Assembly: GCF_002127215.1 (NCBI RefSeq)
Contig: NZ_NFUT01000002.1
Coordinates: 1-64,000, forward strand
DNA from: Hydrogenophaga sp. IBVHS2
GTDB taxonomy: Bacteria; Pseudomonadota; Gammaproteobacteria; Burkholderiales; Burkholderiaceae_C
Direction: 5' to 3'
Length of the DNA stretch: 64,000 nucleotides
Shown here: piece after piece, positions 1 through 64,000 of the stretch
Layout: the number at the start of each line of letters is the position of its first letter
How positions within the stretch are numbered: position 1 is the stretch's first letter
Translations under genes and position numbers: made by a program
Notes under the pieces: generated by a model
Databases searched by the model: none
Seen by the model: only the letters and a program-made list of their open reading frames with translations
Told to the model about the DNA's origin: nothing

Positions 1-94
1 ACACGAACTGTCAACCCTTCAAGTGGACCGCCACCGCCGATTCGATCCTTGTGAAGCTGCATCGACTTTGCTCACGTATCAGCGGGACAGGACA

Positions 95-769
95 CTAGTT
101 CTGCCGCTGTGCGGGGTCGATCCGCCGCTCGCGATCGGCCGGCTGCAGCAGCACCACCAGCGCACCGGCCCCGCCTTCGGCCGGGCGGGCCTGCACGAAG
201 GCCAGCACCTCGCGCTTCTGCACCAGCCAGCGCAGCACCCGGGTCTTGAGCACCGGGGTGCGGCCCGGTGAGCCCAGTCCCTTGCCATGCACCACGCGCA
301 CGCAGCGCAGGCCATGGCGGTGGCATTCCCGGATGAACTGGCCCAGGGCTTCGCGGGCTTCGTCGATGCGCAGTCCGTGCAGGTCGATGTGGCGCTGGAT
401 GCTCCAGCGGCCCTCGCGCAGCTTGCGCACCACGTCCGGGCCCAGGCCGGGGCGGCGGTAGCTCAGCAGGTCGTCGGTGTGCAGCAGGGTCTCCACGTCG
501 AACTCGTCCGACAGGGCCTCGTGCATGACGCGGGCTTCGTCGAGCTGGCGCTGCACCGGCTGGGTCGAGGGGCCGGCGGGGCGGTGCTCGAACCGGCCAT
601 GGGCGGGCAGCCGCACCACCGGCCCCACGGCCATCTCGAACAGGCGCTGCTCGCGCTCACGGCGGCGCTCGGCCTCTCGGCGCTCGGCTTCCTCGGCCGC
701 CAGCCGGGCCGCATGCTCGGCCATGGCGCGCCGTATCTGCTTGAGTTCGGCCAGCGACTGGATCTTCAT
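95..769 (-). CDS. Smr-domain protein (MutS2 C-terminal-like)
   Basis: Protein of 224 residues. The N-terminal third is a charged Ala/Glu/Arg helix, probably coiled coil. The C-terminal part is a Smr domain with the two hallmark motifs: DLHG (in HIDLHGLRIDEA) and HGKG (in VVHGKGLGSPG). Stand-alone Smr proteins of this family bind or nick branched DNA or RNA; the exact role here is unknown. I start at the ATG at 769, reading MKIQSLAELKQ. The frame stays open upstream to 898, but that part is low-complexity translation without homologous character. It lies just downstream of radC on the same strand, and the two may share a transcript. Confidence 0.85.
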   Translation of the reverse strand: MKIQSLAELKQIRRAMAEHAARLAAEEAERREAERRREREQRLFEMAVGPVVRLPAHGRFEHRPAGPSTQPVQRQLDEARVMHEALSDEFDVETLLHTDDLLSYRRPGLGPDVVRKLREGRWSIQRHIDLHGLRIDEAREALGQFIRECHRHGLRCVRVVHGKGLGSPGRTPVLKTRVLRWLVQKREVLAFVQARPAEGGAGALVVLLQPADRERRIDPAQRQN

Positions 770-824
770 GCGGCCGATTGTCGCCCCGGCCTGCCGGGCG
801 GTGGGGCCGTGCCCCACATGACCT

Positions 825-1517
825 TCAGACCAGGCCCATCTCGGCCATGGAAGCCACGCGCTGGCGGGTGACGATGAAGTGGTCCAGCACCCGGACATCG
901 ACCAGCGCCAGGGCGTTGCGCAGCATGGCGGTGAGCGATTCGTCGGCCCGCGAGGGCATGCACTGGCCGCTGGGATGGTTGTGGGCCAGCACCACCGAGG
1001 CGGCCTTGTGGTGCAGCGCCCGCACCACCACCTCGCGCGGGTACACGCTGGTCTGGTTCAGCGTGCCCCGGAACATCTCCTCGCAGGCCAGCAGGCGCAG
1101 GCTGCTGTCCAGGAACACCACGGCAAACACCTCGTGCGGCAGCGAGCCCATGCGCAGCTGCAGGTACTCGCGCACCGCCATGGCGTTGTCCATCAGCGGC
1201 ATCTGCTGCATTTCCTCGTGGAGCGAACGGCGCACCAGCTCGAGCACCGCCAGCAGTTCGGCCCGTTTGGCCGGACCCAGTCCCCTCACCCGGGCCAGTT
1301 CGTTCGGGCCGGCCTGCAGCAGGCCGCGCACGCCGCCGAAGCGGTCCAGCAGGTCCTGCGCCATCTGCAGCACATGACGGCCGGGCAGGCCGGTGCGCAG
1401 CAGGATGGCCAGCAGTTCGGCATCGGCCAGCGCCTGCGGGCCGTGGCTGAGCAGCTTTTCACGCGGTCTTGCCTGGGCGGGCAGGCCCTTGAGGCCGGGG
1501 ATGGCGATCTCCTGCAT
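825..1517 (-). CDS. radC: RadC family JAB/MPN protein
   Basis: RadC-family protein of 230 residues. The N-terminal half holds a helix-hairpin-helix-like segment ([18 protein letters not shown]). The C-terminal JAB domain carries the metal-binding motif HNHPSG followed by the downstream Asp (SRADESLT). The historical link to DNA repair is doubtful, so the biochemical role is open. The start is the ATG at 1517 ([11 protein letters not shown]). It is transcribed divergently from the FKBP/ispH operon across an 88-bp gap that contains a TACAAT hexamer at 1551, a possible -10 element for the plus-strand operon. Confidence 0.9.
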
Positions 1518-1605
1518 GGAGCGGCTCCGGGAAAGAGGGGGCGGTCTTTTTACAATACGGGTTTTGTCGGTACACCCCGACGTGTCCCCTTTCCTCCCTC
1601 CCGCC

Positions 1606-2051
1606 ATGTCCCAGGTCCAAGACGGTTCCTTCCTCACCCTGCACTACCGCATGTCCGACCTGCAGGGGCGGGCCTACATCGACACCTTCTCGGGGGCGCC
1701 CGCCACGCTCAGCCTGGGCTCGGGTCAGCTCTCGCCCGCCATCGAGCAGCGGCTGATCGGCCTGGAAGAGGGCGCCCGCACCGTGATCGAGCTGGCGGCC
1801 GGCGAGGCCTTCGGCGAGCGCCAGCCCGAGATGCTGCAATGGGTGGCCCGCAAGCTGCTCGACGAGCTGGGCGACCCGCACGAGCGCTATGCGCCGGGCG
1901 ACGTGGTGCAGTTCCCCACGCCCGACGGCCAGGGCACCTATGCCGGTGCGGTGCGCGAGGTCCGCGAGGACGGCGCCGTGCTGTTCGACTTCAACCACCC
2001 GCTGGCCGGACAACCCGTCCGGTTCGAGGTGCAACTCATCGGGGTGCTGTG

Positions 2052-2052
<1 letters not shown>
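1606..2052 (+). CDS. FKBP-type peptidyl-prolyl isomerase (SlpA/FkpB-like)
   Basis: Protein of 148 residues. It has the short FKBP fold split by an insert-in-flap domain, as in SlpA (FkpB): opening strand [19 protein letters not shown], then the [20 protein letters not shown] segment, the flap domain, and a closing [15 protein letters not shown] strand. These proteins are peptidyl-prolyl isomerases with chaperone activity in the cytoplasm. The stop codon overlaps the ispH ATG by one base (TGATG). The fkpB-ispH pairing is widespread in proteobacteria and supports both calls. The start is the ATG at 1606 (MSQVQDGSF). Confidence 0.9.
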
Positions 2053-4815
<2,763 letters not shown>

Positions 4816-6303
4816 TCGGTGCACTCAGCCCATCGAGCAGCTTCTCGGTCGCTTCCTCGGTGTCCTGCGTTTCATCGGCGGTGTCGTTCGGGTCACCCAC
4901 GGCAGGCATTTCCACCGCATCGATGTCCACCACCTGCGGTGGATCGAGGAAGACGGTGACCGTCTGCGGCACGAAGATCACCAACGCCACCAGCATCAGC
5001 TGCATCAGCACGAAGGGCACGGCACCCAGGTAGATGTCGCGCGACTGCACCTTGGCCGGCAGCGCACCGTTCTTGAACAGCGTGTCGGCGATGCCGCGCA
5101 GGTAGAACAGCGCAAAGCCGAAGGGCGGGTGCATGAAGCTGGTCTGCATGTTCACGCACAGCAGCACGCCGAACCAGATCAGGTCGATGCCCAGCTTGTC
5201 GGCCACCGGGCCGAGCAGGGGCAGGATGATGAAGGCGATCTCGAAGAAGTCGAGGAAGAAGGCGAGGAAGAACACGAAGATGTTCACCACCACCAGGAAG
5301 CCGATCTGCCCGCCCGGCAGGCCGCTGAGCAGGTGCTCGATCCAGATGCCGCCGTCCACGCCCTGGAACACCAGCGAGAACACCCGCGAACCCAGCAGGA
5401 TGAACACCACCATGGCGGTGATGCGCATGGTGCCGGTCATGGCCTCCCAGACCAGTTCGCGGTTCAGCCGGCGGTGCAGGGCGGCCAGCACCACCGCACC
5501 GGCGGCGCCCATGGCGCCGGCCTCGGTGGGCGTGCAGATGGCGGTGCTGATGCCGGGCAGGCCACCCATGCTGCCGAGCACGGCAAAGATGAGCACGGCC
5601 GACGGGATGATGCCGCGCAGACACTGCTTCCACAGCGCCCAGCCGCTGGCGGTGCGCGATTCCGGCGGCAGGGCCGGCAGGGCCTGCGGCCGCAGGCGGG
5701 TGAGGATGAAGGTGTAGGTGAGGAAGATCAGCACCTGCAGGATCGACGGACCCCAGGCGCCCTTGTACATGTCGCCCACCGAGCGGCCGAGCTGGTCGGC
5801 CATGACCACCAGCACCAGCGAGGGCGGCACCAGCTGCGTGATGGTGCCGCTGGCGGCCAGCACGCCGGTGGCGTAACGCATGTCGTAGCCATAACGCATC
5901 ATGACCGGCAGCGCGATCATGGACATGGCGATCACCTGCCCCGCCACGGTGCCGGTGATGGCGCCCAGGATGAAGCCCACCACGATCACCGAATAGCCCA
6001 GCCCGCCCTTGCGGGTGCCGAACAGCTGGCCCATGGATTCCAGCAGGTCCTCGGCCAGACCGCACTTCTCCAGGATGGCCCCCATCAGCGTGAAGAAGGG
6101 AATGGCCAGCAGCAGGTCGTTGGACAGGATGCCGAACAGGTTGAGCGGCAGGTTGCCCAGGAAGCCGGGCGGGAACCAGCCCATGTGGATCGCGAACAGC
6201 CCGCAGCCCAGGCCGAGCGCACCCAGCGAGAAGGCCACCGGAAAGCCGATCAGCATGACCACGATCAGGCCCGCGAACATGAGCGGGGCAAAGGTTTCCA
6301 TGC

Positions 6304-6843
6304 TCATTGCAGCGGCCTCTCGTAGTGGGTGTCCATGTGCAGCCGGCCCATGAGCCAGGCGGCGCGCTTGATGATTTCCGACAGGCCCTGCAGGGCCACC
6401 AGCGACATGCCCAGCGGGATGGTCAGCATGGCGGGCCAGCGGATCAGGCCGCCGGCGTTGCTCGACATCTCGCCGGTCAGGTACATGCGCTCCACGATCG
6501 GCCAGGCCAGCCAGGTCAGCGCCAGCGTGAGCGGCAGCAGGAAGCACACCAGCCCCAGCAGGTCGACCCACACCTTGGTGCGGGTGGGGTACAGGCCGTA
6601 CAGGATGTCGACCCGCACATGCTCGTTGACGCGCAGCACCTGGGCCGCCCCCAGCATCACGCAGGTGGCGAACAGGTACCACTGGATTTCCAGGAATCCG
6701 TTGGAGCCGATGTCCAGCAGGTAGCGCACCAGCGCATTGGCGGTGCTGATGGCGCAGGCCAGCAGGATGGCCCACTTGGCCAGGGTGGCCATGCGGTCGT
6801 TCAGACCGTCGATCGCCCGTGACAGGGCGAGTAATCCGTTCAT
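6304..6843 (-). CDS. dctQ: TRAP transporter small permease (DctQ)
   Basis: Small membrane subunit of the TRAP transporter, 179 residues with four predicted helices. The motif ALVRYLLDIGSNGFLEIQWYLF followed by ..VNEHVRVDILY is characteristic of DctQ. It pairs with DctM downstream through a four-base ATGA overlap. The start at 6843 is preceded by a clear Shine-Dalgarno (GAGGAG, 7 bases before ATG). Upstream, at 6892-6912, lies a KdpE-like direct repeat, which suggests control by the adjacent response regulator. No binding protein is present in the operon. Confidence 0.92.
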   Translation of the reverse strand: MNGLLALSRAIDGLNDRMATLAKWAILLACAISTANALVRYLLDIGSNGFLEIQWYLFATCVMLGAAQVLRVNEHVRVDILYGLYPTRTKVWVDLLGLVCFLLPLTLALTWLAWPIVERMYLTGEMSSNAGGLIRWPAMLTIPLGMSLVALQGLSEIIKRAAWLMGRLHMDTHYERPLQ

Positions 6844-6891
6844 CCTTATCTCCTCGGCCCAGGGTGGGCGGACCGGGAGGCTAGGGGTGGC

Positions 6892-6912
6892 GGGGTAAAC
6901 GGCCCGTAAAAA
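6892..6912 (-). promoter_or_regulatory. KdpE-like direct-repeat operator upstream of dctQM
   Basis: On the minus strand this reads TTTTTACG, five bases, TTTACCCC, giving two TTTAC elements exactly 11 bp apart. The same pattern, with identical outer eight bases on each side, occurs at 9485-9505. Escherichia coli KdpE binds a TTTATA-N5-TTTACA direct repeat, so spacing and half-sites agree. It lies about 50-70 bp upstream of the dctQ start, as expected for an activator site overlapping or abutting a -35 region. Binding is inferred. Confidence 0.6.
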
Positions 6913-6947
6913 GCGGCCGAACGCCCGGGCAGGGCGTCAGGGGGTCG

Positions 6948-7652
6948 TCAGGGCTGGGGCGGAGGGCCGGGCATCAGGCGGTAACCGATGCCGACCTCGG
7001 TCAGCAGATGGATCGGACGCGTCGGGTCGGCCTCGAGCTTCTGCCGCAGCTGGCGGATGTAGATGCGCAGGTAGTGGCCCTGCTCGGCATGGCCGGGCCC
7101 CCAGACCTCGCGCAGCAGCTGGCGGCTGCTCACCACCCGGCCGGCCTGCTTGGCCAGCACCTCCAGCAGCCGCCACTGGGTGGCGCTCAGGCGCAGGCGC
7201 TCGCCGTCGCGCACCACGCTGCGCTCGGTGAGGTCGATCTGCCAGGGGCCCACCAGCAGGGGCTCCTGCTGGTCACCGGTGCGTGCGGCCAGGCGCAGGG
7301 CCACCCGGATGCGGGCATGGAGCTCCTGGACCCCGAAGGGTTTGACCAGGTAGTCGTCGGCGCCGGCATCCAGGGCCTCCACCTTCTGCGCCTCCTGGCT
7401 GCGGGCCGACAGCACCAGGATGGGCCGGTTGGTCCATTCGCGGATGGCCCGGATCAGGCGGATCCCGTCGCCGTCCGGCAGTCCCAGGTCGATCAGGAAG
7501 ACGTCGATGCGGCGGTTGCCGGCCAGGGCCAGGCCTTCCCGCAGCGAGGCCGCCTCCTGCACGGCGTAACCCTCGGCCGTCAGCGTGGTCCGCAGCATGT
7601 CGCGGATGGTGGCTTCGTCGTCGACCACCAGCAGGTTCAGGGGTGTGCTCAT
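6948..7652 (-). CDS. KdpE-type response regulator
   Basis: OmpR/PhoB-class response regulator, 234 residues. Receiver domain: acidic pocket VVDDEA at residues 9-13, phospho-acceptor Asp55 in VFLIDLGLPDGDG, switch Lys in DYLVKPF. The C-terminal winged helix contains LRLSATQWRLLEVL and GHYLRIYIRQLRQKLEADP, which resembles KdpE strongly. It overlaps the upstream sensor kinase gene by four bases (ATGA), so the two are coupled. No kdpFABC potassium pump is encoded in this window. The nearest candidate target is the TRAP operon just downstream, with a KdpE-like repeat in front of it. Confidence 0.88.
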   Translation of the reverse strand: MSTPLNLLVVDDEATIRDMLRTTLTAEGYAVQEAASLREGLALAGNRRIDVFLIDLGLPDGDGIRLIRAIREWTNRPILVLSARSQEAQKVEALDAGADDYLVKPFGVQELHARIRVALRLAARTGDQQEPLLVGPWQIDLTERSVVRDGERLRLSATQWRLLEVLAKQAGRVVSSRQLLREVWGPGHAEQGHYLRIYIRQLRQKLEADPTRPIHLLTEVGIGYRLMPGPPPQP

Positions 7653-8776
7653 TCGGACTCCATCAGGCGGGTCAGTTCGTCGCGCGCCTGGGCCGGGACC
7701 GGCACGGTGATCGTTAAGACGGCGCCGTTGCGGTTGGCGGCTTCGATGTGTCCGCCGTGCAGCCGCACCACCGCTTCGCAGATGGCCAGGCCCAGTCCGC
7801 TGCCGGCGGTGCCGGTGGCACGGTCGCCCCGGACGAAGCGCCGGAAGATGTCCGGCAGTTCCTGGGGGTCGATCCCCGGTCCATGGTCCTGCACGCACAG
7901 CACCCAGGCCTCGTCGGTGGTGGTCACCTCGATCTCCACCGGCGGGTCTGCAGACCCGTGCCGCGCGGCATTGGCCAGCAGGTTGGCCAGTGCCTGGGTC
8001 ATCAGCCGGGGGTCGCACCACAGCAGATCGTTCTCGTTGAGCTGCAGCCGGCACTGATCGGGCTTGAGCGTGCCGGCGACCTGTTCCAGCGCTTCGCGCA
8101 CCAGCTCGCCGGCCGGGCACCATTCGGGCTCGATGACCACGGCGCCGTCGTTGAGCCGCGTCCAGGCCAGCAGGTCGCTGGAGAGCGTCTGCAGGCGCCG
8201 GGCCTGGTCGATGATGTGGGCCAGCAGCTGATCACGCTGGGCCGGCGCGAGGTGGCCTTCCTGGCCGCGCAGGGAACTGGCGGCGCCCATGATGGTGGTC
8301 AGCGGTGTGCGGAAGTCGTGCGAGATCCCGGCCAGCAGCGTGTTGCGCACCCGTTCGGCCTCGGCCTGCAGCTCCACCGCACGCGCTGCCTCCAGCGCCC
8401 GCAGGCGCTCGATGGCTGCCTTGCGTGCCTGGGTGGTGAGATGGCTCACCACCAGGCCCACCACCAGCGCCACGGCAAAGGTGAAGAAGTACTGCGGATC
8501 GGTCGGTTTGAGCGACCAGCGCGGCGCCACGAACAGCCAGTCGAACACCATCACCGACGTCAGCAGGGTGAGCACCGCCGCGCGCTGTCCGTGGCGCAGC
8601 GCCATGATCACCATGGCCGCCAGATAGATCAGGATCAGGTTGATCGGGTGCAGCGCGTCGGCGATCAGTTCGCACAGGCCGGTGCTCATGAGGATCGCCA
8701 GAAACACCTCGCCAAGCTCACGGCCCAGGCCGGCCAGGCCCGGTCGGGCAGGTTCGGACGGTGATCGGGTGTTCAC
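7649..8776 (-). CDS. Shortened KdpD-type sensor histidine kinase
   Basis: Sensor kinase of 375 residues, against about 890 for full KdpD. It has the KdpD four-helix DUF4118 membrane module (about residues 25-115, including FDWLFVAPRWSLKPTDPQYFFTFA), then directly HisKA with His153 in GISHDFRTPLTTI, and an ATPase domain (N box LANLLANAARHG, G1 DHGPGI, G2 GSGLGL). The N-terminal KdpD sensor and USP domains and the GAF linker are absent. The start is a GTG at 8776 that overlaps the EIIA stop (GTGA). It should phosphorylate the KdpE-type regulator encoded immediately after it. Confidence 0.88.
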   Translation of the reverse strand: MNTRSPSEPARPGLAGLGRELGEVFLAILMSTGLCELIADALHPINLILIYLAAMVIMALRHGQRAAVLTLLTSVMVFDWLFVAPRWSLKPTDPQYFFTFAVALVVGLVVSHLTTQARKAAIERLRALEAARAVELQAEAERVRNTLLAGISHDFRTPLTTIMGAASSLRGQEGHLAPAQRDQLLAHIIDQARRLQTLSSDLLAWTRLNDGAVVIEPEWCPAGELVREALEQVAGTLKPDQCRLQLNENDLLWCDPRLMTQALANLLANAARHGSADPPVEIEVTTTDEAWVLCVQDHGPGIDPQELPDIFRRFVRGDRATGTAGSGLGLAICEAVVRLHGGHIEAANRNGAVLTITVPVPAQARDELTRLMESE

Positions 8777-9258
8777 GGAGCGGAAGACAGGGCCAGCGGT
8801 GGTGCTCCAGCATAGCGGGCTCCACCTGCCCCCATCCGGGCCGCCAGCGTGTTCACCACACCCGCCGTGTCACCGACGCGGAACATCGACAGCAGCCGGG
8901 CCTGCACCGGTGCCTGTTCCAGCTGCTGCAGCAAGGCATGGTCGCCCGGCGACGGCGGGTACCTGACCAGCAGGGTGATGGACTCCAGCAGCCGCGCACC
9001 GGGGTCGATTCCCAGGGGAATGCCGGGCTCATGGGCCGCGTACACCAGCCGGGTGTGCTGCAGCTGGCGCACCGCGGCATGGGGAACGGCCACGCCGTTG
9101 CGGACCGCGGGCAGCTCACGGCGGTAGCGTGCCAGCAGGGCGGCGCGCACCGCGCCCCGGCGCACCCGGCGGCCATCGGCCACCTGCCGGTCGATGAAGG
9201 TCAGCAGCGCATCGAAGTCCGCCGCCGTGACGATGGGGTGGGCCTCGGCCAGCAGCAC
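8773..9258 (-). CDS. Stand-alone PTS EIIA (EIIA-Ntr-like) domain protein
   Basis: Protein of 161 residues matching the fructose/nitrogen class of PTS EIIA domains: NGVAVPHAAV with the phospho-acceptor His at about residue 60, then GIDPGARLLESITLLVRYPPSPGDHALLQQL, which follows the EIIA-Ntr pattern. EIIA-Ntr is known to bind and stimulate KdpD in E. coli. Here an EIIA gene is fused by overlap to a kdpD-like gene, which suggests the same interaction built into one operon. The start is uncertain: I use the GTG at 9258, which has only a weak ribosome-binding site. Confidence 0.75.
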   Translation of the reverse strand: MLLAEAHPIVTAADFDALLTFIDRQVADGRRVRRGAVRAALLARYRRELPAVRNGVAVPHAAVRQLQHTRLVYAAHEPGIPLGIDPGARLLESITLLVRYPPSPGDHALLQQLEQAPVQARLLSMFRVGDTAGVVNTLAARMGAGGARYAGAPPLALSSAP

Positions 9259-9274
9259 GGGACGGATCGGGGCG

Positions 9275-9433
9275 TCAGAAGACCCACACCAGGGCCGTGC
9301 CCGCCGAGAAACCGGCAGCGGTCAGGCCCAGCAGCGCCACATCCCGCCGTTCGTCCTTCTGCCGCCACGACAGCAGCGTCGTCACGATCATCACCGCCGC
9401 CAGCACACCCATCAGCACCACTTCGCTGTCCAC
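9275..9433 (-). CDS. 52-residue two-helix membrane protein
   Basis: Small protein with two hydrophobic helices (VVLMGVLAAVMIVTTLLSW and VALLGLTAAGFSAGTALVWVF) joined by a charged loop (RQKDERRD). The GTG start at 9433 is chosen because AAGGAG lies five bases upstream, a near-perfect ribosome-binding site. It is the first gene after the KdpE-like repeat at 9485-9505 and precedes the EIIA, kinase and regulator genes at short spacing. Small membrane proteins often modulate kinases or transporters; KdpF is one example, though no sequence similarity to it is evident. Function unknown. Confidence 0.65.
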   Translation of the reverse strand: MDSEVVLMGVLAAVMIVTTLLSWRQKDERRDVALLGLTAAGFSAGTALVWVF

Positions 9434-9484
9434 GTCCGCTCCTTGTCCCGGGGCCATTCCCCGGCACGGGATTGAAGACGGCGA

Positions 9485-9505
9485 GGGGTAAAAAGTGCGT
9501 AAAAA
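9485..9505 (-). promoter_or_regulatory. KdpE-like direct-repeat operator upstream of the kdpDE-like operon
   Basis: The minus strand reads TTTTTACG, five bases, TTTACCCC: two TTTAC elements 11 bp apart, with the same flanks as the site at 6892-6912. It lies about 52 bp upstream of the GTG of the 52-residue membrane protein, the first gene of the EIIA/kinase/regulator operon. This suggests autoregulation. Only the five central bases differ between the two copies. Confidence 0.6.
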
Positions 9506-9508
9506 CGC

Positions 9509-9859
9509 TCAACGGCGGCGCACCCGGTCGCTCTTGCGGGTGCGCACGAAGAAGTCATCGGGCTTGGTGCGGACCCAGTCCACAAAGGAGCGCAGAGCGG
9601 GGTGTGCCAGCAGCTGCTCCACGCTGTGGTAGCTGCGGGCGAGCTCGGTTTCGGTGAGCACGGCATGGATCTGCCGGTGGCAGATGCGGTGCAGGTCGAT
9701 GGTGTGGCGACCGCCCTTGCTCTTGGGCACCAGATGGTGGGCATCGCGCTGGTCGGCCGGAATGGCCCGGCCGCACAGCGGGCAGGCCGCCGGTACCGAC
9801 ACGGTCCGTTCCGCCTGCTCGGCCAGGGCGGCCAGCGCCCGTGCCTTGGCCCCCCTCAT
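9509..9859 (-). CDS. HNH endonuclease family protein
   Basis: Protein of 116 residues with a zinc-bound HNH motif: CPLCGR, then DAHHLVPKSKGGRHTIDLHRICHRQIH, giving the two His positions, the Asn/Asp-equivalent region and the second zinc half-site. This compact type is common in proteobacterial chromosomes as a lone gene and has no established physiological role. The ATG at 9859 overlaps the stop of the upstream dehydrogenase gene (ATGA), so the two are co-translated. Confidence 0.8.
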   Translation of the reverse strand: MRGAKARALAALAEQAERTVSVPAACPLCGRAIPADQRDAHHLVPKSKGGRHTIDLHRICHRQIHAVLTETELARSYHSVEQLLAHPALRSFVDWVRTKPDDFFVRTRKSDRVRRR

Positions 9860-10983
9860 GGTGTGGCCGGCACCACCCGCAGCACCCGGCCTTGCGGGCT
9901 GTCGGTCAACAGCCACAGCGCGCCGTCCGGGCCGGCGCGCACATCGCGGATGCGCTCGCCCAGTTCCCGGAACAGCAGTTCCTGCGCCCCCACAGGGCCC
10001 CGCGCCGGATCGGCCATGGGCACGCGGCGCACGCTGCGCTCCTTCAGGGCCGCCACCATCAGGCTGCCGCGCCAGGCCGGGAACAGCGCACCGTCGTACC
10101 AGGCCATGCCGGCCGGGGCGATGGAGGGCGTCCACTGCAGCAGGGGTGGTTCCATCCCGGGCAGGGTCTGGAATGGCGTCACGCGGGCATAGGTGTAGTC
10201 GATGCCACCGGTCACGACCGGCCAGCCGTAGTTGGCCCCCGGGCGCAGGCGGTTGAGCTCGTCGCCCCCGCGTGCTCCGTGTTCATGGGCATAGACCACG
10301 CCACCCGCCACCACCAGCCCCTGGGGGTTGCGATGGCCCACCGACCAGATCTCCGGCAGCGCCCCGGACCGGCCGGTGAACGGGTTGTCCGCCGGGACCG
10401 AGCCGTCGGCCCCGATGCGCATGAACTTGCCCAGATGGGTGTGCAGCCGCTGGGCGTCGGTGCGATCCAGGTTGCCGTCGCCCATGCCGAACACCAGGGT
10501 GCCGTCGGGCAGCCAGGCCATGCGGCCGCCAAAGTGCTGGGTCTCTGCCTTGGCCGGCAGCGAGGTGAAGAGGGGCTTCACGTCCAGCAGCCGCGTGCCT
10601 TCGAGCCGGGCACTGGCCACCCGCAGGTGGTTGGCCTGGGGCTGTCCATGGGCATACGACAGCACGATGCGCCGGTTGCGGGCAAAGTCGGGGTCGGGCA
10701 GCACCTCGAACAGGCCCGACTGCCCGCGCGCGAGCACCGGGGGAACGCCGGCCACCGGTTCGGATCGCAGTTGCAGTCGGCCATCGGTGCCGGGCTCGAT
10801 CAGCCGCAGACGGCCGGCCCGCTCGGTCACCAGCAGGCGCCCGTCCGGCAGGAAGGCCAGGGACCAGGGATGGTCCAGGCCGCTGGCCACCGTCTCGATG
10901 CGGTACGGGGTGGTCTGGGCAGGAGCGGGGGGCGCAGCGGCCAGGCCGAGCACGCCCGCCAGAAACAGCAGAACAGTCTTCAT
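9856..10983 (-). CDS. PQQ-dependent aldose sugar dehydrogenase (YliI/Asd-like)
   Basis: Protein of about 375 residues with a signal peptide (TVLLFLAGVLGLAAAPPAPAQ) and a six-bladed beta-propeller of the soluble glucose/sorbosone dehydrogenase family. Typical motifs are GLDHPWSLAFLPDGRLLVTER, HFGGRMAWLPDGTLVFGMGD, WSVGHRNPQGLV and EHGARGGDELNRLRPGANYGWP. Periplasmic oxidation of aldoses with PQQ and calcium is the family role. I use the ATG at 10983; a GTG two codons upstream is also possible. It overlaps the HNH gene by ATGA and is divergent from the membrane protein at 10995. Confidence 0.88.
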   Translation of the reverse strand: MKTVLLFLAGVLGLAAAPPAPAQTTPYRIETVASGLDHPWSLAFLPDGRLLVTERAGRLRLIEPGTDGRLQLRSEPVAGVPPVLARGQSGLFEVLPDPDFARNRRIVLSYAHGQPQANHLRVASARLEGTRLLDVKPLFTSLPAKAETQHFGGRMAWLPDGTLVFGMGDGNLDRTDAQRLHTHLGKFMRIGADGSVPADNPFTGRSGALPEIWSVGHRNPQGLVVAGGVVYAHEHGARGGDELNRLRPGANYGWPVVTGGIDYTYARVTPFQTLPGMEPPLLQWTPSIAPAGMAWYDGALFPAWRGSLMVAALKERSVRRVPMADPARGPVGAQELLFRELGERIRDVRAGPDGALWLLTDSPQGRVLRVVPATP

Positions 10984-10994
10984 CGTCACGAATC

Positions 10995-11477
10995 ATGGAA
11001 CAAAGCCGATCGACCCGTGTGATCACGCCCTTTGCAGGACGGTTCCTGCCGCGCCGCCCTGGCGTGCTGCTGCTGGCCTGGCTGCTGGCCTCGGCCTGGG
11101 GATCGGTGGTGCAGACCCACTGGAACCTGCAGGCGCTGGCGGGGCTGGGGCTGGAGCTGCCCCCGGGCCTGCGCCTGAGCACCATCGGGCAGGACCTCGT
11201 CCATTTCGGTCCCGTCTATGCCGGCATCGTGGCGGCCGGCTGGGTGCCGGCACTGGCCGTGGCGCTGGGACTGGCCCGGCGCCTGCCGGCCTGGCGCGGC
11301 GGGCTGCTGGCGGCCGCCGCCGGCCTGGGCGTGGTGGCGGCCATCCGGGCGGTGGATGCCGTGGCCCCCATGCCCGCCTTCATCGACGCCACCCGCGGGT
11401 GGCCGGGGCTGCTGGCCATGGCCGCCGGGGCCGTGCTGGCCGGCGCGCTCTACGCGCGGCTCAGCCGGCCCGACTGA
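10995..11477 (+). CDS. Hypothetical four-helix membrane protein
   Basis: Protein of 160 residues with about four hydrophobic segments (GVLLLAWLLASAWGSVVQ; FGPVYAGIVAAGWVPALAVAL; GGLLAAAAGLGVVAAIRAV; PGLLAMAAGAVLAGALYARL). No family recognised and no catalytic motif seen. It starts 11 bp from the divergent sugar dehydrogenase gene and is followed by a weak hairpin with four T residues at about 11486-11505. Confidence 0.65.
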   Translation: MEQSRSTRVITPFAGRFLPRRPGVLLLAWLLASAWGSVVQTHWNLQALAGLGLELPPGLRLSTIGQDLVHFGPVYAGIVAAGWVPALAVALGLARRLPAWRGGLLAAAAGLGVVAAIRAVDAVAPMPAFIDATRGWPGLLAMAAGAVLAGALYARLSRPD

Positions 11478-11485
11478 GACGCCGC

Positions 11486-11505
11486 CACCGGAACCGGTGC
11501 GTTTT
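11486..11505 (+). terminator. Possible weak intrinsic terminator
   Basis: A short CACCG/CGGTG stem with a four-base loop is followed by CGTTTT, just after the stop of the plus-strand membrane protein and abutting the convergent Bug gene stop. The stem is only five to six base pairs, so this is a weak call. Confidence 0.35.
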
Positions 11506-12470
11506 CAGTCCAGCTGGATGTTCAGACCCTTGATGAGCGTCTGCATCTTGCCGGCCTCGGCCTTGATCAGGGCCTCGAACTGCTCGGGCGTGCCCACCAC
11601 CACCTCGGAGCCGATCTCCAGCCACTTTTCCTTGAAGGCCGGGTCGGCAAAGATGGCCTGGATCTCGGCATTCAGGCGGGTGACGATGGGCTTGGGGGTG
11701 CCGGCCGTGGTCGAGATGCCGTGCCAGGCGTAGTACTCGAAGTCGGCATAGCCCAGCTCGCTGATCGAGGGCACATCGGGCAGCAGGGGCGAGCGGGTTT
11801 TGGTGGTCACGGCCAGCGGACGCAGCTTGCCCGCCTTGATGTGCGGCAGCGAGCTGCCCAGGATGTCGAACATGCTGGTGATCTGGCCGCCCATGAGGTC
11901 GACGATGGCCGGGCCGGCGCCCTTGTAGGGGATGTGGTCGATCTCGACCTTGGCCTTGGACTTGAACAGTTCGCCCCCCAGGTGCTGCGGCGTGCCGTTG
12001 CTGGCCGAGCCGAAGGTGATGCGGTTGGTCGGGTTGCGGGCGGCCTCCACATAGTCCTTGAAGCTGCGGATCTTGCTGTTGGTCTCGGACACCTCCAGCA
12101 CCAGCGGGAACTTCGAGATCTGGATGACGGGTGCCAGATCCTTCACCGGATCGAAGCCCAGCCGGGGATAGAGGTACTGGTTGGCCGACAGGTTGCCGCT
12201 GGCGGCCAGCAGGATGGTGTAGCCGTCGGGCTTGGCGCGCACCACCTGGCCGGTGCCGATGTTGCCGCTGGCACCGGCCTTGTTCTCCACCACCACCGGC
12301 ACGTTCAGGCGCTTGGACAGGGCAGGGCCGATCAGGCGGGCCATCAGGTCGGTGGGGCCGCCGGGCGGGAAGGGCACCACGAAGGTGATGGGGCGGCTGG
12401 GCCAGGCGTCCTGGGCCAGGGCGGCCAGCGGCAGGAGCAGGGCAGCGATGAGGCTGGCTTTGAATTTCAT
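11505..12470 (-). CDS. Bug/TctC-family periplasmic solute-binding protein
   Basis: Protein of 321 residues with a signal peptide (MKFKASLIAALLLPLAALAQ) followed by the Bug-family signature WPSRPITFVVPFPPGGPTDLMAR and the later DILGSSLPHIKAGKLRPLAVTTKTRSPLLPDVPSISELG. Bug proteins bind carboxylates or amides in the periplasm and are hugely expanded in Burkholderiales, mostly as orphans without TctAB membrane partners, as here. It follows the carboxymuconolactone-decarboxylase-like gene by 40 bp on the same strand, with a LysR regulator upstream in the opposite direction. Confidence 0.92.
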   Translation of the reverse strand: MKFKASLIAALLLPLAALAQDAWPSRPITFVVPFPPGGPTDLMARLIGPALSKRLNVPVVVENKAGASGNIGTGQVVRAKPDGYTILLAASGNLSANQYLYPRLGFDPVKDLAPVIQISKFPLVLEVSETNSKIRSFKDYVEAARNPTNRITFGSASNGTPQHLGGELFKSKAKVEIDHIPYKGAGPAIVDLMGGQITSMFDILGSSLPHIKAGKLRPLAVTTKTRSPLLPDVPSISELGYADFEYYAWHGISTTAGTPKPIVTRLNAEIQAIFADPAFKEKWLEIGSEVVVGTPEQFEALIKAEAGKMQTLIKGLNIQLD

Positions 12471-12510
12471 GGTGTCGTCTCCGGTGGTTGTTGTGGGTGG
12501 GAAAAACGGG

Positions 12511-13035
12511 TCAGCGGGCGTCTTGCGAGTGGATCTGCAGCGCCTCCAGGAAGCGCGAGACCATGTTGTAGGCCGCCACCGTGGCGGTGATCTCCACCAC
12601 CTGCTGCGGCGGGTGCAGGGCGGCCACGCGCTGGAACACCGCATCGGGCACCTGCACCTGGCGCGTCATGGCATCGGTGTAGGCCAGCACCGCCCGCTGC
12701 TGCTCGTCGAACAGGGGGCTGGCTTCCCAGTGCTCCAGCGCATCGAGCTGGGCCTGGCTGATGCCCTCGTGCAGCGCGATGGGGGCGTGCTGGTCGGCCT
12801 CGTAAGGCGCGTGGTTGAGCAGGGCCACCCGCATGATGATGAGTTCGCGCAGGCCGCCGGGCAGCGAGTTCTTCTGGCGGATGGCGGTGAGGTACGTCAG
12901 CCAGCCCTCGGCAATCGGCCCGCTGTGCAGCAGCATCTGGTAGAGGTGCAGCAGGTGGCCACGCTCGGCCACGATGCGATCGGCCAGGGGACGCACCTCG
13001 TCGCGGGTGCAGTCGGCATAAGGAAGACGGGCCAC
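12511..13035 (-). CDS. Carboxymuconolactone decarboxylase/AhpD-like protein
   Basis: Protein of 174 residues in the carboxymuconolactone decarboxylase family: LPGGLRELIIMRVALLNHAPYEADQHAPIALHEGISQAQLDAL is the typical helix pair. The CxxC of AhpD is absent; its place reads NHAPYEADQH, so this is not a thiol peroxidase partner. I start at the GTG at 13035, which has AGGACGAG upstream; no nearer ATG fits. It forms an apparent operon with the Bug protein and is divergent from the LysR gene, so it probably acts on a small cyclic acid; the substrate is unknown. Confidence 0.78.
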   Translation of the reverse strand: MARLPYADCTRDEVRPLADRIVAERGHLLHLYQMLLHSGPIAEGWLTYLTAIRQKNSLPGGLRELIIMRVALLNHAPYEADQHAPIALHEGISQAQLDALEHWEASPLFDEQQRAVLAYTDAMTRQVQVPDAVFQRVAALHPPQQVVEITATVAAYNMVSRFLEALQIHSQDAR

Positions 13036-13087
13036 GGATCTCGTCCTGGGTGATGGAGGAGCGCCGATTCTGTGGCGGGCCGATTGA

Positions 13088-13101
13088 TATGAGAAATTCA
13101 T
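13088..13101. promoter_or_regulatory. LysR-type operator (T-N11-A dyad)
   Basis: Between the divergent lysR and carboxymuconolactone-decarboxylase genes sits a dyad ATGA-N5-TCAT (13089-13101), framed as T-N11-A, the general LysR-box form. The position between divergent promoters is where LysR proteins usually bind. The region is AT-rich compared with its surroundings. Confidence 0.5.
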
Positions 13102-13129
13102 TTTGTCGATCGATTTATCATCCATCGGC

Positions 13130-14071
13130 ATGAATATCTCGCCCAAGCAGCTGCGCATGTTCCTGGTGCTGTCGGACACGCTGAACTTCAGCAAGGCCGC
13201 CGAACAGCTGTTCATCTCGCAGCCCGCGCTCACCAAGGCCATCCAGGATCTGGAAGAGGCACTCGGGCTCACCCTGTTCGAGCGCACCACCCGCAGCGTG
13301 CGCATCACGCCCAGCGGCGCACGCATGGCCACCGTGGCCCGCTCGGTGCTGGGCGAGTTCGAGGCCGGGCTGCAGCGCTTCCAGTCGTCGGCCGAACGCG
13401 AGGCCGCGCAGGTGGCCATCGCCGCCTGGCCGTCGCTGGCCCATGGCGTGCTGCCCACGGTGTGCGCCGTGCTGGAGCGCCAGCGGCCGGGGGTCCAGAT
13501 CACGCTGCACGACGAGACCAACAGCGCCTGCCTGCAACGGCTGCTCAACCACCAGGCCGACTTCGCGCTGGCCTCGGTGTCGCCGACCCATCCGGAGCTG
13601 CGCTACGAAGAACTGCTGCGGGACCGTTTCGTGCTGCTGTCCTGCGGCCGATGGCGCAAGCGGGTGCGCCCCCGGATGCACATGGACGATCTGCTGGAGC
13701 TGCCGCTGATCACGCTCACCGACGCCAGCACCGCCATGCGCTACATGAGCGCGGCCTACCTGCAGCGCGGCATCGAATACCGGCCCCGGATGCAGGTGGA
13801 CCAGGTCACCACGGTGGCCGGCCTGATCCGCCGGGAGGTCGGGGTGGCGGTGCTGCCCTGGCTGGGCGTGATGCCGCTGCTGCCCATGCCCGGCCTGCAG
13901 ACCAGCGAGATCGTGGACGGCCCGCTGCGCTCGGTGGGCATCGTCACCCGCCGCCTGGGCCATCCCACGCCGCTGGCCCAGGCCGCCATGGAAGAGGTGC
14001 GCTCGGTCGGCCGCGAGCTCGTTGCCCGCCATCCGGGCTGGCTGCTGCCGCCGTCGGCGCGGCGGCGCTGA
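13130..14071 (+). CDS. LysR family transcriptional regulator
   Basis: Protein of 313 residues. The N-terminal winged helix-turn-helix reads LRMFLVLSDTLNFSKAAEQLFISQPALTKAIQDLE; the C-terminal substrate-binding domain follows from about residue 85. I prefer the ATG at 13130 (MNISPKQLRMF); a TTG at 13103 in frame is also possible. It is divergent from the decarboxylase/Bug operon and likely controls it through the dyad at 13088-13101. Confidence 0.9.
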   Translation: MNISPKQLRMFLVLSDTLNFSKAAEQLFISQPALTKAIQDLEEALGLTLFERTTRSVRITPSGARMATVARSVLGEFEAGLQRFQSSAEREAAQVAIAAWPSLAHGVLPTVCAVLERQRPGVQITLHDETNSACLQRLLNHQADFALASVSPTHPELRYEELLRDRFVLLSCGRWRKRVRPRMHMDDLLELPLITLTDASTAMRYMSAAYLQRGIEYRPRMQVDQVTTVAGLIRREVGVAVLPWLGVMPLLPMPGLQTSEIVDGPLRSVGIVTRRLGHPTPLAQAAMEEVRSVGRELVARHPGWLLPPSARRR

Positions 14072-14095
14072 AGCGGGCCTGCGGCCCGCTGCGCT

Positions 14096-15154
14096 TCAGC
14101 GCTTGTCGGCCAGGAAGGCCAGCACCGCGGCATGGAAGCGATCGGGCGCTTCCAGGTGCGGCACATGGCCCACGTTGTCGAACTCCACCAGCTGCGCGCC
14201 CGGAATGCGCTTCTGCGCGTCCTTGCCCAGCTGCGGGTAGTTGCCCAGGTTCTTCACCGCCTCGGGCGGGGCGAAGCGGCGGCCGAACACGGTGCGGTCG
14301 AGCTGGCCGATGGCCAGCAGCACCGGCACCTTGAGCTGCGGCAGCTCGTTGTAGGTGGGGCCCTCGTAGATCATCTGGTAGGTCAGGGCCGACACGTGCG
14401 CGAAGCGCGGGTACTCGGGGCTGCGCTGCACGCGCGAGAACTGTTCGACGAAGCGTTCGAACTCCGGACGGTAGTTGTCCTTGAAGTAGCTCTTGATGAA
14501 GGCGCGGTAGCTGGTGGTGGTCTGGGCCATTTCCAGCCGGGTCAGGTTGGCGGTCTGCTGCGGGGGAATGGCCGGCACATAGTCTTCCAGCCCCAGCGGG
14601 TTCTCCAGCACCAGGGCCGAAACCCGGTCCGGGTGCCGGCGCGCAAAGTGCACGCCCAGCATGCCGCCCATGCTGTTGGCCACGATGGCCACCCGGCCCA
14701 CCTTCAGGTGGTCGAGCACGCGCACCGTGTTGTCGGCCAGCATGGCAAAGGTGTAGCGGATCTCGGGCTTGGACGACTTGCCGAAACCGATCTGGTCGAG
14801 CGCCACCACCCGGTAGCCCTTGGCCGACAGCGCCCGCAGCGTGTTCTCCCAGTAGTCGGCACCGAAGTTCTTGCCGTGCAGCAGCACCACGGTCTGGCCG
14901 TTGGGGGCGGTGGTGGGCGCCACATCCATGTAGGCCATGCGCACCAGCTTGCCTTCGAGCTCGAACTGCAGGTACTGAACCGGGAACGGATAGGCCCAGC
15001 CTTCCATGGCGGCGCCCAGGGGCTCGGTGTGGTCGTAGGTGGGTTCGGTGGCCTTGGCGGCCGGGGTGGCCGTCGGTGCGGCGGCGTTCGGTGTGGCACA
15101 GCCGGCGATCAGGGCGGCCGCGGACAGCAGGCAGGCAAGCGTGAGGTGGCGCAT
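14096..15154 (-). CDS. Alpha/beta-hydrolase lipoprotein
   Basis: Protein of 352 residues. It begins with a lipoprotein signal (LLSAAALIAGC, lipobox LIAGC), so it should be anchored in the envelope. Alpha/beta-hydrolase core: VVLLHGKNFGADYW oxyanion segment, nucleophile Ser in VANSMGGMLG, acid Asp in GQLDRTVFG and His in NVGHVPHLE. The nucleophile elbow has Ala where the usual GxSxG has its first Gly. The start is the ATG at 15154. It lies 99 bp downstream of livF on the same strand and may be transcribed with that operon. Substrate unknown. Confidence 0.85.
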   Translation of the reverse strand: MRHLTLACLLSAAALIAGCATPNAAAPTATPAAKATEPTYDHTEPLGAAMEGWAYPFPVQYLQFELEGKLVRMAYMDVAPTTAPNGQTVVLLHGKNFGADYWENTLRALSAKGYRVVALDQIGFGKSSKPEIRYTFAMLADNTVRVLDHLKVGRVAIVANSMGGMLGVHFARRHPDRVSALVLENPLGLEDYVPAIPPQQTANLTRLEMAQTTTSYRAFIKSYFKDNYRPEFERFVEQFSRVQRSPEYPRFAHVSALTYQMIYEGPTYNELPQLKVPVLLAIGQLDRTVFGRRFAPPEAVKNLGNYPQLGKDAQKRIPGAQLVEFDNVGHVPHLEAPDRFHAAVLAFLADKR

Positions 15155-15253
15155 GGGGTGTGTCTCGTCTTTTGTGATGGGGGAACAGGTTCCGCCCCGC
15201 TGGGCGAAACCCGCCAAGCGTAGCGCCAGACCGGCTTGCCCGCGCCGGCCCCC

Positions 15254-15960
<707 letters not shown>

Positions 15961-15961
<1 letters not shown>

Positions 15962-16710
15962 CAGGTCTTCTCCCCGAAATACGCCGTCTGCACAGCCGCG
16001 TTGGCGCGCACCTCGGCCGGCCGGCCCTCGGCCAGCTTCTGGCCCTGGTGCATCACCACCACATGGTCCGACAGGTTCATCACCAGCTCCACGTCGTGCT
16101 CGACCAGCAGGATGGTCAGGCCGTGGTCGCGCGAGAGGCGCCGGATCAGTGCCTCGGTCTCGTGCGTGTCGCTGTGGCTCATGCCCTGGGTGGGTTCGTC
16201 GAGCAGCAGCATGCGAGGTCGCGAGGCCAGCGACACCGCGATCTCCAGCCGGCGCTGCTCGCCGTGCGACAGGTAGCCGGCCAGTTCCCCGGCCTTGCCG
16301 CCCAGGTCGAACTGCTCCAGCAGCTCGTCCACCCGGCGCAGCGCCGTGCTGCTGTGCTGCACCGGGCGCAGCAGGCCGCGCCCCTGCTCCAGGAACTGGG
16401 CCGCCAGGCGCAGGTTCTCGCGCACGCTCAGGTCGAAGAACAGGTTGGTGATCTGGAAGGATCGCGACAGGCCGCTGGCCAGCAGCCGGTGAGGCGGCTG
16501 CGCGGTGACATCGACGCCGTCGAACCGGACCGAGCCCGCCGTGGGCCGGATGGCGCCGCTGATGAGGTTGAACAGGCTGCTCTTGCCCGCCCCGTTGGGC
16601 CCGATGACCGCGGTGATGGCGCCTTGCCGGGCTTCGAAGCTCACATCGTTGACCGCCTTGAGCGCACCGAACTGCACGCTCAGGCCCTGCACCGAAAGGA
16701 TGGGGGTCAT
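15961..16710 (-). CDS. livG: Branched-chain-type ABC transporter ATPase LivG
   Basis: ATPase of 249 residues with Walker A GPNGAGKSS, signature LSHGEQRRLEIAVSLA (His in place of the usual second Gly, as in many LivG proteins), Walker B LLLDEPTQGM and switch VEHDVELVM. It works with LivF on the cytoplasmic side of LivHM. It overlaps livM by ATGA at its start and livF by one base at its end. Confidence 0.92.
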
Positions 16711-17750
16711 GTCCGGTCTCCTGCGGAGTGGTGGCGCCGGTCCAGCCAGCGTTGCAGCACCGGCGTGGCATAGCCGATCAGGCCGCGCGGCATGAGGATC
16801 ACCACCACCACGAACAGCACGCCGATCACGATGTGGTGGTGCGCGGTGAACGATCCCACCACCGAGCGCAGGCCGGTCAGGATGGCCGAGCCGTACAGCG
16901 GCCCGATCAGCGTTCCGGTGCCGCCCACGATGACATTGATCACCGCATGGCCCGAGACCTGGAAGAACATCAGTTCGGGCGACACGAAGCCGCGCAGCAT
17001 GGGGTAGAGCGCACCGCTGACCCCGGCGATGCAGGCCGCCGCCACGAAGGCGCCCAGCTTGTAGCGCCAGGCGTCCACGCCCAGGAAGGCCACCCGGTGT
17101 TCATTGATGCGGATGGCATCGAGCTGCCGGCCCATGGGGGTGTCCATGAGGTAGCGCAGCGCGAGGTAGAACGCACCGATCAGGCCGAGCACCAGCAGGA
17201 AGAACACCTGCGGCGTACCCGAGCCCAGCCCGGGCGCAATGGCAGCCGCCGGCACGCCGATGATGCCGTCGGAGGCCCCCAGTTCGCGGGTGTTGTAGAT
17301 CAGCTTGGAGATCACCTGGGCCAGACCGAAGCTGATCAGCGCGAAGTACACGCCCTTGGAGCGGATGGCGATCAGCCCGCCCACCAGACCGGCCAGGGCG
17401 CTGAACACCAGCGCCACGGCCAGGGCCAGCCAGAGCGAATCGGTCCAGTGCTTGAGCACCAGGGCCGACACATAGGCACCCAGCCCGAAGAACAGCGCCT
17501 GGCCCAGCGGCAGCAGCCCGACCCGGCCCAGCAGCAGGTCGACCGACAGGGCCAGACCGCCGAAGATCAGGGCTTCGGTGGCCAGGCGCAGGTAGAACAC
17601 GTCGCCCAGGGCCAGCGCCACCGCGCCGAACAGCAGCGCACCGGCAAAGAAGACGATGGCCAGCCAGGAGGCGGCCGACAGGCGCCGGGCCGGTGCCCGG
17701 TGGGCGGCCGGGGCCGCAGCCACCGCCGTGGTCGTGATGGGGTGGCTCAT
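16707..17750 (-). CDS. livM: Branched-chain-type ABC permease LivM
   Basis: Inner-membrane permease of 347 residues with about ten hydrophobic segments. Family motifs are LSVDLLLGRVGLLPLGQALFFGLGAYVSA, IRSKGVYFALISFGLAQ and the EAA-like cytoplasmic loop INEHRVAFLGVDAWRYK. The N-terminus carries a roughly 25-residue Ala/Thr-rich extension before the first helix. It starts one base after the livH stop. Confidence 0.92.
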   Translation of the reverse strand: MSHPITTTAVAAAPAAHRAPARRLSAASWLAIVFFAGALLFGAVALALGDVFYLRLATEALIFGGLALSVDLLLGRVGLLPLGQALFFGLGAYVSALVLKHWTDSLWLALAVALVFSALAGLVGGLIAIRSKGVYFALISFGLAQVISKLIYNTRELGASDGIIGVPAAAIAPGLGSGTPQVFFLLVLGLIGAFYLALRYLMDTPMGRQLDAIRINEHRVAFLGVDAWRYKLGAFVAAACIAGVSGALYPMLRGFVSPELMFFQVSGHAVINVIVGGTGTLIGPLYGSAILTGLRSVVGSFTAHHHIVIGVLFVVVVILMPRGLIGYATPVLQRWLDRRHHSAGDRT

Positions 17751-17751
17751 G

Positions 17752-18645
17752 TCAGGCGCTCCCCAGCTTGCCGAACAGGCCTTGCGGGCGCCACATCAGC
17801 ACCAGCACCATGATCCCGAACAGCAGCGGATCGCTCCACACCGGCGAGATGTACAGGCTGGAGATGGACTGCACCTGGGTGAGCAGCAGGCCGGCCAGCA
17901 CCGCGCCCTTGATCGAGCCCATGCCGCCGATGATGACCACGCTGAACGCGATCAGCACGAAGTCGCGGCCCATGGTGGGGAACACCGAGTAGATCGGCGC
18001 CAGCAGCACCCCGGAGATGCCGGCCAGGGCCACACCGAAGGCGAAGGTGGCGGCATAGACCCGCTGCACCGGCACCCCCAGCGAGGCGCTCATGTGCCGG
18101 TCGTAGGCGGCGGCGCGCACCACCGCACCCAGCGAGGTGCGGAACACCAGCAGCCACACGGCGGTGATCAGCGCCCCGCCCAGCAGCATCACGAACAGCC
18201 GGTAGTTGGGGAAGAACAGGCCCAGCACCTCGGTGGCACCGGCAATCGGCGCCTCCACCCGCAGCGGGTTGGCACCGAAGACGATCTTCAGCGCGTCCTC
18301 CAGCACCACGGCCACGCCGAAGGTCAGCAGCAGGGTCAGCGTGTGCCGGTCCTTGCTGTGGAACACCCGCTGGATCAGGCCGCGCTCGGTGGCATACCCG
18401 AGCACCGCCATGAGCAGTGGCGTGAGCACCAGGGCCCACCAGAACGACAGCCCCAGACCGAGCAGGGCCACCGCCAGGTAGGCGCCGATGGCATAGAACT
18501 CGCCGTGCGCCATGTTGATGACATCCAGCAGGCCGAAGATGATGGTCAGCCCCAGCGCCATCAGCACCACGGCCACGCCGATGGACAGGCCGTTGATCAT
18601 CTGGGGCGCCAGGACGAACTGCAACCAGTCCAGAGCGTGGTTCAT
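17752..18645 (-). CDS. livH: Branched-chain-type ABC permease LivH
   Basis: Inner-membrane permease of 297 residues. LivH motifs include NGLSIGVAVVLMALGLTIIFGLLDVINMAHGEFYAIGAY and VVIIGGMGSIKGAVLAGLLL. The start is the ATG at 18645 (MNHALDWLQFVL), 22 bp after the livK stop. It forms the transmembrane channel with LivM. Confidence 0.92.
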   Translation of the reverse strand: MNHALDWLQFVLAPQMINGLSIGVAVVLMALGLTIIFGLLDVINMAHGEFYAIGAYLAVALLGLGLSFWWALVLTPLLMAVLGYATERGLIQRVFHSKDRHTLTLLLTFGVAVVLEDALKIVFGANPLRVEAPIAGATEVLGLFFPNYRLFVMLLGGALITAVWLLVFRTSLGAVVRAAAYDRHMSASLGVPVQRVYAATFAFGVALAGISGVLLAPIYSVFPTMGRDFVLIAFSVVIIGGMGSIKGAVLAGLLLTQVQSISSLYISPVWSDPLLFGIMVLVLMWRPQGLFGKLGSA

Positions 18646-18667
18646 GGTGTGGCTCTCGGCAAGGGCA

Positions 18668-19843
18668 TCAGAAGCGGGTGCAGACGTCGGCGCCGATGGC
18701 GGCATCGGCCTTGACCTGGCCCACCACCTCGAACTGGCCGCCGTTGACCCGCATGGCGTACATGTCCTGCATGGCCTGGTGATCACCGGCGCGCATGGTC
18801 TTGACGCCCTGCGGCGTGGACCACTGCAGCCCGCGCATGGCGGCGCGCACCTTGTCGGTGTCGGTGCTGCCGGCCTTCTCGACCGCCGCCTTGTAGAAGA
18901 ACAGCACGCCGTAGCTGTCGGCGCCATAGAGGTCGGGCTTGGCCTTGTTGGCGGCCTCGAAGTCGGCCACGAACTTGCGGTTCTCCGGCGAGTCGATGCT
19001 GGTGGCGTAGCCCACACCGGTGACGAAGCCGTCGGCCGCCTTGCCGATGGCCGGCAGGTTCTGCGAGGTCACGGTGCCCGAGGCGCCCACCACCTGCACA
19101 TTGCGGCTGATGCCGAACTCGGCCATCTGCGAGAACAGGCGCACCGTGTCGTTGCCGGCCACCGAGGTGTAGATGACGGCCGGGCGCGAGGAGCGCATCT
19201 GACCGAAGAAGGGCGAGTAGTCCTTGTTGTCCAGCGGGGCGAACACCTCGCCCACCGACTTGGCGCCCTTGGCCTCGGCCGCCTGCTTGAAGGCGGCCAC
19301 CGTGCTGCGGCCCATCTCGTAATCGGGGCCGAGGTAGAACACGTTGGCATTCGGCCGGGTGCCGGCCATCCAGTCGGCCAGGGCAGCGGACTGCATGCCG
19401 GCGCGGGCGTTGACGCGGAACACGTTGGGCGAACACTTGTCGCCGGTGATCGAGTCCGCAAAGGACACGGTGGTGGCAATGAGGCGGTTGTTGCGCTCGG
19501 CCAGCTGGCCCACGGCCAGGGTGGAGCCGCTGTTGACGGTGCCGGTCAGGAAGTCGACCTTGTTCACCTGGAACAGCTTCTCGGCCTTCTGCACCGCCAC
19601 CGCCGGATTGGCTTCCTCGTCTTCATAGACGAGTTCCAGCGGGCGCCCGGCCACGCCGCCGGCGGCATTGATCTGGCGCGCCGCCAGATCGAGGCCCCAC
19701 TTCACCTGCTGGCCGATGCCGGCGTAGGTGCCCGAGAGCGGCGTGACCACGCCGATGCGGATCGGCGTGTTCTGGGCCAGGGCGCTGCCGGCGAGGCAGG
19801 CCAGGGCCAGGGCGATGGGGGTGGTGCGGAAGGTGTTTTTCAT
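18668..19843 (-). CDS. livK: LivK-type periplasmic binding protein
   Basis: Type I periplasmic binding protein of 391 residues. Signal peptide: MKNTFRTTPIALALACLAGSALAQ. The mature N-terminus IRIGVVTPLSGTYAGIGQQVKWGLDLAARQINAAGG is the classic start of this family. A strong ribosome-binding site (AGGAG) precedes the ATG at 19843. As the only binding protein of the operon it sets specificity; the catabolic neighbours suggest an organic acid ligand. Confidence 0.92.
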   Translation of the reverse strand: MKNTFRTTPIALALACLAGSALAQNTPIRIGVVTPLSGTYAGIGQQVKWGLDLAARQINAAGGVAGRPLELVYEDEEANPAVAVQKAEKLFQVNKVDFLTGTVNSGSTLAVGQLAERNNRLIATTVSFADSITGDKCSPNVFRVNARAGMQSAALADWMAGTRPNANVFYLGPDYEMGRSTVAAFKQAAEAKGAKSVGEVFAPLDNKDYSPFFGQMRSSRPAVIYTSVAGNDTVRLFSQMAEFGISRNVQVVGASGTVTSQNLPAIGKAADGFVTGVGYATSIDSPENRKFVADFEAANKAKPDLYGADSYGVLFFYKAAVEKAGSTDTDKVRAAMRGLQWSTPQGVKTMRAGDHQAMQDMYAMRVNGGQFEVVGQVKADAAIGADVCTRF

Positions 19844-19879
19844 GTTTGTCTCCTGGGTTGGAACGGGGGCGGGACGGGA

Positions 19880-20692
19880 TCAGGTGCCGTTGAAGCGGGC
19901 ACGGCGCTTGTCGTGGAAGGCCTCCACGCCTTCGCGGAAATCGTTCGAGCTGCGCAGGCGCGAGTAGCAGTGGCCCTCGAGCTCGATCGCAATCGACAGC
20001 GGCGAGTCTTCGGTGTCGTTGAGCAGCTTCTTGGCGGTGCGCTGGGCCAGCGGCGAGAAGCCGCGCAGCTCTTCGACCAGGGCGTCGGTGGCGGCCTCGA
20101 GCTCGTGGTCGGGCACGCATTCGGTGGCCACGCCCCAGTCGTAGGCCTGGGCACCGCCGATGCGGCGGCTGCGCATCACGATGTCCTTGGTGCGGGTGAT
20201 GCCCACCATCTTCTGCAGCCGGGCCGAACCGCCGGAGCCGGGAATCTGGCCCAGCTTCTGTTCCGGCAGGGCGTACAGCGTGGTCGGCGTGGCCAGCCGG
20301 AAATCGCAGGCCAGCGAGATCTCGAAGCCCACGCCGAAGCAGTAGCCCCGGCCGGCGGCGATCACCGGCTTGCTGCAGCGCGCCGGGGCCGCCACGTTCC
20401 AGGCCAGCTTGCTCACATGCTCGGGCGAGGCTTCCAGAAAGCCGCTGATGTTGCCGCCGCTGGAGAAGTGTTCGCCTTCGGCACGCAGCACGATCACGCG
20501 CACATCGTCGTTGGCATCGAGTGCCTCGAAGGTGATGCGCAGCTGCTCGCGCTGCGTCATGGAAATGACGTTGAACGGCGGGCGGCAGAGGATGATGTCG
20601 GCGCGCTGGCGGGCCGGGTCGATCTCGACGCGGTAGCCGTCGAGGGTGGCGCTCAGGGTGAGCGCGGGGTGCTTGAGGTCGTTGAGCTGCAT
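19880..20692 (-). CDS. Enoyl-CoA hydratase/isomerase family protein
   Basis: Crotonase-fold protein of 270 residues. The two oxyanion-hole loops are visible: EGEHFSSGGNISGF and AGRGYCFGVGFEISLACDFRLA. A Glu in LPEQKLGQIPGSGGSARLQKMVG matches the usual catalytic glutamate region. The segment between hydrolytic loops is not diagnostic enough to tell hydratase, isomerase or hydratase-lyase apart. The start is the ATG at 20692. It sits between the CoA ligase gene (46 bp upstream) and livK (36 bp downstream), so it probably acts on the ligase product after further steps. Confidence 0.85.
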   Translation of the reverse strand: MQLNDLKHPALTLSATLDGYRVEIDPARQRADIILCRPPFNVISMTQREQLRITFEALDANDDVRVIVLRAEGEHFSSGGNISGFLEASPEHVSKLAWNVAAPARCSKPVIAAGRGYCFGVGFEISLACDFRLATPTTLYALPEQKLGQIPGSGGSARLQKMVGITRTKDIVMRSRRIGGAQAYDWGVATECVPDHELEAATDALVEELRGFSPLAQRTAKKLLNDTEDSPLSIAIELEGHCYSRLRSSNDFREGVEAFHDKRRARFNGT

Positions 20693-20738
20693 GGCGTCCT
20701 GCGGGGTTGGGGGAGGGGATCGGAGGGAGGGGGCCGGA

Positions 20739-22286
20739 TCAGGCCGGTGGCACCAGGGGCAGGGCCGGTGGCATGGCGTCGAATTCGCCCGCCACCAGTT
20801 TTCGGCGCAGCACCTTGCCCACGGGGGATTTGGGGATCTCGCGCACGAACACGTACTGGCGCGGGCGCTTGAAGTTGACGAGGTCGGAGGCGCGGCAATG
20901 GGCATCGAGTGCGTCGGCCGCCACGCCGTCGCGCGGCTTGACGAAGGCCACCACGCGCTGGCCCCAGCGCTCGTCCTTCAGACCGGCCACCGCCACCTCG
21001 TCCACCGAGGGGTGCAGCGAGAGCACCGACTCGATGTCGACCGGCGAGATGTTCTCGCCGCCGCTGATGATCATGTCGTCCACCCGGCCGGTGACGAACA
21101 GGTCGCCCTCGGCGTCCACATAGCCGGTGTCGCCGGTGAAGTACCAGCCGTCCCGCAGGCTGCGGGCGTTGGCATCGGGCCGGTTGTGGTAGCCCTCGAA
21201 GGCCTCGTCGCTGAGCAGGTCGGCCACGATCTGACCTTCTTCCATCGGGGCCGCCACCTCGTCCGCGCCTTTGGCATCGAGGCGGATCACCCGCAGCCGG
21301 GTGTTGATGCCGGCCCGGCCGGCCGAGCCCGGCTTGCCCACTGCGTTCTGGTTGATCGAGAAGGTGTAGATCTCGCTGCTGCCGTAGTGGTTGACGAACA
21401 GCTCCGGCCGGAAGGCCTGCTGCAGGCGCAGCAGCAGGGCGTCGTGCATGGGGGCACCGGCAAAGCCGAGCTTGCGCACCGACTGGATGTCGGTGCGCGG
21501 GAAGTCGGGGTGGGCCAGCAGGTCGTGGTAGAGGGTGGGCACCAGGTAGAGGTGGCTCACCCGCTCGGTCTCGATGGCGCGCAAGGCGGCAGCGGCCTCG
21601 AAGCGCGGCATGCACACGAAGCGGCCGTCCACCAGGGCCATGGTGAGCAGCGATCGAACGCCCATGGTGTGGTAGAGCGGCATCACGCCCAGGGTGCGTT
21701 CGCCGTAGCCATACCGGTTCTGGGCCACATGGGCCAGCGCGGCCACCCGCTCGGCATGCTGGCGGCGCGGCACGCCCTTGGGCGCGCCGGTGGTGCCGGA
21801 GGTGTAGAGCATGAGCGAGAGGTCGTCGGCGCGGGCCATGGGCGTCGGGTCGGACGGCTCCGCAAAGGCCTGGGCGAAGCGCAGGTCTTCGGTGGCGGCA
21901 TCTCCCACGGCCAGGCGCAGCACGCTGCCGGCCAGGGTGGACGCCTTGACCGCATCCTGTGATGCCGCCTCGTACACCAGCACACGGGCAGCCGAGTCGC
22001 GCAGCGCATGGTCCAGCTCGTCGGGCTTGGCACGCCAGTTCAGCGGCGTCATGACCAGACCGGCGAACTGGCAGGCCCAGTGCAGGGTGGCGGCCTCATG
22101 CCGGTTCTGCAGCACGCTCAGCACGGTGTCGCCGCGGCGCAGGCCCAGCCGCTCCAGGCCCTGCTGCACGCCGCCGACGGCGCGCGCCCATTCGGCCCAG
22201 GTCAGCCGCAGGGCGCCGTCCACCAGCGCGGTGGAGTGGCCGGCGCGGTCCACGCTCTGCAGGAAGGTGCGTCCCAGATCAAGCAT
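20739..22286 (-). CDS. AMP-dependent acyl-CoA/aryl-CoA ligase
   Basis: ANL-superfamily ligase of 515 residues. Motifs in order: LMLYTSGTTGAPKGVP (phosphate loop), FVNHYGSSEIY (A5), DGWYFTGDTGYVDAEGDLFVTGRVDDMI (A7-A8 hinge) and the C-terminal catalytic Lys in PKSPVGKVLRRKL. It activates a carboxylic acid to its CoA thioester with ATP. The ATG at 22286 overlaps the stop of the 2Fe-2S subunit gene by eight bases. The company of Liv-type uptake, a molybdenum hydroxylase and a crotonase suggests an aromatic or phenylpropanoid-like acid; the substrate is inferred only. Confidence 0.88.
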   Translation of the reverse strand: MLDLGRTFLQSVDRAGHSTALVDGALRLTWAEWARAVGGVQQGLERLGLRRGDTVLSVLQNRHEAATLHWACQFAGLVMTPLNWRAKPDELDHALRDSAARVLVYEAASQDAVKASTLAGSVLRLAVGDAATEDLRFAQAFAEPSDPTPMARADDLSLMLYTSGTTGAPKGVPRRQHAERVAALAHVAQNRYGYGERTLGVMPLYHTMGVRSLLTMALVDGRFVCMPRFEAAAALRAIETERVSHLYLVPTLYHDLLAHPDFPRTDIQSVRKLGFAGAPMHDALLLRLQQAFRPELFVNHYGSSEIYTFSINQNAVGKPGSAGRAGINTRLRVIRLDAKGADEVAAPMEEGQIVADLLSDEAFEGYHNRPDANARSLRDGWYFTGDTGYVDAEGDLFVTGRVDDMIISGGENISPVDIESVLSLHPSVDEVAVAGLKDERWGQRVVAFVKPRDGVAADALDAHCRASDLVNFKRPRQYVFVREIPKSPVGKVLRRKLVAGEFDAMPPALPLVPPA

Positions 22287-22782
22287 GGGCCACCTCCAGC
22301 ACGGCGTCCACGATGGGTGTGTAGCCGGTGCAGCGGCACAGGTGGCCGCTGAGCATGTCGCGCACCTCGGCCTCGTCCGGCCGGTGGCCGGCGGCCTGCT
22401 GGCGCCGAAGCCAGTCGGCACTGGACATCAGGATGCCGGCGGTGCAGAAGCCGCACTGCAGCGCGTGGTGGCGCTTGAAGGCGGCCTTGAGTGCATCGAG
22501 CGTGGCGTCCTGGCCCGGGGGCTGCTCCACGGTGTCCACGCAGCGGCCGTCGACCTGCACCGCCAGCGTCAGGCAGGCGCGCTGCGCCACACCGTCGATG
22601 CGCACGGTGCAGGCGCCGCACACGCCGTGCTCGCAGCCCACGTGGGTGCCGGTGGCGCCCAGTTCGTGCCGCAGGAAATCGCTGAGCAGCAGGCGGGGTC
22701 GGGCCTGGCCGGACCGGCTGCGGCCGTTCAGGGTCAGGGCGACCGTGTGCAGGGCATCGCGTTCGCGTACCGGGTGATTCAT
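22279..22782 (-). CDS. Molybdenum hydroxylase small subunit ([2Fe-2S])
   Basis: Protein of 167 residues in the xanthine-dehydrogenase small-subunit family. Two cluster motifs are visible: the plant-ferredoxin type CEHGVCGACTV with a fourth Cys in QRAC, and the helical domain CGFCTAG with LCRCTGY. It passes electrons from the molybdenum centre to FAD. It starts within the medium-subunit stop (ATGA) and its stop overlaps the CoA ligase start. Confidence 0.93.
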   Translation of the reverse strand: MNHPVRERDALHTVALTLNGRSRSGQARPRLLLSDFLRHELGATGTHVGCEHGVCGACTVRIDGVAQRACLTLAVQVDGRCVDTVEQPPGQDATLDALKAAFKRHHALQCGFCTAGILMSSADWLRRQQAAGHRPDEAEVRDMLSGHLCRCTGYTPIVDAVLEVAHA

Positions 22783-23594
22783 GAGGATCTCCGGGTGGTG
22801 GGATGGGCCTGCCGAGCCAGGTGGCGCAGCAGATGGCGGCGGGTGCTTGCGCTGGTGTGGGGGTCGTCCCGCACGTCGAGCGACCAGGCGAGTTCGTTGA
22901 TGGCGTCGTCCAGGGCGGGGCCGTCGAGCGCCGGCAGGTCGATGGCCTGTGGGCGGTCGCTCAGGCCCCCCACCGCCACGCGCAGGCTGCCCGGGCCCGC
23001 CACCATGGCCACCGCGCACAGCGCAAAGTCGCCGTGGCGGCGCGAATGCTCGGCAAAGCCGCAGGCCTGGTCCGGCAAGGGACGCGGAAAGCTCACCGCC
23101 TCGATCAGCTCGTCGGCCCGGCGTGCGGTGCTGAGCAGGCCGGTGAAGAAGTCGCTGGCCGGCACATCGCGCCGGGCGCGCGCGCTGCGCAGGTGCACCG
23201 TGCCGCGCAGCGCCAGCAGGCACAGCGGCAGTTCGGCCGAGGGGTCGGCGTGCGCAATCGAGCCACACACCGTGCCCCGGTTGCGGATCGGGAAGTGCGA
23301 GATGTGCGGAAACGCCAGCGCCAGCAGGGGTGGCACCTGGGGGTGGGCCTGCAGCTGCGCCTGGGTGACGGCCGCCCCCACCCGCACCGCTCCGTCGGTC
23401 ACGGTGATGGTCGAGAGTTCGGCGCTGCGCGAGATGTCGATCAGCAGCGCCGGCTGGGCCAGCCGCATGTTGAGCACCGCCATCAGCGACTGGCCGCCGG
23501 CCAGGATGCGTGCGGCCTCGCCGTGCCGCTGCAGCAGGTCGGCCGCAGCCTGGGCGCTGTCGGCCCGCACATAGTCGAAGGCGGCGGGCTTCAT
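22779..23594 (-). CDS. Molybdenum hydroxylase medium subunit (FAD)
   Basis: Protein of 271 residues in the CoxM/FAD-subunit family: FAD-binding motifs ILAGGQSLMAVLNMRLAQP and RNRGTVCGSIAHADPSAELP, then the CODH flavoprotein C-terminal domain. The start is the ATG at 23594, overlapping the large-subunit stop by ATGA. The Tyr/Fe-S insertion typical of 4-hydroxybenzoyl-CoA reductase beta subunits is not evident, so this is closer to generic aldehyde or aromatic hydroxylases. Confidence 0.92.
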   Translation of the reverse strand: MKPAAFDYVRADSAQAAADLLQRHGEAARILAGGQSLMAVLNMRLAQPALLIDISRSAELSTITVTDGAVRVGAAVTQAQLQAHPQVPPLLALAFPHISHFPIRNRGTVCGSIAHADPSAELPLCLLALRGTVHLRSARARRDVPASDFFTGLLSTARRADELIEAVSFPRPLPDQACGFAEHSRRHGDFALCAVAMVAGPGSLRVAVGGLSDRPQAIDLPALDGPALDDAINELAWSLDVRDDPHTSASTRRHLLRHLARQAHPTTRRSS

Positions 23595-26590
23595 GCGCGC
23601 ACCCCCAGGCGTTGCAGCAGCCGCCCCCACCAGGACGCCGGCCGCGCGCTGCCCCCGGCGGCCTGCCGGCCCAGCGATTCGAACAGCTGGGCCACGATGA
23701 CCCGGGCCGCGCCTTCGAGCATGCGGCTGCCCACCATGGCCACCTTGCCGCCCACCTGGGCGCGGTAGTCGTAGTGCAGGCGGGTGCCGGTGGCGGTGGC
23801 CTCCAGCCGCACCGAGCCGTCGCCGGCGCCGGTGCCCAGGCTGGAGCTGCCCACGCCGGCCAGCCGCAGGCTGTGCGGGGCATCGATGTCGGACAGGCCG
23901 ATGCGGGCCTCGTAGCGCGCCTTGATCAGGCCCACGCCCACGGTCACGTCGGCCCGGTAACGGTTCGGTCCGTCGGCCTCCAGGGCATGGCAGCCGGGAA
24001 TCACCCTGGCCAGTGCAACGGGGTCCAGCAGCACCTCGAACACGCGCTCGGGCGGTGCAGCGATGTCCACCGTGCCCTGCGCGGCCAGCGACAGGCCGTC
24101 GCCCGCCGGGGCGACCGCCGGTGCGCGGGCCACCGGGTGGCGCGGTGCGGGGTCCGGCGTCTGCAGATGGGCCAGCACCCGGTCGGGGGTGAGCGGCAGG
24201 CGGATGTCGGTCAGATCCCGGTGCGGCCGCAGCGCGTCGGCCAGAGCGTTGGCGATGCACACCGGCGTGCTCATGTTGTTGCCCTCGCCCAGGCCCTTGG
24301 CGCCCAGCGGGGTGAAGGGGCTGGGGGTTTCCAGGTGCACGATCACCGGGTCGGGGGTCTCGCAGGGGGTGGGCATCAGGTAGTCGGCCAGCGTGCCGCT
24401 CTGGAAGCTGCCGTCCGGGCCGTAACGGAACTCCTCCAGCAGCGCTGCGCCCAGCCCCTGGGCGAAGGCGCCCCGGATCTGGCCGTCGGCCAGTGCCGGG
24501 TTGAGCAGGCGGCCGGCGTCGTGCGCAGTGATGTAGCGGTCCACCCGCACCGCGCCGGTGGCCGGGTCGATGTCCAGGCCGCACACATCGAACACGAAGC
24601 CATAGGCCGCCGAGGTGTTGACCCGGTCCTGGGCGTCTGGCGCCTTCAGCGTCTCCGGGGTCCAGAAGGCGGTCTCGCGCAGGCCGGGCGTCTCGCCCTC
24701 GGGCAGCAGGCCCGGTGCCCAGTGCGGGCTGGCGGCCAGCCGGGTGAACGGCTGCGACTGCTCGTGCCGCTGGCGGTTGAACACCTGGCCGGCCTCGAAG
24801 CCGATGTCGGCCGCACTGCACTGCCAGGTGGCTGCTGCGATGCGGGCCAGCTTGTCGCGCAGGCGCTGCGTGGCCAGGTGCACCGTGCCGGCCACCGCGC
24901 CGGCGAACCGGCTGCTGTAGTTGCCGGCGGCCACGCTCCAGGCGTCCTTGGCGGTGTCGAATTCCACATTCACCACCACCTGAGACGGGTGCAGGCCCAG
25001 CACGTCGGCCACCACCTGGGCGCAGACCGTCATGTGGCCCTGGCCGGCCGGTGCCGAGGCAATGGTCACGTTCACCCCGCCCAGCAGGTCGAGGGCCACC
25101 GTCGCGCTGGCAATCGCCCCGTTCTTGGGTCCGGCCTTGGCGCGCTGTTCGGCCGTCAGCACCGTGCTGATGTAGCCCATGTTCGAGACCGAGGGCTCGA
25201 CGATGGCCGCCACCCCGATGCCATAAAGGCGCCCGGCGGCCCGGGCCGTGTGCTGGCGCTCGGCCAGCCGCAGGTCGAGTGCGCGGGCCATGGCCATGTC
25301 GGTCAGGCGCGCGTAGTCGCCCGAATCGAGCACGGCGCCGGCCGCAGCGGTGTAGGGAAAGGCGTGGGCCGGCACATAGTTGCGCTGCCGCAGCGCCACC
25401 GGGTCGATGGCCAGTTCCACCGCAATCCGGTCCATCAGCCGTTCGAGCGCGTAGAACACCTGCGGCCCGCCAAAGCCGCGCACCAGGCCGGTGGGCGTCT
25501 TGTTGCAGACCACCACCCGGTTGCGCACCGCCAGGTGCTCGATGGCATAGGCCCCGGTGAGCGCGCCGTGCATGCGGTAGAAGGTGGCCGGTTCGGGCGC
25601 GCGCAGGTAGGCACCCACCTCGTCGACCTGGTCGTAACGCAGCGCCAGCACACGGCCTTCGGGGGTGACGGCGGCCTCGATGGTGGTCATGCGGGCGGTG
25701 GCCGAGGTGGCGGCACTCAGGTGCTCCAGCCGGTCTTCCACCCACTTCACCGGCGCACCCGCCTTGCGCGAGGCCAGGCACATCAGCACCACATACGGGA
25801 ACACCGCCTGCTTCACGCCGAAGCTGCCGCCGGAGTCGCGCGGCACCCGGTGGCGCAGCTTGTTGCCCGGCACCTTCAGCGCCATGGCCATGACCGCGTG
25901 CAGCGAGAACGGACCCATGAAATTGGAGGTCACGTCGTAACCCTCGTCGCCGGGCAGGTGTTCGGCAATCACCACGCCGCACTCCATGGGCGAGCAGCTG
26001 TTGCGCGGGTAGTGCACCGTGGTGCGCACGGTGCGGACGCCGGGCTGGTCGAACACCGGGTCGGGGGTGCCGTAGAGGAACTGCCGGTCCGACACCACGT
26101 TGCTGCCTACGCCCTCGTGCAGCGGTGTCGAGCTGTCCTGCAGCGCGTGCTCGATGTCGGTCACCACCGGCAGCGGTTCGTAGTCCACCCGCAGCAGGTC
26201 GAGCGCGTCTTCGGCGATGTAGCGGTCTTCGGCCACCACCACGGCCACCGGCTCGCCCACATGGCGCACCCGGTCCACCGCCAGCGCCCAGTGCTGCATG
26301 GGCTGCTTGACGCCCACCACGAAGGGCTGGGCCCAGGCCTGGATGTCGGCGCCGGTCAGGACCGCCCGCACACCGGGCAGTGCCAGCGCGGCCTCGGTCC
26401 GGATGGCCAGCAGGCGGGCGTGGGGGTGGGGGGAGCGCAGAACCGCGGCATGCAGCGTGCCGGGGCGGGTGCCCAGGTCATCGGCATAGGCGCCGCGTCC
26501 GTTCAGCAGGGCATCGTCTTCCAGCCGCTCCAGGCGCTGGCCGACCCATGCCTGCCGGGCGGCGCCCGCCAGCGAGGGTTCTGAGTGCAA
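23591..26590 (-). CDS. Molybdenum hydroxylase large subunit with fused C-terminal CoxG domain
   Basis: Protein of 999 residues. About residues 20-740 form the molybdopterin-binding large subunit of the xanthine dehydrogenase family: GRGAYADDLGTRPGTLHAAV, TGLVRGFGGPQVFYALE and the C-terminal catalytic Glu region KGLGEGNNMSTPVCIANAL. The CODH loop AYxCSFR is absent, so it is not a true CO dehydrogenase. From about residue 825 follows an SRPBCC/CoxG domain (GTVDIAAPPERVFEVLLDPVALARVIPGC), normally a separate protein involved in cofactor or membrane association. The TTG start at 26590 is supported by AGGAG six bases upstream. It is the first gene of the operon. Confidence 0.92.
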   Translation of the reverse strand: MHSEPSLAGAARQAWVGQRLERLEDDALLNGRGAYADDLGTRPGTLHAAVLRSPHPHARLLAIRTEAALALPGVRAVLTGADIQAWAQPFVVGVKQPMQHWALAVDRVRHVGEPVAVVVAEDRYIAEDALDLLRVDYEPLPVVTDIEHALQDSSTPLHEGVGSNVVSDRQFLYGTPDPVFDQPGVRTVRTTVHYPRNSCSPMECGVVIAEHLPGDEGYDVTSNFMGPFSLHAVMAMALKVPGNKLRHRVPRDSGGSFGVKQAVFPYVVLMCLASRKAGAPVKWVEDRLEHLSAATSATARMTTIEAAVTPEGRVLALRYDQVDEVGAYLRAPEPATFYRMHGALTGAYAIEHLAVRNRVVVCNKTPTGLVRGFGGPQVFYALERLMDRIAVELAIDPVALRQRNYVPAHAFPYTAAAGAVLDSGDYARLTDMAMARALDLRLAERQHTARAAGRLYGIGVAAIVEPSVSNMGYISTVLTAEQRAKAGPKNGAIASATVALDLLGGVNVTIASAPAGQGHMTVCAQVVADVLGLHPSQVVVNVEFDTAKDAWSVAAGNYSSRFAGAVAGTVHLATQRLRDKLARIAAATWQCSAADIGFEAGQVFNRQRHEQSQPFTRLAASPHWAPGLLPEGETPGLRETAFWTPETLKAPDAQDRVNTSAAYGFVFDVCGLDIDPATGAVRVDRYITAHDAGRLLNPALADGQIRGAFAQGLGAALLEEFRYGPDGSFQSGTLADYLMPTPCETPDPVIVHLETPSPFTPLGAKGLGEGNNMSTPVCIANALADALRPHRDLTDIRLPLTPDRVLAHLQTPDPAPRHPVARAPAVAPAGDGLSLAAQGTVDIAAPPERVFEVLLDPVALARVIPGCHALEADGPNRYRADVTVGVGLIKARYEARIGLSDIDAPHSLRLAGVGSSSLGTGAGDGSVRLEATATGTRLHYDYRAQVGGKVAMVGSRMLEGAARVIVAQLFESLGRQAAGGSARPASWWGRLLQRLGVRA

Positions 26591-26660
26591 TCGTGTCTCC
26601 TGTGCCGACGTGGCGGCTGCTGTTCTTGTGCAGCGCCAGTGTCGGCAGGCAGGAGTCAGC

Positions 26661-26710
26661 GGCGTTAACGCCAGGGTCCGGTCAATGTCCGCCCGGTCTG
26701 CCCACTGTCC
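26661..26710 (-). promoter_or_regulatory. Candidate AraC-type operator before the molybdenum hydroxylase operon
   Basis: The 148-bp gap between the AraC-family gene and the operon holds a direct repeat CACTGTCC (26703-26710) and CAATGTCC (26683-26690), exactly 20 bp apart, and a perfect 12-bp palindrome GGCGTTAACGCC at 26661-26672. Two helical turns between direct repeats is the usual AraC-family arrangement. On the operon strand a TTGACC hexamer lies between them and could be a -35 box. Confidence 0.45.
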
Positions 26711-26738
26711 AAAAAGTCTGGTGACTTTGCGGCCGGAT

Positions 26739-27617
26739 TCAGATCAGATCGGAGCGGGGACCGCGCGGCGGCTCGAACAGATTGACCTTGCGGCGGTAGT
26801 CGCTGGGCGTGATGCCCAGGTGCGCCCGGAAGAAGCGCGAGAAATGGCTGGGCGCCGAGAAGCCCAGCCCGTGCGCGACATCGCCCACCGACTCGCTGGT
26901 CTGGGTCAGCCGCTGCACCGCCGCCTCGAAGCGCAGCACGTTGGCATACACCAGCGGCGTGACCCGGGTGTCGCGCTGGAACAGGGTGAAGAAGTGCGCC
27001 CGCGACAGGCCGGTGGCCAGGGCCAGGCCGTCCACATCGAGTTCGCGCGCCAGGTCGCGGCGCATCAGCGCGATGGCCTGGCGGATGCGCGGATCCATGG
27101 CCACCGGCGGCTTGGACTTGAGCAGGCTGGCCAGGTCGCGCCAGCCCGAGTAGCTCTCGACCACCGCGATGATCAGGTTGAACAGCAGGTCTTCCAGGCG
27201 GCCGGGCGAGACCTCGTCGTCCCACCACAGCTCCAGCACGAATTCCTCGACCATCTTGCGGGTGGCGGCGGTGAGTCGCACGCAGGGTTCGGGGAAGAAG
27301 CGCGGATGGCCCGAGAGCGCCAGCGAGCGCTGCAGCTCGGCCAGCCAGCCCGGTTCGATGTAGAGCGCCAGGATCAGGGTGCGCGCATCGGGTGGCCCCT
27401 CGTGCTCGTAGGCGTGGTGTTCCCAGGCATTGACCAGCACGGCGGTGTCGTCCGACAGCGGGGCCCGCTCGCCGCGCACCCGGAAGGCACTGTCGGCACC
27501 GCCGGCCTTGATCAGGATGTGGCAGTGGTGGTGGGCATGCCCCACCAGCGGCGCATCCATGTCCAGCAAGGCCACCCGACCGAAGCGCCCCTGAAAGATC
27601 TTGACCGCTGATGACAC
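26739..27617 (-). CDS. AraC family transcriptional regulator
   Basis: Protein of 292 residues. The N-terminal cupin-like sensing domain includes GHAHHHCHILIKAGG. The C-terminal double helix-turn-helix includes LALATGLSRAHFFTLFQRDTRVTPLVYANVLRFEAA and SVGDVAHGLGFSAPSHFSRFFRAHLGITPSDYRR. The start is the GTG at 27617, with GGGAG six bases before it. It lies upstream of the molybdenum hydroxylase operon on the same strand and is the likely activator of that operon. Confidence 0.92.
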   Translation of the reverse strand: MSSAVKIFQGRFGRVALLDMDAPLVGHAHHHCHILIKAGGADSAFRVRGERAPLSDDTAVLVNAWEHHAYEHEGPPDARTLILALYIEPGWLAELQRSLALSGHPRFFPEPCVRLTAATRKMVEEFVLELWWDDEVSPGRLEDLLFNLIIAVVESYSGWRDLASLLKSKPPVAMDPRIRQAIALMRRDLARELDVDGLALATGLSRAHFFTLFQRDTRVTPLVYANVLRFEAAVQRLTQTSESVGDVAHGLGFSAPSHFSRFFRAHLGITPSDYRRKVNLFEPPRGPRSDLI

Positions 27618-27827
27618 ATTGGGCTCCCGGAGCAGAGCGACGGGCTGTCGGCTGGGTTAGGGCTGCTCCAGCGCGGATTATTCCCCCCCCGCCGGGCGGT
27701 GCCAATCCGGGTGCGCCCAGGGGTCCCTGCGTCCAGTTGGTGCACCGCTGAGGTATCCCGGTGCATGCGGGCACCGGGCTGCGCCTTGCAACGGGGCGAA
27801 ACCGGCCCGATCCGGGCCAAAAGGGGG
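27618..27827 (+). other. Intergenic stretch with GGTGCA/TGCACC half-sites
   Basis: No gene is seen here. It lies upstream of the sigma-54-like promoter. GGTGCACC (27739-27746), GGTGCA (27760-27765) and GGCACC (27770-27775) resemble NtrC half-sites and sit 50-90 bp upstream of the -24 element, where an enhancer is expected. The spacing between TGCACC and GGTGCA is 13 bases, not the canonical 5, so NtrC binding is only a possibility. Confidence 0.3.
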
Positions 27828-27843
27828 TGGCACGCATCCTGCT
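27828..27843 (+). promoter_or_regulatory. Sigma-54 (-24/-12) promoter of the first guanidine operon
   Basis: The sequence TGGCACG, four bases, CTGCT matches the RpoN consensus TGGCACG-N4-TTGCW in all but one base, with GG and GC exactly ten bases apart. The expected transcription start at about 27854 leaves roughly 54 nt before the riboswitch aptamer begins at 27908. Nitrogen-controlled transcription fits a nitrogen-rich substrate such as guanidine. Confidence 0.65.
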
Positions 27844-27907
27844 CTGCTGGACCGTGCATGGAAAGCGGTCTGCAACTGTCGGTTGCGGCAGCCAGTGCGT
27901 AGGTCCA

Positions 27908-27998
27908 CTAGGGTTCCGTCTGCGGCAACGCAGGGTCTGGTCCGAGAGTGGGCCGGCCTCGCCAGAGGCTCCACGGAGGGACAAAAGCCCGGGAGAAC
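27908..27998 (+). promoter_or_regulatory. Guanidine-I (ykkC) riboswitch
   Basis: The conserved guanidine-I blocks occur in order: CTAGGGTTCCG, a small hairpin with a CTGCG-CGCAG stem, TGGTCCGAGAG, a variable hairpin, then ACGGAGGGACAAAAGCCC and GGGAGA. This RNA binds free guanidinium and turns genes on. After the aptamer GGAGAAC (27992-27998) can pair with GTTCTCC (28011-28017), so the 3' edge of the aptamer may switch between two structures. No U-run follows, so control may be on translation or by Rho. It precedes the solute-binding protein gene by 50 nt. Confidence 0.95.
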
Positions 27999-28048
27999 GA
28001 CATCAGATCGGTTCTCCTGCGCCCATCCTTCACCACTGGAGCTTCATC

Positions 28049-29095
28049 ATGAAACTGGCAGGTCTCTTCTCTTCCTCGGCAGTCGGCTCGGCTTCTTCTT
28101 CCTCCTGGGCGCAGCGGCTGCTCAAGCCGGCCCTGGGCGCGGTCCTGGCGCTGGGCGCTGCCGGCGCCATGGCAGCCGGCCCCACCACCATGAAGATCGG
28201 CACCGTGGTGTGGATCGGCTACGGCCCGTTCTATGTGGCCGAGGCGCTGGACCTCTACAAGAAATACAACCTCAAGGTCTCGCTGCAGGTCTTCACCGAC
28301 CCGGCGCTGATCCCGCCCGCCATCGCCTCCGGCGCCATCGACGGCGGCATGCTGACCTACGACCAGGTGGTGGGCCAGGTGGCGGCGGGCAAGGCCATGA
28401 AGGTGGTCATGCCGATCGACTATTCCAACGGTGGCGATGCCATCGTGGCCGACGGCTCCATCAGCAAGGTGGCCGACTTCAAAGGCAAGAAGATCGGCTA
28501 CAACCCGCTCTCCCCGAGCGACTTCCTGCTCTCGTACGCGCTCAAGACGGTCAACCTGACCGAGAAGGACATCACCCCGGTCAGCATGACGCCCGAGGCG
28601 GTGCCGGCGGCCATGGCCTCGGGCCAGCTGCCGATCGGTGTGACGTATGAGCCCAGCCTGTCGCAGATCCTCGGCCAGGGCGGCGGCAAGAAGTTCAAGG
28701 TGGTGTTCTCGTCCAAGGACGCGCCGGGCCTGATCGCCGACGTGCTGGTGTTCGACGACAAGATGATCAAGGCCAAGCCGACCGAGATCACCAACATCAT
28801 GAAGGCCTACCTCGACGGCATGGCCTACATGAAGAGCAAGCCCGACGAGGCCGCGAAGATCATCGGCAAGTTCATGGGCGTCTCGGCCAAGGAAGCCAAG
28901 GAGCAGATGAGCGGGGTCTACAACATCCCCCTGGCCGAAATGCCCAAGGCCTTCGTCAAGAGCAAGGAGACCACCTCCTACTACGCCAGCGGCGAGGTGA
29001 TCGGCCAGCTGCTCAAGGCCAAGGGCCAGATCAAGGAAGTGCCCGCCATCGAGGCCACCTTCGACGCCTCGTTCGTCAAGGCCCTGACCAAGTAA
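28049..29095 (+). CDS. ABC transporter substrate-binding protein (guanidine operon)
   Basis: Protein of 348 residues in the NMT1/SsuA-like family. It has a long signal peptide ending GAVLALGAAGAMA before AGPTTMKIGTVVWIGYGPFYVAEALDLYKKY. The binding cleft pattern (IASGAIDGGMLTYDQVVGQVAAGKAMKVV) is typical of nitrate/sulfonate/taurine-type importers. Its permease and ATPase are absent here but occur as a pair at 36271-37985 behind a second copy of the same riboswitch, so the complex is probably assembled from both operons. The ligand is expected to be guanidine or a derivative. GGAG lies before the ATG at 28049. Confidence 0.9.
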   Translation: MKLAGLFSSSAVGSASSSSWAQRLLKPALGAVLALGAAGAMAAGPTTMKIGTVVWIGYGPFYVAEALDLYKKYNLKVSLQVFTDPALIPPAIASGAIDGGMLTYDQVVGQVAAGKAMKVVMPIDYSNGGDAIVADGSISKVADFKGKKIGYNPLSPSDFLLSYALKTVNLTEKDITPVSMTPEAVPAAMASGQLPIGVTYEPSLSQILGQGGGKKFKVVFSSKDAPGLIADVLVFDDKMIKAKPTEITNIMKAYLDGMAYMKSKPDEAAKIIGKFMGVSAKEAKEQMSGVYNIPLAEMPKAFVKSKETTSYYASGEVIGQLLKAKGQIKEVPAIEATFDASFVKALTK

Positions 29096-29111
29096 GCCCC
29101 GGGGGACCACC

Positions 29112-30122
29112 ATGGCATCGATGTTCCGTCATGCCGACGGCGCCCTGCCCAACACCGTGGCCATGGGGGTCACGGTGCTGGGCTGGCCGCTGGGCATCTG
29201 GCTGCTGGGTCAGCCCGCCTGGCCAGTGAACCTGGCCGGCGTGCTGCTGGTGGTGCTCACCCTGACCTGGTCGGCCTATTTCATCCACGAGTTCGCCCAC
29301 CAGGCCATCTTCCGCACGCCCCAGGCCAACGAGCGCTGGGGCACGCTGATGAGCTGGATCAATGGCAGCTGCTTTGCCCGCTTCGACGATCTGCGGCGCA
29401 AGCACATGCGCCACCATGTGGAGCGGGCCGACGTCATCACCTTCGACCTGCAGGCCTTCCTGCGTGCCCGCCCGCTGCTGTGCCGGCTGGTGCTGGCGCT
29501 GGAATGGCTGCATGTGCCGGCGGTGGAATTCATCATGCGCGGCTGCGTCATCGCCTTGCCCTTCATCGACGAGCGCAAGCGCAACGCCCGTACCCGCGTG
29601 GTGCTCACCGGCCTGGTGCGCCTGACCGGCTGGGGTCTGCTGGCCTGGTGGTCGCTCAAGGCGGTGGCGCTCTACCTGCTGGCCTATCTGCTGTTCATCC
29701 ATGTGCTGCGTTTTGCCGACTGCTTCCAGCACACCTACGACGCCTACCCCATCCTGGACGACAGGCCCATCCCCACCGACAAGGTGCGCGACCGGGCCTA
29801 CGAGCAGGCCAACACCTTCAGCGACGTGGTGGCCATCGATGCCCGCTGGCTCAATCTGCTGTGGCTGAACTTCGGCTTCCACAACGCCCACCACGAACGG
29901 CCGGTGGCGCCCTGGTACCAGCTGCCGGCGCTGCACCGCCAGCTGTATCCCGATGGCTGTGCCCAGGTCATCACCGTGGGCGAGCTGCTGCGCGCCTACC
30001 ACCGCCACCGGGTCACCCGGGTGCTGTCCAAGGACTATGGCGAGGTGCTGCCGCCTGGCACGCCGAACCGGGCCGACGGCTTCATCGGTGCGGTGGGCGT
30101 GTCCTTCCTGACCGCGGTATGA
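29112..30122 (+). CDS. Membrane fatty-acid-desaturase-like di-iron oxygenase
   Basis: Integral membrane protein of 336 residues with the histidine boxes of the FADS/hydroxylase family: HEFAHQ (His59, His63), HMRHH (His98, 101, 102) and HNAHH (His257, 260, 261), plus His207 in CFQHTYD. Several hydrophobic segments flank the boxes. The family includes desaturases, alkane and carotenoid hydroxylases. It is the second gene of a guanidine-riboswitch operon, 16 bp after the binding protein, and overlaps the next gene by ATGA. That context argues for oxygenation of a nitrogen compound, for example hydroxylation beside an N-alkyl group, rather than a lipid. This is inference. Confidence 0.8.
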   Translation: MASMFRHADGALPNTVAMGVTVLGWPLGIWLLGQPAWPVNLAGVLLVVLTLTWSAYFIHEFAHQAIFRTPQANERWGTLMSWINGSCFARFDDLRRKHMRHHVERADVITFDLQAFLRARPLLCRLVLALEWLHVPAVEFIMRGCVIALPFIDERKRNARTRVVLTGLVRLTGWGLLAWWSLKAVALYLLAYLLFIHVLRFADCFQHTYDAYPILDDRPIPTDKVRDRAYEQANTFSDVVAIDARWLNLLWLNFGFHNAHHERPVAPWYQLPALHRQLYPDGCAQVITVGELLRAYHRHRVTRVLSKDYGEVLPPGTPNRADGFIGAVGVSFLTAV

Positions 30123-30907
30123 CCACCACGCCCGGACCCCGGGTGGTGCTGACCGGCGCGGCTGGCGGCATCGGCCGGGCGCTGGCCCAGGCCTTTGCCC
30201 GGACATGCGCGGCGCAGGGCGGCCGGCTGCTGCTGGTCGACCGCGAGGCCGCGCCGCTGCAGGCCCTGGTGGCCGAACTCGACAGCCCGCAGGTGCACAG
30301 CGCCGTGTGCGACCTGGGCAGCGACGAAGCGGTGGCGGCCCTGGCCGCCAGCCTGGCCCAGGGCTGGGGCGGCGTGGACGTGCTGATCAACAACGCCGGC
30401 ACCGAATACCCCACGCCGCTGGACGATGCCGCGCCGCAGGCCAATGCCCGCTGGGCCGCCCTGCTCGACAACAACGTCACCAGCATGCTGCGTCTCACGC
30501 GCGCGCTGCTGCCGCTGCTGGGGGAGGGCGCTAGCGTCATCAACCAGTCGTCTATCTGGGGCCGCATCGGCGTGGCGGGCTTCTCGGCCTACAGCGCCAG
30601 CAAGCATGCGGTGGTGGGCCTCACGCGCTCGCTGGCCTTCGAGCTCGGGCCACGCGGCATCCGCGTGAATGCGGTCTGCCCCGGCTGGGTGCGCACCGCG
30701 GCCGCCATGCGGTCGCTCTCGGCCATGGCGCAGGAGCGGGGCTGCACCGAGGCCGAGGTGGAGCGCGAGATCCTGGCCCGTCAGGCGGTCCCGCAGATGC
30801 TGGAGCCGGCCGACCTGGCCGGCGTGTTCCTGTTCCTGGCCAGCCCGGCCTCGCGCGCGCTCACCGGTCAGTGCCTGAGCGTGAGCCATGGCGAGGTGAT
30901 GGCATGA
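30119..30907 (+). CDS. Short-chain dehydrogenase/reductase (first)
   Basis: SDR of 262 residues: cofactor motif TGAAGGIGRAL, NNAG at about residue 90, catalytic Ser-Tyr-Lys with INQSSIWGRIGVAGFSAYSASK and the C-terminal NAVCPGWVRTAA loop. The acidic residue after strand 2 (VDREAA) suggests NAD(H). It is coupled at both ends by ATGA overlaps. In this operon it could oxidise an alcohol or carbinol produced by the upstream oxygenase. Confidence 0.88.
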   Translation: MTTTPGPRVVLTGAAGGIGRALAQAFARTCAAQGGRLLLVDREAAPLQALVAELDSPQVHSAVCDLGSDEAVAALAASLAQGWGGVDVLINNAGTEYPTPLDDAAPQANARWAALLDNNVTSMLRLTRALLPLLGEGASVINQSSIWGRIGVAGFSAYSASKHAVVGLTRSLAFELGPRGIRVNAVCPGWVRTAAAMRSLSAMAQERGCTEAEVEREILARQAVPQMLEPADLAGVFLFLASPASRALTGQCLSVSHGEVMA

Positions 30908-31692
30908 ACCCCTGGCCCTCGGCGCGCACCGCCGCCGGCGTCACCGTGTCGCTCGCCGGGCGGCGCGCGCTGGTCACCGGTGCGGCCACCGGCATCGGCC
31001 GCGCCACCGCGCTGCGGCTGGCGCAGGCCGGCGCGCTGGTCTGGATCAACCACCTCGGGCAGACCGAGCAGGCGCGGGGCCTGCTGGACGAGATTGCAGC
31101 CATCGGCGGACAGGCCCGGGCGGTGGAGGCCGACGTGGGCTCTGCCGCCGAGGTGCAGCGCATGGCCGGGCAGATCGGTGCGCTGGACATCCTGGTCAAC
31201 AACGCCGGCATCCTGCAGGACAAGCCGTTCCTGGAGACCACCGAGGCCGACTGGGACCGGGTGCTCACGGTCGATCTCAAGGGCGTGTTCCTGGTCAGCC
31301 AGGCCCTCATGCCCATCCTGCTGGAGCGCCCGGACGACCCGGGGCGCGCCTGCATCGTCAACATCGCCTCCGACCTGGGTCTGCTCGGGCGCGGCCGCTA
31401 CGCCGCCTACTGCGCCGCCAAGGCCGGCGTGATCGGCCTGACCAAGGCACTGGCGCGCGAATTCGCGCCGCAGCTGCGGGTCAATGCGGTGGCGCCCGGT
31501 CCGGTGGCCACGGCCATGGTGTCGGCCGAACACATGAGCCCCGAGTGGCTGGAGAAGGAGCTGGACATTCCGCAGCACCGGCTGGCCGACCCCGGGGAAG
31601 TGGCCGACACGGTGCTGTTCCTCGCCAGCGACCTCGCGCGCTTCTACACCGGTCAGGTGCTCGGGCCCAACGGCGGCTCGGTCATGCCCTGA
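30904..31692 (+). CDS. Short-chain dehydrogenase/reductase (second, FabG-like)
   Basis: SDR of 262 residues: TGAATGIGRATAL, LVNNAGILQD, catalytic VNIASDLGLLGRGRYAAYCAAK and VNAVAPGPVATAM. It differs clearly from the preceding SDR in the strand-2 region (INHLGQTEQ) and substrate loop, so this is not a recent tandem duplication. It overlaps the first SDR gene by ATGA; the exporter gene follows after 16 bp. Confidence 0.88.
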   Translation: MNPWPSARTAAGVTVSLAGRRALVTGAATGIGRATALRLAQAGALVWINHLGQTEQARGLLDEIAAIGGQARAVEADVGSAAEVQRMAGQIGALDILVNNAGILQDKPFLETTEADWDRVLTVDLKGVFLVSQALMPILLERPDDPGRACIVNIASDLGLLGRGRYAAYCAAKAGVIGLTKALAREFAPQLRVNAVAPGPVATAMVSAEHMSPEWLEKELDIPQHRLADPGEVADTVLFLASDLARFYTGQVLGPNGGSVMP

Positions 31693-31708
31693 CCACACAG
31701 GACCCAGC

Positions 31709-32635
31709 ATGGCCCTGCTGCCCCGACACCCTTCCGACCGCCTCGCCACCGCCGTGTTGCTGTTCTCGGCCACGCTCTGGGGCCTGACCTGGATGCCGCT
31801 CAAGGCCTTCGTGGGCCAGGGCCTGACCGGCCCGGTGGTGTCGCTGCTCACCTACGGCTCGGTCGGCCTGCTGGCCGTGGTGATGCTGTGGCGCGACCGT
31901 GCCGCGTGGCGCAGCCAGTGGGCGCTGGTGCTGGGCCTGGTGCTGGTGGGTGGCTGGGCCAACACCTCGTTCGTCAATGCGGTGATGCTCGGCGACGTGG
32001 CGCGGGTGATGTTCCTGTTCTACCTGTCGCCGGTGTGGTCGGTGCTGGGCGGCCGCCTCTTTCTGAAGGAGCACATTCCCCCGGCCCGCTGGCTGGCGGT
32101 GGCCGGTGCCATCGTGGGCCTGTGGCTGGTGCTGGGCGGACCCTCGCTGTTCAGTGGCCAGTCGCTGGACTTCACGCTCGTGGATGCGCTGTCGCTGTCG
32201 GCCGGGCTGGCGTTCGCAGCCAACAATGTGATCGCCCGCGCGGCCGACCGGGTGCCGCTGCGCACCAAGACGCTGTCGGTGTTCGTCGGCTGCGGCCTGC
32301 TCTCGGCCCTGGCCACCGGCCTGCTGGGTCACAGCGTGCCGGACATGCCGGTGCTGCTGTGGGCCGCGCTGCTGGCCTATGGCTTCGGCTGGATGCTGCT
32401 GGCCACCATCACCTGGCAGTACGGCGTGAGCCACCTGGAGAGCAGCCGCGCCGGCGTGATCCTGCTGGCCGAACTGGTGGTGTCGGTCGGCACCGCCCTG
32501 GTCTTCGGTGGCGAGCGGCTCACGCCGCTGGGCTGGGCCGGCGGCGCCCTGATTGCCGTGGCCGCCCTGGCCGAAGCCCTCTTTCCGCCCGCGCCTGCGC
32601 GGCCCGTCGTGCAACCTTCCCCGCCTTCACCATGA
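31709..32635 (+). CDS. EamA/DMT family transporter
   Basis: Protein of 308 residues with about ten hydrophobic helices in two EamA repeats; the first begins LATAVLLFSATLWGLTWMPLKAFV and the second WMLLATITWQYGVSHLESSRAGVILLAELVVSV. DMT proteins often export metabolites. In other bacteria guanidine riboswitches control SMR-type guanidinium exporters (SugE/Gdx) of the same superfamily; this larger EamA protein is not one of them but could have a comparable efflux role. It overlaps creatininase by ATGA. Confidence 0.85.
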   Translation: MALLPRHPSDRLATAVLLFSATLWGLTWMPLKAFVGQGLTGPVVSLLTYGSVGLLAVVMLWRDRAAWRSQWALVLGLVLVGGWANTSFVNAVMLGDVARVMFLFYLSPVWSVLGGRLFLKEHIPPARWLAVAGAIVGLWLVLGGPSLFSGQSLDFTLVDALSLSAGLAFAANNVIARAADRVPLRTKTLSVFVGCGLLSALATGLLGHSVPDMPVLLWAALLAYGFGWMLLATITWQYGVSHLESSRAGVILLAELVVSVGTALVFGGERLTPLGWAGGALIAVAALAEALFPPAPARPVVQPSPPSP

Positions 32636-33447
32636 ACACCTCCGCTGCCACCGCCGGCCCGGCCCGCACCGTCTGGATGAACCAGCTCTCCTGGGTCGAT
32701 TACCAGCGCATCCTCCGGCAGGACCAGCCGCCGGTGCTGCTGCCGGTGGGTGCGCTGGAGCAGCACGGCCCGCACCTGCCCCTGGGCACCGACGGTCTGC
32801 TGGCCAGTGCGGTCTCGGCCGACACGGCAGCGCAGGTCGGCGCTCTGGTGGCGCCCACCTTGAGCTACGGCTACAAGTCGCAGCCCAAGTGCGGCGGCGG
32901 CCAGCATTTCTGCGGCACCACCAGCGTGGACGCGGCCACCCTGATCGGCCAGGTGCGCGACGCGGTGCGCGAGTTCGCGCGCCACGGCCTGCAGCGCCTG
33001 GTGGTGGTCAACGGCCACTACGAGAACCAGTGGTTCCTGATCGAAGGCATCGACCTGGGCCTGCGCGATGCGCGGGCGGCCGACCCTGCCTGCGCGCTGC
33101 AGGTGATGCGTCTGGAATACTGGGACTTCATGACCGAGCAGACGCTGGGCCATGTGTTCCCCGACGGCTTTCCCGGCTTTGCACTCGAACACGCGGCGGT
33201 GCTGGAGACATCGATGATGCTGCACTACCACCCCGCACTGGTGCGCATGGACCTGCTGCCCGACGACGGTCCGGCCGACTTCCCGCCCTACGACATGTAC
33301 CCCGCCCGCACCGACTGGGTGCCGGCCTCGGGCGTGCTGTCGTCGGCCCGCGGCGCGGACGCCGCCAAGGGCGCGCTGCTCGCGGCCGAGGTGGCCCGTC
33401 GCATGGCCGAGGCCATCCGCACCGGCTTCGAGCGGGGTACTGCATGA
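32632..33447 (+). CDS. Creatininase (creatinine amidohydrolase)
   Basis: Protein of 271 residues. Metal ligands of creatininase are all visible: Glu43 and His45 in GALEQHG, Asp54 in GTDGLL, His129 and Glu131 in NGHYENQ. The NGHYEN form and the segments YGYKSQPKCGGGQHF.GTTSVD, EYWDF and FPPYD follow Pseudomonas creatininase closely; other family members such as MftE or FAPy deformylase read NGHGGN. The enzyme interconverts creatinine and creatine. Creatine is a substituted guanidine, which fits riboswitch control, but no creatinase (creatine to sarcosine plus urea) is encoded here. It is coupled to both neighbours by ATGA overlaps. Confidence 0.88.
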   Translation: MNTSAATAGPARTVWMNQLSWVDYQRILRQDQPPVLLPVGALEQHGPHLPLGTDGLLASAVSADTAAQVGALVAPTLSYGYKSQPKCGGGQHFCGTTSVDAATLIGQVRDAVREFARHGLQRLVVVNGHYENQWFLIEGIDLGLRDARAADPACALQVMRLEYWDFMTEQTLGHVFPDGFPGFALEHAAVLETSMMLHYHPALVRMDLLPDDGPADFPPYDMYPARTDWVPASGVLSSARGADAAKGALLAAEVARRMAEAIRTGFERGTA

Positions 33448-34115
33448 GTGCCATTTCGCACCTCGATTCGGCCACCACCGCGCTGGTGGTGATCGACATG
33501 CAGCGCGACTTCTGCAGCGCCGGCGGCTATGCGCACCGGGCCGGGCTGGACATTGCCCGGCTGCAGGCGGTGGTGAAGAGCATCGCCCGGCTGCTGGCGG
33601 CTGCCCGTGCGGCCGGGCTGACGGTGGTGCACACCCGCGAAGGCCATCTGCCCGATCTGTCGGACTGTCCGCCGGCCAAGCTGGCGCGCAGCGTGGCGGC
33701 GGGTGCTGCCATCGGCAGCGCGGGTCCGCTGGGCCGGCTGCTGGTGCGCGGCGAACAGGGCCACGACTTCGTGCCCGAGCTGCGGCCCTGGCCGGGCGAG
33801 ACGGTGATCGACAAGCCCGGCTACGGCGCCTTCCACCGCACCGACCTGGAGGCCCGGCTCACCCGCCAGGGCATCCGCCGGCTGGTGCTGTGCGGCGTGA
33901 CCACCGAGGTGTGCGTGCACTCCACGCTGCGCGAGGCGGTGGACCGGGGTTACGCATGCACCACCGTGGCCGATGCCACCGCCGCCAGCCAGCCCGAGCT
34001 GCAGGCCCCGGCCCTGGCCATGATCGGGGTGGAGGGCGGCATCTTCGGGCGCGTGGCGCACACAGCCGAGCTGCTGGCCGACTGGCAGACGGCCGCGCTG
34101 GCCCGCCGGGCCTGA
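33444..34115 (+). CDS. Isochorismatase-like cysteine hydrolase (biuret hydrolase-like)
   Basis: Protein of 223 residues. Catalytic triad Asp18 (VVIDMQRDF), Lys124 (VIDKPGYGAF) and Cys157 (GVTTEVCVHSTLR), with the cis-peptide GVTTEV. The segment HTREGHLPDLSDCPPAKL resembles biuret amidohydrolase and related amidases. Guanylurea hydrolase of metformin-degrading pseudomonads belongs to the same superfamily and releases guanidine, so a ureido- or acylguanidine amide is a plausible substrate. The start overlaps the creatininase stop (ATGA). Confidence 0.85.
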   Translation: MSAISHLDSATTALVVIDMQRDFCSAGGYAHRAGLDIARLQAVVKSIARLLAAARAAGLTVVHTREGHLPDLSDCPPAKLARSVAAGAAIGSAGPLGRLLVRGEQGHDFVPELRPWPGETVIDKPGYGAFHRTDLEARLTRQGIRRLVLCGVTTEVCVHSTLREAVDRGYACTTVADATAASQPELQAPALAMIGVEGGIFGRVAHTAELLADWQTAALARRA

Positions 34116-34128
34116 AGGGAACGGCCGC

Positions 34129-34752
34129 ATGGACCGCTGGATCGACCTGCCGGCCCCGCAGCACCGGGTGGCGCCGGCCTATCGGGGCGTGTGGCGCCGC
34201 ACCTTGCTGGAAACCCCGCAAGGCCAGGACACCACCACCTCGGTGCACTGGCTGCAGACCGAGGGCTGGCATGCCGACCTGCGTGTGCCGGCCGGCCGGG
34301 AAGCCGACACGCCGCATAACCGCGTCCACTGGCAGGGCTTTTTCGGCATCACCCGCATCGAGCAACGGGCCGACGGTTTTCCGCCCATCTGCACCTGGCA
34401 GCGCCACTGGGACGTGCAGCCACCGCGCAGCACCCCGGACGCCGGCACCGTGGTGTTCGACACCCCCGACCGGCTCATCGAGTACGGCGTGCACGGGCAC
34501 TACCTGGAGGTGTGGGAACGGCTGCCGGATTCGCGGGGGCCCTGCGCGGCACAACAGCAGGTCGATGCTGCCGGTCGGCCCACCGGGTGGTACCGGTTTG
34601 CGGCCGGTGCCCACACCATTCTGGTGCGTGTCCGGCCGACGGCCTGGCCGCCCGGCACCCCGCCCGACCAGACCCTGGCCGAACGGGTGCAGCAGCAGCC
34701 CGACGCTGCCACGGCGCTGCTCGATTTCGAGATCCGCCACATCCGGGCCTGA
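34129..34752 (+). CDS. Conserved hypothetical, lipocalin/HRI1-like beta protein
   Basis: Protein of 207 residues without signal peptide or membrane segment. The pattern YRGVWRRTLLETPQGQDTTT, SVHWLQTEGWHADLRVP, RVHWQGFFGI, TWQRHWDVQPP, DRLIEYGVHGHYLEVWERL suggests an antiparallel beta barrel with many Trp and His residues, reminiscent of HRI1/lipocalin-like proteins. I cannot assign a function. It lies between the cysteine hydrolase (13 bp) and the metallo-beta-lactamase gene (3 bp), so it is part of the operon. Confidence 0.65.
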   Translation: MDRWIDLPAPQHRVAPAYRGVWRRTLLETPQGQDTTTSVHWLQTEGWHADLRVPAGREADTPHNRVHWQGFFGITRIEQRADGFPPICTWQRHWDVQPPRSTPDAGTVVFDTPDRLIEYGVHGHYLEVWERLPDSRGPCAAQQQVDAAGRPTGWYRFAAGAHTILVRVRPTAWPPGTPPDQTLAERVQQQPDAATALLDFEIRHIRA

Positions 34753-34755
34753 GCC

Positions 34756-35535
34756 ATGCGCACCGATCTGCCCCTGGCCCCTGGCGACTGGTTCGAGTTC
34801 CACTCGCTGGGCGACGGCCTGACCCTGATCACCGAACCGCACGTGGTGCCGCTCCTGCGCTGCAACATCTGGCATGTGCGCGGGCGCGAGCTCGATCTGG
34901 TCATCGACACCGGGCTGGGTGTGGCCAGCCTGCACCAGGCCTCGCGCCACCTGTTCGGCCATCGGGTGGCGGCCCTGGCCACCCATGTGCATCTGGACCA
35001 CGTGGGCGGGCACCATGAGTTTGCCGAGTGCTGGTGCCACCGCCTGGAGGCACCCGGCCTGCGCGGTGCCGATCCGGCCTTCACGCTGGGCGACATCGAC
35101 CTGGCGCAGCTGGATTTCCCGGCGCCGGGGTACGAGACCGGCGGCCCCGCGCTCACCGCACTGCCGTCGCCCGACTTCGATCTGTCGGCCTGGCAGCTGC
35201 GCCAGGCCAGCGTGACGCGCGAGCTGGACGAGGGCGACGTGATCGATCTGGGCAACCGCCACTTCGAGGTGCTGCACCTGCCCGGTCACTCGCCGGGCTG
35301 CATCGGCCTGTGGGAAGCCGCCACCGGGACCTTCTTTTCGGGCGATGCCGTCTACGACGGTCCGCTGCTCGATGGCCTGCACCATTCCGACCGCGCCGCG
35401 TATGCCCGCACCATGCAGCGCCTGCTGGACCTGCCGGTGCAGGTGGTGCACGCCGGTCACGACCCGAGCTTCGGCCGCGACCGCCTGCGGGAACTGGCGC
35501 GGGCTTATCTGGAGCGGCTGGACGATCCGGCCTGA
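34756..35535 (+). CDS. Metallo-beta-lactamase-fold hydrolase
   Basis: Protein of 259 residues. Metal-binding motif HVHLDH (His77, His79, Asp81, His82), then LPGHSPGC, SGDAVYDG and HAGHDPSFG for the remaining ligands, so a two-metal site is intact. The overall pattern is close to glyoxalase II-like hydrolases. As last gene of the riboswitch operon it may clear a thioester or lactone by-product of the pathway, for example a glutathione adduct of an aldehyde; this is speculative. The 3' end overlaps the convergent ankyrin gene by about 31 bp. Confidence 0.82.
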   Translation: MRTDLPLAPGDWFEFHSLGDGLTLITEPHVVPLLRCNIWHVRGRELDLVIDTGLGVASLHQASRHLFGHRVAALATHVHLDHVGGHHEFAECWCHRLEAPGLRGADPAFTLGDIDLAQLDFPAPGYETGGPALTALPSPDFDLSAWQLRQASVTRELDEGDVIDLGNRHFEVLHLPGHSPGCIGLWEAATGTFFSGDAVYDGPLLDGLHHSDRAAYARTMQRLLDLPVQVVHAGHDPSFGRDRLRELARAYLERLDDPA

Positions 35536-35987
35536 GCCTTCACCGGGTTCTTCTTGCCGATGCGGTCCCAGTCCCGGAGCGTCTGCTGCAGGCGGTTGCG
35601 CGCGTCGGTGTGGCTGGTGGCGAAGGCGGCGGTGAGCCGCTGGCGCAGCGCGGCATCCGGAGGCGGCTCCGCCCGTGCCTTGAGCCGGTCGATCAGCAGC
35701 ATGACCAGCTGAAAGCTGCCGGCCTGCAGGGCGAGTTCGAGCGGCGTGCGTCCCTGCTCGTCGGCCACGCGCGGGTCTGCCCCGTGTTCGAGCATGTGCC
35801 GCACCAGCCCGTGCCGGCCGCCGGCGCAGGCCCAGTGCAGCGGCACCAGTCCCCCGTCGAGCTTCGCCAGGAAATCGGCCCCCGGCGCCAGCAGCCCGGG
35901 GGCCAGCGGCCAGCCGGCGGCCTTGATGGCCTGTTGCAGGGCCCAGGGCAGGGGCGTGGGTTCGGGGGCAGGGTGGGCAGGGCACAT
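35505..35987 (-). CDS. Ankyrin-repeat protein
   Basis: Protein of 160 residues with about two to three ankyrin repeats (GGLVPLHWACAGGRHGLVRHMLEHGADPR and DEQGRTPLELALQAGSFQLVMLLIDRL). It starts at the ATG at 35987 and is convergent with the metallo-hydrolase gene. A protein-binding role is expected from the fold; no partner is evident. Confidence 0.75.
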   Translation of the reverse strand: MCPAHPAPEPTPLPWALQQAIKAAGWPLAPGLLAPGADFLAKLDGGLVPLHWACAGGRHGLVRHMLEHGADPRVADEQGRTPLELALQAGSFQLVMLLIDRLKARAEPPPDAALRQRLTAAFATSHTDARNRLQQTLRDWDRIGKKNPVKAQAGSSSRSR

Positions 35988-36012
35988 GGGGTTCGAGGGT
36001 ACGGCATCGGGC

Positions 36013-36028
36013 TGGCATCAATCGTGCT
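36013..36028 (+). promoter_or_regulatory. Sigma-54 (-24/-12) promoter of the second guanidine operon
   Basis: The sequence TGGCATC, four bases, GTGCT keeps the invariant GG (36014-36015) and GC (36026-36027) exactly ten bases apart, with TGGCA and TGCT matching RpoN consensus. The distance from this GC to the riboswitch (62 bp) is almost the same as in the first operon (66 bp), which strengthens both calls. Confidence 0.6.
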
Positions 36029-36087
36029 TTGATGTGCTCACAGAGAGGCGGTTGCACCACAACAGTGAACCGCAGCCTTGAATGACC

Positions 36088-36197
36088 GCTAGGGTTCCGG
36101 GCGCTGCCCCCGTCTGCACGGGTCTGCGGCGCCGGCTGGTCCGAGAGCGGTCGGCCACGATCGTGTGGCTCCACGGAGGGACAAAAGCCCGGGAGAA
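36088..36197 (+). promoter_or_regulatory. Guanidine-I (ykkC) riboswitch, second copy
   Basis: All conserved guanidine-I blocks are present: CTAGGGTTCCG, TGGTCCGAGAG, ACGGAGGGACAAAAGCCC and GGGAGA, identical to the first copy in these blocks while the two internal hairpins differ in sequence and length. Downstream GCACGC/GCGTGC forms a stem (36207-36223) and GAGA of the aptamer edge can pair with TCTC near 36235. It precedes the permease-ATPase-carboxylase operon. Confidence 0.95.
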
Positions 36198-36270
36198 GCT
36201 GGCACGGCACGCATGGAGCGTGCATGCGCTCGCCTCTCTGGCCTTGTGTCCCACCGATCAGGAGCCCTGC

Positions 36271-37122
36271 ATGCCGACCCCTGCCCATGCCCTCGCGGAG
36301 GCGCCCGCCACCACCCGACCACCCGCGCGCTGGTCGCGCCTGTGGACGGTGCGTGCCCCGATCGGCCAGCGCACCTGGCTCACCCTGGCCGTGATCGGCC
36401 TGCTCTCCCCGCTGCTGGCCTGGGCCGCGCTGGCCCGCTGGGGCGGCATCGACCCGACCTTCATGCCGTCACCGGCGGCCGTGCTGGCCAAGTCCTGGAC
36501 CTGGCTGGTGGAGGACGGGCTGATCGACGACATGGCCATCAGCACCTACCGGGTGGTCACCGGCTTTCTGCTGTCGGCCGTGATTGCATTGCCGCTGGGC
36601 CTGTTCATCGGCTCCTACCGCTCGGTGCAGGCGCTGCTGGAGCCGCTGACCGATTTCATCCGCTACATGCCGGCGGTGGCCTTCATTCCGCTGGTGATGC
36701 TGTGGGTGGGCATCGGCGAGGGATCGAAGATCGCCATCATCTTCATCGGCACCTTCTTCCAGATGGTGCTCATGGTGGCCGAGGACGTGCGCCGGGTGCC
36801 GGCCGCGCAGGTGGAAGCGGCCCAGACCATGGGCGCCAACCGGCGCGAGCTGGTGGAGAAGGTGATCCTGCCGAGCGCCAAGCCGGCGCTGCTGGACACC
36901 TTGCGGGTGACCATGGGCTGGGCCTGGACCTACCTGGTGGTGGCCGAGCTGGTGGCCGCCAACTCCGGCCTGGGCTACGCCATCCTGCGCGCCCAGCGCT
37001 TCCTGCAGACCGACACCATCTTCGCCGGGATCATCGTCATCGGCCTCATCGGCCTGCTCACCGACCAGGCGTTCCGCTGGCTGCACCGCCGAGCCTTCCC
37101 GTGGCTCTACCTCAAAGGATGA
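36271..37122 (+). CDS. ABC transporter permease (guanidine operon)
   Basis: Inner-membrane permease of 283 residues, SsuC/TauC type, about six helices. The EAA loop is visible as VEAAQTMGANRRELVEKVILPSAKPALLDTLR. The start is the ATG at 36271 (MPTPAHALAEAP). The frame stays open back to 36082, but that would translate through the riboswitch. It works with the ATPase next to it and the binding protein of the other operon. Confidence 0.92.
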   Translation: MPTPAHALAEAPATTRPPARWSRLWTVRAPIGQRTWLTLAVIGLLSPLLAWAALARWGGIDPTFMPSPAAVLAKSWTWLVEDGLIDDMAISTYRVVTGFLLSAVIALPLGLFIGSYRSVQALLEPLTDFIRYMPAVAFIPLVMLWVGIGEGSKIAIIFIGTFFQMVLMVAEDVRRVPAAQVEAAQTMGANRRELVEKVILPSAKPALLDTLRVTMGWAWTYLVVAELVAANSGLGYAILRAQRFLQTDTIFAGIIVIGLIGLLTDQAFRWLHRRAFPWLYLKG

Positions 37123-37127
37123 GCGCC

Positions 37128-37985
37128 ATGAGCACCACCCCCGAACACCGCCTGCCCAAGGTCTCCATCCGCGCCCTGCACAAGCGTTTCGACGGTGCGT
37201 CCATCAACGCGCTGGAGCACATCGACCTGGACATCCGGCCCAACGAGTTCGTGACCTTCGTCGGTGCATCGGGCTGCGGCAAGAGCACGCTGCTGCGCAC
37301 CATCGGCGGGCTGGAGACCCACACCGGCGGCGAGCTGCTGGTGGACGGCCGACCGGTGCAGGGTCCGGACATCGACCGTGCCATGGTGTTCCAGCACTAC
37401 AGCCTGTACCCGTGGATGACGGTGCTGGAGAACATCCGCTTCTGCCGCCAGCTGCAGGCCCACACCCGCGACCGCACCTCGGCCGACGTGGAGGCCGCAT
37501 CCGGCCGCAGCGACGCCCTGCTGCGCCTCATGGGCCTGCAGGATGCGGCCCAGGCCTGGCCCAACCAGCTCTCCGGCGGCATGCAGCAGCGTGTGGCGAT
37601 CGCACGCGCGCTCATGGGCCGCCCCGGCATCCTGCTGATGGACGAACCCTTCGGTGCGCTCGATGCCCAGACCCGCGAGGTCATGCACGACCTCATCCGC
37701 CATGTGCACCGGCTGGAGAAGGCCACCATCGTCTTCGTCACCCACGACGTGGAGGAGGCCATCTACCTGGGCAGCCGGGTGGTGCTGATGGCACCGCGCC
37801 CGGGCCGCATCGACACGGTCTACGAAGTGCCCTTCGGCGACCAGCGCGACCAGGACCTCAAGCACACGCCGGAGTTCCTGCAGCTCAAGCGCGAGATCCT
37901 GGCCCGCATCCGCGAGACCTCCGGCATGAAGACCGACCTGGAGCAGCTCCAGCGCCTGAGCCGCATCACCCCCGAAACCCTCTGA
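37128..37985 (+). CDS. ABC transporter ATPase (guanidine operon)
   Basis: ATPase of 285 residues with Walker A GASGCGKST, signature LSGGMQQRVAIARAL, Walker B ILLMDEPFGALD and switch VTHDVEEAIYL, the SsuB/TauB/NrtD type. I use the ATG at 37128, preceded by AAGGA at good distance; an ATG at 37119 overlapping the permease stop (ATGA) is also possible and adds three residues. Confidence 0.92.
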   Translation: MSTTPEHRLPKVSIRALHKRFDGASINALEHIDLDIRPNEFVTFVGASGCGKSTLLRTIGGLETHTGGELLVDGRPVQGPDIDRAMVFQHYSLYPWMTVLENIRFCRQLQAHTRDRTSADVEAASGRSDALLRLMGLQDAAQAWPNQLSGGMQQRVAIARALMGRPGILLMDEPFGALDAQTREVMHDLIRHVHRLEKATIVFVTHDVEEAIYLGSRVVLMAPRPGRIDTVYEVPFGDQRDQDLKHTPEFLQLKREILARIRETSGMKTDLEQLQRLSRITPETL

Positions 37986-38004
37986 CCCCGACAGGAGACA
38001 AGCC

Positions 38005-38850
38005 ATGAGCGATCCGACCGATGCCGCGCCCTTGAACGACCCGCTCACCGTCGTCCCGGCCGACCCGCCGGCCCACAGCCCGGTGGACGCGCCCGCCCTG
38101 TGGCAGCGCTTCCCCGCAGCCGCACTGGCCGGCGTGGACACCACCCGCGCCCTGTGGAGCGAGGTCATGCCCGGCGGCAGCCACTGGAGCTGGCGCATGC
38201 CGCGCGGCACCGCCATCCGCTTCGTGGCCCTGCAGCCCGGCGCCAACCTGAGCCTGGTGCTGTATGCGGCGCACGAGAAGCTGGAGCGCTACAACATGCC
38301 CGACAGCCTCAAGGCCCAGCACACGGCGCGCTACACCCGCGGCCATGTGCTCATGAGCGACATGGGCCGCGCCATGGCCAGCTTCACCGCCGACAGCCTG
38401 GGCTGGCACGACCCGCTGGGCGCGCTGCTGGACGCCGAGCGCATGGCCGAGCGCTACGGCGTGCGCCGCTACGAGGACGCACGCAACGGCATGTACCGCT
38501 CCGGCAAGGACGGCCTGCTGATCGAGATCGGCAAATACGGCCTGACCCGGCGCGACCTGGGCGTGCCGGTCAACCTGTTCTCGCGCGTGGGGGTGGACGC
38601 CGAAGGCCGCTTCGGCTTCGTGCCCGACCACTGCAAGGCCGGCGACCATGTGGAGCTGCGCTTCGACATGGACGTGATCGTGGCGGTGTCGAGCGCGCCG
38701 CATGCGCTCGATCCGTCGCCGGTGTACGACCCGCGCCGCATCGGCCTGCTGGCCTGGCGCTGCGGTGCGGCACCGGCCGACGACTTCTGCCGCGCCTTCC
38801 GCCCGGAAAACGCCCGTGCCCTGCACAACACCGACATGCTCTACCTGTGA
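38005..38850 (+). CDS. DUF1989 protein, urea-carboxylase-associated 1 (carboxyguanidine deiminase subunit)
   Basis: Protein of 281 residues in the DUF1989 family: WSWRMPRGTAIRFVALQPGANLSLVLY, NGMYRSGKDGLLIEIGKYGLTRRDLGVPVNLFSRV. In known guanidine pathways two such proteins (CgdA and CgdB) form the carboxyguanidine deiminase that makes allophanate and ammonia. I do not assign A or B. It follows the ATPase gene by 19 bp; its partner starts 14 bp downstream. Confidence 0.9.
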   Translation: MSDPTDAAPLNDPLTVVPADPPAHSPVDAPALWQRFPAAALAGVDTTRALWSEVMPGGSHWSWRMPRGTAIRFVALQPGANLSLVLYAAHEKLERYNMPDSLKAQHTARYTRGHVLMSDMGRAMASFTADSLGWHDPLGALLDAERMAERYGVRRYEDARNGMYRSGKDGLLIEIGKYGLTRRDLGVPVNLFSRVGVDAEGRFGFVPDHCKAGDHVELRFDMDVIVAVSSAPHALDPSPVYDPRRIGLLAWRCGAAPADDFCRAFRPENARALHNTDMLYL

Positions 38851-38864
38851 GCCGGAGGCCCGCC

Positions 38865-39545
38865 ATGAACACCCTCGACACCGAAGCCACCGCCACCTCG
38901 TTCCGCATCCGCCACAGCACGCTGGACCCGGCCAAGGCCGTCATGAACCAGCGCCATGCGGCCGGCGAACCCATCCTGTTTCCCCTGAACCAGGGGCAGA
39001 CCCTGCGCATCGTCGACTTGGAGGGCAATCAGGCCGCCGACGTGCTGTTCTTCAACCGCGACGACGCGGCCGAGCACTACAGCGCCACCGACACCATGCT
39101 GCACCAGGGCGGCATCTACCTCACCACCGGATCGGTGATCCGCAGCAACGACGCCCGGCCCATGCTGACCATCGTGGCCGACACCTGCGGCCGCCACGAC
39201 ACCCTGGGCGGCGCCTGCGCGGCCGAGAGCAACACGGTGCGTTACGCGCTGCAGAAGAAGTACATGCACAGCTGCCGCGACAACTACCTGCTGGCCCTGC
39301 AGCAGGCCGACATCGGCCTGGGCAAGCGCGACCTGGTGCCCAACATCAACTTCTTCATGAACGTGCCGGTCACCGACGAGGGCGGCCTGAAGTTCGACGA
39401 CGGCGTCTCCGGCCCCGGCAAGTACGTCGAGATGCGCGCCGAGATGAACCTGTGGGTGCTCATCAGCAACTGCCCGCAGCTCAACAACCCCTGCAACGCC
39501 TACAACCCCACGCCCATCCAGCTGCTGGTCTGGGACCCGGCCTGA
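38865..39545 (+). CDS. DUF1989 protein, urea-carboxylase-associated 2 (carboxyguanidine deiminase subunit)
   Basis: Protein of 226 residues, second DUF1989 partner: [36 protein letters not shown] with Cys/His residues that can bind zinc, [10 protein letters not shown] and [18 protein letters not shown]. It pairs with the preceding protein to deiminate carboxyguanidine. A GGAGG ribosome-binding site precedes its start, and the carboxylase gene begins 13 bp after its stop. Confidence 0.92.
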
Positions 39546-39558
39546 GAACGGAGAACCC

Positions 39559-42500
39559 ATGTTCCGCAAGGTCCTGATCGCCAACCGCGGTGCCATCGCG
39601 TGCCGCATCATCCGCACCCTCAAGGCCCTGGGGGTGCAGAGTGTGGCGGTGTACTCCGAGGCCGATGCCCAGGCCCGCCATGTGCGCGAGGCCGACGAGG
39701 CGTGGCTGCTCGGCCCGGCCCCGGCGGCCGAGAGCTACCTGCGTGCCGACCGCATCCTGCAGATCGCCCGCGAATGCGGCGCCCAGGCCATCCACCCGGG
39801 CTACGGCTTCCTGTCGGAGAACCCGGCCTTTGCCCAGGCCTGCGAGGACGCCGGCATCGCCTTCATCGGGCCCACGGCCGCGCAGATGCGGGCCTTCGGC
39901 CTGAAGCACACCGCGCGGGAACTGGCGCTGCAGCAGGGCGTGCCGCTGCTGCCGGGTTCCGACCTGCTGGCCGACTTGGAGCAGGCGCGGGCCGAGGCGC
40001 AGCGCATCGGCTACCCGGTCATGCTCAAGAGCACGGCCGGGGGCGGTGGCATCGGCATGCGGCTGGTGCGCAACGAAGCCGAACTGGCCGATGCCTTCGC
40101 TTCGGTGCAGCGGCTGGCCCAGGCCAACTTCAAGGACGCCGGCCTGTTCCTGGAGAAGCTGGTCGAGCAGGCCCGCCACATCGAGGTGCAGGTGTTCGGC
40201 GACGGGCAGGGCGGGGTGCTGGCCCTGGGCGAGCGCGACTGCTCGGTGCAGCGCCGCAACCAGAAGGTGATCGAGGAAACCCCGGCCCCCGGGCTGAGCG
40301 ATGCCCAGCGGCGCGAACTGCAGGCCACCGCCGTGCGGCTGATGCAGGCGGTGAACTACCGCTCCGCCGGCACGGTGGAATACGTGTACGACGCGCAGGC
40401 TGGCGCCTTTTATTTCCTGGAGGTCAACACCCGGCTGCAGGTGGAGCACGGCGTGACCGAGCAGGTGACCGGCGTGGACCTGGTGGCCTGGATGGTGCAG
40501 CTCGCCGCCGGCGATCTGCCGCCGCTGGCCACGCTCGCTCCCACGCCGCAAGGAGCGTCCATCCAGGTGCGGCTGTACGCCGAAGACCCGGCCCGCCACT
40601 TCCAGCCCAGTGCCGGCCTGCTGACCGAGGTGGTGTTCCCCGACGGTGTGCGGGTGGACGGCTGGGTCGAGCGTGGCACCGAGGTGCCCGCCTGGTACGA
40701 CCCCATGCTGGCCAAGCTCATCGTCACCGCACCCGACCGCGAACAGGCGCTGCAGCGGCTCGACGCAGCCCTGGCCGCCACCCGGCTGGCCGGCATCGAG
40801 ACCAACCTCGACTACCTGCGCCAGGTGGTGCAGGACCCGGTGTTCCGCGAGGGCCGGCAGATCACGCGCTTCCTGGGCGGCTTTGCCTACCGGCCTTCCA
40901 CCATCGAGGTGCTGGAGCCCGGCGTGCAGACCAGCGTGCAGGACTGGCCGGGCCGCCTGGGCCACTGGGATGTGGGCGTGCCGCCGTCCGGCCCTATGGA
41001 CGCCTATGCCCACCGCATGGCCAACCGCCTGGTCGGCAACGCGCCGGATGCCGCCGCGCTGGAGATCACCCTGGCCGGCCCCACGCTGCGCTTTCATGCC
41101 GATGCGGTGATCGCGGTCACCGGCGCGCCGGCCCCGGTCACGCTGGACGGCCGCCCGCTGGCCCAGTGGCAGAGCCACGCGGTGGCTGCCGGCAGCGTGC
41201 TGGCCATCGGCCGCGCCGAGTCCGGCTGCCGGCTGTGCCTGGCGGTGGGCGGCGGCCTCGATGTGCCGCTGTACCTGGGCAGCCGCAGCACCTTCACGCT
41301 GGGGCAGTTCGGCGGTCATGCCGGCCGCCACCTGCGCACCGGGGACACGCTGCACCTGGCCGCCCCCGGCGCCGGCACCCCGGGCCGGCAGGCCACGGCG
41401 GCCGCGGTGCCGGCCTATGCCCACCACTGGGACATCGGTGTGCTGTACGGGCCGCATGGCGCGCCCGACTTCTTCACGCCGGCCGACATCGACACCTTCT
41501 TTGCCACCGGCTGGGAGGTGCACTACAACTCCAGCCGCACCGGCGTGCGCCTGATCGGCCCGAAGCCGCAGTGGGCCCGCACCGACGGCGGCGAGGCGGG
41601 GCTGCACCCGTCCAACATCCACGACAACGCCTACGCCATCGGCGCCATCGACTTCACCGGCGACATGCCGGTGGTGCTGGGCCCCGACGGCCCCAGCCTG
41701 GGCGGCTTCGTCTGCCCGGCGGTGGTGGTGGACGCCGAGCTGTGGAAGCTTGGCCAGCTGCGCCCGGGCGACACGGTGCGCTTCCACCGGCTGTCGCTGG
41801 CGCAGGCGCTGCAGCGCTCGGCGGCCATCGAGTCGGTCATCCAGGCCCCGGATGCGGCGGCGGCACGGCTGCCCGGCCCGCCGCAGGACGATGCCGCCGC
41901 CCACCCCAGCCCGCTGATCCACGACGACCCGGCGCGCGAGGCCGAGGACATTCCGCGCATGGTGGTGCGCCAGGCCGGCGACCGCTATGTGCTGGTCGAG
42001 TTCGGGCCGCTGGTGCTCGACATCGAGCTGCGCCTGCGGGTGCATGTGCTCATGACCGCCCTGCAGGGGCGCATCGCCGAAGGGCGCCTGCACGGCGTGA
42101 TCGACATGACGCCCGGCATCCGCTCGCTGCAGCTGCACTTCGACCCCGCCCTCATCGACCGCCAGACCCTGCTGGCCACGCTGATCGAGGCCGAGGCCGC
42201 GCTGCCGCCGGTGGACCACATCGAGGTGCCCAGCCGCATCGTGCACCTGCCCCTGTCGTGGGACGACCCGCAGACCCGGCTGGCGATCGAGAAATACATG
42301 CAGTCGGTGCGCAAGGACGCGCCCTGGTGTCCGAGCAACATCGAGTTCATCCGCCGTATCAACGGGCTGGACCGCATCGACGACGTGTTCAAGGTGGTGT
42401 TCGACGCCAGCTACCTGGTGCTGGGCCTGGGCGACGTGTACCTGGGCGCACCGGTGGCCACGCCGGTCGACCCCCGCCACCGGCTGGTCACCACCAAGTA

Positions 42501-43182
42501 CAACCCGGCCCGCACCTGGACGCCCGAGAACGCAGTGGGCATCGGCGGCGCCTACCTGTGCGTCTATGGCATGGAAGGGCCGGGGGGCTATCAGTTCGTC
42601 GGCCGCACGCTGCAGATGTGGAACCGCTGGCGCCACGGGCAGGGCGTGTTCGAACAGCCGTGGCTGCTGCGCTTCTTCGACCAGATCCGGTTCCACCCGG
42701 TGAGCGAGGACGAGCTGCACCGGATGCGCCAGACCTTCCCGCACGGCGGCTGTCCGCTGCGCATCGAGACCACCACCTTCAGCCTGCGCGAGTACCGGCG
42801 CTTCCTGGCCGACAACGCCGAGGGCATACAGACCTTCAAGACCCGGCAGCAGACGGCCTTCGAGGCCGAGCGCCAGCGCTGGGTCGACAGCGGGCAGATC
42901 ACCTTCGAGGAAGCGGCGTCGGTGGATGCCGGCGGCGCAGCCGACATCGATCTGCCCCCGGGCGGCCGCACCGTGGCCAGCAGCGTGCCCGGCAGCGTGT
43001 GGCAGGTGCTGGTCAGCGAAGGCCAGCAGGTCCAGGCCGGTGACGTGCTGATGGTGGTGGAGTCCATGAAGATGGAATTCAGCGTGCTGGCCCCGGCCAG
43101 CGCCACGGTGCACCGGCTCATGTGCCGCGAGGGCGCCCCGGTGGCCGCCGGCCAGGACGTGATGGTGCTGGTCGAGGCCTGA
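39559..43182 (+). CDS. Biotin-dependent guanidine (urea-type) carboxylase
   Basis: Protein of 1207 residues with the full urea-carboxylase layout: biotin carboxylase (1-450; [17 protein letters not shown]-grasp [11 protein letters not shown]), carboxyltransferase with KipA/KipI-like halves (about 455-1080; [42 protein letters not shown]) and biotinyl domain with Lys1171 in VESMKMEF, 36 residues from the end. Linkage to a guanidine riboswitch and two DUF1989 proteins indicates guanidine rather than urea as main substrate, since urea pathways do not need the deiminase. The reaction makes carboxyguanidine from guanidine, bicarbonate and ATP. Confidence 0.93.
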
Positions 43183-43218
43183 AGCCACCCCCCTTTCTCA
43201 AGACAACCCGGAACCGCC

Positions 43219-45045
43219 ATGAACCTGGACACACTTTCCTTCGACATCGCCAGCCTGCGCCAGGCCTATGCCGCCGGCACGCCGGTGCGCGCCGTCATCG
43301 CTGAAGCCCTGCGCCGCTGCGCGGCCGACGACCGCCATGTGTTCATCCGCCGCCTGCAGATCAGCGAACTCGAGACGTACCTGCAGGCGCTGGAGGCGGC
43401 CGACCCGGCCAGCCTGCCGCTGTACGGCGTGCCGTTTGCCATCAAGGACAACATCGATCTGGCCGGCATTCCCACCACGGCGGCCTGCCCGGACTTTGCC
43501 TACACCCCCGAGCGCAGCGCCTTCGTGGTGCAGCAGCTCATCGCGGCCGGGGCGGTGCCGGTGGGCAAGACCAACCTCGACCAGTTCGCCACCGGCCTCA
43601 ACGGCACCCGCTCGCCCTATGGCGCCTGCGGCAATGCGTTCCGGCCCGAGTTCATCTCGGGTGGGTCGAGCGCGGGATCGGCGGTGTCGGTGGCCCTGGG
43701 CTGGGCCAGCTTCTCGCTCGGCACCGACACCGCCGGCTCCGGCCGGGTGCCGGCCAGCTTCAACAACCTGATCGGGCTCAAGCCCACGCTGGGCCTGCTG
43801 TCGGCCACCGGCGTGGTGCCGGCCTGCCGCACGGTGGACACGGTGTCGGTGTTCGCCACCACGGCGGCCGATGCCCAGGCGGTGCTGGCGGTGGCGGCCG
43901 TGCCCGATCCGGCCGACGCCTACAGCCGCGCCGCCCGCCCGTTCGGCCCCGACTTTTCGGCCGGGCCGTTCCGCTTCGGTGTGCCGCGCCCGCAGGACCT
44001 GGCCTTCTTCGACAACCCGGCCGCCCCCGGCCTGTTCGAGCAGGCGGTGCGGCGGCTGGAGTCGCTGGGCGGCACGGCGGTGGAGATCGATCTGCAACCC
44101 TTCCTCGAAGCCGCCCGGCTGCTGTACGACGGCCCCTGGGTGGCCGAGCGCCACGCGGCCATCCGCGATTTCATCGACCGGAAGCCCGAGGCGGTGTTCG
44201 AGCCGGTGCGCACCATCGTCCAGGGTGCGCAGCGTTACAGCGCCACCGACGCCTTCGTGGCGCGCTACCGCCTGCAGGCGCTGCAGCAGGTCTGCAACGC
44301 GGTGTGGCAGCGCATCGACTGCCTGCTCACCCCCACCGCCGGCACCACCTTCCGCATCGCGGCCATGCAGGCCGACCCGATCCGCCTCAATGGTCAGCTG
44401 GGCTACTACACCAACTTCATGAACCTGCTGGACTACAGCGCGGTCGCGGTGCCCGCCGGGTTCCAGGACAGCGGCGACGCCGCCGGACTGCCCTGGGGCG
44501 TCACCCTGGCCGCGCCTGCTTTCCGCGACGTGCCGCTGCTGCGGCTGGCCGACCGCTTCCACCGCGCGCAGACGCTGCGGCTGGGAGCCACCGAGGTCGC
44601 CCTGGAAGAAACCCCGGCCCTGGGTGCGGGTGCCCCGGGCGCGGGCGCCCTGCAGGCCGGCACGGTGCGGGTGGCGGTGTGCGGTGCCCACCTCAGCGGC
44701 CTTCCCCTGAACGGCCAGCTCATCCAGCGTGGCGCGCGCCTGCTGGCGGCGGTGAAATCGGCCCCGGAATACCGCTTCTATGCCCTGGCCGGCGGCCCGG
44801 TGAAACGGCCCGGCATGGTGCGCGTGGCCGAGGGCGGCGCCGCCATCGACATGGAGGTGTGGGAGGTGCCGGCCGAGCACTTCGGCAGCTTCGTCGACGG
44901 TATCCCCGCGCCCCTGGGCATCGGCAAGGTGCGCCTGGCCGACGGCAGCTGGGTCAGCGGCTTCGTGTGCGAGCCGGCCGGCCTGGACGGCGCCACCGAC
45001 ATCACCCACCTGGGCAGCTGGCGGGCGTGGCTGGCCACCGCATGA
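43219..45045 (+). CDS. atzF: Allophanate hydrolase
   Basis: Protein of 608 residues: amidase-signature domain with Lys76 (AIKDNID), cis-Ser150 (GGSSAGSA) and nucleophile Ser174 (TDTAGSGRVPAS), spaced like AtzF (74 and 24 residues), followed by the C-terminal allophanate-hydrolase domain (about 455-608; VRVAVCGAHLSGLPLNGQL). It converts allophanate to ammonia and CO2, the last step of guanidine mineralisation. It starts at the ATG at 43219, 36 bp after the carboxylase, and closes the operon. Confidence 0.95.
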   Translation: MNLDTLSFDIASLRQAYAAGTPVRAVIAEALRRCAADDRHVFIRRLQISELETYLQALEAADPASLPLYGVPFAIKDNIDLAGIPTTAACPDFAYTPERSAFVVQQLIAAGAVPVGKTNLDQFATGLNGTRSPYGACGNAFRPEFISGGSSAGSAVSVALGWASFSLGTDTAGSGRVPASFNNLIGLKPTLGLLSATGVVPACRTVDTVSVFATTAADAQAVLAVAAVPDPADAYSRAARPFGPDFSAGPFRFGVPRPQDLAFFDNPAAPGLFEQAVRRLESLGGTAVEIDLQPFLEAARLLYDGPWVAERHAAIRDFIDRKPEAVFEPVRTIVQGAQRYSATDAFVARYRLQALQQVCNAVWQRIDCLLTPTAGTTFRIAAMQADPIRLNGQLGYYTNFMNLLDYSAVAVPAGFQDSGDAAGLPWGVTLAAPAFRDVPLLRLADRFHRAQTLRLGATEVALEETPALGAGAPGAGALQAGTVRVAVCGAHLSGLPLNGQLIQRGARLLAAVKSAPEYRFYALAGGPVKRPGMVRVAEGGAAIDMEVWEVPAEHFGSFVDGIPAPLGIGKVRLADGSWVSGFVCEPAGLDGATDITHLGSWRAWLATA

Positions 45046-45237
45046 GAGGATGGCCTCCCGGCCCGCTGGGCTTTTGCTTCCGGGTCATCCTTCGCAGCTT
45101 TCGCCCCGACCCTGTTCCTTCATGCCCCGGCGCCACCGACACCACGAGAAACGGTCCATCCGCAACAGCCTCACGCACCGCCCGGACCTGGCGGGTCCTG
45201 CATCGCCGGCGACCGGATCGGGTCGGTCGACCCCCGC

Positions 45238-47232
45238 ATGACCCCGACCGACGCGGCCTTCACGCCCGCTGAACCTGACGCGGTCGTGCGAGAACTGCGC
45301 CACGTGCAGGCCCTGATGCAGCTGGAGCAGCAGGAAGACCAGGCGCAGTTCAGGCTCAAGAGCGCCAAGGCCGGCATCGCGGAACGCAAGCGGCGCGGCG
45401 TCACCTGGCACCCCGTCACCATCACCCAGGAAGACATCGGCTTTGGCGGCAAGGTGGTGCTGGAGCTGGAGCGCCCCGCCGGCGAGGAAGGACTTCACCT
45501 GTTCCAGGTGGGTCGCAACGCCGCGCTGTTCGGTCCGGCCCAGGGGCCGGCGGGCGATCCGCCCACGCTGAGCGGCGTCATCACCCGCCTGCGGCGCAAC
45601 CGGCTGCAGCTGACCACCCACCGGGAGGACCTGCCCGACTGGGTGCTCGCGGGCGGCAGGCTGGGCATCGACCTCACCTTCGACGAGGTGAGCTACCGCG
45701 AGATGAACCAGGCCCTGAACGAGGTGCTGCGCGCCCGGGACAACCGGCTCGCCGAGCTGCGCGACGTGCTGCTGGGGGCCCGGCAGGCCCGCTTCGACGC
45801 CACCCGGGCCGACGATCTCGTCTACCCGAGCCCGCTCAACGATTCCCAGCTCGAAGCCGTGCGCCATGTGGTCTCGGCCCGCGATGTGGCCATCATCCAC
45901 GGCCCGCCCGGCACCGGAAAGACCACCACCCTGGTGCAGGCCATCCGCGAGACCATCCGGCGCGAGCGGCGGGTGCTGGTGTGCGCACCCTCCAACACGG
46001 CGGTGGACCTGCTCACCGAGAAGCTGGCCGCTCACGGCGTGAACGTGATCCGCATGGGCAACCCCAGCCGGGTGTCCGACCTGCTGCTGGCGCACACGCT
46101 CGATGCCCGGGTGATGGCCCATGGCAGTTACGGCCGGATGCGGGCCTTGCGCCAGACGGCCGACCAGTACCGCCAGACCGCCCAGCAACACGTGCGCCAC
46201 TACGGGCACGAGGAGCGGCAGGAACGGCAGCGGCTCAGGGACGAGGCGCGGCAGCTGTTCCTGCAGGCCGACGATCTGGAGCGTTTCATCACCCAGGACG
46301 TGCTCGACTCGGTGCAGGTCATCACCTGCACCCTGGTGGGCGCCAGCCAGCGCGGCATCCGCGACCTGGTCTTCGACACCGTCTTCATCGACGAGGCCGC
46401 CCAGGCCATCGAGCCGGGCTGCTGGATTCCGATCGCCCGAGGCCAGCGCGTGGTGCTGGCCGGCGATCACCACCAGCTGCCGCCCACGGTCAAGAGCGAG
46501 CAGGCCGCCCGAGAAGGCCTGCGCGAGACGCTGTTCGAGAAGTGCATCCGCCGTCAGCCGGCCACCGCCCGCATGCTCACCCTGCAATACCGCATGCACG
46601 AGCAGATCATGGCGTTCAGTTCGCAGCGGTTCTATGGCGGGCGGCTGCAGGCACATCCGCGGGTGCGTCATGCCGGTCTGGCGGCCTACGACCCGGTGTT
46701 CGCGCCGGACCTGCCGGTGGAGTTCCTGGACACGGCGGGATTCGGCTTCGTGGAACGGACCGTTCCCGAGAGCCGGTCCACCGCCAACCCGGAAGAGGCC
46801 GCCCTGCTGCTGCGGCGGCTCAACCAGCTGCTGGCGGCCTACGACCCCGCCGGGCATGCCGAGCATCCGCTCACCCTGGGCGTGATCGCCCCCTACCGCG
46901 CGCAGATCAACTGCCTGCAGGACGCGATCGAGCAGGAGCCGCTCCTGGGCGGCCTGATGCGGCAGCGCCAGCTCAGCGTCGGAACGGTCGACGCCTTCCA
47001 GGGCCAGGAGCGCGACATCATCGCGATCTCGCTCACCCGCAGCAACCGCCTGGGCGAGATCGGATTCCTCTCCGACATCCGCCGCATGAACGTGGGCATG
47101 ACGCGCGCCCGCCGCAAGCTCCTGCTGGTGGGCGATTCGTCCACCCTGGGCGCACACCCGTTCTTCCGGGAGCTGCTGGCCCATGTGCAGCACATCGGTG
47201 GCCACCGCACCGCCTGGGCCATGGAGGAATGA
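45238..47232 (+). CDS. SF1B DNA/RNA helicase (IGHMBP2-like)
   Basis: Protein of 664 residues. Helicase motifs in order: I GPPGTGKTTT, Ia CAPSNTAVDLL, II FDTVFIDEAAQA, III LAGDHHQLPPT, IV LQYRMHEQIMAF, V TVDAFQGQERDII and VI NVGMTRARRKLLLVGD. An N-terminal domain of about 210 residues resembles the beta-barrel/stalk region of IGHMBP2/Upf1-type enzymes. It lies 192 bp after the guanidine operon, beyond a stretch in which I see no feature, and is probably independent. The stop codon overlaps the tRNA terminator on the other strand. Confidence 0.88.
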   Translation: MTPTDAAFTPAEPDAVVRELRHVQALMQLEQQEDQAQFRLKSAKAGIAERKRRGVTWHPVTITQEDIGFGGKVVLELERPAGEEGLHLFQVGRNAALFGPAQGPAGDPPTLSGVITRLRRNRLQLTTHREDLPDWVLAGGRLGIDLTFDEVSYREMNQALNEVLRARDNRLAELRDVLLGARQARFDATRADDLVYPSPLNDSQLEAVRHVVSARDVAIIHGPPGTGKTTTLVQAIRETIRRERRVLVCAPSNTAVDLLTEKLAAHGVNVIRMGNPSRVSDLLLAHTLDARVMAHGSYGRMRALRQTADQYRQTAQQHVRHYGHEERQERQRLRDEARQLFLQADDLERFITQDVLDSVQVITCTLVGASQRGIRDLVFDTVFIDEAAQAIEPGCWIPIARGQRVVLAGDHHQLPPTVKSEQAAREGLRETLFEKCIRRQPATARMLTLQYRMHEQIMAFSSQRFYGGRLQAHPRVRHAGLAAYDPVFAPDLPVEFLDTAGFGFVERTVPESRSTANPEEAALLLRRLNQLLAAYDPAGHAEHPLTLGVIAPYRAQINCLQDAIEQEPLLGGLMRQRQLSVGTVDAFQGQERDIIAISLTRSNRLGEIGFLSDIRRMNVGMTRARRKLLLVGDSSTLGAHPFFRELLAHVQHIGGHRTAWAMEE

Positions 47233-47260
47233 AAAAGCCCCTGCAGAGGACTGCAGGGGC
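47232..47260 (-). terminator. Intrinsic terminator of tRNA-Ser
   Basis: A perfect ten-base-pair stem GCCCCTGCAG/CTGCAGGGGC with a four-base loop is followed on the minus strand by five T residues. It begins 14 bp beyond the tRNA 3' end. On the plus strand there is no T run, so it is directional. Confidence 0.88.
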
Positions 47261-47273
47261 CTGGGATCGTCGC

Positions 47274-47365
47274 TGGCGGAGAGAGAGGGATTCGAACCCT
47301 CGGTACAGCCAAAACTGTACGCCGGATTTCGAATCCGGTGCATTCGACCACTCTGCCATCTCTCC
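47274..47365 (-). tRNA. tRNA-Ser (anticodon CGA)
   Basis: Minus-strand class II tRNA of 92 bases: acceptor GGAGAGA pairing with TCTCTCC, anticodon stem CCGGA/TCCGG with loop TTCGAAA (anticodon CGA, codon UCG), long variable arm (GTACAG/CTGTAC), T arm GAGGG/CCCTC with TTCGAAT, discriminator G and encoded CCA. Confidence 0.95.
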
Positions 47366-47470
47366 GTGTGCCGAAGCCCGACATTCTAGCAGCACCGCCC
47401 GGTGCGCCTTTTTGCACGCCGGCAGCGCCCGCGCCGATGCGACAATGCACCGCCGCCACCGCCAGCTCCC

Positions 47471-48916
47471 ATGCTCGTCGACACCCAGCCCGCCACCTAC
47501 CAGCACATGCCTGCGTCGCCCGAGGTCCGGGACCAGTGGGTCGATTCGCAGCTCATCGGCGTCCTGATGGACAACGTCGGACCGTCGCTGCTGGCCGCCA
47601 GCATCTCGTTGCCGGTGATGGTCTACCTCATGGCCGGGGAGGTGAACACGGCGGCGCTGGTGGTCTGGACGCTGCTCATGCTGGCCATGCTGGCCTACCG
47701 CTACCGGCTGATCGGCCTGTACCGCCTCCAGTACGACCATGTGGAGGGTCCCCAGCGGCTGGACTTCGTGCACCGCTACCGCTGGAGCTGGGCGGCCGTG
47801 GCCGTGCTGTGGGCCGGCCCGGTCGTCCTGAGCTACCTGCAGGCCAGCGTGACCACGCAGTTTGTCTGCGCCGTCGTGGTGCTGGGGCAGGGGCTGCTCA
47901 ACCTCACCGGCTTCAGTGCCTGCCTGCCGGTGTTCCGCAGCTACGCCAACAGCCTGGCCCTGTCGGTGCTGCTGGCGGTGATCGGGTTGACGGCCCTGCA
48001 CATCGATCAGCCCGACGTTCTGCAGAAAGGCATCCTGTTCGGCAGTCTCATGATCGTGTTCTGGTTCCTGATGCTGGTGGCCGGCGCACGCCTGCACCAG
48101 GTGCACCGGTCCAGCTTCGAGCTGCAGTTCTCCAACCAGGAGCTGATCGATTCGCTCACCCTGCAGACCCGGGCGTCCCTGCGGGCCGTGGCCACCAAGA
48201 ACCGCTTCCTGGCCTCGGCCGCTCACGACCTGCGTCAGCCGGTGCACGCCCTGAGCCTGTACGCCGACTGGCTGGCCAGCGAGCCGGAAATGGCCCGCGA
48301 CATCGCGCCGCGCATCCTGCAGTCCACCCGGGCCATCAATGAGCTGTTCGACTCGCTCTTTGACCTGACCCGCATCGACGCCGGCAACTACAAGGTCAAC
48401 CTGCAGCATGTGGATGTGGAGAAGCTGTTCGCCGACCTGCAGCTGCAGTTCGAGCCGGTGGCCCAGGGCAAGGGCCTGCGGCTGCGCACCTACACCCGTC
48501 CGACCGTGCTGTGGTCCGATCCGGTGGTGCTGCGCCGCATCCTGGGCAACCTGCTTTCCAACGCCTTGCGGCACACGCATGCCGGTGGTGTGCTGCTGGG
48601 TCTGCGTCACCGGGACGACATGCTGGTGTTCGAGGTCTGGGACACCGGCGTGGGCATCGCCCGCGAGCACCAGCAGGCCATCTTCCAGGAGTTCTTCCGG
48701 GTGTCCCAGCACCAGGGCACCGAGGACAGCCTGGGCCTGGGACTGACCATCGTGTCCAAGCTGACCTCCCTGATGGGCTATCAGCTCTCGCTCAATTCGG
48801 AGGCCAACCGGGGCAGCGTGTTTCGCGTGCTCCTGCCGGCCTTCACGCAGCAGGAACCCGGTGGTCTGACCACGGTGGAAAACGGCCGGTCGTCCCGTAC
48901 GGGCGACCCGACCTGA
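47471..48916 (+). CDS. Membrane sensor histidine kinase
   Basis: Kinase of 481 residues. About six hydrophobic helices span residues 35-220 without a large periplasmic domain, then HisKA with AAHDLRQPVHALSLY and an ATPase domain (NLLSNALRHTHAGG, DTGVGI, LGLGLTIV). The QPVHAL H-box is typical of a kinase family common in Burkholderiales, often paired with LuxR-type regulators. The start is the ATG at 47471; the upstream in-frame part is Pro/Arg-rich noise. It is convergent with the response regulator gene 15 bp downstream, its likely partner. It lacks a receiver domain of its own. Confidence 0.88.
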   Translation: MLVDTQPATYQHMPASPEVRDQWVDSQLIGVLMDNVGPSLLAASISLPVMVYLMAGEVNTAALVVWTLLMLAMLAYRYRLIGLYRLQYDHVEGPQRLDFVHRYRWSWAAVAVLWAGPVVLSYLQASVTTQFVCAVVVLGQGLLNLTGFSACLPVFRSYANSLALSVLLAVIGLTALHIDQPDVLQKGILFGSLMIVFWFLMLVAGARLHQVHRSSFELQFSNQELIDSLTLQTRASLRAVATKNRFLASAAHDLRQPVHALSLYADWLASEPEMARDIAPRILQSTRAINELFDSLFDLTRIDAGNYKVNLQHVDVEKLFADLQLQFEPVAQGKGLRLRTYTRPTVLWSDPVVLRRILGNLLSNALRHTHAGGVLLGLRHRDDMLVFEVWDTGVGIAREHQQAIFQEFFRVSQHQGTEDSLGLGLTIVSKLTSLMGYQLSLNSEANRGSVFRVLLPAFTQQEPGGLTTVENGRSSRTGDPT

Positions 48917-48931
48917 GGCCGCCGCGGGCGG

Positions 48932-49528
48932 TCAGAGGTCCAGCAGGCCGGCGGTGCGGGCCAGGTGGCTGGCCTGCGAGCGGCTCTTCACGTTGAGCCG
49001 GCGGAACAGCCGCCACAGGTGCACCTTGACCGTGTGCTCGCTGATGCTGAGCTGCTCGGCGATGTCGCGGTTGGACAGGCCCCGGTCCAGCATCACCAGC
49101 AGCTGTTTCTGCCGCTTGGACAGCTTGTCGGGGATGGTGGGGGCGTTCTCGTCGTCACCGGCCTCTTCGGCCAGGAACTCACGCAGCACCTTGGCAATCT
49201 GGGCAGCGCCGGCCGATTTCTCGACATAGGCGTCGGCGCCGGCCTCGCGGGCCAGGTCTTCGTAGTCGGAAGACGGCGAGGCGGACAGCACGATGAGCGA
49301 GGTGTCGGGCAGCATCTGGCGCACCTCGCGGACCCCGGAGACGCCGTTGGTGTCCGGCAGCTTGAGGTCCAGGCACACCAGTTCGGGTTCGCCGTGTTCG
49401 GCAATCGCCTTGCTGACCGAGGCCAGCCGCTCGAGTTCCACCACCTGCGTGGAGGCGCGAAGGCGGCGCAGCAGCATCACCACGGCTTCACGCATCAGGG
49501 GGTGATCGTCAATAACAAAGATGCTCAT
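48932..49528 (-). CDS. NarL/FixJ family response regulator
   Basis: Protein of 198 residues: receiver with acidic pocket IDDHP, phospho-Asp in LVCLDLKLPDTNG and Lys in YVEKSAG, then a LuxR-type helix-turn-helix KLSKRQKQLLVMLDRGLSNRDIAEQLSISEHTVKVHLWRLF. It is convergent with the sensor kinase. Its upstream region (49529-49678) carries repeated GGGAYAYATCCC-like palindromes that could be autoregulatory sites. Confidence 0.92.
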   Translation of the reverse strand: MSIFVIDDHPLMREAVVMLLRRLRASTQVVELERLASVSKAIAEHGEPELVCLDLKLPDTNGVSGVREVRQMLPDTSLIVLSASPSSDYEDLAREAGADAYVEKSAGAAQIAKVLREFLAEEAGDDENAPTIPDKLSKRQKQLLVMLDRGLSNRDIAEQLSISEHTVKVHLWRLFRRLNVKSRSQASHLARTAGLLDL

Positions 49529-49596
49529 GGCGGGCGCGGTCTTCGGGTGGTCAAGTATCAGAATGGCCTTATTGTGGTGCCTTTACGGCCGAATGA

Positions 49597-49665
49597 GGGA
49601 CATATAAAACACGGGATACATCCCTATTTCTCACAAAGGCCGGGTTGTGTACCGGGTATATCCCC
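49597..49665 (-). promoter_or_regulatory. AT-rich promoter region with GGGATACATCCC-like palindromes
   Basis: In the 150-bp gap between the response regulator and trpS, GGGATACATCCC (49613-49624) and GGGTATATCCC (49654-49664) are near-palindromes, centre to centre about 41 bp (four helical turns), with a related half GGGACATAT at 49597. The region is AT-rich compared with the rest of the window and contains TATAAAA. These look like operator sites for the LuxR-type regulator. Confidence 0.45.
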
Positions 49666-49678
49666 TTTTCGGGTGACG

Positions 49679-50971
49679 TCAGCTTTCGGGGGTGGCCAGG
49701 GTCGCCAGCGCCGCCGCCAGGGCCGACGGATCGGGAGCCGGCTCCAGCCGGTCCTGCAGGTCGGCCACGGCAGGCAGGCCCTCGGCCTGGATGCGGGCCA
49801 TGGCCTGGGCGGCCTCGCGCGGGGCCTCGAAACCCCGGCTCTGCAGCAGCACCGTGCCGCGGGCGTCGGTCAGCTTGAAGTGGAAACGGCCGTCCGATTC
49901 CCGGTACTGCTTGAACACCGGCCCGGCCGCCTTGGCGCCCTTGGTCTTGCGCACCTCGGCCACCTGGTCCAGCGGGCGCAGGCCCACGGCATGGCGCAGC
50001 CGGGCAGTGAACGGCGTGGCGGTGGCTCGGGCCTTGGCGGCGCCGGCCTTGAGCACGGCCTCGATGCGGCCCGGGTCCTTCATGAGCTCGTCGTACACGG
50101 CCCGCATCGGCGCGATCTCGCGGTCCAGCCGCTCGAACAGCCGTTCCTTGGCCTCGCCCCAGGCGATGCCTTCGGCGTACGCACGGGCCAGATCGGCGGT
50201 CTCGGCCTCGCTGGCGAAGGCCTGGTAGAGCTGGAACAGGGCCGAGCCTTCGGTGGACTTGGGCTCGCCGGGCAGGCGCGAGTCGGTCACGATGCCCATG
50301 ATCAGCTTGCGCAGCTGCTCGCGCGGCACGAACAGCGGGATGGTGTTGTCGTAGCTCTTGCTCATCTTGCGGCCGTCCAGCCCGGGCAGGGTGGCCACAT
50401 GCGCCTCGATGGCGGCCTCCGGCAGGGTGAAGTGTTCGCCGTAGAGGTGGTTGAAGCTCGATGCGATGTCCCGTGCCATCTCGATGTGCTGCACCTGGTC
50501 GCGGCCCACCGGCACCTGGTGGGCGTTGAACATCAGGATGTCGGCCGCCATGAGCACCGGGTACATGAACAGGCCGGCGGTCACGCCGTCGTCCGGCTCG
50601 GTGCCGGCGGCGGTGTTCTTGTCGACCGAGGCCTTGTAGGCATGGGCCCGGTTGAGCAGGCCCTTGCCGGTCACGCAGGTCAGCAGCCAGCAGAGCTCGG
50701 GGATCTCGGGGATGTCGGACTGGCGGTAGAAGGTCACCTTCTCCGGGTCCAGCCCGCAGGCCAGCCAGGTGGCGGCGATCTCCAGGGTGGAGCGCTGCAC
50801 GCGGGCCGGGTCGCCGGTCTTGATGAGGGCGTGGTAGTCGGCCAGGAAGTAGAAGCTCTCCACGTCGGCCAGGCGGCTGGCCCGCACCGTGGGGCGGATG
50901 GCGCCCACATAGTTGCCCAGGTGGGGGGTGCCGGAGGTGGTGATGCCGGTGAGGACGCGCACAGGTTGCAT
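49679..50971 (-). CDS. trpS: Tryptophan--tRNA ligase with C-terminal extension
   Basis: Protein of 430 residues, against about 335 for E. coli TrpS. The catalytic core has the HIGH-equivalent TTSGTPHLGNY and KMSKS in GRKMSKSYDN. After residue 350 an additional domain with GPVFKQYRESDGRFHFKLTDARGTVLLQSRGF resembles the YegP/DUF1508 fold. The start is the ATG at 50971. It follows the M50 protease gene by 25 bp and is the last gene of a five-gene operon. Confidence 0.95.
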   Translation of the reverse strand: MQPVRVLTGITTSGTPHLGNYVGAIRPTVRASRLADVESFYFLADYHALIKTGDPARVQRSTLEIAATWLACGLDPEKVTFYRQSDIPEIPELCWLLTCVTGKGLLNRAHAYKASVDKNTAAGTEPDDGVTAGLFMYPVLMAADILMFNAHQVPVGRDQVQHIEMARDIASSFNHLYGEHFTLPEAAIEAHVATLPGLDGRKMSKSYDNTIPLFVPREQLRKLIMGIVTDSRLPGEPKSTEGSALFQLYQAFASEAETADLARAYAEGIAWGEAKERLFERLDREIAPMRAVYDELMKDPGRIEAVLKAGAAKARATATPFTARLRHAVGLRPLDQVAEVRKTKGAKAAGPVFKQYRESDGRFHFKLTDARGTVLLQSRGFEAPREAAQAMARIQAEGLPAVADLQDRLEPAPDPSALAAALATLATPES

Positions 50972-50996
50972 GGCAGAGGGAAGGCAGAAGGATCGG

Positions 50997-51665
50997 TCAG
51001 GTCAGGAGCAGGCGCAGCGGGGTGAGCAGCAGTTCGATGGCCGAGAGGGTGAGGTCCATCAGCGGTCGCAGCCAGTAGCTGCCCACCAGTCCCGAGACCA
51101 CCAGCGCCAGCACGATGAAGAAACCGTAGGGCTCCACCCGCGACACCATCTCGGCCTGCCGCCAGGGCAGCAGACCCACGAGGATGCGGCCCCCATCCAG
51201 CGGGGGCAGCGGGAACAGGTTGAAGGCGAACATCACCAGGTTCACGGTGACACCGGCCCGGCACATCTGCAGCCAGAAGCGCTCGTCCACCCCGGCACCC
51301 AGCAGCACATACAGCAGCACCAGCCAGCCGATGGCCTGCACCAGGTTGGCGCCCGGGCCGGCCAGGGCGACCCAGATCATGTCGCGCTTGGGGTTGCGCA
51401 GCCGGCCGAAATTCACCGGCACCGGCTTGGCATAACCGAACAGGAAGGCGCCGGCCGTGGCGAAGTACAGCAGCAGCGGCATGGCGATCGTGCCCACCGG
51501 GTCGATGTGCTTGACCGGGTTGACCGTGATGCGGCCCAGCAGGTGGGCGGTGGGATCGCCGAAGTGGCGCGCCGCATAGCCGTGGGCGGCCTCGTGCAGC
51601 GTGATGGCGAACAGCACCGGTATCGCGTAGAGCGTGACCGTCTGGATGATGAGGGCAAAGTCCAT
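50997..51665 (-). CDS. M50 (site-2 protease family) membrane metalloprotease
   Basis: Protein of 222 residues with about six hydrophobic helices, active-site HEAAHG near the N-terminus, and the second zinc ligand in FNLFPLPPLDGGRIL. No PDZ domain is present, so this is the short rhomboid-like S2P subgroup (YwhC/SREBP-like) rather than RseP. Substrate unknown. The neighbouring YciO-type and trpS genes are its usual company in betaproteobacteria. Confidence 0.9.
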   Translation of the reverse strand: MDFALIIQTVTLYAIPVLFAITLHEAAHGYAARHFGDPTAHLLGRITVNPVKHIDPVGTIAMPLLLYFATAGAFLFGYAKPVPVNFGRLRNPKRDMIWVALAGPGANLVQAIGWLVLLYVLLGAGVDERFWLQMCRAGVTVNLVMFAFNLFPLPPLDGGRILVGLLPWRQAEMVSRVEPYGFFIVLALVVSGLVGSYWLRPLMDLTLSAIELLLTPLRLLLT

Positions 51666-51691
51666 CGGTGGATTGTCCCAGACGCGGCGCC

Positions 51692-52327
51692 TCAGAGCCC
51701 GAGGCGGGCCAGTTCGCCCTGGCCCTGACGCAGCACCTCCGGCTCGCCGCCGGTGCCCATGGGCGTGAGGTCGATGACCGTGGTGGGCTCCAGCGCGCAG
51801 GCACCGGCATCGATCACGCCGGCCAGGTCGTGCTGCAGGCGTTCGCGGATGTCTTCCGGGTCGTTCAGCGGGCCGTCGTCACCGGGCAGGATGAGCGTGG
51901 TGGCCAGCAGCGGCGTGCCGTGCAGCTCCAGCAGGGCGCGCAGGGCGGCATGGTCGGGCACCCGCAGGCCGATGGTCTTGCGCGAGGGGTGGCTGACCCG
52001 ACGCGGCACTTCCTTGCTGGCCTCCAGGATGAAGGTGTAGGGCCCGGGCGTCGCCACCTTGAGCAGCCGGTACTGGCGGTTGTCCACCCGGGCATAGCTG
52101 GCGAGTTCGCTCAGGTCGCGGCAGAGAAGGGTGAGGTGGTGGCGGTCGTCCACCTGACGGATGCGGCGCAGCCGGTCGGCGGCGGCCTTGTCGTCGAGGT
52201 GGCACACCAGCGCATAGCTGGAGTCGGTGGGCACGGCCAGCACGCCGCCGCCCTGCAGCAGCTGCACCGCCTGCTTCAGCAGCCGGGCCTGCGGGTTCTC
52301 GGGATGGACACTGAACAGCTGCGACAT
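51692..52327 (-). CDS. YciO/Sua5 family threonylcarbamoyl-AMP synthase-like protein
   Basis: Protein of 211 residues of the Sua5/YrdC/YciO family: GGVLAVPTDSSYALVCHLDDKAA, RIRQVDDRHHLTLLCRDLSELASYARVDN and KTIGLRVPDH. YciO members have weak or uncertain threonylcarbamoyl-adenylate activity compared with TsaC, so tRNA t6A function is not certain. It lies nine bases after the EamA gene and 26 bases before the protease gene. Confidence 0.88.
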   Translation of the reverse strand: MSQLFSVHPENPQARLLKQAVQLLQGGGVLAVPTDSSYALVCHLDDKAAADRLRRIRQVDDRHHLTLLCRDLSELASYARVDNRQYRLLKVATPGPYTFILEASKEVPRRVSHPSRKTIGLRVPDHAALRALLELHGTPLLATTLILPGDDGPLNDPEDIRERLQHDLAGVIDAGACALEPTTVIDLTPMGTGGEPEVLRQGQGELARLGL

Positions 52328-52336
52328 CGACGTCCC

Positions 52337-53242
52337 TCAGGGTTCGGGCGGTTCCACCGGCTGCTTCGCCCGCGAGGCCAGCACGCTGGCGGTGGCGCCG
52401 CAGAGCACGATCAGCCCGATGCCGGCCAGCTCCAGCGGCCCGGGCACATGCCCGAACACCACCCAGCCGCACAGCATGGCAAAGCCGATCTGTGCATACA
52501 GGAACGGCGTGAGCGTGGCCGCCGGGGTGCGGGCAAACGCCAGGATCAGCAGGAAGTGGCCGATGCTGCCCATCAGCCCCACCAGACACAGCAAGCCGAA
52601 GGTGCGTGCGTCCGGGATGGCCTGCCACACCAGCGGCAGGATGGCGGTGGACAGCGCAGCCCCCACCCAGCCGGTGTAGAAGTGCATGGTCATGGGGTCT
52701 TCGGTGCGCGCCATGCGGCTGGTCAGGATCTGGAAGGCGGCGTACAGCATCACCATCACCAGCGGCAGCAGGCTGGCCCAGCCCACCACACCGCCGCCGG
52801 GCTGCACCACCATCAGGGCGCCGGCAAAGCCGCCGATGACCAGCACCCAGCGCATGGGCGTGACCCGCTCGTGCAGGAACAGCGCGGCCAGCAGCGTGAC
52901 CACCAGCGGCGAGATCATGACGATGGCGGTGAACTCGCCCACCGGCATGTACTGCACGCTCAGGAAGGACAGCACGCTCACCAGCAGCAGCAGGCCGCCG
53001 CGCAGCAGCTGGAAGCGGGGGTGTGCGGTGCGCAGCAGGCTGCGGCCGCGCAGCGGCAGCATCACCGCCGACACCAGCACCGCCTGGAACATGTAGCGGA
53101 ACCACACCGCCACCAGCACCGGAATGAAGGCACCGACGTACTTGACGGTGGTGTCCAGCACCGCGAAGCAGGCCGTGGCCGTGACCAGAAAGGCAATGCC
53201 GGTGAGCGCCCGGGTGCCCGGGCTCTGCAGCGCGTCCGACAT
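52337..53242 (-). CDS. EamA/DMT family transporter
   Basis: Protein of 301 residues with about ten helices: GIAFLVTATACFAVLDTTVKYV, YMPVGEFTAIVMISPLVVTLLAALFLHERV and a second repeat ending GIGLIVLCGATASVLASRA. It is the RhaT/YdcZ-like type with an unknown exported or imported metabolite. The ATG at 53242 overlaps the PHP gene stop by one base (TGATG). Confidence 0.88.
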   Translation of the reverse strand: MSDALQSPGTRALTGIAFLVTATACFAVLDTTVKYVGAFIPVLVAVWFRYMFQAVLVSAVMLPLRGRSLLRTAHPRFQLLRGGLLLLVSVLSFLSVQYMPVGEFTAIVMISPLVVTLLAALFLHERVTPMRWVLVIGGFAGALMVVQPGGGVVGWASLLPLVMVMLYAAFQILTSRMARTEDPMTMHFYTGWVGAALSTAILPLVWQAIPDARTFGLLCLVGLMGSIGHFLLILAFARTPAATLTPFLYAQIGFAMLCGWVVFGHVPGPLELAGIGLIVLCGATASVLASRAKQPVEPPEP

Positions 53243-54096
53243 CAGTGGACGCGGGACGACAGCAGCGACCACACCGGCGTCAGGTGGCCGGGCAGGTCGG
53301 GCAGTTGGCCGAGGTCGGTGTGGCTCTCGTCGGGGCTGTGGAAATCGCTGCCGCGGGAGGCCGCCAGGTCGAACTCGGTGCAGAAGCCGGTGTACTTGAC
53401 CACGTCGGACGCGTTGTGCGCGCCGGTGACCACCTCCACGCCCTGGCCGCCGTGGCCCTTGAACTCGGTGAACAGCGCGTATTCCTGCGTGGGCGTGAAT
53501 GCGTAGCGTCCCGGGTGGGCAATGATGGCCACGCCGCCGGCACCGACGATCCAGCGCACCGCATCGCCCAGCCGGGCCCAGCGGTGCGGCACGAAGCCGG
53601 GTTTGCCTTCGGTGAGGTACTTGCGGAACACCTCCGGGATGTCCTTGCACACGCCGGTGTCCACCAGGTGGCGGGCAAAGTGAGAGCGCGAGATCAGGTC
53701 CGGGTTGCCCACGTAGCGCAGCGCGCCCTCAAAGGCGCCCTTGATGCCCACGCGGGCCAGGTCGTCGGCCATCTCGCGGGCGCGTTGTTCGCGGCCACCG
53801 CGGGTGGCGCGCAGACCCTCCACCAGCTCGGGGTGGTCGGGGTCCATGCCGAGGCCCACGATGTGCACCGTGATGTCCAGGAAGGTCACCGAGATCTCGG
53901 CACCGGTCAGGTAGGGCAGGCCCACGGCGCGGGCTGCTGCGATGGCGCGGGCCTGACCACCCAGCTCGTCGTGGTCGGTCAGCGCCCACAGCTCCACGCC
54001 GTTGGCCTTGGCGCGTTGGGCCAGGGCCTCGGGGGTGAGGGTGCCGTCGGAGACGACGGAGTGGCAATGCAGGTCGGCGTTGGTCAGGATGTCCAC
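53242..54096 (-). CDS. rnm: PHP-domain phosphoesterase (RNase AM/YciV family)
   Basis: Protein of 284 residues with PHP metal motifs: DLHCHSVVSDGT, TDHDELGG, GAEISVTFLDITVHIVGLG, IIAHPGRY and GSDFHS. The family hydrolyses 3',5'-bisphosphonucleotides and acts as a 5'-3' exonuclease that matures rRNA 5' ends. It is the first gene of the rnm-eamA-yciO-M50-trpS operon. Confidence 0.9.
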   Translation of the reverse strand: MDILTNADLHCHSVVSDGTLTPEALAQRAKANGVELWALTDHDELGGQARAIAAARAVGLPYLTGAEISVTFLDITVHIVGLGMDPDHPELVEGLRATRGGREQRAREMADDLARVGIKGAFEGALRYVGNPDLISRSHFARHLVDTGVCKDIPEVFRKYLTEGKPGFVPHRWARLGDAVRWIVGAGGVAIIAHPGRYAFTPTQEYALFTEFKGHGGQGVEVVTGAHNASDVVKYTGFCTEFDLAASRGSDFHSPDESHTDLGQLPDLPGHLTPVWSLLSSRVH

Positions 54097-54135
54097 CGGC
54101 CCATTGTAGGTGGCGAGCCATCACCCCGGGGAGTG

Positions 54136-56928
54136 TCAGCCGGTGTTGCGCAGGCCCGCCGCGATGCCGTTGATGGCGATGTGGATGCCGCGCTTGACCT
54201 TGTCGTCCCGGTCGCTGGGCCGGGCGTTGGTGCGCCAGCGCCGGATCAGCTCCACCTGCAGGTGGTGCAGCGGGTCGATGTAGGGGAAGCGGTGGCGGAT
54301 CGAGCGCTGCAGCGCGGCGTTGCCGGCCAGCCGGTCGGCCTCGCCGGTGATGAGGGTCAGCGCCTCGGCGGTGCGGTGCCACTCGGCCTCGATGGCGCCG
54401 AACACCCGGCGGCGCAGGCGCTTGTCTTCCACCAGCTCGGCATACAGCGACGCCAGCGCCAGGTCGCTCTTGGCCAGCACCATGTCCATGTTGGAGAGCA
54501 GGGTGGCAAAGAAGGGCCACTGCCGCACCATCTGCTGCAGCAGGGCCAGACGGGCCGGGCGGCCGGACGGGCCGTCCTGGTCGAGGAAGCCCTGCACCGC
54601 CGAGCCGAAGCCGTACCAGCCCGGCAGCGTCAGGCGGCACTGGCCCCAGCTGAAGCCCCAGGGGATGGCGCGCAGGTCCTCGATGCGCTGGTTGGCCTTG
54701 CGCGACGCCGGCCGCGAGCCGATGTTGAGCTCGGCGATCTCCCGGATCGGCGTGGCCGAGAAGAAGTACTCGGCAAAGCGCGGTGTGTCGTACACCAGGG
54801 CACGGTAGGCGGCCATGCTGGCCTGCGAAAGCGCATCGGCCGCTTCCAGAAAGCGCTTCGGTGCCGGCTTGGCGGTGGGCAGCAGGGTGGCCTCCAGCGT
54901 GGCGGCCACCAGGGTTTCCAGGTTGCGCCGGCCGATGTCGGGGTTGGCGTACTTGGAGCCGATGACCTCGCCCTGCTCGGTCAGCCGGATCTGTCCACGC
55001 ACCGTGCCTGGCGGTTGCGCCAGGATGGCCTGGTAGCTCGGGCCGCCGCCGCGCCCCACCGTGCCGCCCCGGCCGTGGAACATGCGCAGGCGGATCGGGC
55101 TGCCGTCGAACAGTTTCACCAGCGCCATCTCGGCGCGGTAGAGCTCCCAGTTGCTGGTGAAGATGCCGCCGTCCTTGTTGCTGTCGGAGTAGCCCAGCAT
55201 CACGTCCTGCTCGTGGTAGCCGGCACTGCGGCCGCGTTGCACCATGGCCTGGATGCCGGGCAGGGCGTAGTAGGCCTGCATGATGGGCGCAGCCTGCCGC
55301 AGGTCCTCGATGGTCTCGAACAGCGGCACCACGATCAGGTCGGCCCGGGCGTCGCGGTCGAGCGTGCCGTGCAGCAGGCCGCATTCCTTCTGCAGCACCA
55401 GCACTTCCAGCAGGTCGCTCACCGTTTCGGTGTGGCTGATGATGGCGTGGCGGATGGCGTGCGGACCGAAACGCTCGCGGCCGCTGCGGGCGGTCTCGAA
55501 GATGGCCAGTTCGCCCCGGGTGTGCTCGCTGTAGTCGGCCCCGGGCACGCGCAGCGGGCGGGCGTCGCCGAGCACGCGCAGCAGCAGCGCCTGGCGCGAG
55601 GCTTCGTCCAGGGCGCTGTAGTCGGCTTCGATGCGGGCGTGGGCCAGCAGCTCGGCCACCACGCGTTCGTGCTGGTCGGAGCTCTGGCGCAGGTCCAGCG
55701 TGGCCAGGTGAAAGCCGAACACCTCCACCGAGCGCATCAGGGGCCGCAGCCGGGCTTCCACCATGGCTTCGCCGTGGTGGGCCTTGAGCGAGGCCTCGAT
55801 GGTCTGCAGATCGGCCAGGAATTCCTCGGCCGACGCGTACGGATGCTGCGGCGCCACCGCATGCCGCGCGGCCTCGGTGCCGGTCAGCGCCTGCAGGGTG
55901 GCGGCCAGCCGGGCGTAGACGCCGGTGAGCGCGCGGCGGTAGGGCTCGTCCTGCCGGTGGGCATTGGTGTCGGGCGAGCGTTCGGCCAGGGCCTGCATGG
56001 CCGGCGTCACGCCCGAGAGCATGGCCGAGACCGAGAGCTCGCCGCCCAGCAGGTGCACCTGGGTCAGGTGATGCCGCAGCACCATCTCGGCCTGGCTCCT
56101 GAGGGCCAGCTCCAGGGTGTCGGCGGTCACGTTGGGGTTGCCGTCCCGGTCGCCGCCGATCCACTGGCCCATGCGCAGGAACGGCGCCACCGGCCGGCCC
56201 AGCCCGTCTTCCAGTTCGCGGTACAGGCGCGGGATCTGGGCCAGGAAGGTGGTCTCGTAATAGCTCAGCGAGTTCTCGATCTCGTCGGCCACGCTGAGCT
56301 TGGTGAAGCGCAGCAGCCGGGTCTGCCAGAGCTGGGTGATGCGGGCGCGGATCTGCCGGTCGATGTCGGCCTGCTCGCGGGGCGAGGCGGTGTCCCGCTC
56401 GGCCAGCAGCCGCGCGATGGCGCGTTCGGCGTCCAGGATGCTCTTGCGCTGCACCTCGGTGGGGTGGGCGGTGAGCACCGGCGAGAGATGGGCCTGCCGC
56501 AGCGCTTCGGCCACGGCATCGGGGGCCAGACCTGCCTTGCGCAGCCGCTCCAGCGCCAGCCCCAGGCTGCCCTGCTGCTGCTGCCCGGCGCGTTCGTGCA
56601 CGGCACGGCGGCGGATGTGGTGCCGGTCCTCGGCCAGGTTGGCCAGGTGGCTGAAGTAGGTGAAGGCCCGGATCACGCTCACCGTCTGGTCGCTGGACAG
56701 CCCCTTGAGCAGCTTCTTCAGCGCCTTGTCCGCCGAGGCGTCGTCGTGCCGGCGGAAGGCCACCGAGAGCTGGCGGATCTGTTCGATCAGGCCGTAGGCC
56801 GCTTCGCCTTCCTGCTCGCGGATCACGTCGCCGAGCATGCGGCCGAGCAGCCGGATGTCGTCGATCAGGGGCTGGTCCTTGGACGCGGGGGAGGGCGCAG
56901 CGGCGCGGCGCGCGGGCGTTCGGCTCAT
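54136..56928 (-). CDS. ppc: Phosphoenolpyruvate carboxylase
   Basis: Protein of 930 residues. Active-site motifs: [12 protein letters not shown] with catalytic His, [34 protein letters not shown] and the C-terminal RNTG. It makes oxaloacetate from PEP and bicarbonate to refill the TCA cycle. I start at the ATG at 56928 ([10 protein letters not shown]). It ends 39 bp from the convergent-free PHP gene and is divergent from hemC, with which it shares a 139-bp promoter region. Confidence 0.97.
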
Positions 56929-57067
56929 GGCTCTGGCGGGGTGTGGCGCGCGGGGCGCGGGGTCGGGACGGGCGGTGGGCCATGCTAGCATCCGATGGAC
57001 CCTTGCCCGGGCTCTGCCGGGTGCCCAACACGCCCTCGGTCTGCAGGGCGCCAGCTTCCCGTCAGCC

Positions 57068-58030
57068 ATGCCGTCTGCCCCGTCCGCCTCCCCCCTGGCC
57101 ATCACCATCGCCACCCGCGAGAGCCGTCTGGCGCTGTGGCAGGCCGAGCATGTGAAGGCCCTGCTGGAAGCGCAAGGGCACCGGGTCACGCTGCTGGGCA
57201 TGACCACGCTGGGCGATCAGATCCTCGACCGCAGCCTGTCCAAGGTGGGCGGCAAGGGCCTGTTCGTCAAGGAGCTGGAAACCGCACTGGACGACGGTCG
57301 GGCCGACATTGCGGTGCATTCGCTCAAGGATGTGCCCATGGACCTGCCGCCCGGCTTCGAGCTGGCCTGCGTGATGGAACGCGAGGACCCGCGCGACGCC
57401 TGGGTCTCGCCGCACTGCACCGGACTCGCCGATCTGCCCAAGGACGGCGTGGTGGGCACCTCCAGCCTGCGCCGCGTGGTGCTGCTGCGCGCCGCCCTGG
57501 ATGCCCTGGGCCGCACCGACGTGCGCATCGAACCCCTGCGCGGCAACCTCGACACCCGGCTGCGCAAGCTCGACGAAGGCCAGTACCACGCCATCGTGCT
57601 GGCCGCTGCCGGCCTCAAGCGCCTGGGACTGGCATCGCGCATCCGCGCCATCTTCGACATCACCACCTCGCTGCCGGCGGCCGGCCAGGGTGCCCTGGGC
57701 ATCGAGATCCGGGCCGGCCGACCCGAACTGGTCGAGGCCCTGCGCCCGCTGGTGCACATGCCCACCTGGCTGCGCGTGGCGGCCGAACGCACCGTCTCGC
57801 GGGCCATGGGCGGCAGCTGCTCCATGCCGCTGGCGGCCCACGCCGACTGGACCGCCGACGGCCAGCTGCAGCTCCAGGCCGCCTGGGGCGATCCGGAAGG
57901 CGACGCGCGTCTGGTGCAGACGTCGGCGCAGTCGGCCGCCAGCAGCCTGGCGGAAGCGGAAGCGCTGGGGCAGCGCGTGGCCCTGGCCCTGCAGCAGGCC
58001 GGGGCGCGACCGGTGCTCAAGGAGGCCTGA
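57068..58030 (+). CDS. hemC: Hydroxymethylbilane synthase
   Basis: Porphobilinogen deaminase, 320 residues: [54 protein letters not shown] and the dipyrromethane-binding Cys in [13 protein letters not shown]. It makes the linear tetrapyrrole for haem and sirohaem. It is divergent from ppc and heads the hemCDXY operon. Confidence 0.97.
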
Positions 58031-58034
58031 GGCC

Positions 58035-58886
58035 ATGGCCGAGCACCGGTCCGGGCCTGCCATCAGCCGGCTCGGCCCGGTGGTGGTGACCCGCCCCGAA
58101 CCCGAGGCCGGTGCCTGGGTCGAGGTGCTGCGGTCGCAGGGCTGGGCCGCCCAGGCCTGGCCCCTGATCCACATCGGCGATCCCCAGGAACCTGCCCTGC
58201 GCCACGCCCTGGCCCACTGGCGCGCGCAATGGTCCGCCTGCGACGCCCTGATGTTCGTCAGCGGCTCGGCGGTCCAGCGCTTCATGAACTCGCCCGGTCT
58301 GGTGCGCCCGGCCATCACGCCCGCCACCCGATTCTGGGCACCGGGTCCCGGCACGGCACGGGTGCTGGCCCATGCGCTGGGTGCCCTGGGGCTCCCGGCC
58401 GACCGCATCGACAGCCCGCCGTCCGACGCCGCACAGTTCGATTCCGAGCACCTGTGGCCGGTGGTGAGCGCGCAGGTCGGTCCGGGTCGGCGCATCCTGG
58501 TGGTGCGTGGCCGCTCCGACGCCCAGGCCGACGCGCCCGAGGGCGGTCTGGCCGGCCATGGCCGTGACTGGCTCATGGCCCGCTGCCGCGAGGCCGGCGC
58601 ACAGGTGGAGGTCTGCGTGGCCTACGAACGCCGCCCCGCCGTGTTCGACCCGCCGGCCTTGCAGCGGCTGGCCGCCCTGACCGCGCCGGGATCGGTCTGG
58701 CTGCTCAGCGCTTCCGAAGCCTTGGCCGCCCTGCCGGGGCGCACGGCCGGCGTCGACTGGTCGCACGCCTGCGCGGTGGTCACCCACCCCCGCATTGCCG
58801 AGGCCGCGCAGTCCCACGGTTTCGGCCGTGTGGTGCAGGCCCGACCGGTGCTGCCCGAGGTGTTGCGCACCCTAGAATCCCTCTGA
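58035..58886 (+). CDS. hemD: Uroporphyrinogen-III synthase
   Basis: Protein of 283 residues, five bases after hemC. HemD sequences are poorly conserved, but VVVTRPEPEAGAWVEVLRSQGW, DALMFVSGSAVQRFM, RRILVVRGRSDA and WLLSASEALAAL follow the two-domain HemD pattern, and the position between hemC and hemX is decisive. It closes hydroxymethylbilane to uroporphyrinogen III. Confidence 0.93.
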   Translation: MAEHRSGPAISRLGPVVVTRPEPEAGAWVEVLRSQGWAAQAWPLIHIGDPQEPALRHALAHWRAQWSACDALMFVSGSAVQRFMNSPGLVRPAITPATRFWAPGPGTARVLAHALGALGLPADRIDSPPSDAAQFDSEHLWPVVSAQVGPGRRILVVRGRSDAQADAPEGGLAGHGRDWLMARCREAGAQVEVCVAYERRPAVFDPPALQRLAALTAPGSVWLLSASEALAALPGRTAGVDWSHACAVVTHPRIAEAAQSHGFGRVVQARPVLPEVLRTLESL

Positions 58887-58894
58887 ACACCATC

Positions 58895-60022
58895 ATGAGC
58901 GCCACCGACCCGACCCCCGCAGCCGACATGCCCCCCCGACCCGAGCGGGCCGAGCGGCCTTCTGCGCCCCAGGCCGGCATCGGCCTGCCGGCCCTTGCGC
59001 TGGTGCTTGCCGTGGGTGCCCTGGCCTTCGCCGGCCTGCAGTGGCAGAAGCTCTCGACCACCCAGGTCGAGCTGGCCGAGCGCGCCCGCGAGACCGCGGA
59101 GCAGGTGGCCAAGGCCCAGGCGCAGGCCGCCCGTTCCGACGAGCTGGCCCAGGAACTGCAGGCCCGCCTGACCGTGGCCGAGGTGCGGCTCTCCGAGGTC
59201 AGCCTGCAGCGCACCCAGCTGGAAGAGCTGATGCTCTCGCTGTCCCGGTCGCGCGACGACAACCTGATCCAGGATCTGGATTCCACCGTGCGGCTGGCGG
59301 TGCAGCAGGCCCAGCTCACCGGCAGCGCCCAGCCCTTGCTGACCGCGCTCAAGGCCGCCGACCAGCGGATTGCGCGTTCGGCGCAACCCCGGCTGAACCC
59401 GGTGCAGCGGGCCATCGCACGCGACATCGACCGGCTGCAGTCCACCCCGCTGGCCGACATCCCCACCCTGGCCCTGCAGCTCGACGACCTCAGCCGCCAG
59501 GTGGACAACTGGCCCCTGCTCAACGAGGTCGGCCTGCGGCGGGCCGGCGTGTCGGCCCCGGCCGCACCGGCGCCGGCCAAGGCGGCGGCCACCGACGATC
59601 CGGAAGCCGGCGCCACCCCCCCGGCCGGCTGGCGTGACGCCGTCGCGCAGTGGTGGAGCCGCCTGTGGCGCCAGATCGGGACCGACGCGCTGGACAGTGC
59701 CCGCGACCTGGTCCGGGTCACCCGGATCGACCACCCGGAGGCCGCCTTGCTGGCGCCCGAGCAGTCCTTCTTCCTGCGCGAGAACATCAAGCTGCGGCTG
59801 CTCAATGCCCGCCTGGCCGTGACCGCGCGCAACATGTCGGCCGCCCAGGTGGACGTGATCGCCATCGAGACCCTGATCGAGCGTTACTTCGACGCCGGTG
59901 CCGGGCCGGTGGCCAGCGCCAGCACCACGCTGGCGCGTCTGCGCAAGGACCTTGCCGGCAGCCCCATGCCACGTCCGGACGATACCTTGGCGGCCCTTGC
60001 GGTGGCCGCCGGAGGCCGCTGA
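58895..60022 (+). CDS. hemX: HemX-family membrane-anchored protein
   Basis: Protein of 375 residues: Pro/Ala-rich cytoplasmic N-terminus, one helix (LPALALVLAVGALAFAGLQW), then a long coiled coil (TTQVELAERARETAEQVAKAQAQ) and a helical periplasmic domain with an Ala/Pro-rich linker near residue 225. HemX is often annotated as uroporphyrinogen methyltransferase, but it has no SAM-binding motif; its role in tetrapyrrole synthesis is unproven. It is coupled to hemY by a TGATG overlap. Confidence 0.9.
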   Translation: MSATDPTPAADMPPRPERAERPSAPQAGIGLPALALVLAVGALAFAGLQWQKLSTTQVELAERARETAEQVAKAQAQAARSDELAQELQARLTVAEVRLSEVSLQRTQLEELMLSLSRSRDDNLIQDLDSTVRLAVQQAQLTGSAQPLLTALKAADQRIARSAQPRLNPVQRAIARDIDRLQSTPLADIPTLALQLDDLSRQVDNWPLLNEVGLRRAGVSAPAAPAPAKAAATDDPEAGATPPAGWRDAVAQWWSRLWRQIGTDALDSARDLVRVTRIDHPEAALLAPEQSFFLRENIKLRLLNARLAVTARNMSAAQVDVIAIETLIERYFDAGAGPVASASTTLARLRKDLAGSPMPRPDDTLAALAVAAGGR

Positions 60023-61317
60023 TGCGTAGCCGTCAGAAGGGCGCGATGCGCAGCGTGTTCTGGCTGCTGGGTCTGACGGCTCTCGCCGTGGCGGCTGCCT
60101 TGCTCATGGGTGACAACAACGCCAGCGTGACCCTGTTCTGGCCGCCGCTGCGCTACGACATTTCCTTCAACCTGTTCCTGTTCGGCGGCATCGCGCTGTT
60201 CCTGCTGGTGCACCTGGCGCTGCGGGCGCTGGCCCTGCTGCGCGATCTGCCGGTACAGGCCCGGCGCTGGCGGCGCCTGCAGGCCGAACGGGCGGTGGTG
60301 TCGTCCATCCTGGATGCGCTGTCGCACCAGCTGGCCGGCCGCTTCGTGCGGGCCCAGATGGCGGCCCGGCATGCGGTGGAGCTGCTGCAGCAGCCGGCCT
60401 CGGCGGAGTGGCCGCGGCGGCATCAGTGGGTGGTGCTGGCCCACCTGATGGTGGCCGAGAGCGCGCAGTCGCTGCAGAACAAGGACCAGCGTGACCGCTT
60501 CCTGCAGGCGGCGCTGCAGCCCGATCTGCAGCGCAACGCGCCCGAGGCCACCGAAGGCGCCATGCTGCGCGCGGTCCACTGGGCGCTGGAAGACCGCGAC
60601 GCCGCCGGCGCCCGGGCCCGTTTTGCCGACCTGCCCCAGCGCACCACGCGCCGCATCCAGGCGGTGCGTCTGAAGCTGCGCATGGCCCAGCTCGGTCATG
60701 CCACCGCCGACGCGCTCGATGCCGCCCGGCTGCTGGCCAAGCACCGCGCCTTTTCTCCCGACGCGGCCCGCAGCGTCATCCGCAGCCTGCTGCTCGATGC
60801 CCTGCGCGAGGCCCACGACCCCGCCCAGCTCCAGAAGGTCTGGGATGGCCTGGACGCCGCCGAACGCCAGACCCCCGACATTGCCCTGGCCGCCGCACGC
60901 CGGGCCAGCGGCCTGGCCGCCCAGGCCGCCGACCCGGCGCTGCTGCACCAGCAGATCCGCGAATGGCTGGAACCGCTGTGGGCCGGCTTCGACCAGCTCA
61001 GCAGCACACAGCAGCACCAGATGGTGACCACCATCGAACCCGGTCTGGCCAGCCTGGATGCCCCCGGCCTGGCGGCACTCGAGCAGCGGCAGCGCCAGCG
61101 GCCGGGCAATGCCTGCCTGCAGTACCTCGCCGGTCAGGCCTGCATGCAGCGCCAGCTCTGGGGCAAGGCGGCCCAGCTGCTGGGGCAGGCACGCCATGGC
61201 CTGAACGACCCGGTGCTGCTGCGCCGCACCTGGCGGTCGCTGGCCCGGCTGGCCGAGGAACGGGGCGACGAAGCCGCTGCGCAGGCGGCCTGGAAATCGG
61301 CCGCCCAGATCGACTGA
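60022..61317 (+). CDS. hemY: HemY-family TPR membrane protein
   Basis: Protein of 431 residues: two N-terminal helices (SVFWLLGLTALAVAAALLMGD and FNLFLFGGIALFLLVHLAL) and a long helical TPR-like periplasmic part. This proteobacterial HemY is unrelated to the Bacillus protoporphyrinogen oxidase of that name; it probably organises haem-synthesis proteins. It ends the hem operon, followed by a strong terminator. Confidence 0.92.
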   Translation: MRSRQKGAMRSVFWLLGLTALAVAAALLMGDNNASVTLFWPPLRYDISFNLFLFGGIALFLLVHLALRALALLRDLPVQARRWRRLQAERAVVSSILDALSHQLAGRFVRAQMAARHAVELLQQPASAEWPRRHQWVVLAHLMVAESAQSLQNKDQRDRFLQAALQPDLQRNAPEATEGAMLRAVHWALEDRDAAGARARFADLPQRTTRRIQAVRLKLRMAQLGHATADALDAARLLAKHRAFSPDAARSVIRSLLLDALREAHDPAQLQKVWDGLDAAERQTPDIALAAARRASGLAAQAADPALLHQQIREWLEPLWAGFDQLSSTQQHQMVTTIEPGLASLDAPGLAALEQRQRQRPGNACLQYLAGQACMQRQLWGKAAQLLGQARHGLNDPVLLRRTWRSLARLAEERGDEAAAQAAWKSAAQID

Positions 61318-61336
61318 CCCCCCGTACCCGCCCATG

Positions 61337-61366
61337 AAAAAAGCCGACCCTGGGGTCGGCTTTTTC
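61337..61366. terminator. Bidirectional intrinsic terminator between hemY and rne
   Basis: An AAAAAAGCCGACCC/GGGTCGGCTTTTT-type hairpin (stem about eight GC-rich pairs, short loop) has A residues on one side and T residues on the other, so it can stop transcription from both convergent genes. Confidence 0.93.
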
Positions 61367-61384
61367 TTGTCGGCCCTGATGGGC

Positions 61385-64000
61385 TCAGCGGGCTTCGAAC
61401 GGCAGCGTCATCTCGCGCAGGTCCTTGCGGGTCTCCACCAGGATCAGCGGGCCCTCGTCGATCACCACCGGGGGCTTGGGCTCGCGCGGCACGTGAACCG
61501 GGCGCGGCTCGGCGGCAATGGCCGCCTGTGCCTGTGCCACCTTGGCGGCGTCCGAGTTGACCCACTCCAGGCCGCTGGAGCGTGCCACGGCGTCCAGGTC
61601 GTTCAGCGGCAGTTCGAAGGGCTGCACCTTGGGCATGCCCCGGGGGGCAGCGGGCGCGGCAGCCACCGGGGCGGCCTGCGGCTCGGGGGCGCTGCGGCGC
61701 GGCGCACGCTCGCTGCGTTCGGCGCGCTCACGGCGTTCCGGCGCGGCGGGCACGTCGGCGGGAGCCGCTGGCTCGGCCGCAGGCGCGGCTGCGGCCGGCT
61801 GGGTGAAGTAGCTGCGGACCGGGGCTTCATCGCCCACCGATGCGGGCACGGCGTCGGCCTGAACCGCATCCTGGCCCTGCACCGGCGATTCGGCGTCGTC
61901 GCGGGCACCGCCCTGGCGGCGGTCACGGCCATAACGGTCGCGGCCCCGACGCTCGCGCGGCGCACGCTGTTCGCCACCCTCGGACGATTCGGTCGACGCG
62001 TCCGGCGCTGCGTTGCCGTCGGCACTGGTCTGGCCAGCCTCGGCGTTCACCGCGTCGGCATCCTGCCGGCGGCGCTCGCCACCCCGGCCGCCACGGCCAC
62101 GGCGCTGCGGCTCCTGGCCCTCGGCGGTCGGTGCGCCATCGGCCACCACCGCCTGATCGGCGCTGGCCGGCGCTTCGATGCCGTCGGTGACGGGGGCTTC
62201 GCGGCGTCCATCGCGACGACCGTCGCGGCGGCCTTCGCCGCGCTCGGTGCGCTCGCCCCGTTCACCGCCGCGGCGGCCTTCGCCATTGCGGCCCTCGCCG
62301 CGCTCGTTGCGGCCATTCTCGCGACCCTCCACCGGGCGGGGTTCGCGGCCCTCGCCCTGGGCGGCGCGCTGGCCCTGGTTCTGGCGCTGGCCATCGCGCT
62401 GACCGCGTTCGCCACGCTCCCCGTTGCGCTCGCCGCCACGGCCACCCCGGCCACGGCCGTCACGGCGGCCATCACGGCCTTCGGTCTTGTCGGCCGCGGG
62501 AGTGGCCGGTGCGGGGGCGGCCGGTGCCGGTGCGGGCGCCGGGCTGCCGCCGAACAGCGACTTCAGCCAGCCGAAGAAACCGGGGCTGGCCGCCACCGGT
62601 GCGGCCACCGGGGCTGCCGGTGCAGGCGCCACGGCAGGGGCAGCGGGCACCGGAGCAGCCGCCACCGGCTTGGGCGCGGCCACCGGGGCCGGACCGTCGG
62701 GCAGCACGCCCTTGATGACCGGTTCCTGCTTGTTGGTGCGCTCCTGGCTGCGGCGGGTCACGGCGGCCACGTCCTCGACCTCGTCGGCCAGCTTGTAGCT
62801 GGCGTCCAGGTTGTCCAGGCGCGGGTCGTCGTGCTTGATGCGTTCCAGCTTGTAGTGCGGGGTGTCCAGCGACTTGTTGGGCACCAGCAGCACGCTGATG
62901 CGCTGCTTGAGTTCGATCTTGGTGATCTCGGTGCGCTTTTCGTTGAGCAGGAAGCTGGCCACTTCAACCGGCACCTGCACCAGCACGGCGGCCGTGCTGT
63001 CCTTGAGCGACTCTTCCTGGATGATGCGCAGGATCTGCAGCGCCGACGACTCGGTGTCGCGGATGTGGCCCGAGCCACCGCAGCGAGGGCAGGGGATGGA
63101 CGAACCTTCGTTCAGCGCGGGCTTGAGGCGCTGACGGCTCATTTCCAGCAGGCCGAACTTGCTGATGGCGCCGAACTGCACACGGGCGCGGTCCTGGCGC
63201 AGCGCGTCGCGCAGGCGGTTTTCCACGTCGCGCCGGTTCTTCGACTCGTCCATGTCGATGAAGTCGATCACGATCAGGCCACCCAGGTCGCGCAGGCGGG
63301 CCTGGCGGGCCACTTCGTCGGCCGCTTCCAGGTTGGTGCGGGTGGCGGTGTCTTCGATGTCGCCGCCCTTGATGGAGCGGGCCGAGTTCACGTCCACCGC
63401 CACCAGCGCTTCGGTCTGGTCGATCACGATGGCACCGCCGCTGGGCAGCTGCACGATGCGGCTGTACGCGGTCTCGATCTGGTGCTCGATCTGGAAGCGC
63501 GAGAACAGCGGTGCGTCGTCGCGGTAGCGCTTCACGCGGTGCCCGTGCTCGGGCATAACGTGGCTCATGAACTGGTGCGCCTGCTCGAAGATGTCGTCGG
63601 TGTCGATCAGGATCTCGCCGATGTCGCTGTTGAAGTAGTCGCGGATTGCGCGGATCACCAGGCTCGATTCCTGGTAGATCAGGTAGGCGCCCTTGCCGCC
63701 TTGTGCGGCGCCGTCAATGGCGTTCCACAGCTTGAGCAGGTAGTTCAGGTCCCACTGCAGCTCGGGCGCGTCGCGGCCGATGCCGGCGGTGCGGGCGATG
63801 ATGCTCATGCCGTTGGGGTACTCGAGCTGGTCGAGCGCGGCCTTGAGTTCCTGCCGGTCCTCGCCCTCGATGCGCCGGCTCACGCCGCCGCCGCGCGGGT
63901 TGTTGGGCATCAGCACGACATAGCGGCCGGCCAGGCTCACGAAGGTGGTGAGTGCCGCGCCCTTGTTGCCGCGCTCTTCCTTCTCGACCTGCACCAGCAG
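61385..64000 (-). CDS. rne: Ribonuclease E (5' part beyond the window)
   Basis: C-terminal 871 or so residues of RNase E; the gene continues past the right edge, so the start and most of the S1 domain are missing. Visible: [40 protein letters not shown], catalytic metal region [18 protein letters not shown] and [18 protein letters not shown], and the zinc link [12 protein letters not shown]. From about position 62700 leftwards the protein is disordered and rich in Arg, Gly, Glu, Ala and Pro, the degradosome/RNA-binding tail, ending PFEAR. It is the core endonuclease for mRNA decay and rRNA/tRNA processing. Confidence 0.97.

Follow-up and report, generated by a model that had tools for sequence, protein, structure and literature searches.

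A Guanidine-I riboswitch operon of Hydrogenophaga that probably frees guanidine from substituted guanidines

The window analysed here is the whole stretch of 64,000 nt from Hydrogenophaga sp. IBVHS2 (NZ_NFUT01000002.1, positions 1 to 64,000), and all coordinates are positions within it. It carries two Guanidine-I riboswitches, both of which pass the RF00442 gathering cut-off of 63 bits, together with the following genes:

27897..27997, + strand, Guanidine-I riboswitch 1 (Rfam RF00442, 85.8 bits)
28049..29095, + strand, SBP1, NMT1/SsuA-type substrate-binding protein of an ABC importer (Pfam PF09084)
29112..30122, + strand, DES, membrane di-iron oxygenase of the FA_desaturase family (PF00487, 119.7 bits)
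30119..30907, + strand, SDR1, short-chain dehydrogenase (PF13561)
30904..31692, + strand, SDR2, short-chain dehydrogenase (PF13561)
31709..32635, + strand, DMT, EamA-type exporter (PF00892)
32632..33447, + strand, CRN, creatininase-family cyclic amidase of an SDR-linked clade (TIGR04448, 352 bits; residues; tree)
33444..34115, + strand, ISO, isochorismatase-like amidase (guanylurea-hydrolase-type pocket)
34129..34752, + strand, BET, MgdL-family protein (profile and sequence homology, beta-barrel model)
34756..35535, + strand, MBL, MBL-fold hydrolase (PF00753)
36078..36197, + strand, Guanidine-I riboswitch 2 (Rfam RF00442, 86.5 bits)
36271..37122, + strand, PERM, ABC permease (NCBIfam TauC-type, 166.9 bits, below its cut-off)
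37119..37985, + strand, ATP, ABC ATPase (open reading frame, named by eye)
38005..38850, + strand, UAAP1 (TIGR03425, 320 bits)
38865..39545, + strand, UAAP2 (TIGR03424, 330 bits)
39559..43182, + strand, GCX, urea/guanidine carboxylase (TIGR02712 'urea carboxylase', 1900 bits)
43219..45045, + strand, AH, allophanate hydrolase (TIGR02713, 794 bits)

The genes behind riboswitch 1 form one tight operon (operon 1), with borders that are either ATGA overlaps or gaps of 3-16 bases; the three terminator-like sites between 27600 and 36400 are each intragenic, with 2.0 expected in shuffles. An earlier, sequence-only reading of this DNA had described eight closely packed genes here, and all eight are present on the plus strand with tight spacing. 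The gene directly behind riboswitch 1 is SBP1, which lies outside the range 29112..35535 and scores 92.5 bits against the urea-type NCBIfam model TIGR03427, below its cut-off. BET has no Pfam or NCBIfam match. In the operon behind riboswitch 2 (operon 2), UAAP1 and UAAP2 are what we take to be the two subunits now called CgdA/CgdB, and GCX is read as a guanidine carboxylase from its riboswitch and UAAP1/2 context.

The sequence-only reading proposed looking for the gene set beside guanidine riboswitches in other genomes, and it is indeed conserved there; Hydrogenophaga pseudoflava and H. flava (L004-L006) are among its carriers. Our locus set comprises 59 sister loci, each with at least 7.5 kb of upstream DNA, that contain BET by construction and are not independent, many being Hydrogenophaga; the set SBP-DES-SDR1-SDR2-DMT-CRN-ISO-BET was found in 33 of them, in identical order in 32. 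Riboswitches in these loci were called by a short pattern (agreement with Rfam at 9/9 sites in the 7 loci checked), and by this measure a riboswitch core lies upstream on the same strand in 42 of the 44 DES loci and is missing in 14 of the 15 loci without DES, which we read as more than coincidence. Since BET occurs with neither DES nor a riboswitch in 14 of the 59 loci, the BET family may exceed one reaction; several of these 14 loci adjoin genes resembling PAS-GGDEF-EAL proteins. In many other loci an AHL-lactonase-like MBL protein (X) precedes BET in place of MBL, and X and MBL occur together in none of the 59. The scheme proposed below offers no obvious step for the MBL hydrolases.

The lyase MgdL, published in 2025, acts on N-(hydroxymethyl)guanidine after the 2-oxoglutarate oxygenase MgdH, and has Asp49 and Arg51 as catalytic residues (PMC12508155). 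A profile built from BET (A1, 28 rows, no MgdL among them) matches, in each of two genomes, the protein encoded after the 2OG oxygenase (E 6.5e-25 and 5.4e-27); the gene order in both is the published one, cgdAB - Guanidine-II riboswitch - gca - mgdH - mgdL. The mgdL-position protein of locus L093, assigned by gene order, carries Asp49-Leu50-Arg51 in agreement with the published catalytic numbering, and is 39% identical to BET by BLASTP (E 5e-20; hhalign 99.5%). The Asp-x-Arg of MgdL corresponds to Asp50/Arg52 of BET, which is invariant in the 28 A1 rows, and all 12 aligned distant rows retain the motif. The predicted structure of BET is an all-beta barrel (mean pLDDT 95.2) with lipocalin-like matches, and Asp50/Arg52 sit on strand 47-53 of this model. 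Judged by its sequence, BET is an MgdL homologue with a predicted beta-barrel, and we propose it as a putative N-(hydroxymethyl)guanidine lyase. The suggestion in the sequence-only reading that an oxygenase yields a hemiaminal from which free guanidine is released fits the published methylguanidine chemistry (PMC12508155) and the homology of BET to MgdL; that reading held neither BET as a lyase nor ISO as an acylguanidine hydrolase.

The His boxes of DES (H59/H63, H98/H101/H102 and H257/H260/H261) comprise eight histidines that are invariant across 71 rows, some from overlapping loci. DES was considered as a relative of MgdH and rejected as such, as it belongs to PF00487 and is not significantly similar to the protein in the MgdH position of L093; against solved structures it gave no match up to E 1. 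We propose DES as a putative N-methyl/alkylguanidine hydroxylase. Against this, proteins of the FA_desaturase family usually act on lipids or hydrocarbons, not small cations, and the Pfam assignment of DES to that family would suit a reading in which DES and its neighbours serve unrelated substrates and have nothing in common but an operon inducible by guanidine. That coincidence strikes us as highly improbable, as DES proteins at 40-55% identity in other families still have guanidine riboswitches nearby in 6 genomes beyond the window's own genus. Also against the proposed role, no riboswitch at gathering score was found in the stretches around DES in L113, L115, L117 and the short L118.

In BET's place, a TIM barrel (as in L112) is found elsewhere with DES and once with an MgdH-like oxygenase; therefore, oxygenase and lyase partners look interchangeable, and the TIM barrel is a candidate alternative lyase. 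Among the 369 genomes of our class sample, DES was matched in 12 (cut-off E 1e-20), BET in 7 (E 1e-5) and TIM in 7 (E 1e-25). Ten of the 12 DES genomes carry BET or TIM, as do 8 of 10 once the own genus is removed (p 2.9e-12), and none of the 369 carries both. DES was found in 6 of the 7 TIM genomes, the seventh having the MgdH-like oxygenase beside TIM. Neither partner was matched in 2 of the 12 DES genomes (G263, G167), and the genes lie on separate contigs in G213 (BET and DES) and G048 (TIM and DES). The DES-BET link taken alone, outside the own genus, comprises 2 genomes (p 0.006).

ISO shares 59-62% identity with the P. mendocina pMET-2 cysteine hydrolase, which is taken to be BB_00025 from its plasmid and a neighbouring deaminase gene. 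The amidase had been called biuret-hydrolase-like, a label that its pocket residues contradict: where BiuH has K145/Q215, ISO has Tyr/Glu, as does the pMET-2 guanylurea hydrolase, the one reference enzyme on which this comparison rests. At BiuH position 215, Glu is found in the window ISO and 14/14 other rows, and at position 145, Tyr in the window ISO and 12/14 (Phe in two). Biuret hydrolase was rejected on these residues; the score against the NCBIfam BiuH model (263.6 bits) is also below its cut-off of 370. N-carbamoylsarcosine amidase was set aside after weak matches only. By its residues, ISO looks like an acylguanidine hydrolase. This pocket, and the position of SDR1 and SDR2 directly 3′ of DES, would also accord with a route that avoids formaldehyde, in which an SDR turns N-(hydroxymethyl)guanidine into N-formylguanidine and ISO then yields formate and guanidine. 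We consider that route quite unlikely, given that ISO is retained in 5 of the 7 DES loci without CRN and both SDRs, where BET is present by construction.

The description of CRN as a true creatininase holds as far as the family model is concerned (352 bits against the TIGR04448 cut-off of 235), but not for its placement in the tree or its residue 174. All five metal ligands are kept (E34, H36, D45, H120, E122), as are Tyr121, Tyr153 and Trp154; Phe replaces Trp174, a residue that presumably serves as a lid in creatininase and on which our literature search found no paper. Trp174 is present in P. putida creatininase and in 8/8 creatinase-linked loci examined. Two plasmid creatininases with no creatinase in the stretch have this Trp as well (L134, L135; 11 of 24 matching plasmid records were examined), so it is not a mark of creatinase linkage alone. 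Leu182 of CRN, tried as a second pocket change, was dropped as uninformative because the creatinase-linked rows share it. The tree puts CRN in a creatininase clade distinct from the creatinase-linked one, with a 99/99 branch separating them.

CRN, SDR1 and SDR2 travel as a separable module, which is missing from 7 of the 44 DES loci and occurs elsewhere without DES. In Salipiger the module adjoins an FMN monooxygenase. In L126 and L127 it is accompanied by an agmatinase-like gene, and no match was found there to the oxygenase queries DES, MgdH and the Salipiger FMN enzyme. In the class sample, a TIGR04448 creatininase was not found in 9 of the 12 DES genomes, and outside the own genus DES and CRN are associated in 1 of 10 genomes (p 0.15).

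The sequence-only reading took the usual creatinase and sarcosine oxidase to be absent. In line with this, Creatinase_N (PF01321) has no match in the assembled genome (93.4% complete; 13 of 14 control genomes matched), and the search for monomeric sarcosine oxidase (TIGR01377) gave two weak matches, neither above cut-off. The genome also has two arginase-family genes at other sites and a further creatininase-family match that is weak (90 bits, below cut-off). The same reading had CRN convert creatinine to creatine, DES oxidise creatine to guanidine or guanidinoacetate, and the SDRs and MBL process the carbon fragment. The TIGR04448 score and the missing Creatinase_N domain agree with it, but CRN lies outside the creatinase-linked clade without Trp174, its module is separable, and most DES genomes of the class sample show no TIGR04448 creatininase; the narrow specificity of MgdL for N-(hydroxymethyl)guanidine (PMC12508155) also weighs against it, and we hold this feeding of creatine to the oxygenase to be very unlikely.

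A linear route that employs nearly every gene may be drawn instead. Invoking creatone chemistry, it would take creatinine by C5-hydroxylation to creatol, by an SDR to creatone A, and by CRN to N-oxalyl-N-methylguanidine, which ISO would split into methylguanidine and oxalate before DES and BET release guanidine, with no creatinase involved. The metal ligands and three aromatic residues retained by CRN (not Trp174), the acylguanidine-hydrolase-like residues of ISO and the Salipiger arrangement are in its favor, and creatinine yields creatol and methylguanidine abiotically according to PMC3775425. The L126 and L127 loci and the weak DES-CRN association outside the own genus speak against it, and on balance we judge it unlikely.

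We consider it probable that operon 1 turns substituted guanidines into free guanidine, which would pass to the guanidine carboxylase of operon 2. That an oxygenase with accessory enzymes sets guanidine free, methylguanidine being the simplest source, is a prediction from sequence that the BET homology, the swappable partners and the ISO residues support well; its extension to creatinine is not supported. In the proposed scheme, SBP1, PERM and ATP would import substituted guanidines, and DES would hydroxylate an N-alkylguanidine at the carbon adjoining nitrogen, with methylguanidine as the likeliest substrate. ISO, with the pocket residues observed above, may cleave an N-acylguanidine, e.g. 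guanylurea, to guanidine. CRN, SDR1 and SDR2 might form an add-on in which a cyclic guanidine resembling creatinine is oxidised, ring-opened and passed into the same funnel, and DMT would expel surplus guanidine or substrate. Guanidine as the common product would turn on both operons through the riboswitches, which are assigned by Rfam match. A fuller version, an O2-dependent route from creatinine to guanidine without creatinase or sarcosine, in which DES is guanidine-specific, BET and TIM are unrelated lyases of the same hemiaminal and the CRN clade opens oxidised creatinine, seems to us improbable; if true, creatinine would be a natural source of riboswitch-sensed guanidine.

The origin of natural free guanidine is the question behind the widespread guanidine riboswitches. 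Operon 1 suggests that guanidine may be released by a second oxygenase unrelated to MgdH, and it gives the unnamed BET family of Burkholderiales a likely function. It also points to the TIM barrel as another candidate lyase and to a creatininase clade of its own. A literature search with most subscription journals outside its scope found no paper joining guanidine, riboswitch and creatininase, none joining guanidine carboxylase and fatty acid desaturase, and no desaturase-MgdL operon. In PMC2211319 the riboswitch linked to the desaturase is of the B12 type and not ykkC, and the accessible parts of PMC11410670 and PMC11647477 contain nothing on the operon 1 genes.

Among known systems, MgdH/MgdL of Vreelandella boliviensis (PMC12508155) has in common with this locus the guanidine riboswitches, the guanidine carboxylase operon, the ABC importer and a BET-homologous lyase that has the same Asp-x-Arg. 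The oxygenase differs, being a membrane di-iron FA_desaturase-family protein here and the 2OG dioxygenase MgdH there, and the creatininase, SDRs, amidase, MBL and exporter are extra in the Hydrogenophaga operon. Compared with guanylurea hydrolases (GuuH; P. mendocina MET BB_00025, PMC9800807), ISO resembles the pMET-2 enzyme in its Tyr/Glu at BiuH 145/215, but is encoded alongside an oxygenase in an operon behind a guanidine riboswitch, and its substrate is putative. CRN shares TIGR04448 and the metal ligands with the P. putida-type creatinine pathway (creatininase, creatinase and sarcosine oxidation), whereas its separate clade, its lack of Trp174, its two SDRs and the lack of a creatinase set it apart. 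Finally, operon 2 belongs to the same type as the guanidine carboxylase pathway (Gca, CgdAB, AtzF), and operon 1 sits upstream of that pathway and would provide its substrate.

Two Guanidine-I riboswitches were found in the window. Riboswitch 1 leads into a tight nine-gene operon, in which an ABC substrate-binding protein (SBP1) is followed by the eight genes of the sequence-only reading: a membrane di-iron FA_desaturase-family oxygenase (DES), two short-chain dehydrogenases (SDR1, SDR2), an EamA-type exporter (DMT), a creatininase-family protein (CRN), an isochorismatase-like amidase (ISO), a beta protein (BET) and an MBL-fold hydrolase (MBL). Riboswitch 2 precedes an ABC permease and ATPase, UAAP1/UAAP2, carboxylase and allophanate hydrolase, which together are a guanidine carboxylase set. 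The host assembly comprises 7 contigs (3.17 Mb, completeness rating 93.4%). Between the two operons lies, on the opposite strand:
35505-35987 (-), small ORF, ankyrin-like by eye
ORFs resembling it by eye occur in L003, L008 and L011 (L numbers denote DNA stretches from other genomes or plasmids).

BET, which had been listed as an unknown beta protein, is indeed a gene of this operon, but it is not an unknown one: by sequence it is a homologue of MgdL, and the decisive gene. Methylguanidine is hydroxylated by the 2OG dioxygenase MgdH, and the resulting hemiaminal is cleaved via Asp49 and Arg51 of MgdL, for which a beta-barrel was modelled (Sinn et al., PMC12508155). Across 369 class genomes the BET profile gave seven carriers including the own genome, and in two of these (L092 and L093) the BET homologue is a putative MgdL, judging from gene order, residue numbering and homology. 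Asp49 and Arg51 are both present in the L093 protein, numbered exactly as published for MgdL; BLASTP puts BET at 39% identity to it, and hhalign scores the match at 99.5%. BET is modelled with confidence as an all-beta barrel (pLDDT 95.2), whose closest fold is YLR301w, followed by lipocalin-like folds. The L093 genome also holds a second pair (L096), an MgdH-like protein (44%) and a BET paralogue, adjoining an ABC transporter.

The BET alignment, run against named genomes, gave 105 confirmed places, of which the best 80 were kept; counts refer to the 59 of these in which 7.5 kb or more of DNA precedes BET, the 21 shorter loci being excluded. Hydrogenophaga predominates, alongside Polaromonas, Rhizobacter, Rubrivivax, Plasticicumulans and others. 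The conservation beside guanidine riboswitches that the sequence-only reading had proposed checking was borne out: the eight-gene set from SBP1 to BET is complete in 33/59 loci, with its order kept in 32 of those, and a riboswitch core lies upstream in 43/59 (by a short pattern giving the same verdict as Rfam at 9/9 sites in the 7 loci checked). Individually, DES occurs in 44 loci, DMT in 40, ISO in 39, CRN in 37, and SDR1 and SDR2 in 35 each. Both SDRs accompany CRN (35/37 CRN loci each), with either present in 0/22 CRN-less loci, and ISO is retained in five of the seven loci that have DES without CRN. Other loci substitute for MBL an AHL-lactonase/4-pyridoxolactonase-like MBL-type protein (the single member scanned scored under the NCBIfam cut-offs); in a span reaching 9 kb upstream and 3 kb downstream from BET, the substitute occurs in 30/59 loci, MBL in 8/59 and both together in 0/59, an MBL being present farther downstream in L020, L023 and L045. 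In L062, L065, L067, L068, L071, L073 and L080 (mostly Thiobacillus), a BET homologue without DES in its vicinity follows a long gene, PAS-GGDEF-EAL-like by eye.

CRN shares 48% identity with P. putida creatininase and conserves its metal ligands, with Phe at position 174. The P. putida enzyme has Trp174, as do 8/8 examined loci where creatininase has a creatinase-type M24 gene nearby (one M24 protein matched creatine amidinohydrolase structures; the rest share 62-69% identity with the L129 member). No SDR-linked row has Trp174; these carry Phe/Tyr in DES operons and Ala/Ile in L126-L128, Salipiger and Rhizobium. In a 36-row tree, a single branch (99/99) divides 9 creatinase-linked from 23 SDR-linked rows, five of the 36 being long-branched and unsurely placed. 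Some CRN-SDR-SDR sets have no DES: those of L126, L127 and Rhizobium sp. CIAT894 are accompanied by an agmatinase-like gene, that of Salipiger by an NtaA/DmoA-type monooxygenase. Because Trp174 is missing, the clade is separate and CRN-SDR-SDR is also found outside DES operons, the CRN substrate is at best a creatinine-like ring.

Creatininase without Trp174, two SDRs and an agmatinase-like ureohydrolase in L141, L126 and L127 would make up another unexplained guanidino-compound pathway. On Salipiger sp. CCB-MM3 plasmid NZ_CP014599 (L132), a urea-type ABC transporter, NtaA/DmoA-like FMN monooxygenase, creatininase and two SDRs are consecutive; position 174 of the creatininase is Ile and, in the alignment used here, metal ligand 120 is Asn. 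In L091, L113 and L116, a glutamine synthetase-like gene (by eye) adjoins a distant (26-30%) creatininase-family gene, accompanied in L091 and L116 by an ABC transporter and guanidine operon genes.

The nearest relatives of ISO on named plasmids include a cysteine hydrolase of P. mendocina pMET-2 (CP098607), which we take to be BB_00025, an enzyme shown to be a guanylurea hydrolase (PMC9800807). In BiuH, biuret is bound by Lys145 and Gln215, and the Gln215Glu exchange increases KM by a factor of more than 25 (PMC5806882). These positions are Lys/Gln in two biuret hydrolases and Tyr/Glu in ISO and the pMET-2 enzyme; 14 further ISO rows have Glu at 215 (14/14) and Tyr (12/14) or Phe (2/14) at 145. 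Glu at 215 would suit a guanidinium group.

DES occurs in 12/369 class genomes. Among DES stretches from beyond the own genus, L094, L110, L111, L112, L114 (there in a carboxylase operon, ~7.5 kb distant) and L116 contain a guanidine riboswitch at or above the Rfam gathering score; none was found at that score in stretches L113, L115, L117 and the short L118. In L111-L114 and L116, where no BET was found, a xylose-isomerase-like TIM barrel (TIM; ~285 aa, PF01261 in the one member scanned, from L112) lies at most ~3 kb from DES, on the opposite strand in L111 and L114. TIM has seven carriers among the 369 genomes, six of which also have DES (on a separate contig in genome G048); in the seventh (L130), TIM adjoins an MgdH-like oxygenase (54% identity). 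No genome of the 369 has both BET and TIM, and one or the other is present in 10/12 DES genomes (8/10 with the own genus removed, p 2.9e-12). From these co-occurrence counts, the unrelated oxygenases DES and MgdH pair with the unrelated BET and TIM. Such swapping would be expected if DES and MgdH catalysed the same step and BET and TIM the one after it, the MgdH-TIM pair being from one genome; TIM is a candidate second type of hemiaminal lyase.

The core idea of the sequence-only reading, that an oxygenase makes a hemiaminal which yields guanidine, is correct in kind. The most economical reading of the operon is a funnel, bringing several substituted guanidines to guanidine, which would act as the single ligand inducing both the operon and the guanidine degradation pathway.

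L092 and L093 each hold UAAP1, UAAP2, a Guanidine-II riboswitch, carboxylase, an MgdH-type 2OG dioxygenase (domains confirmed by Pfam in L093) and the BET homologue, an order identical to that of the published MgdH/MgdL operon as far as mgdL. No allophanate hydrolase was seen in the L092 stretch; in L093 it lies ~6 kb farther on, unlike the published operon, where it follows mgdL (PMC12508155).
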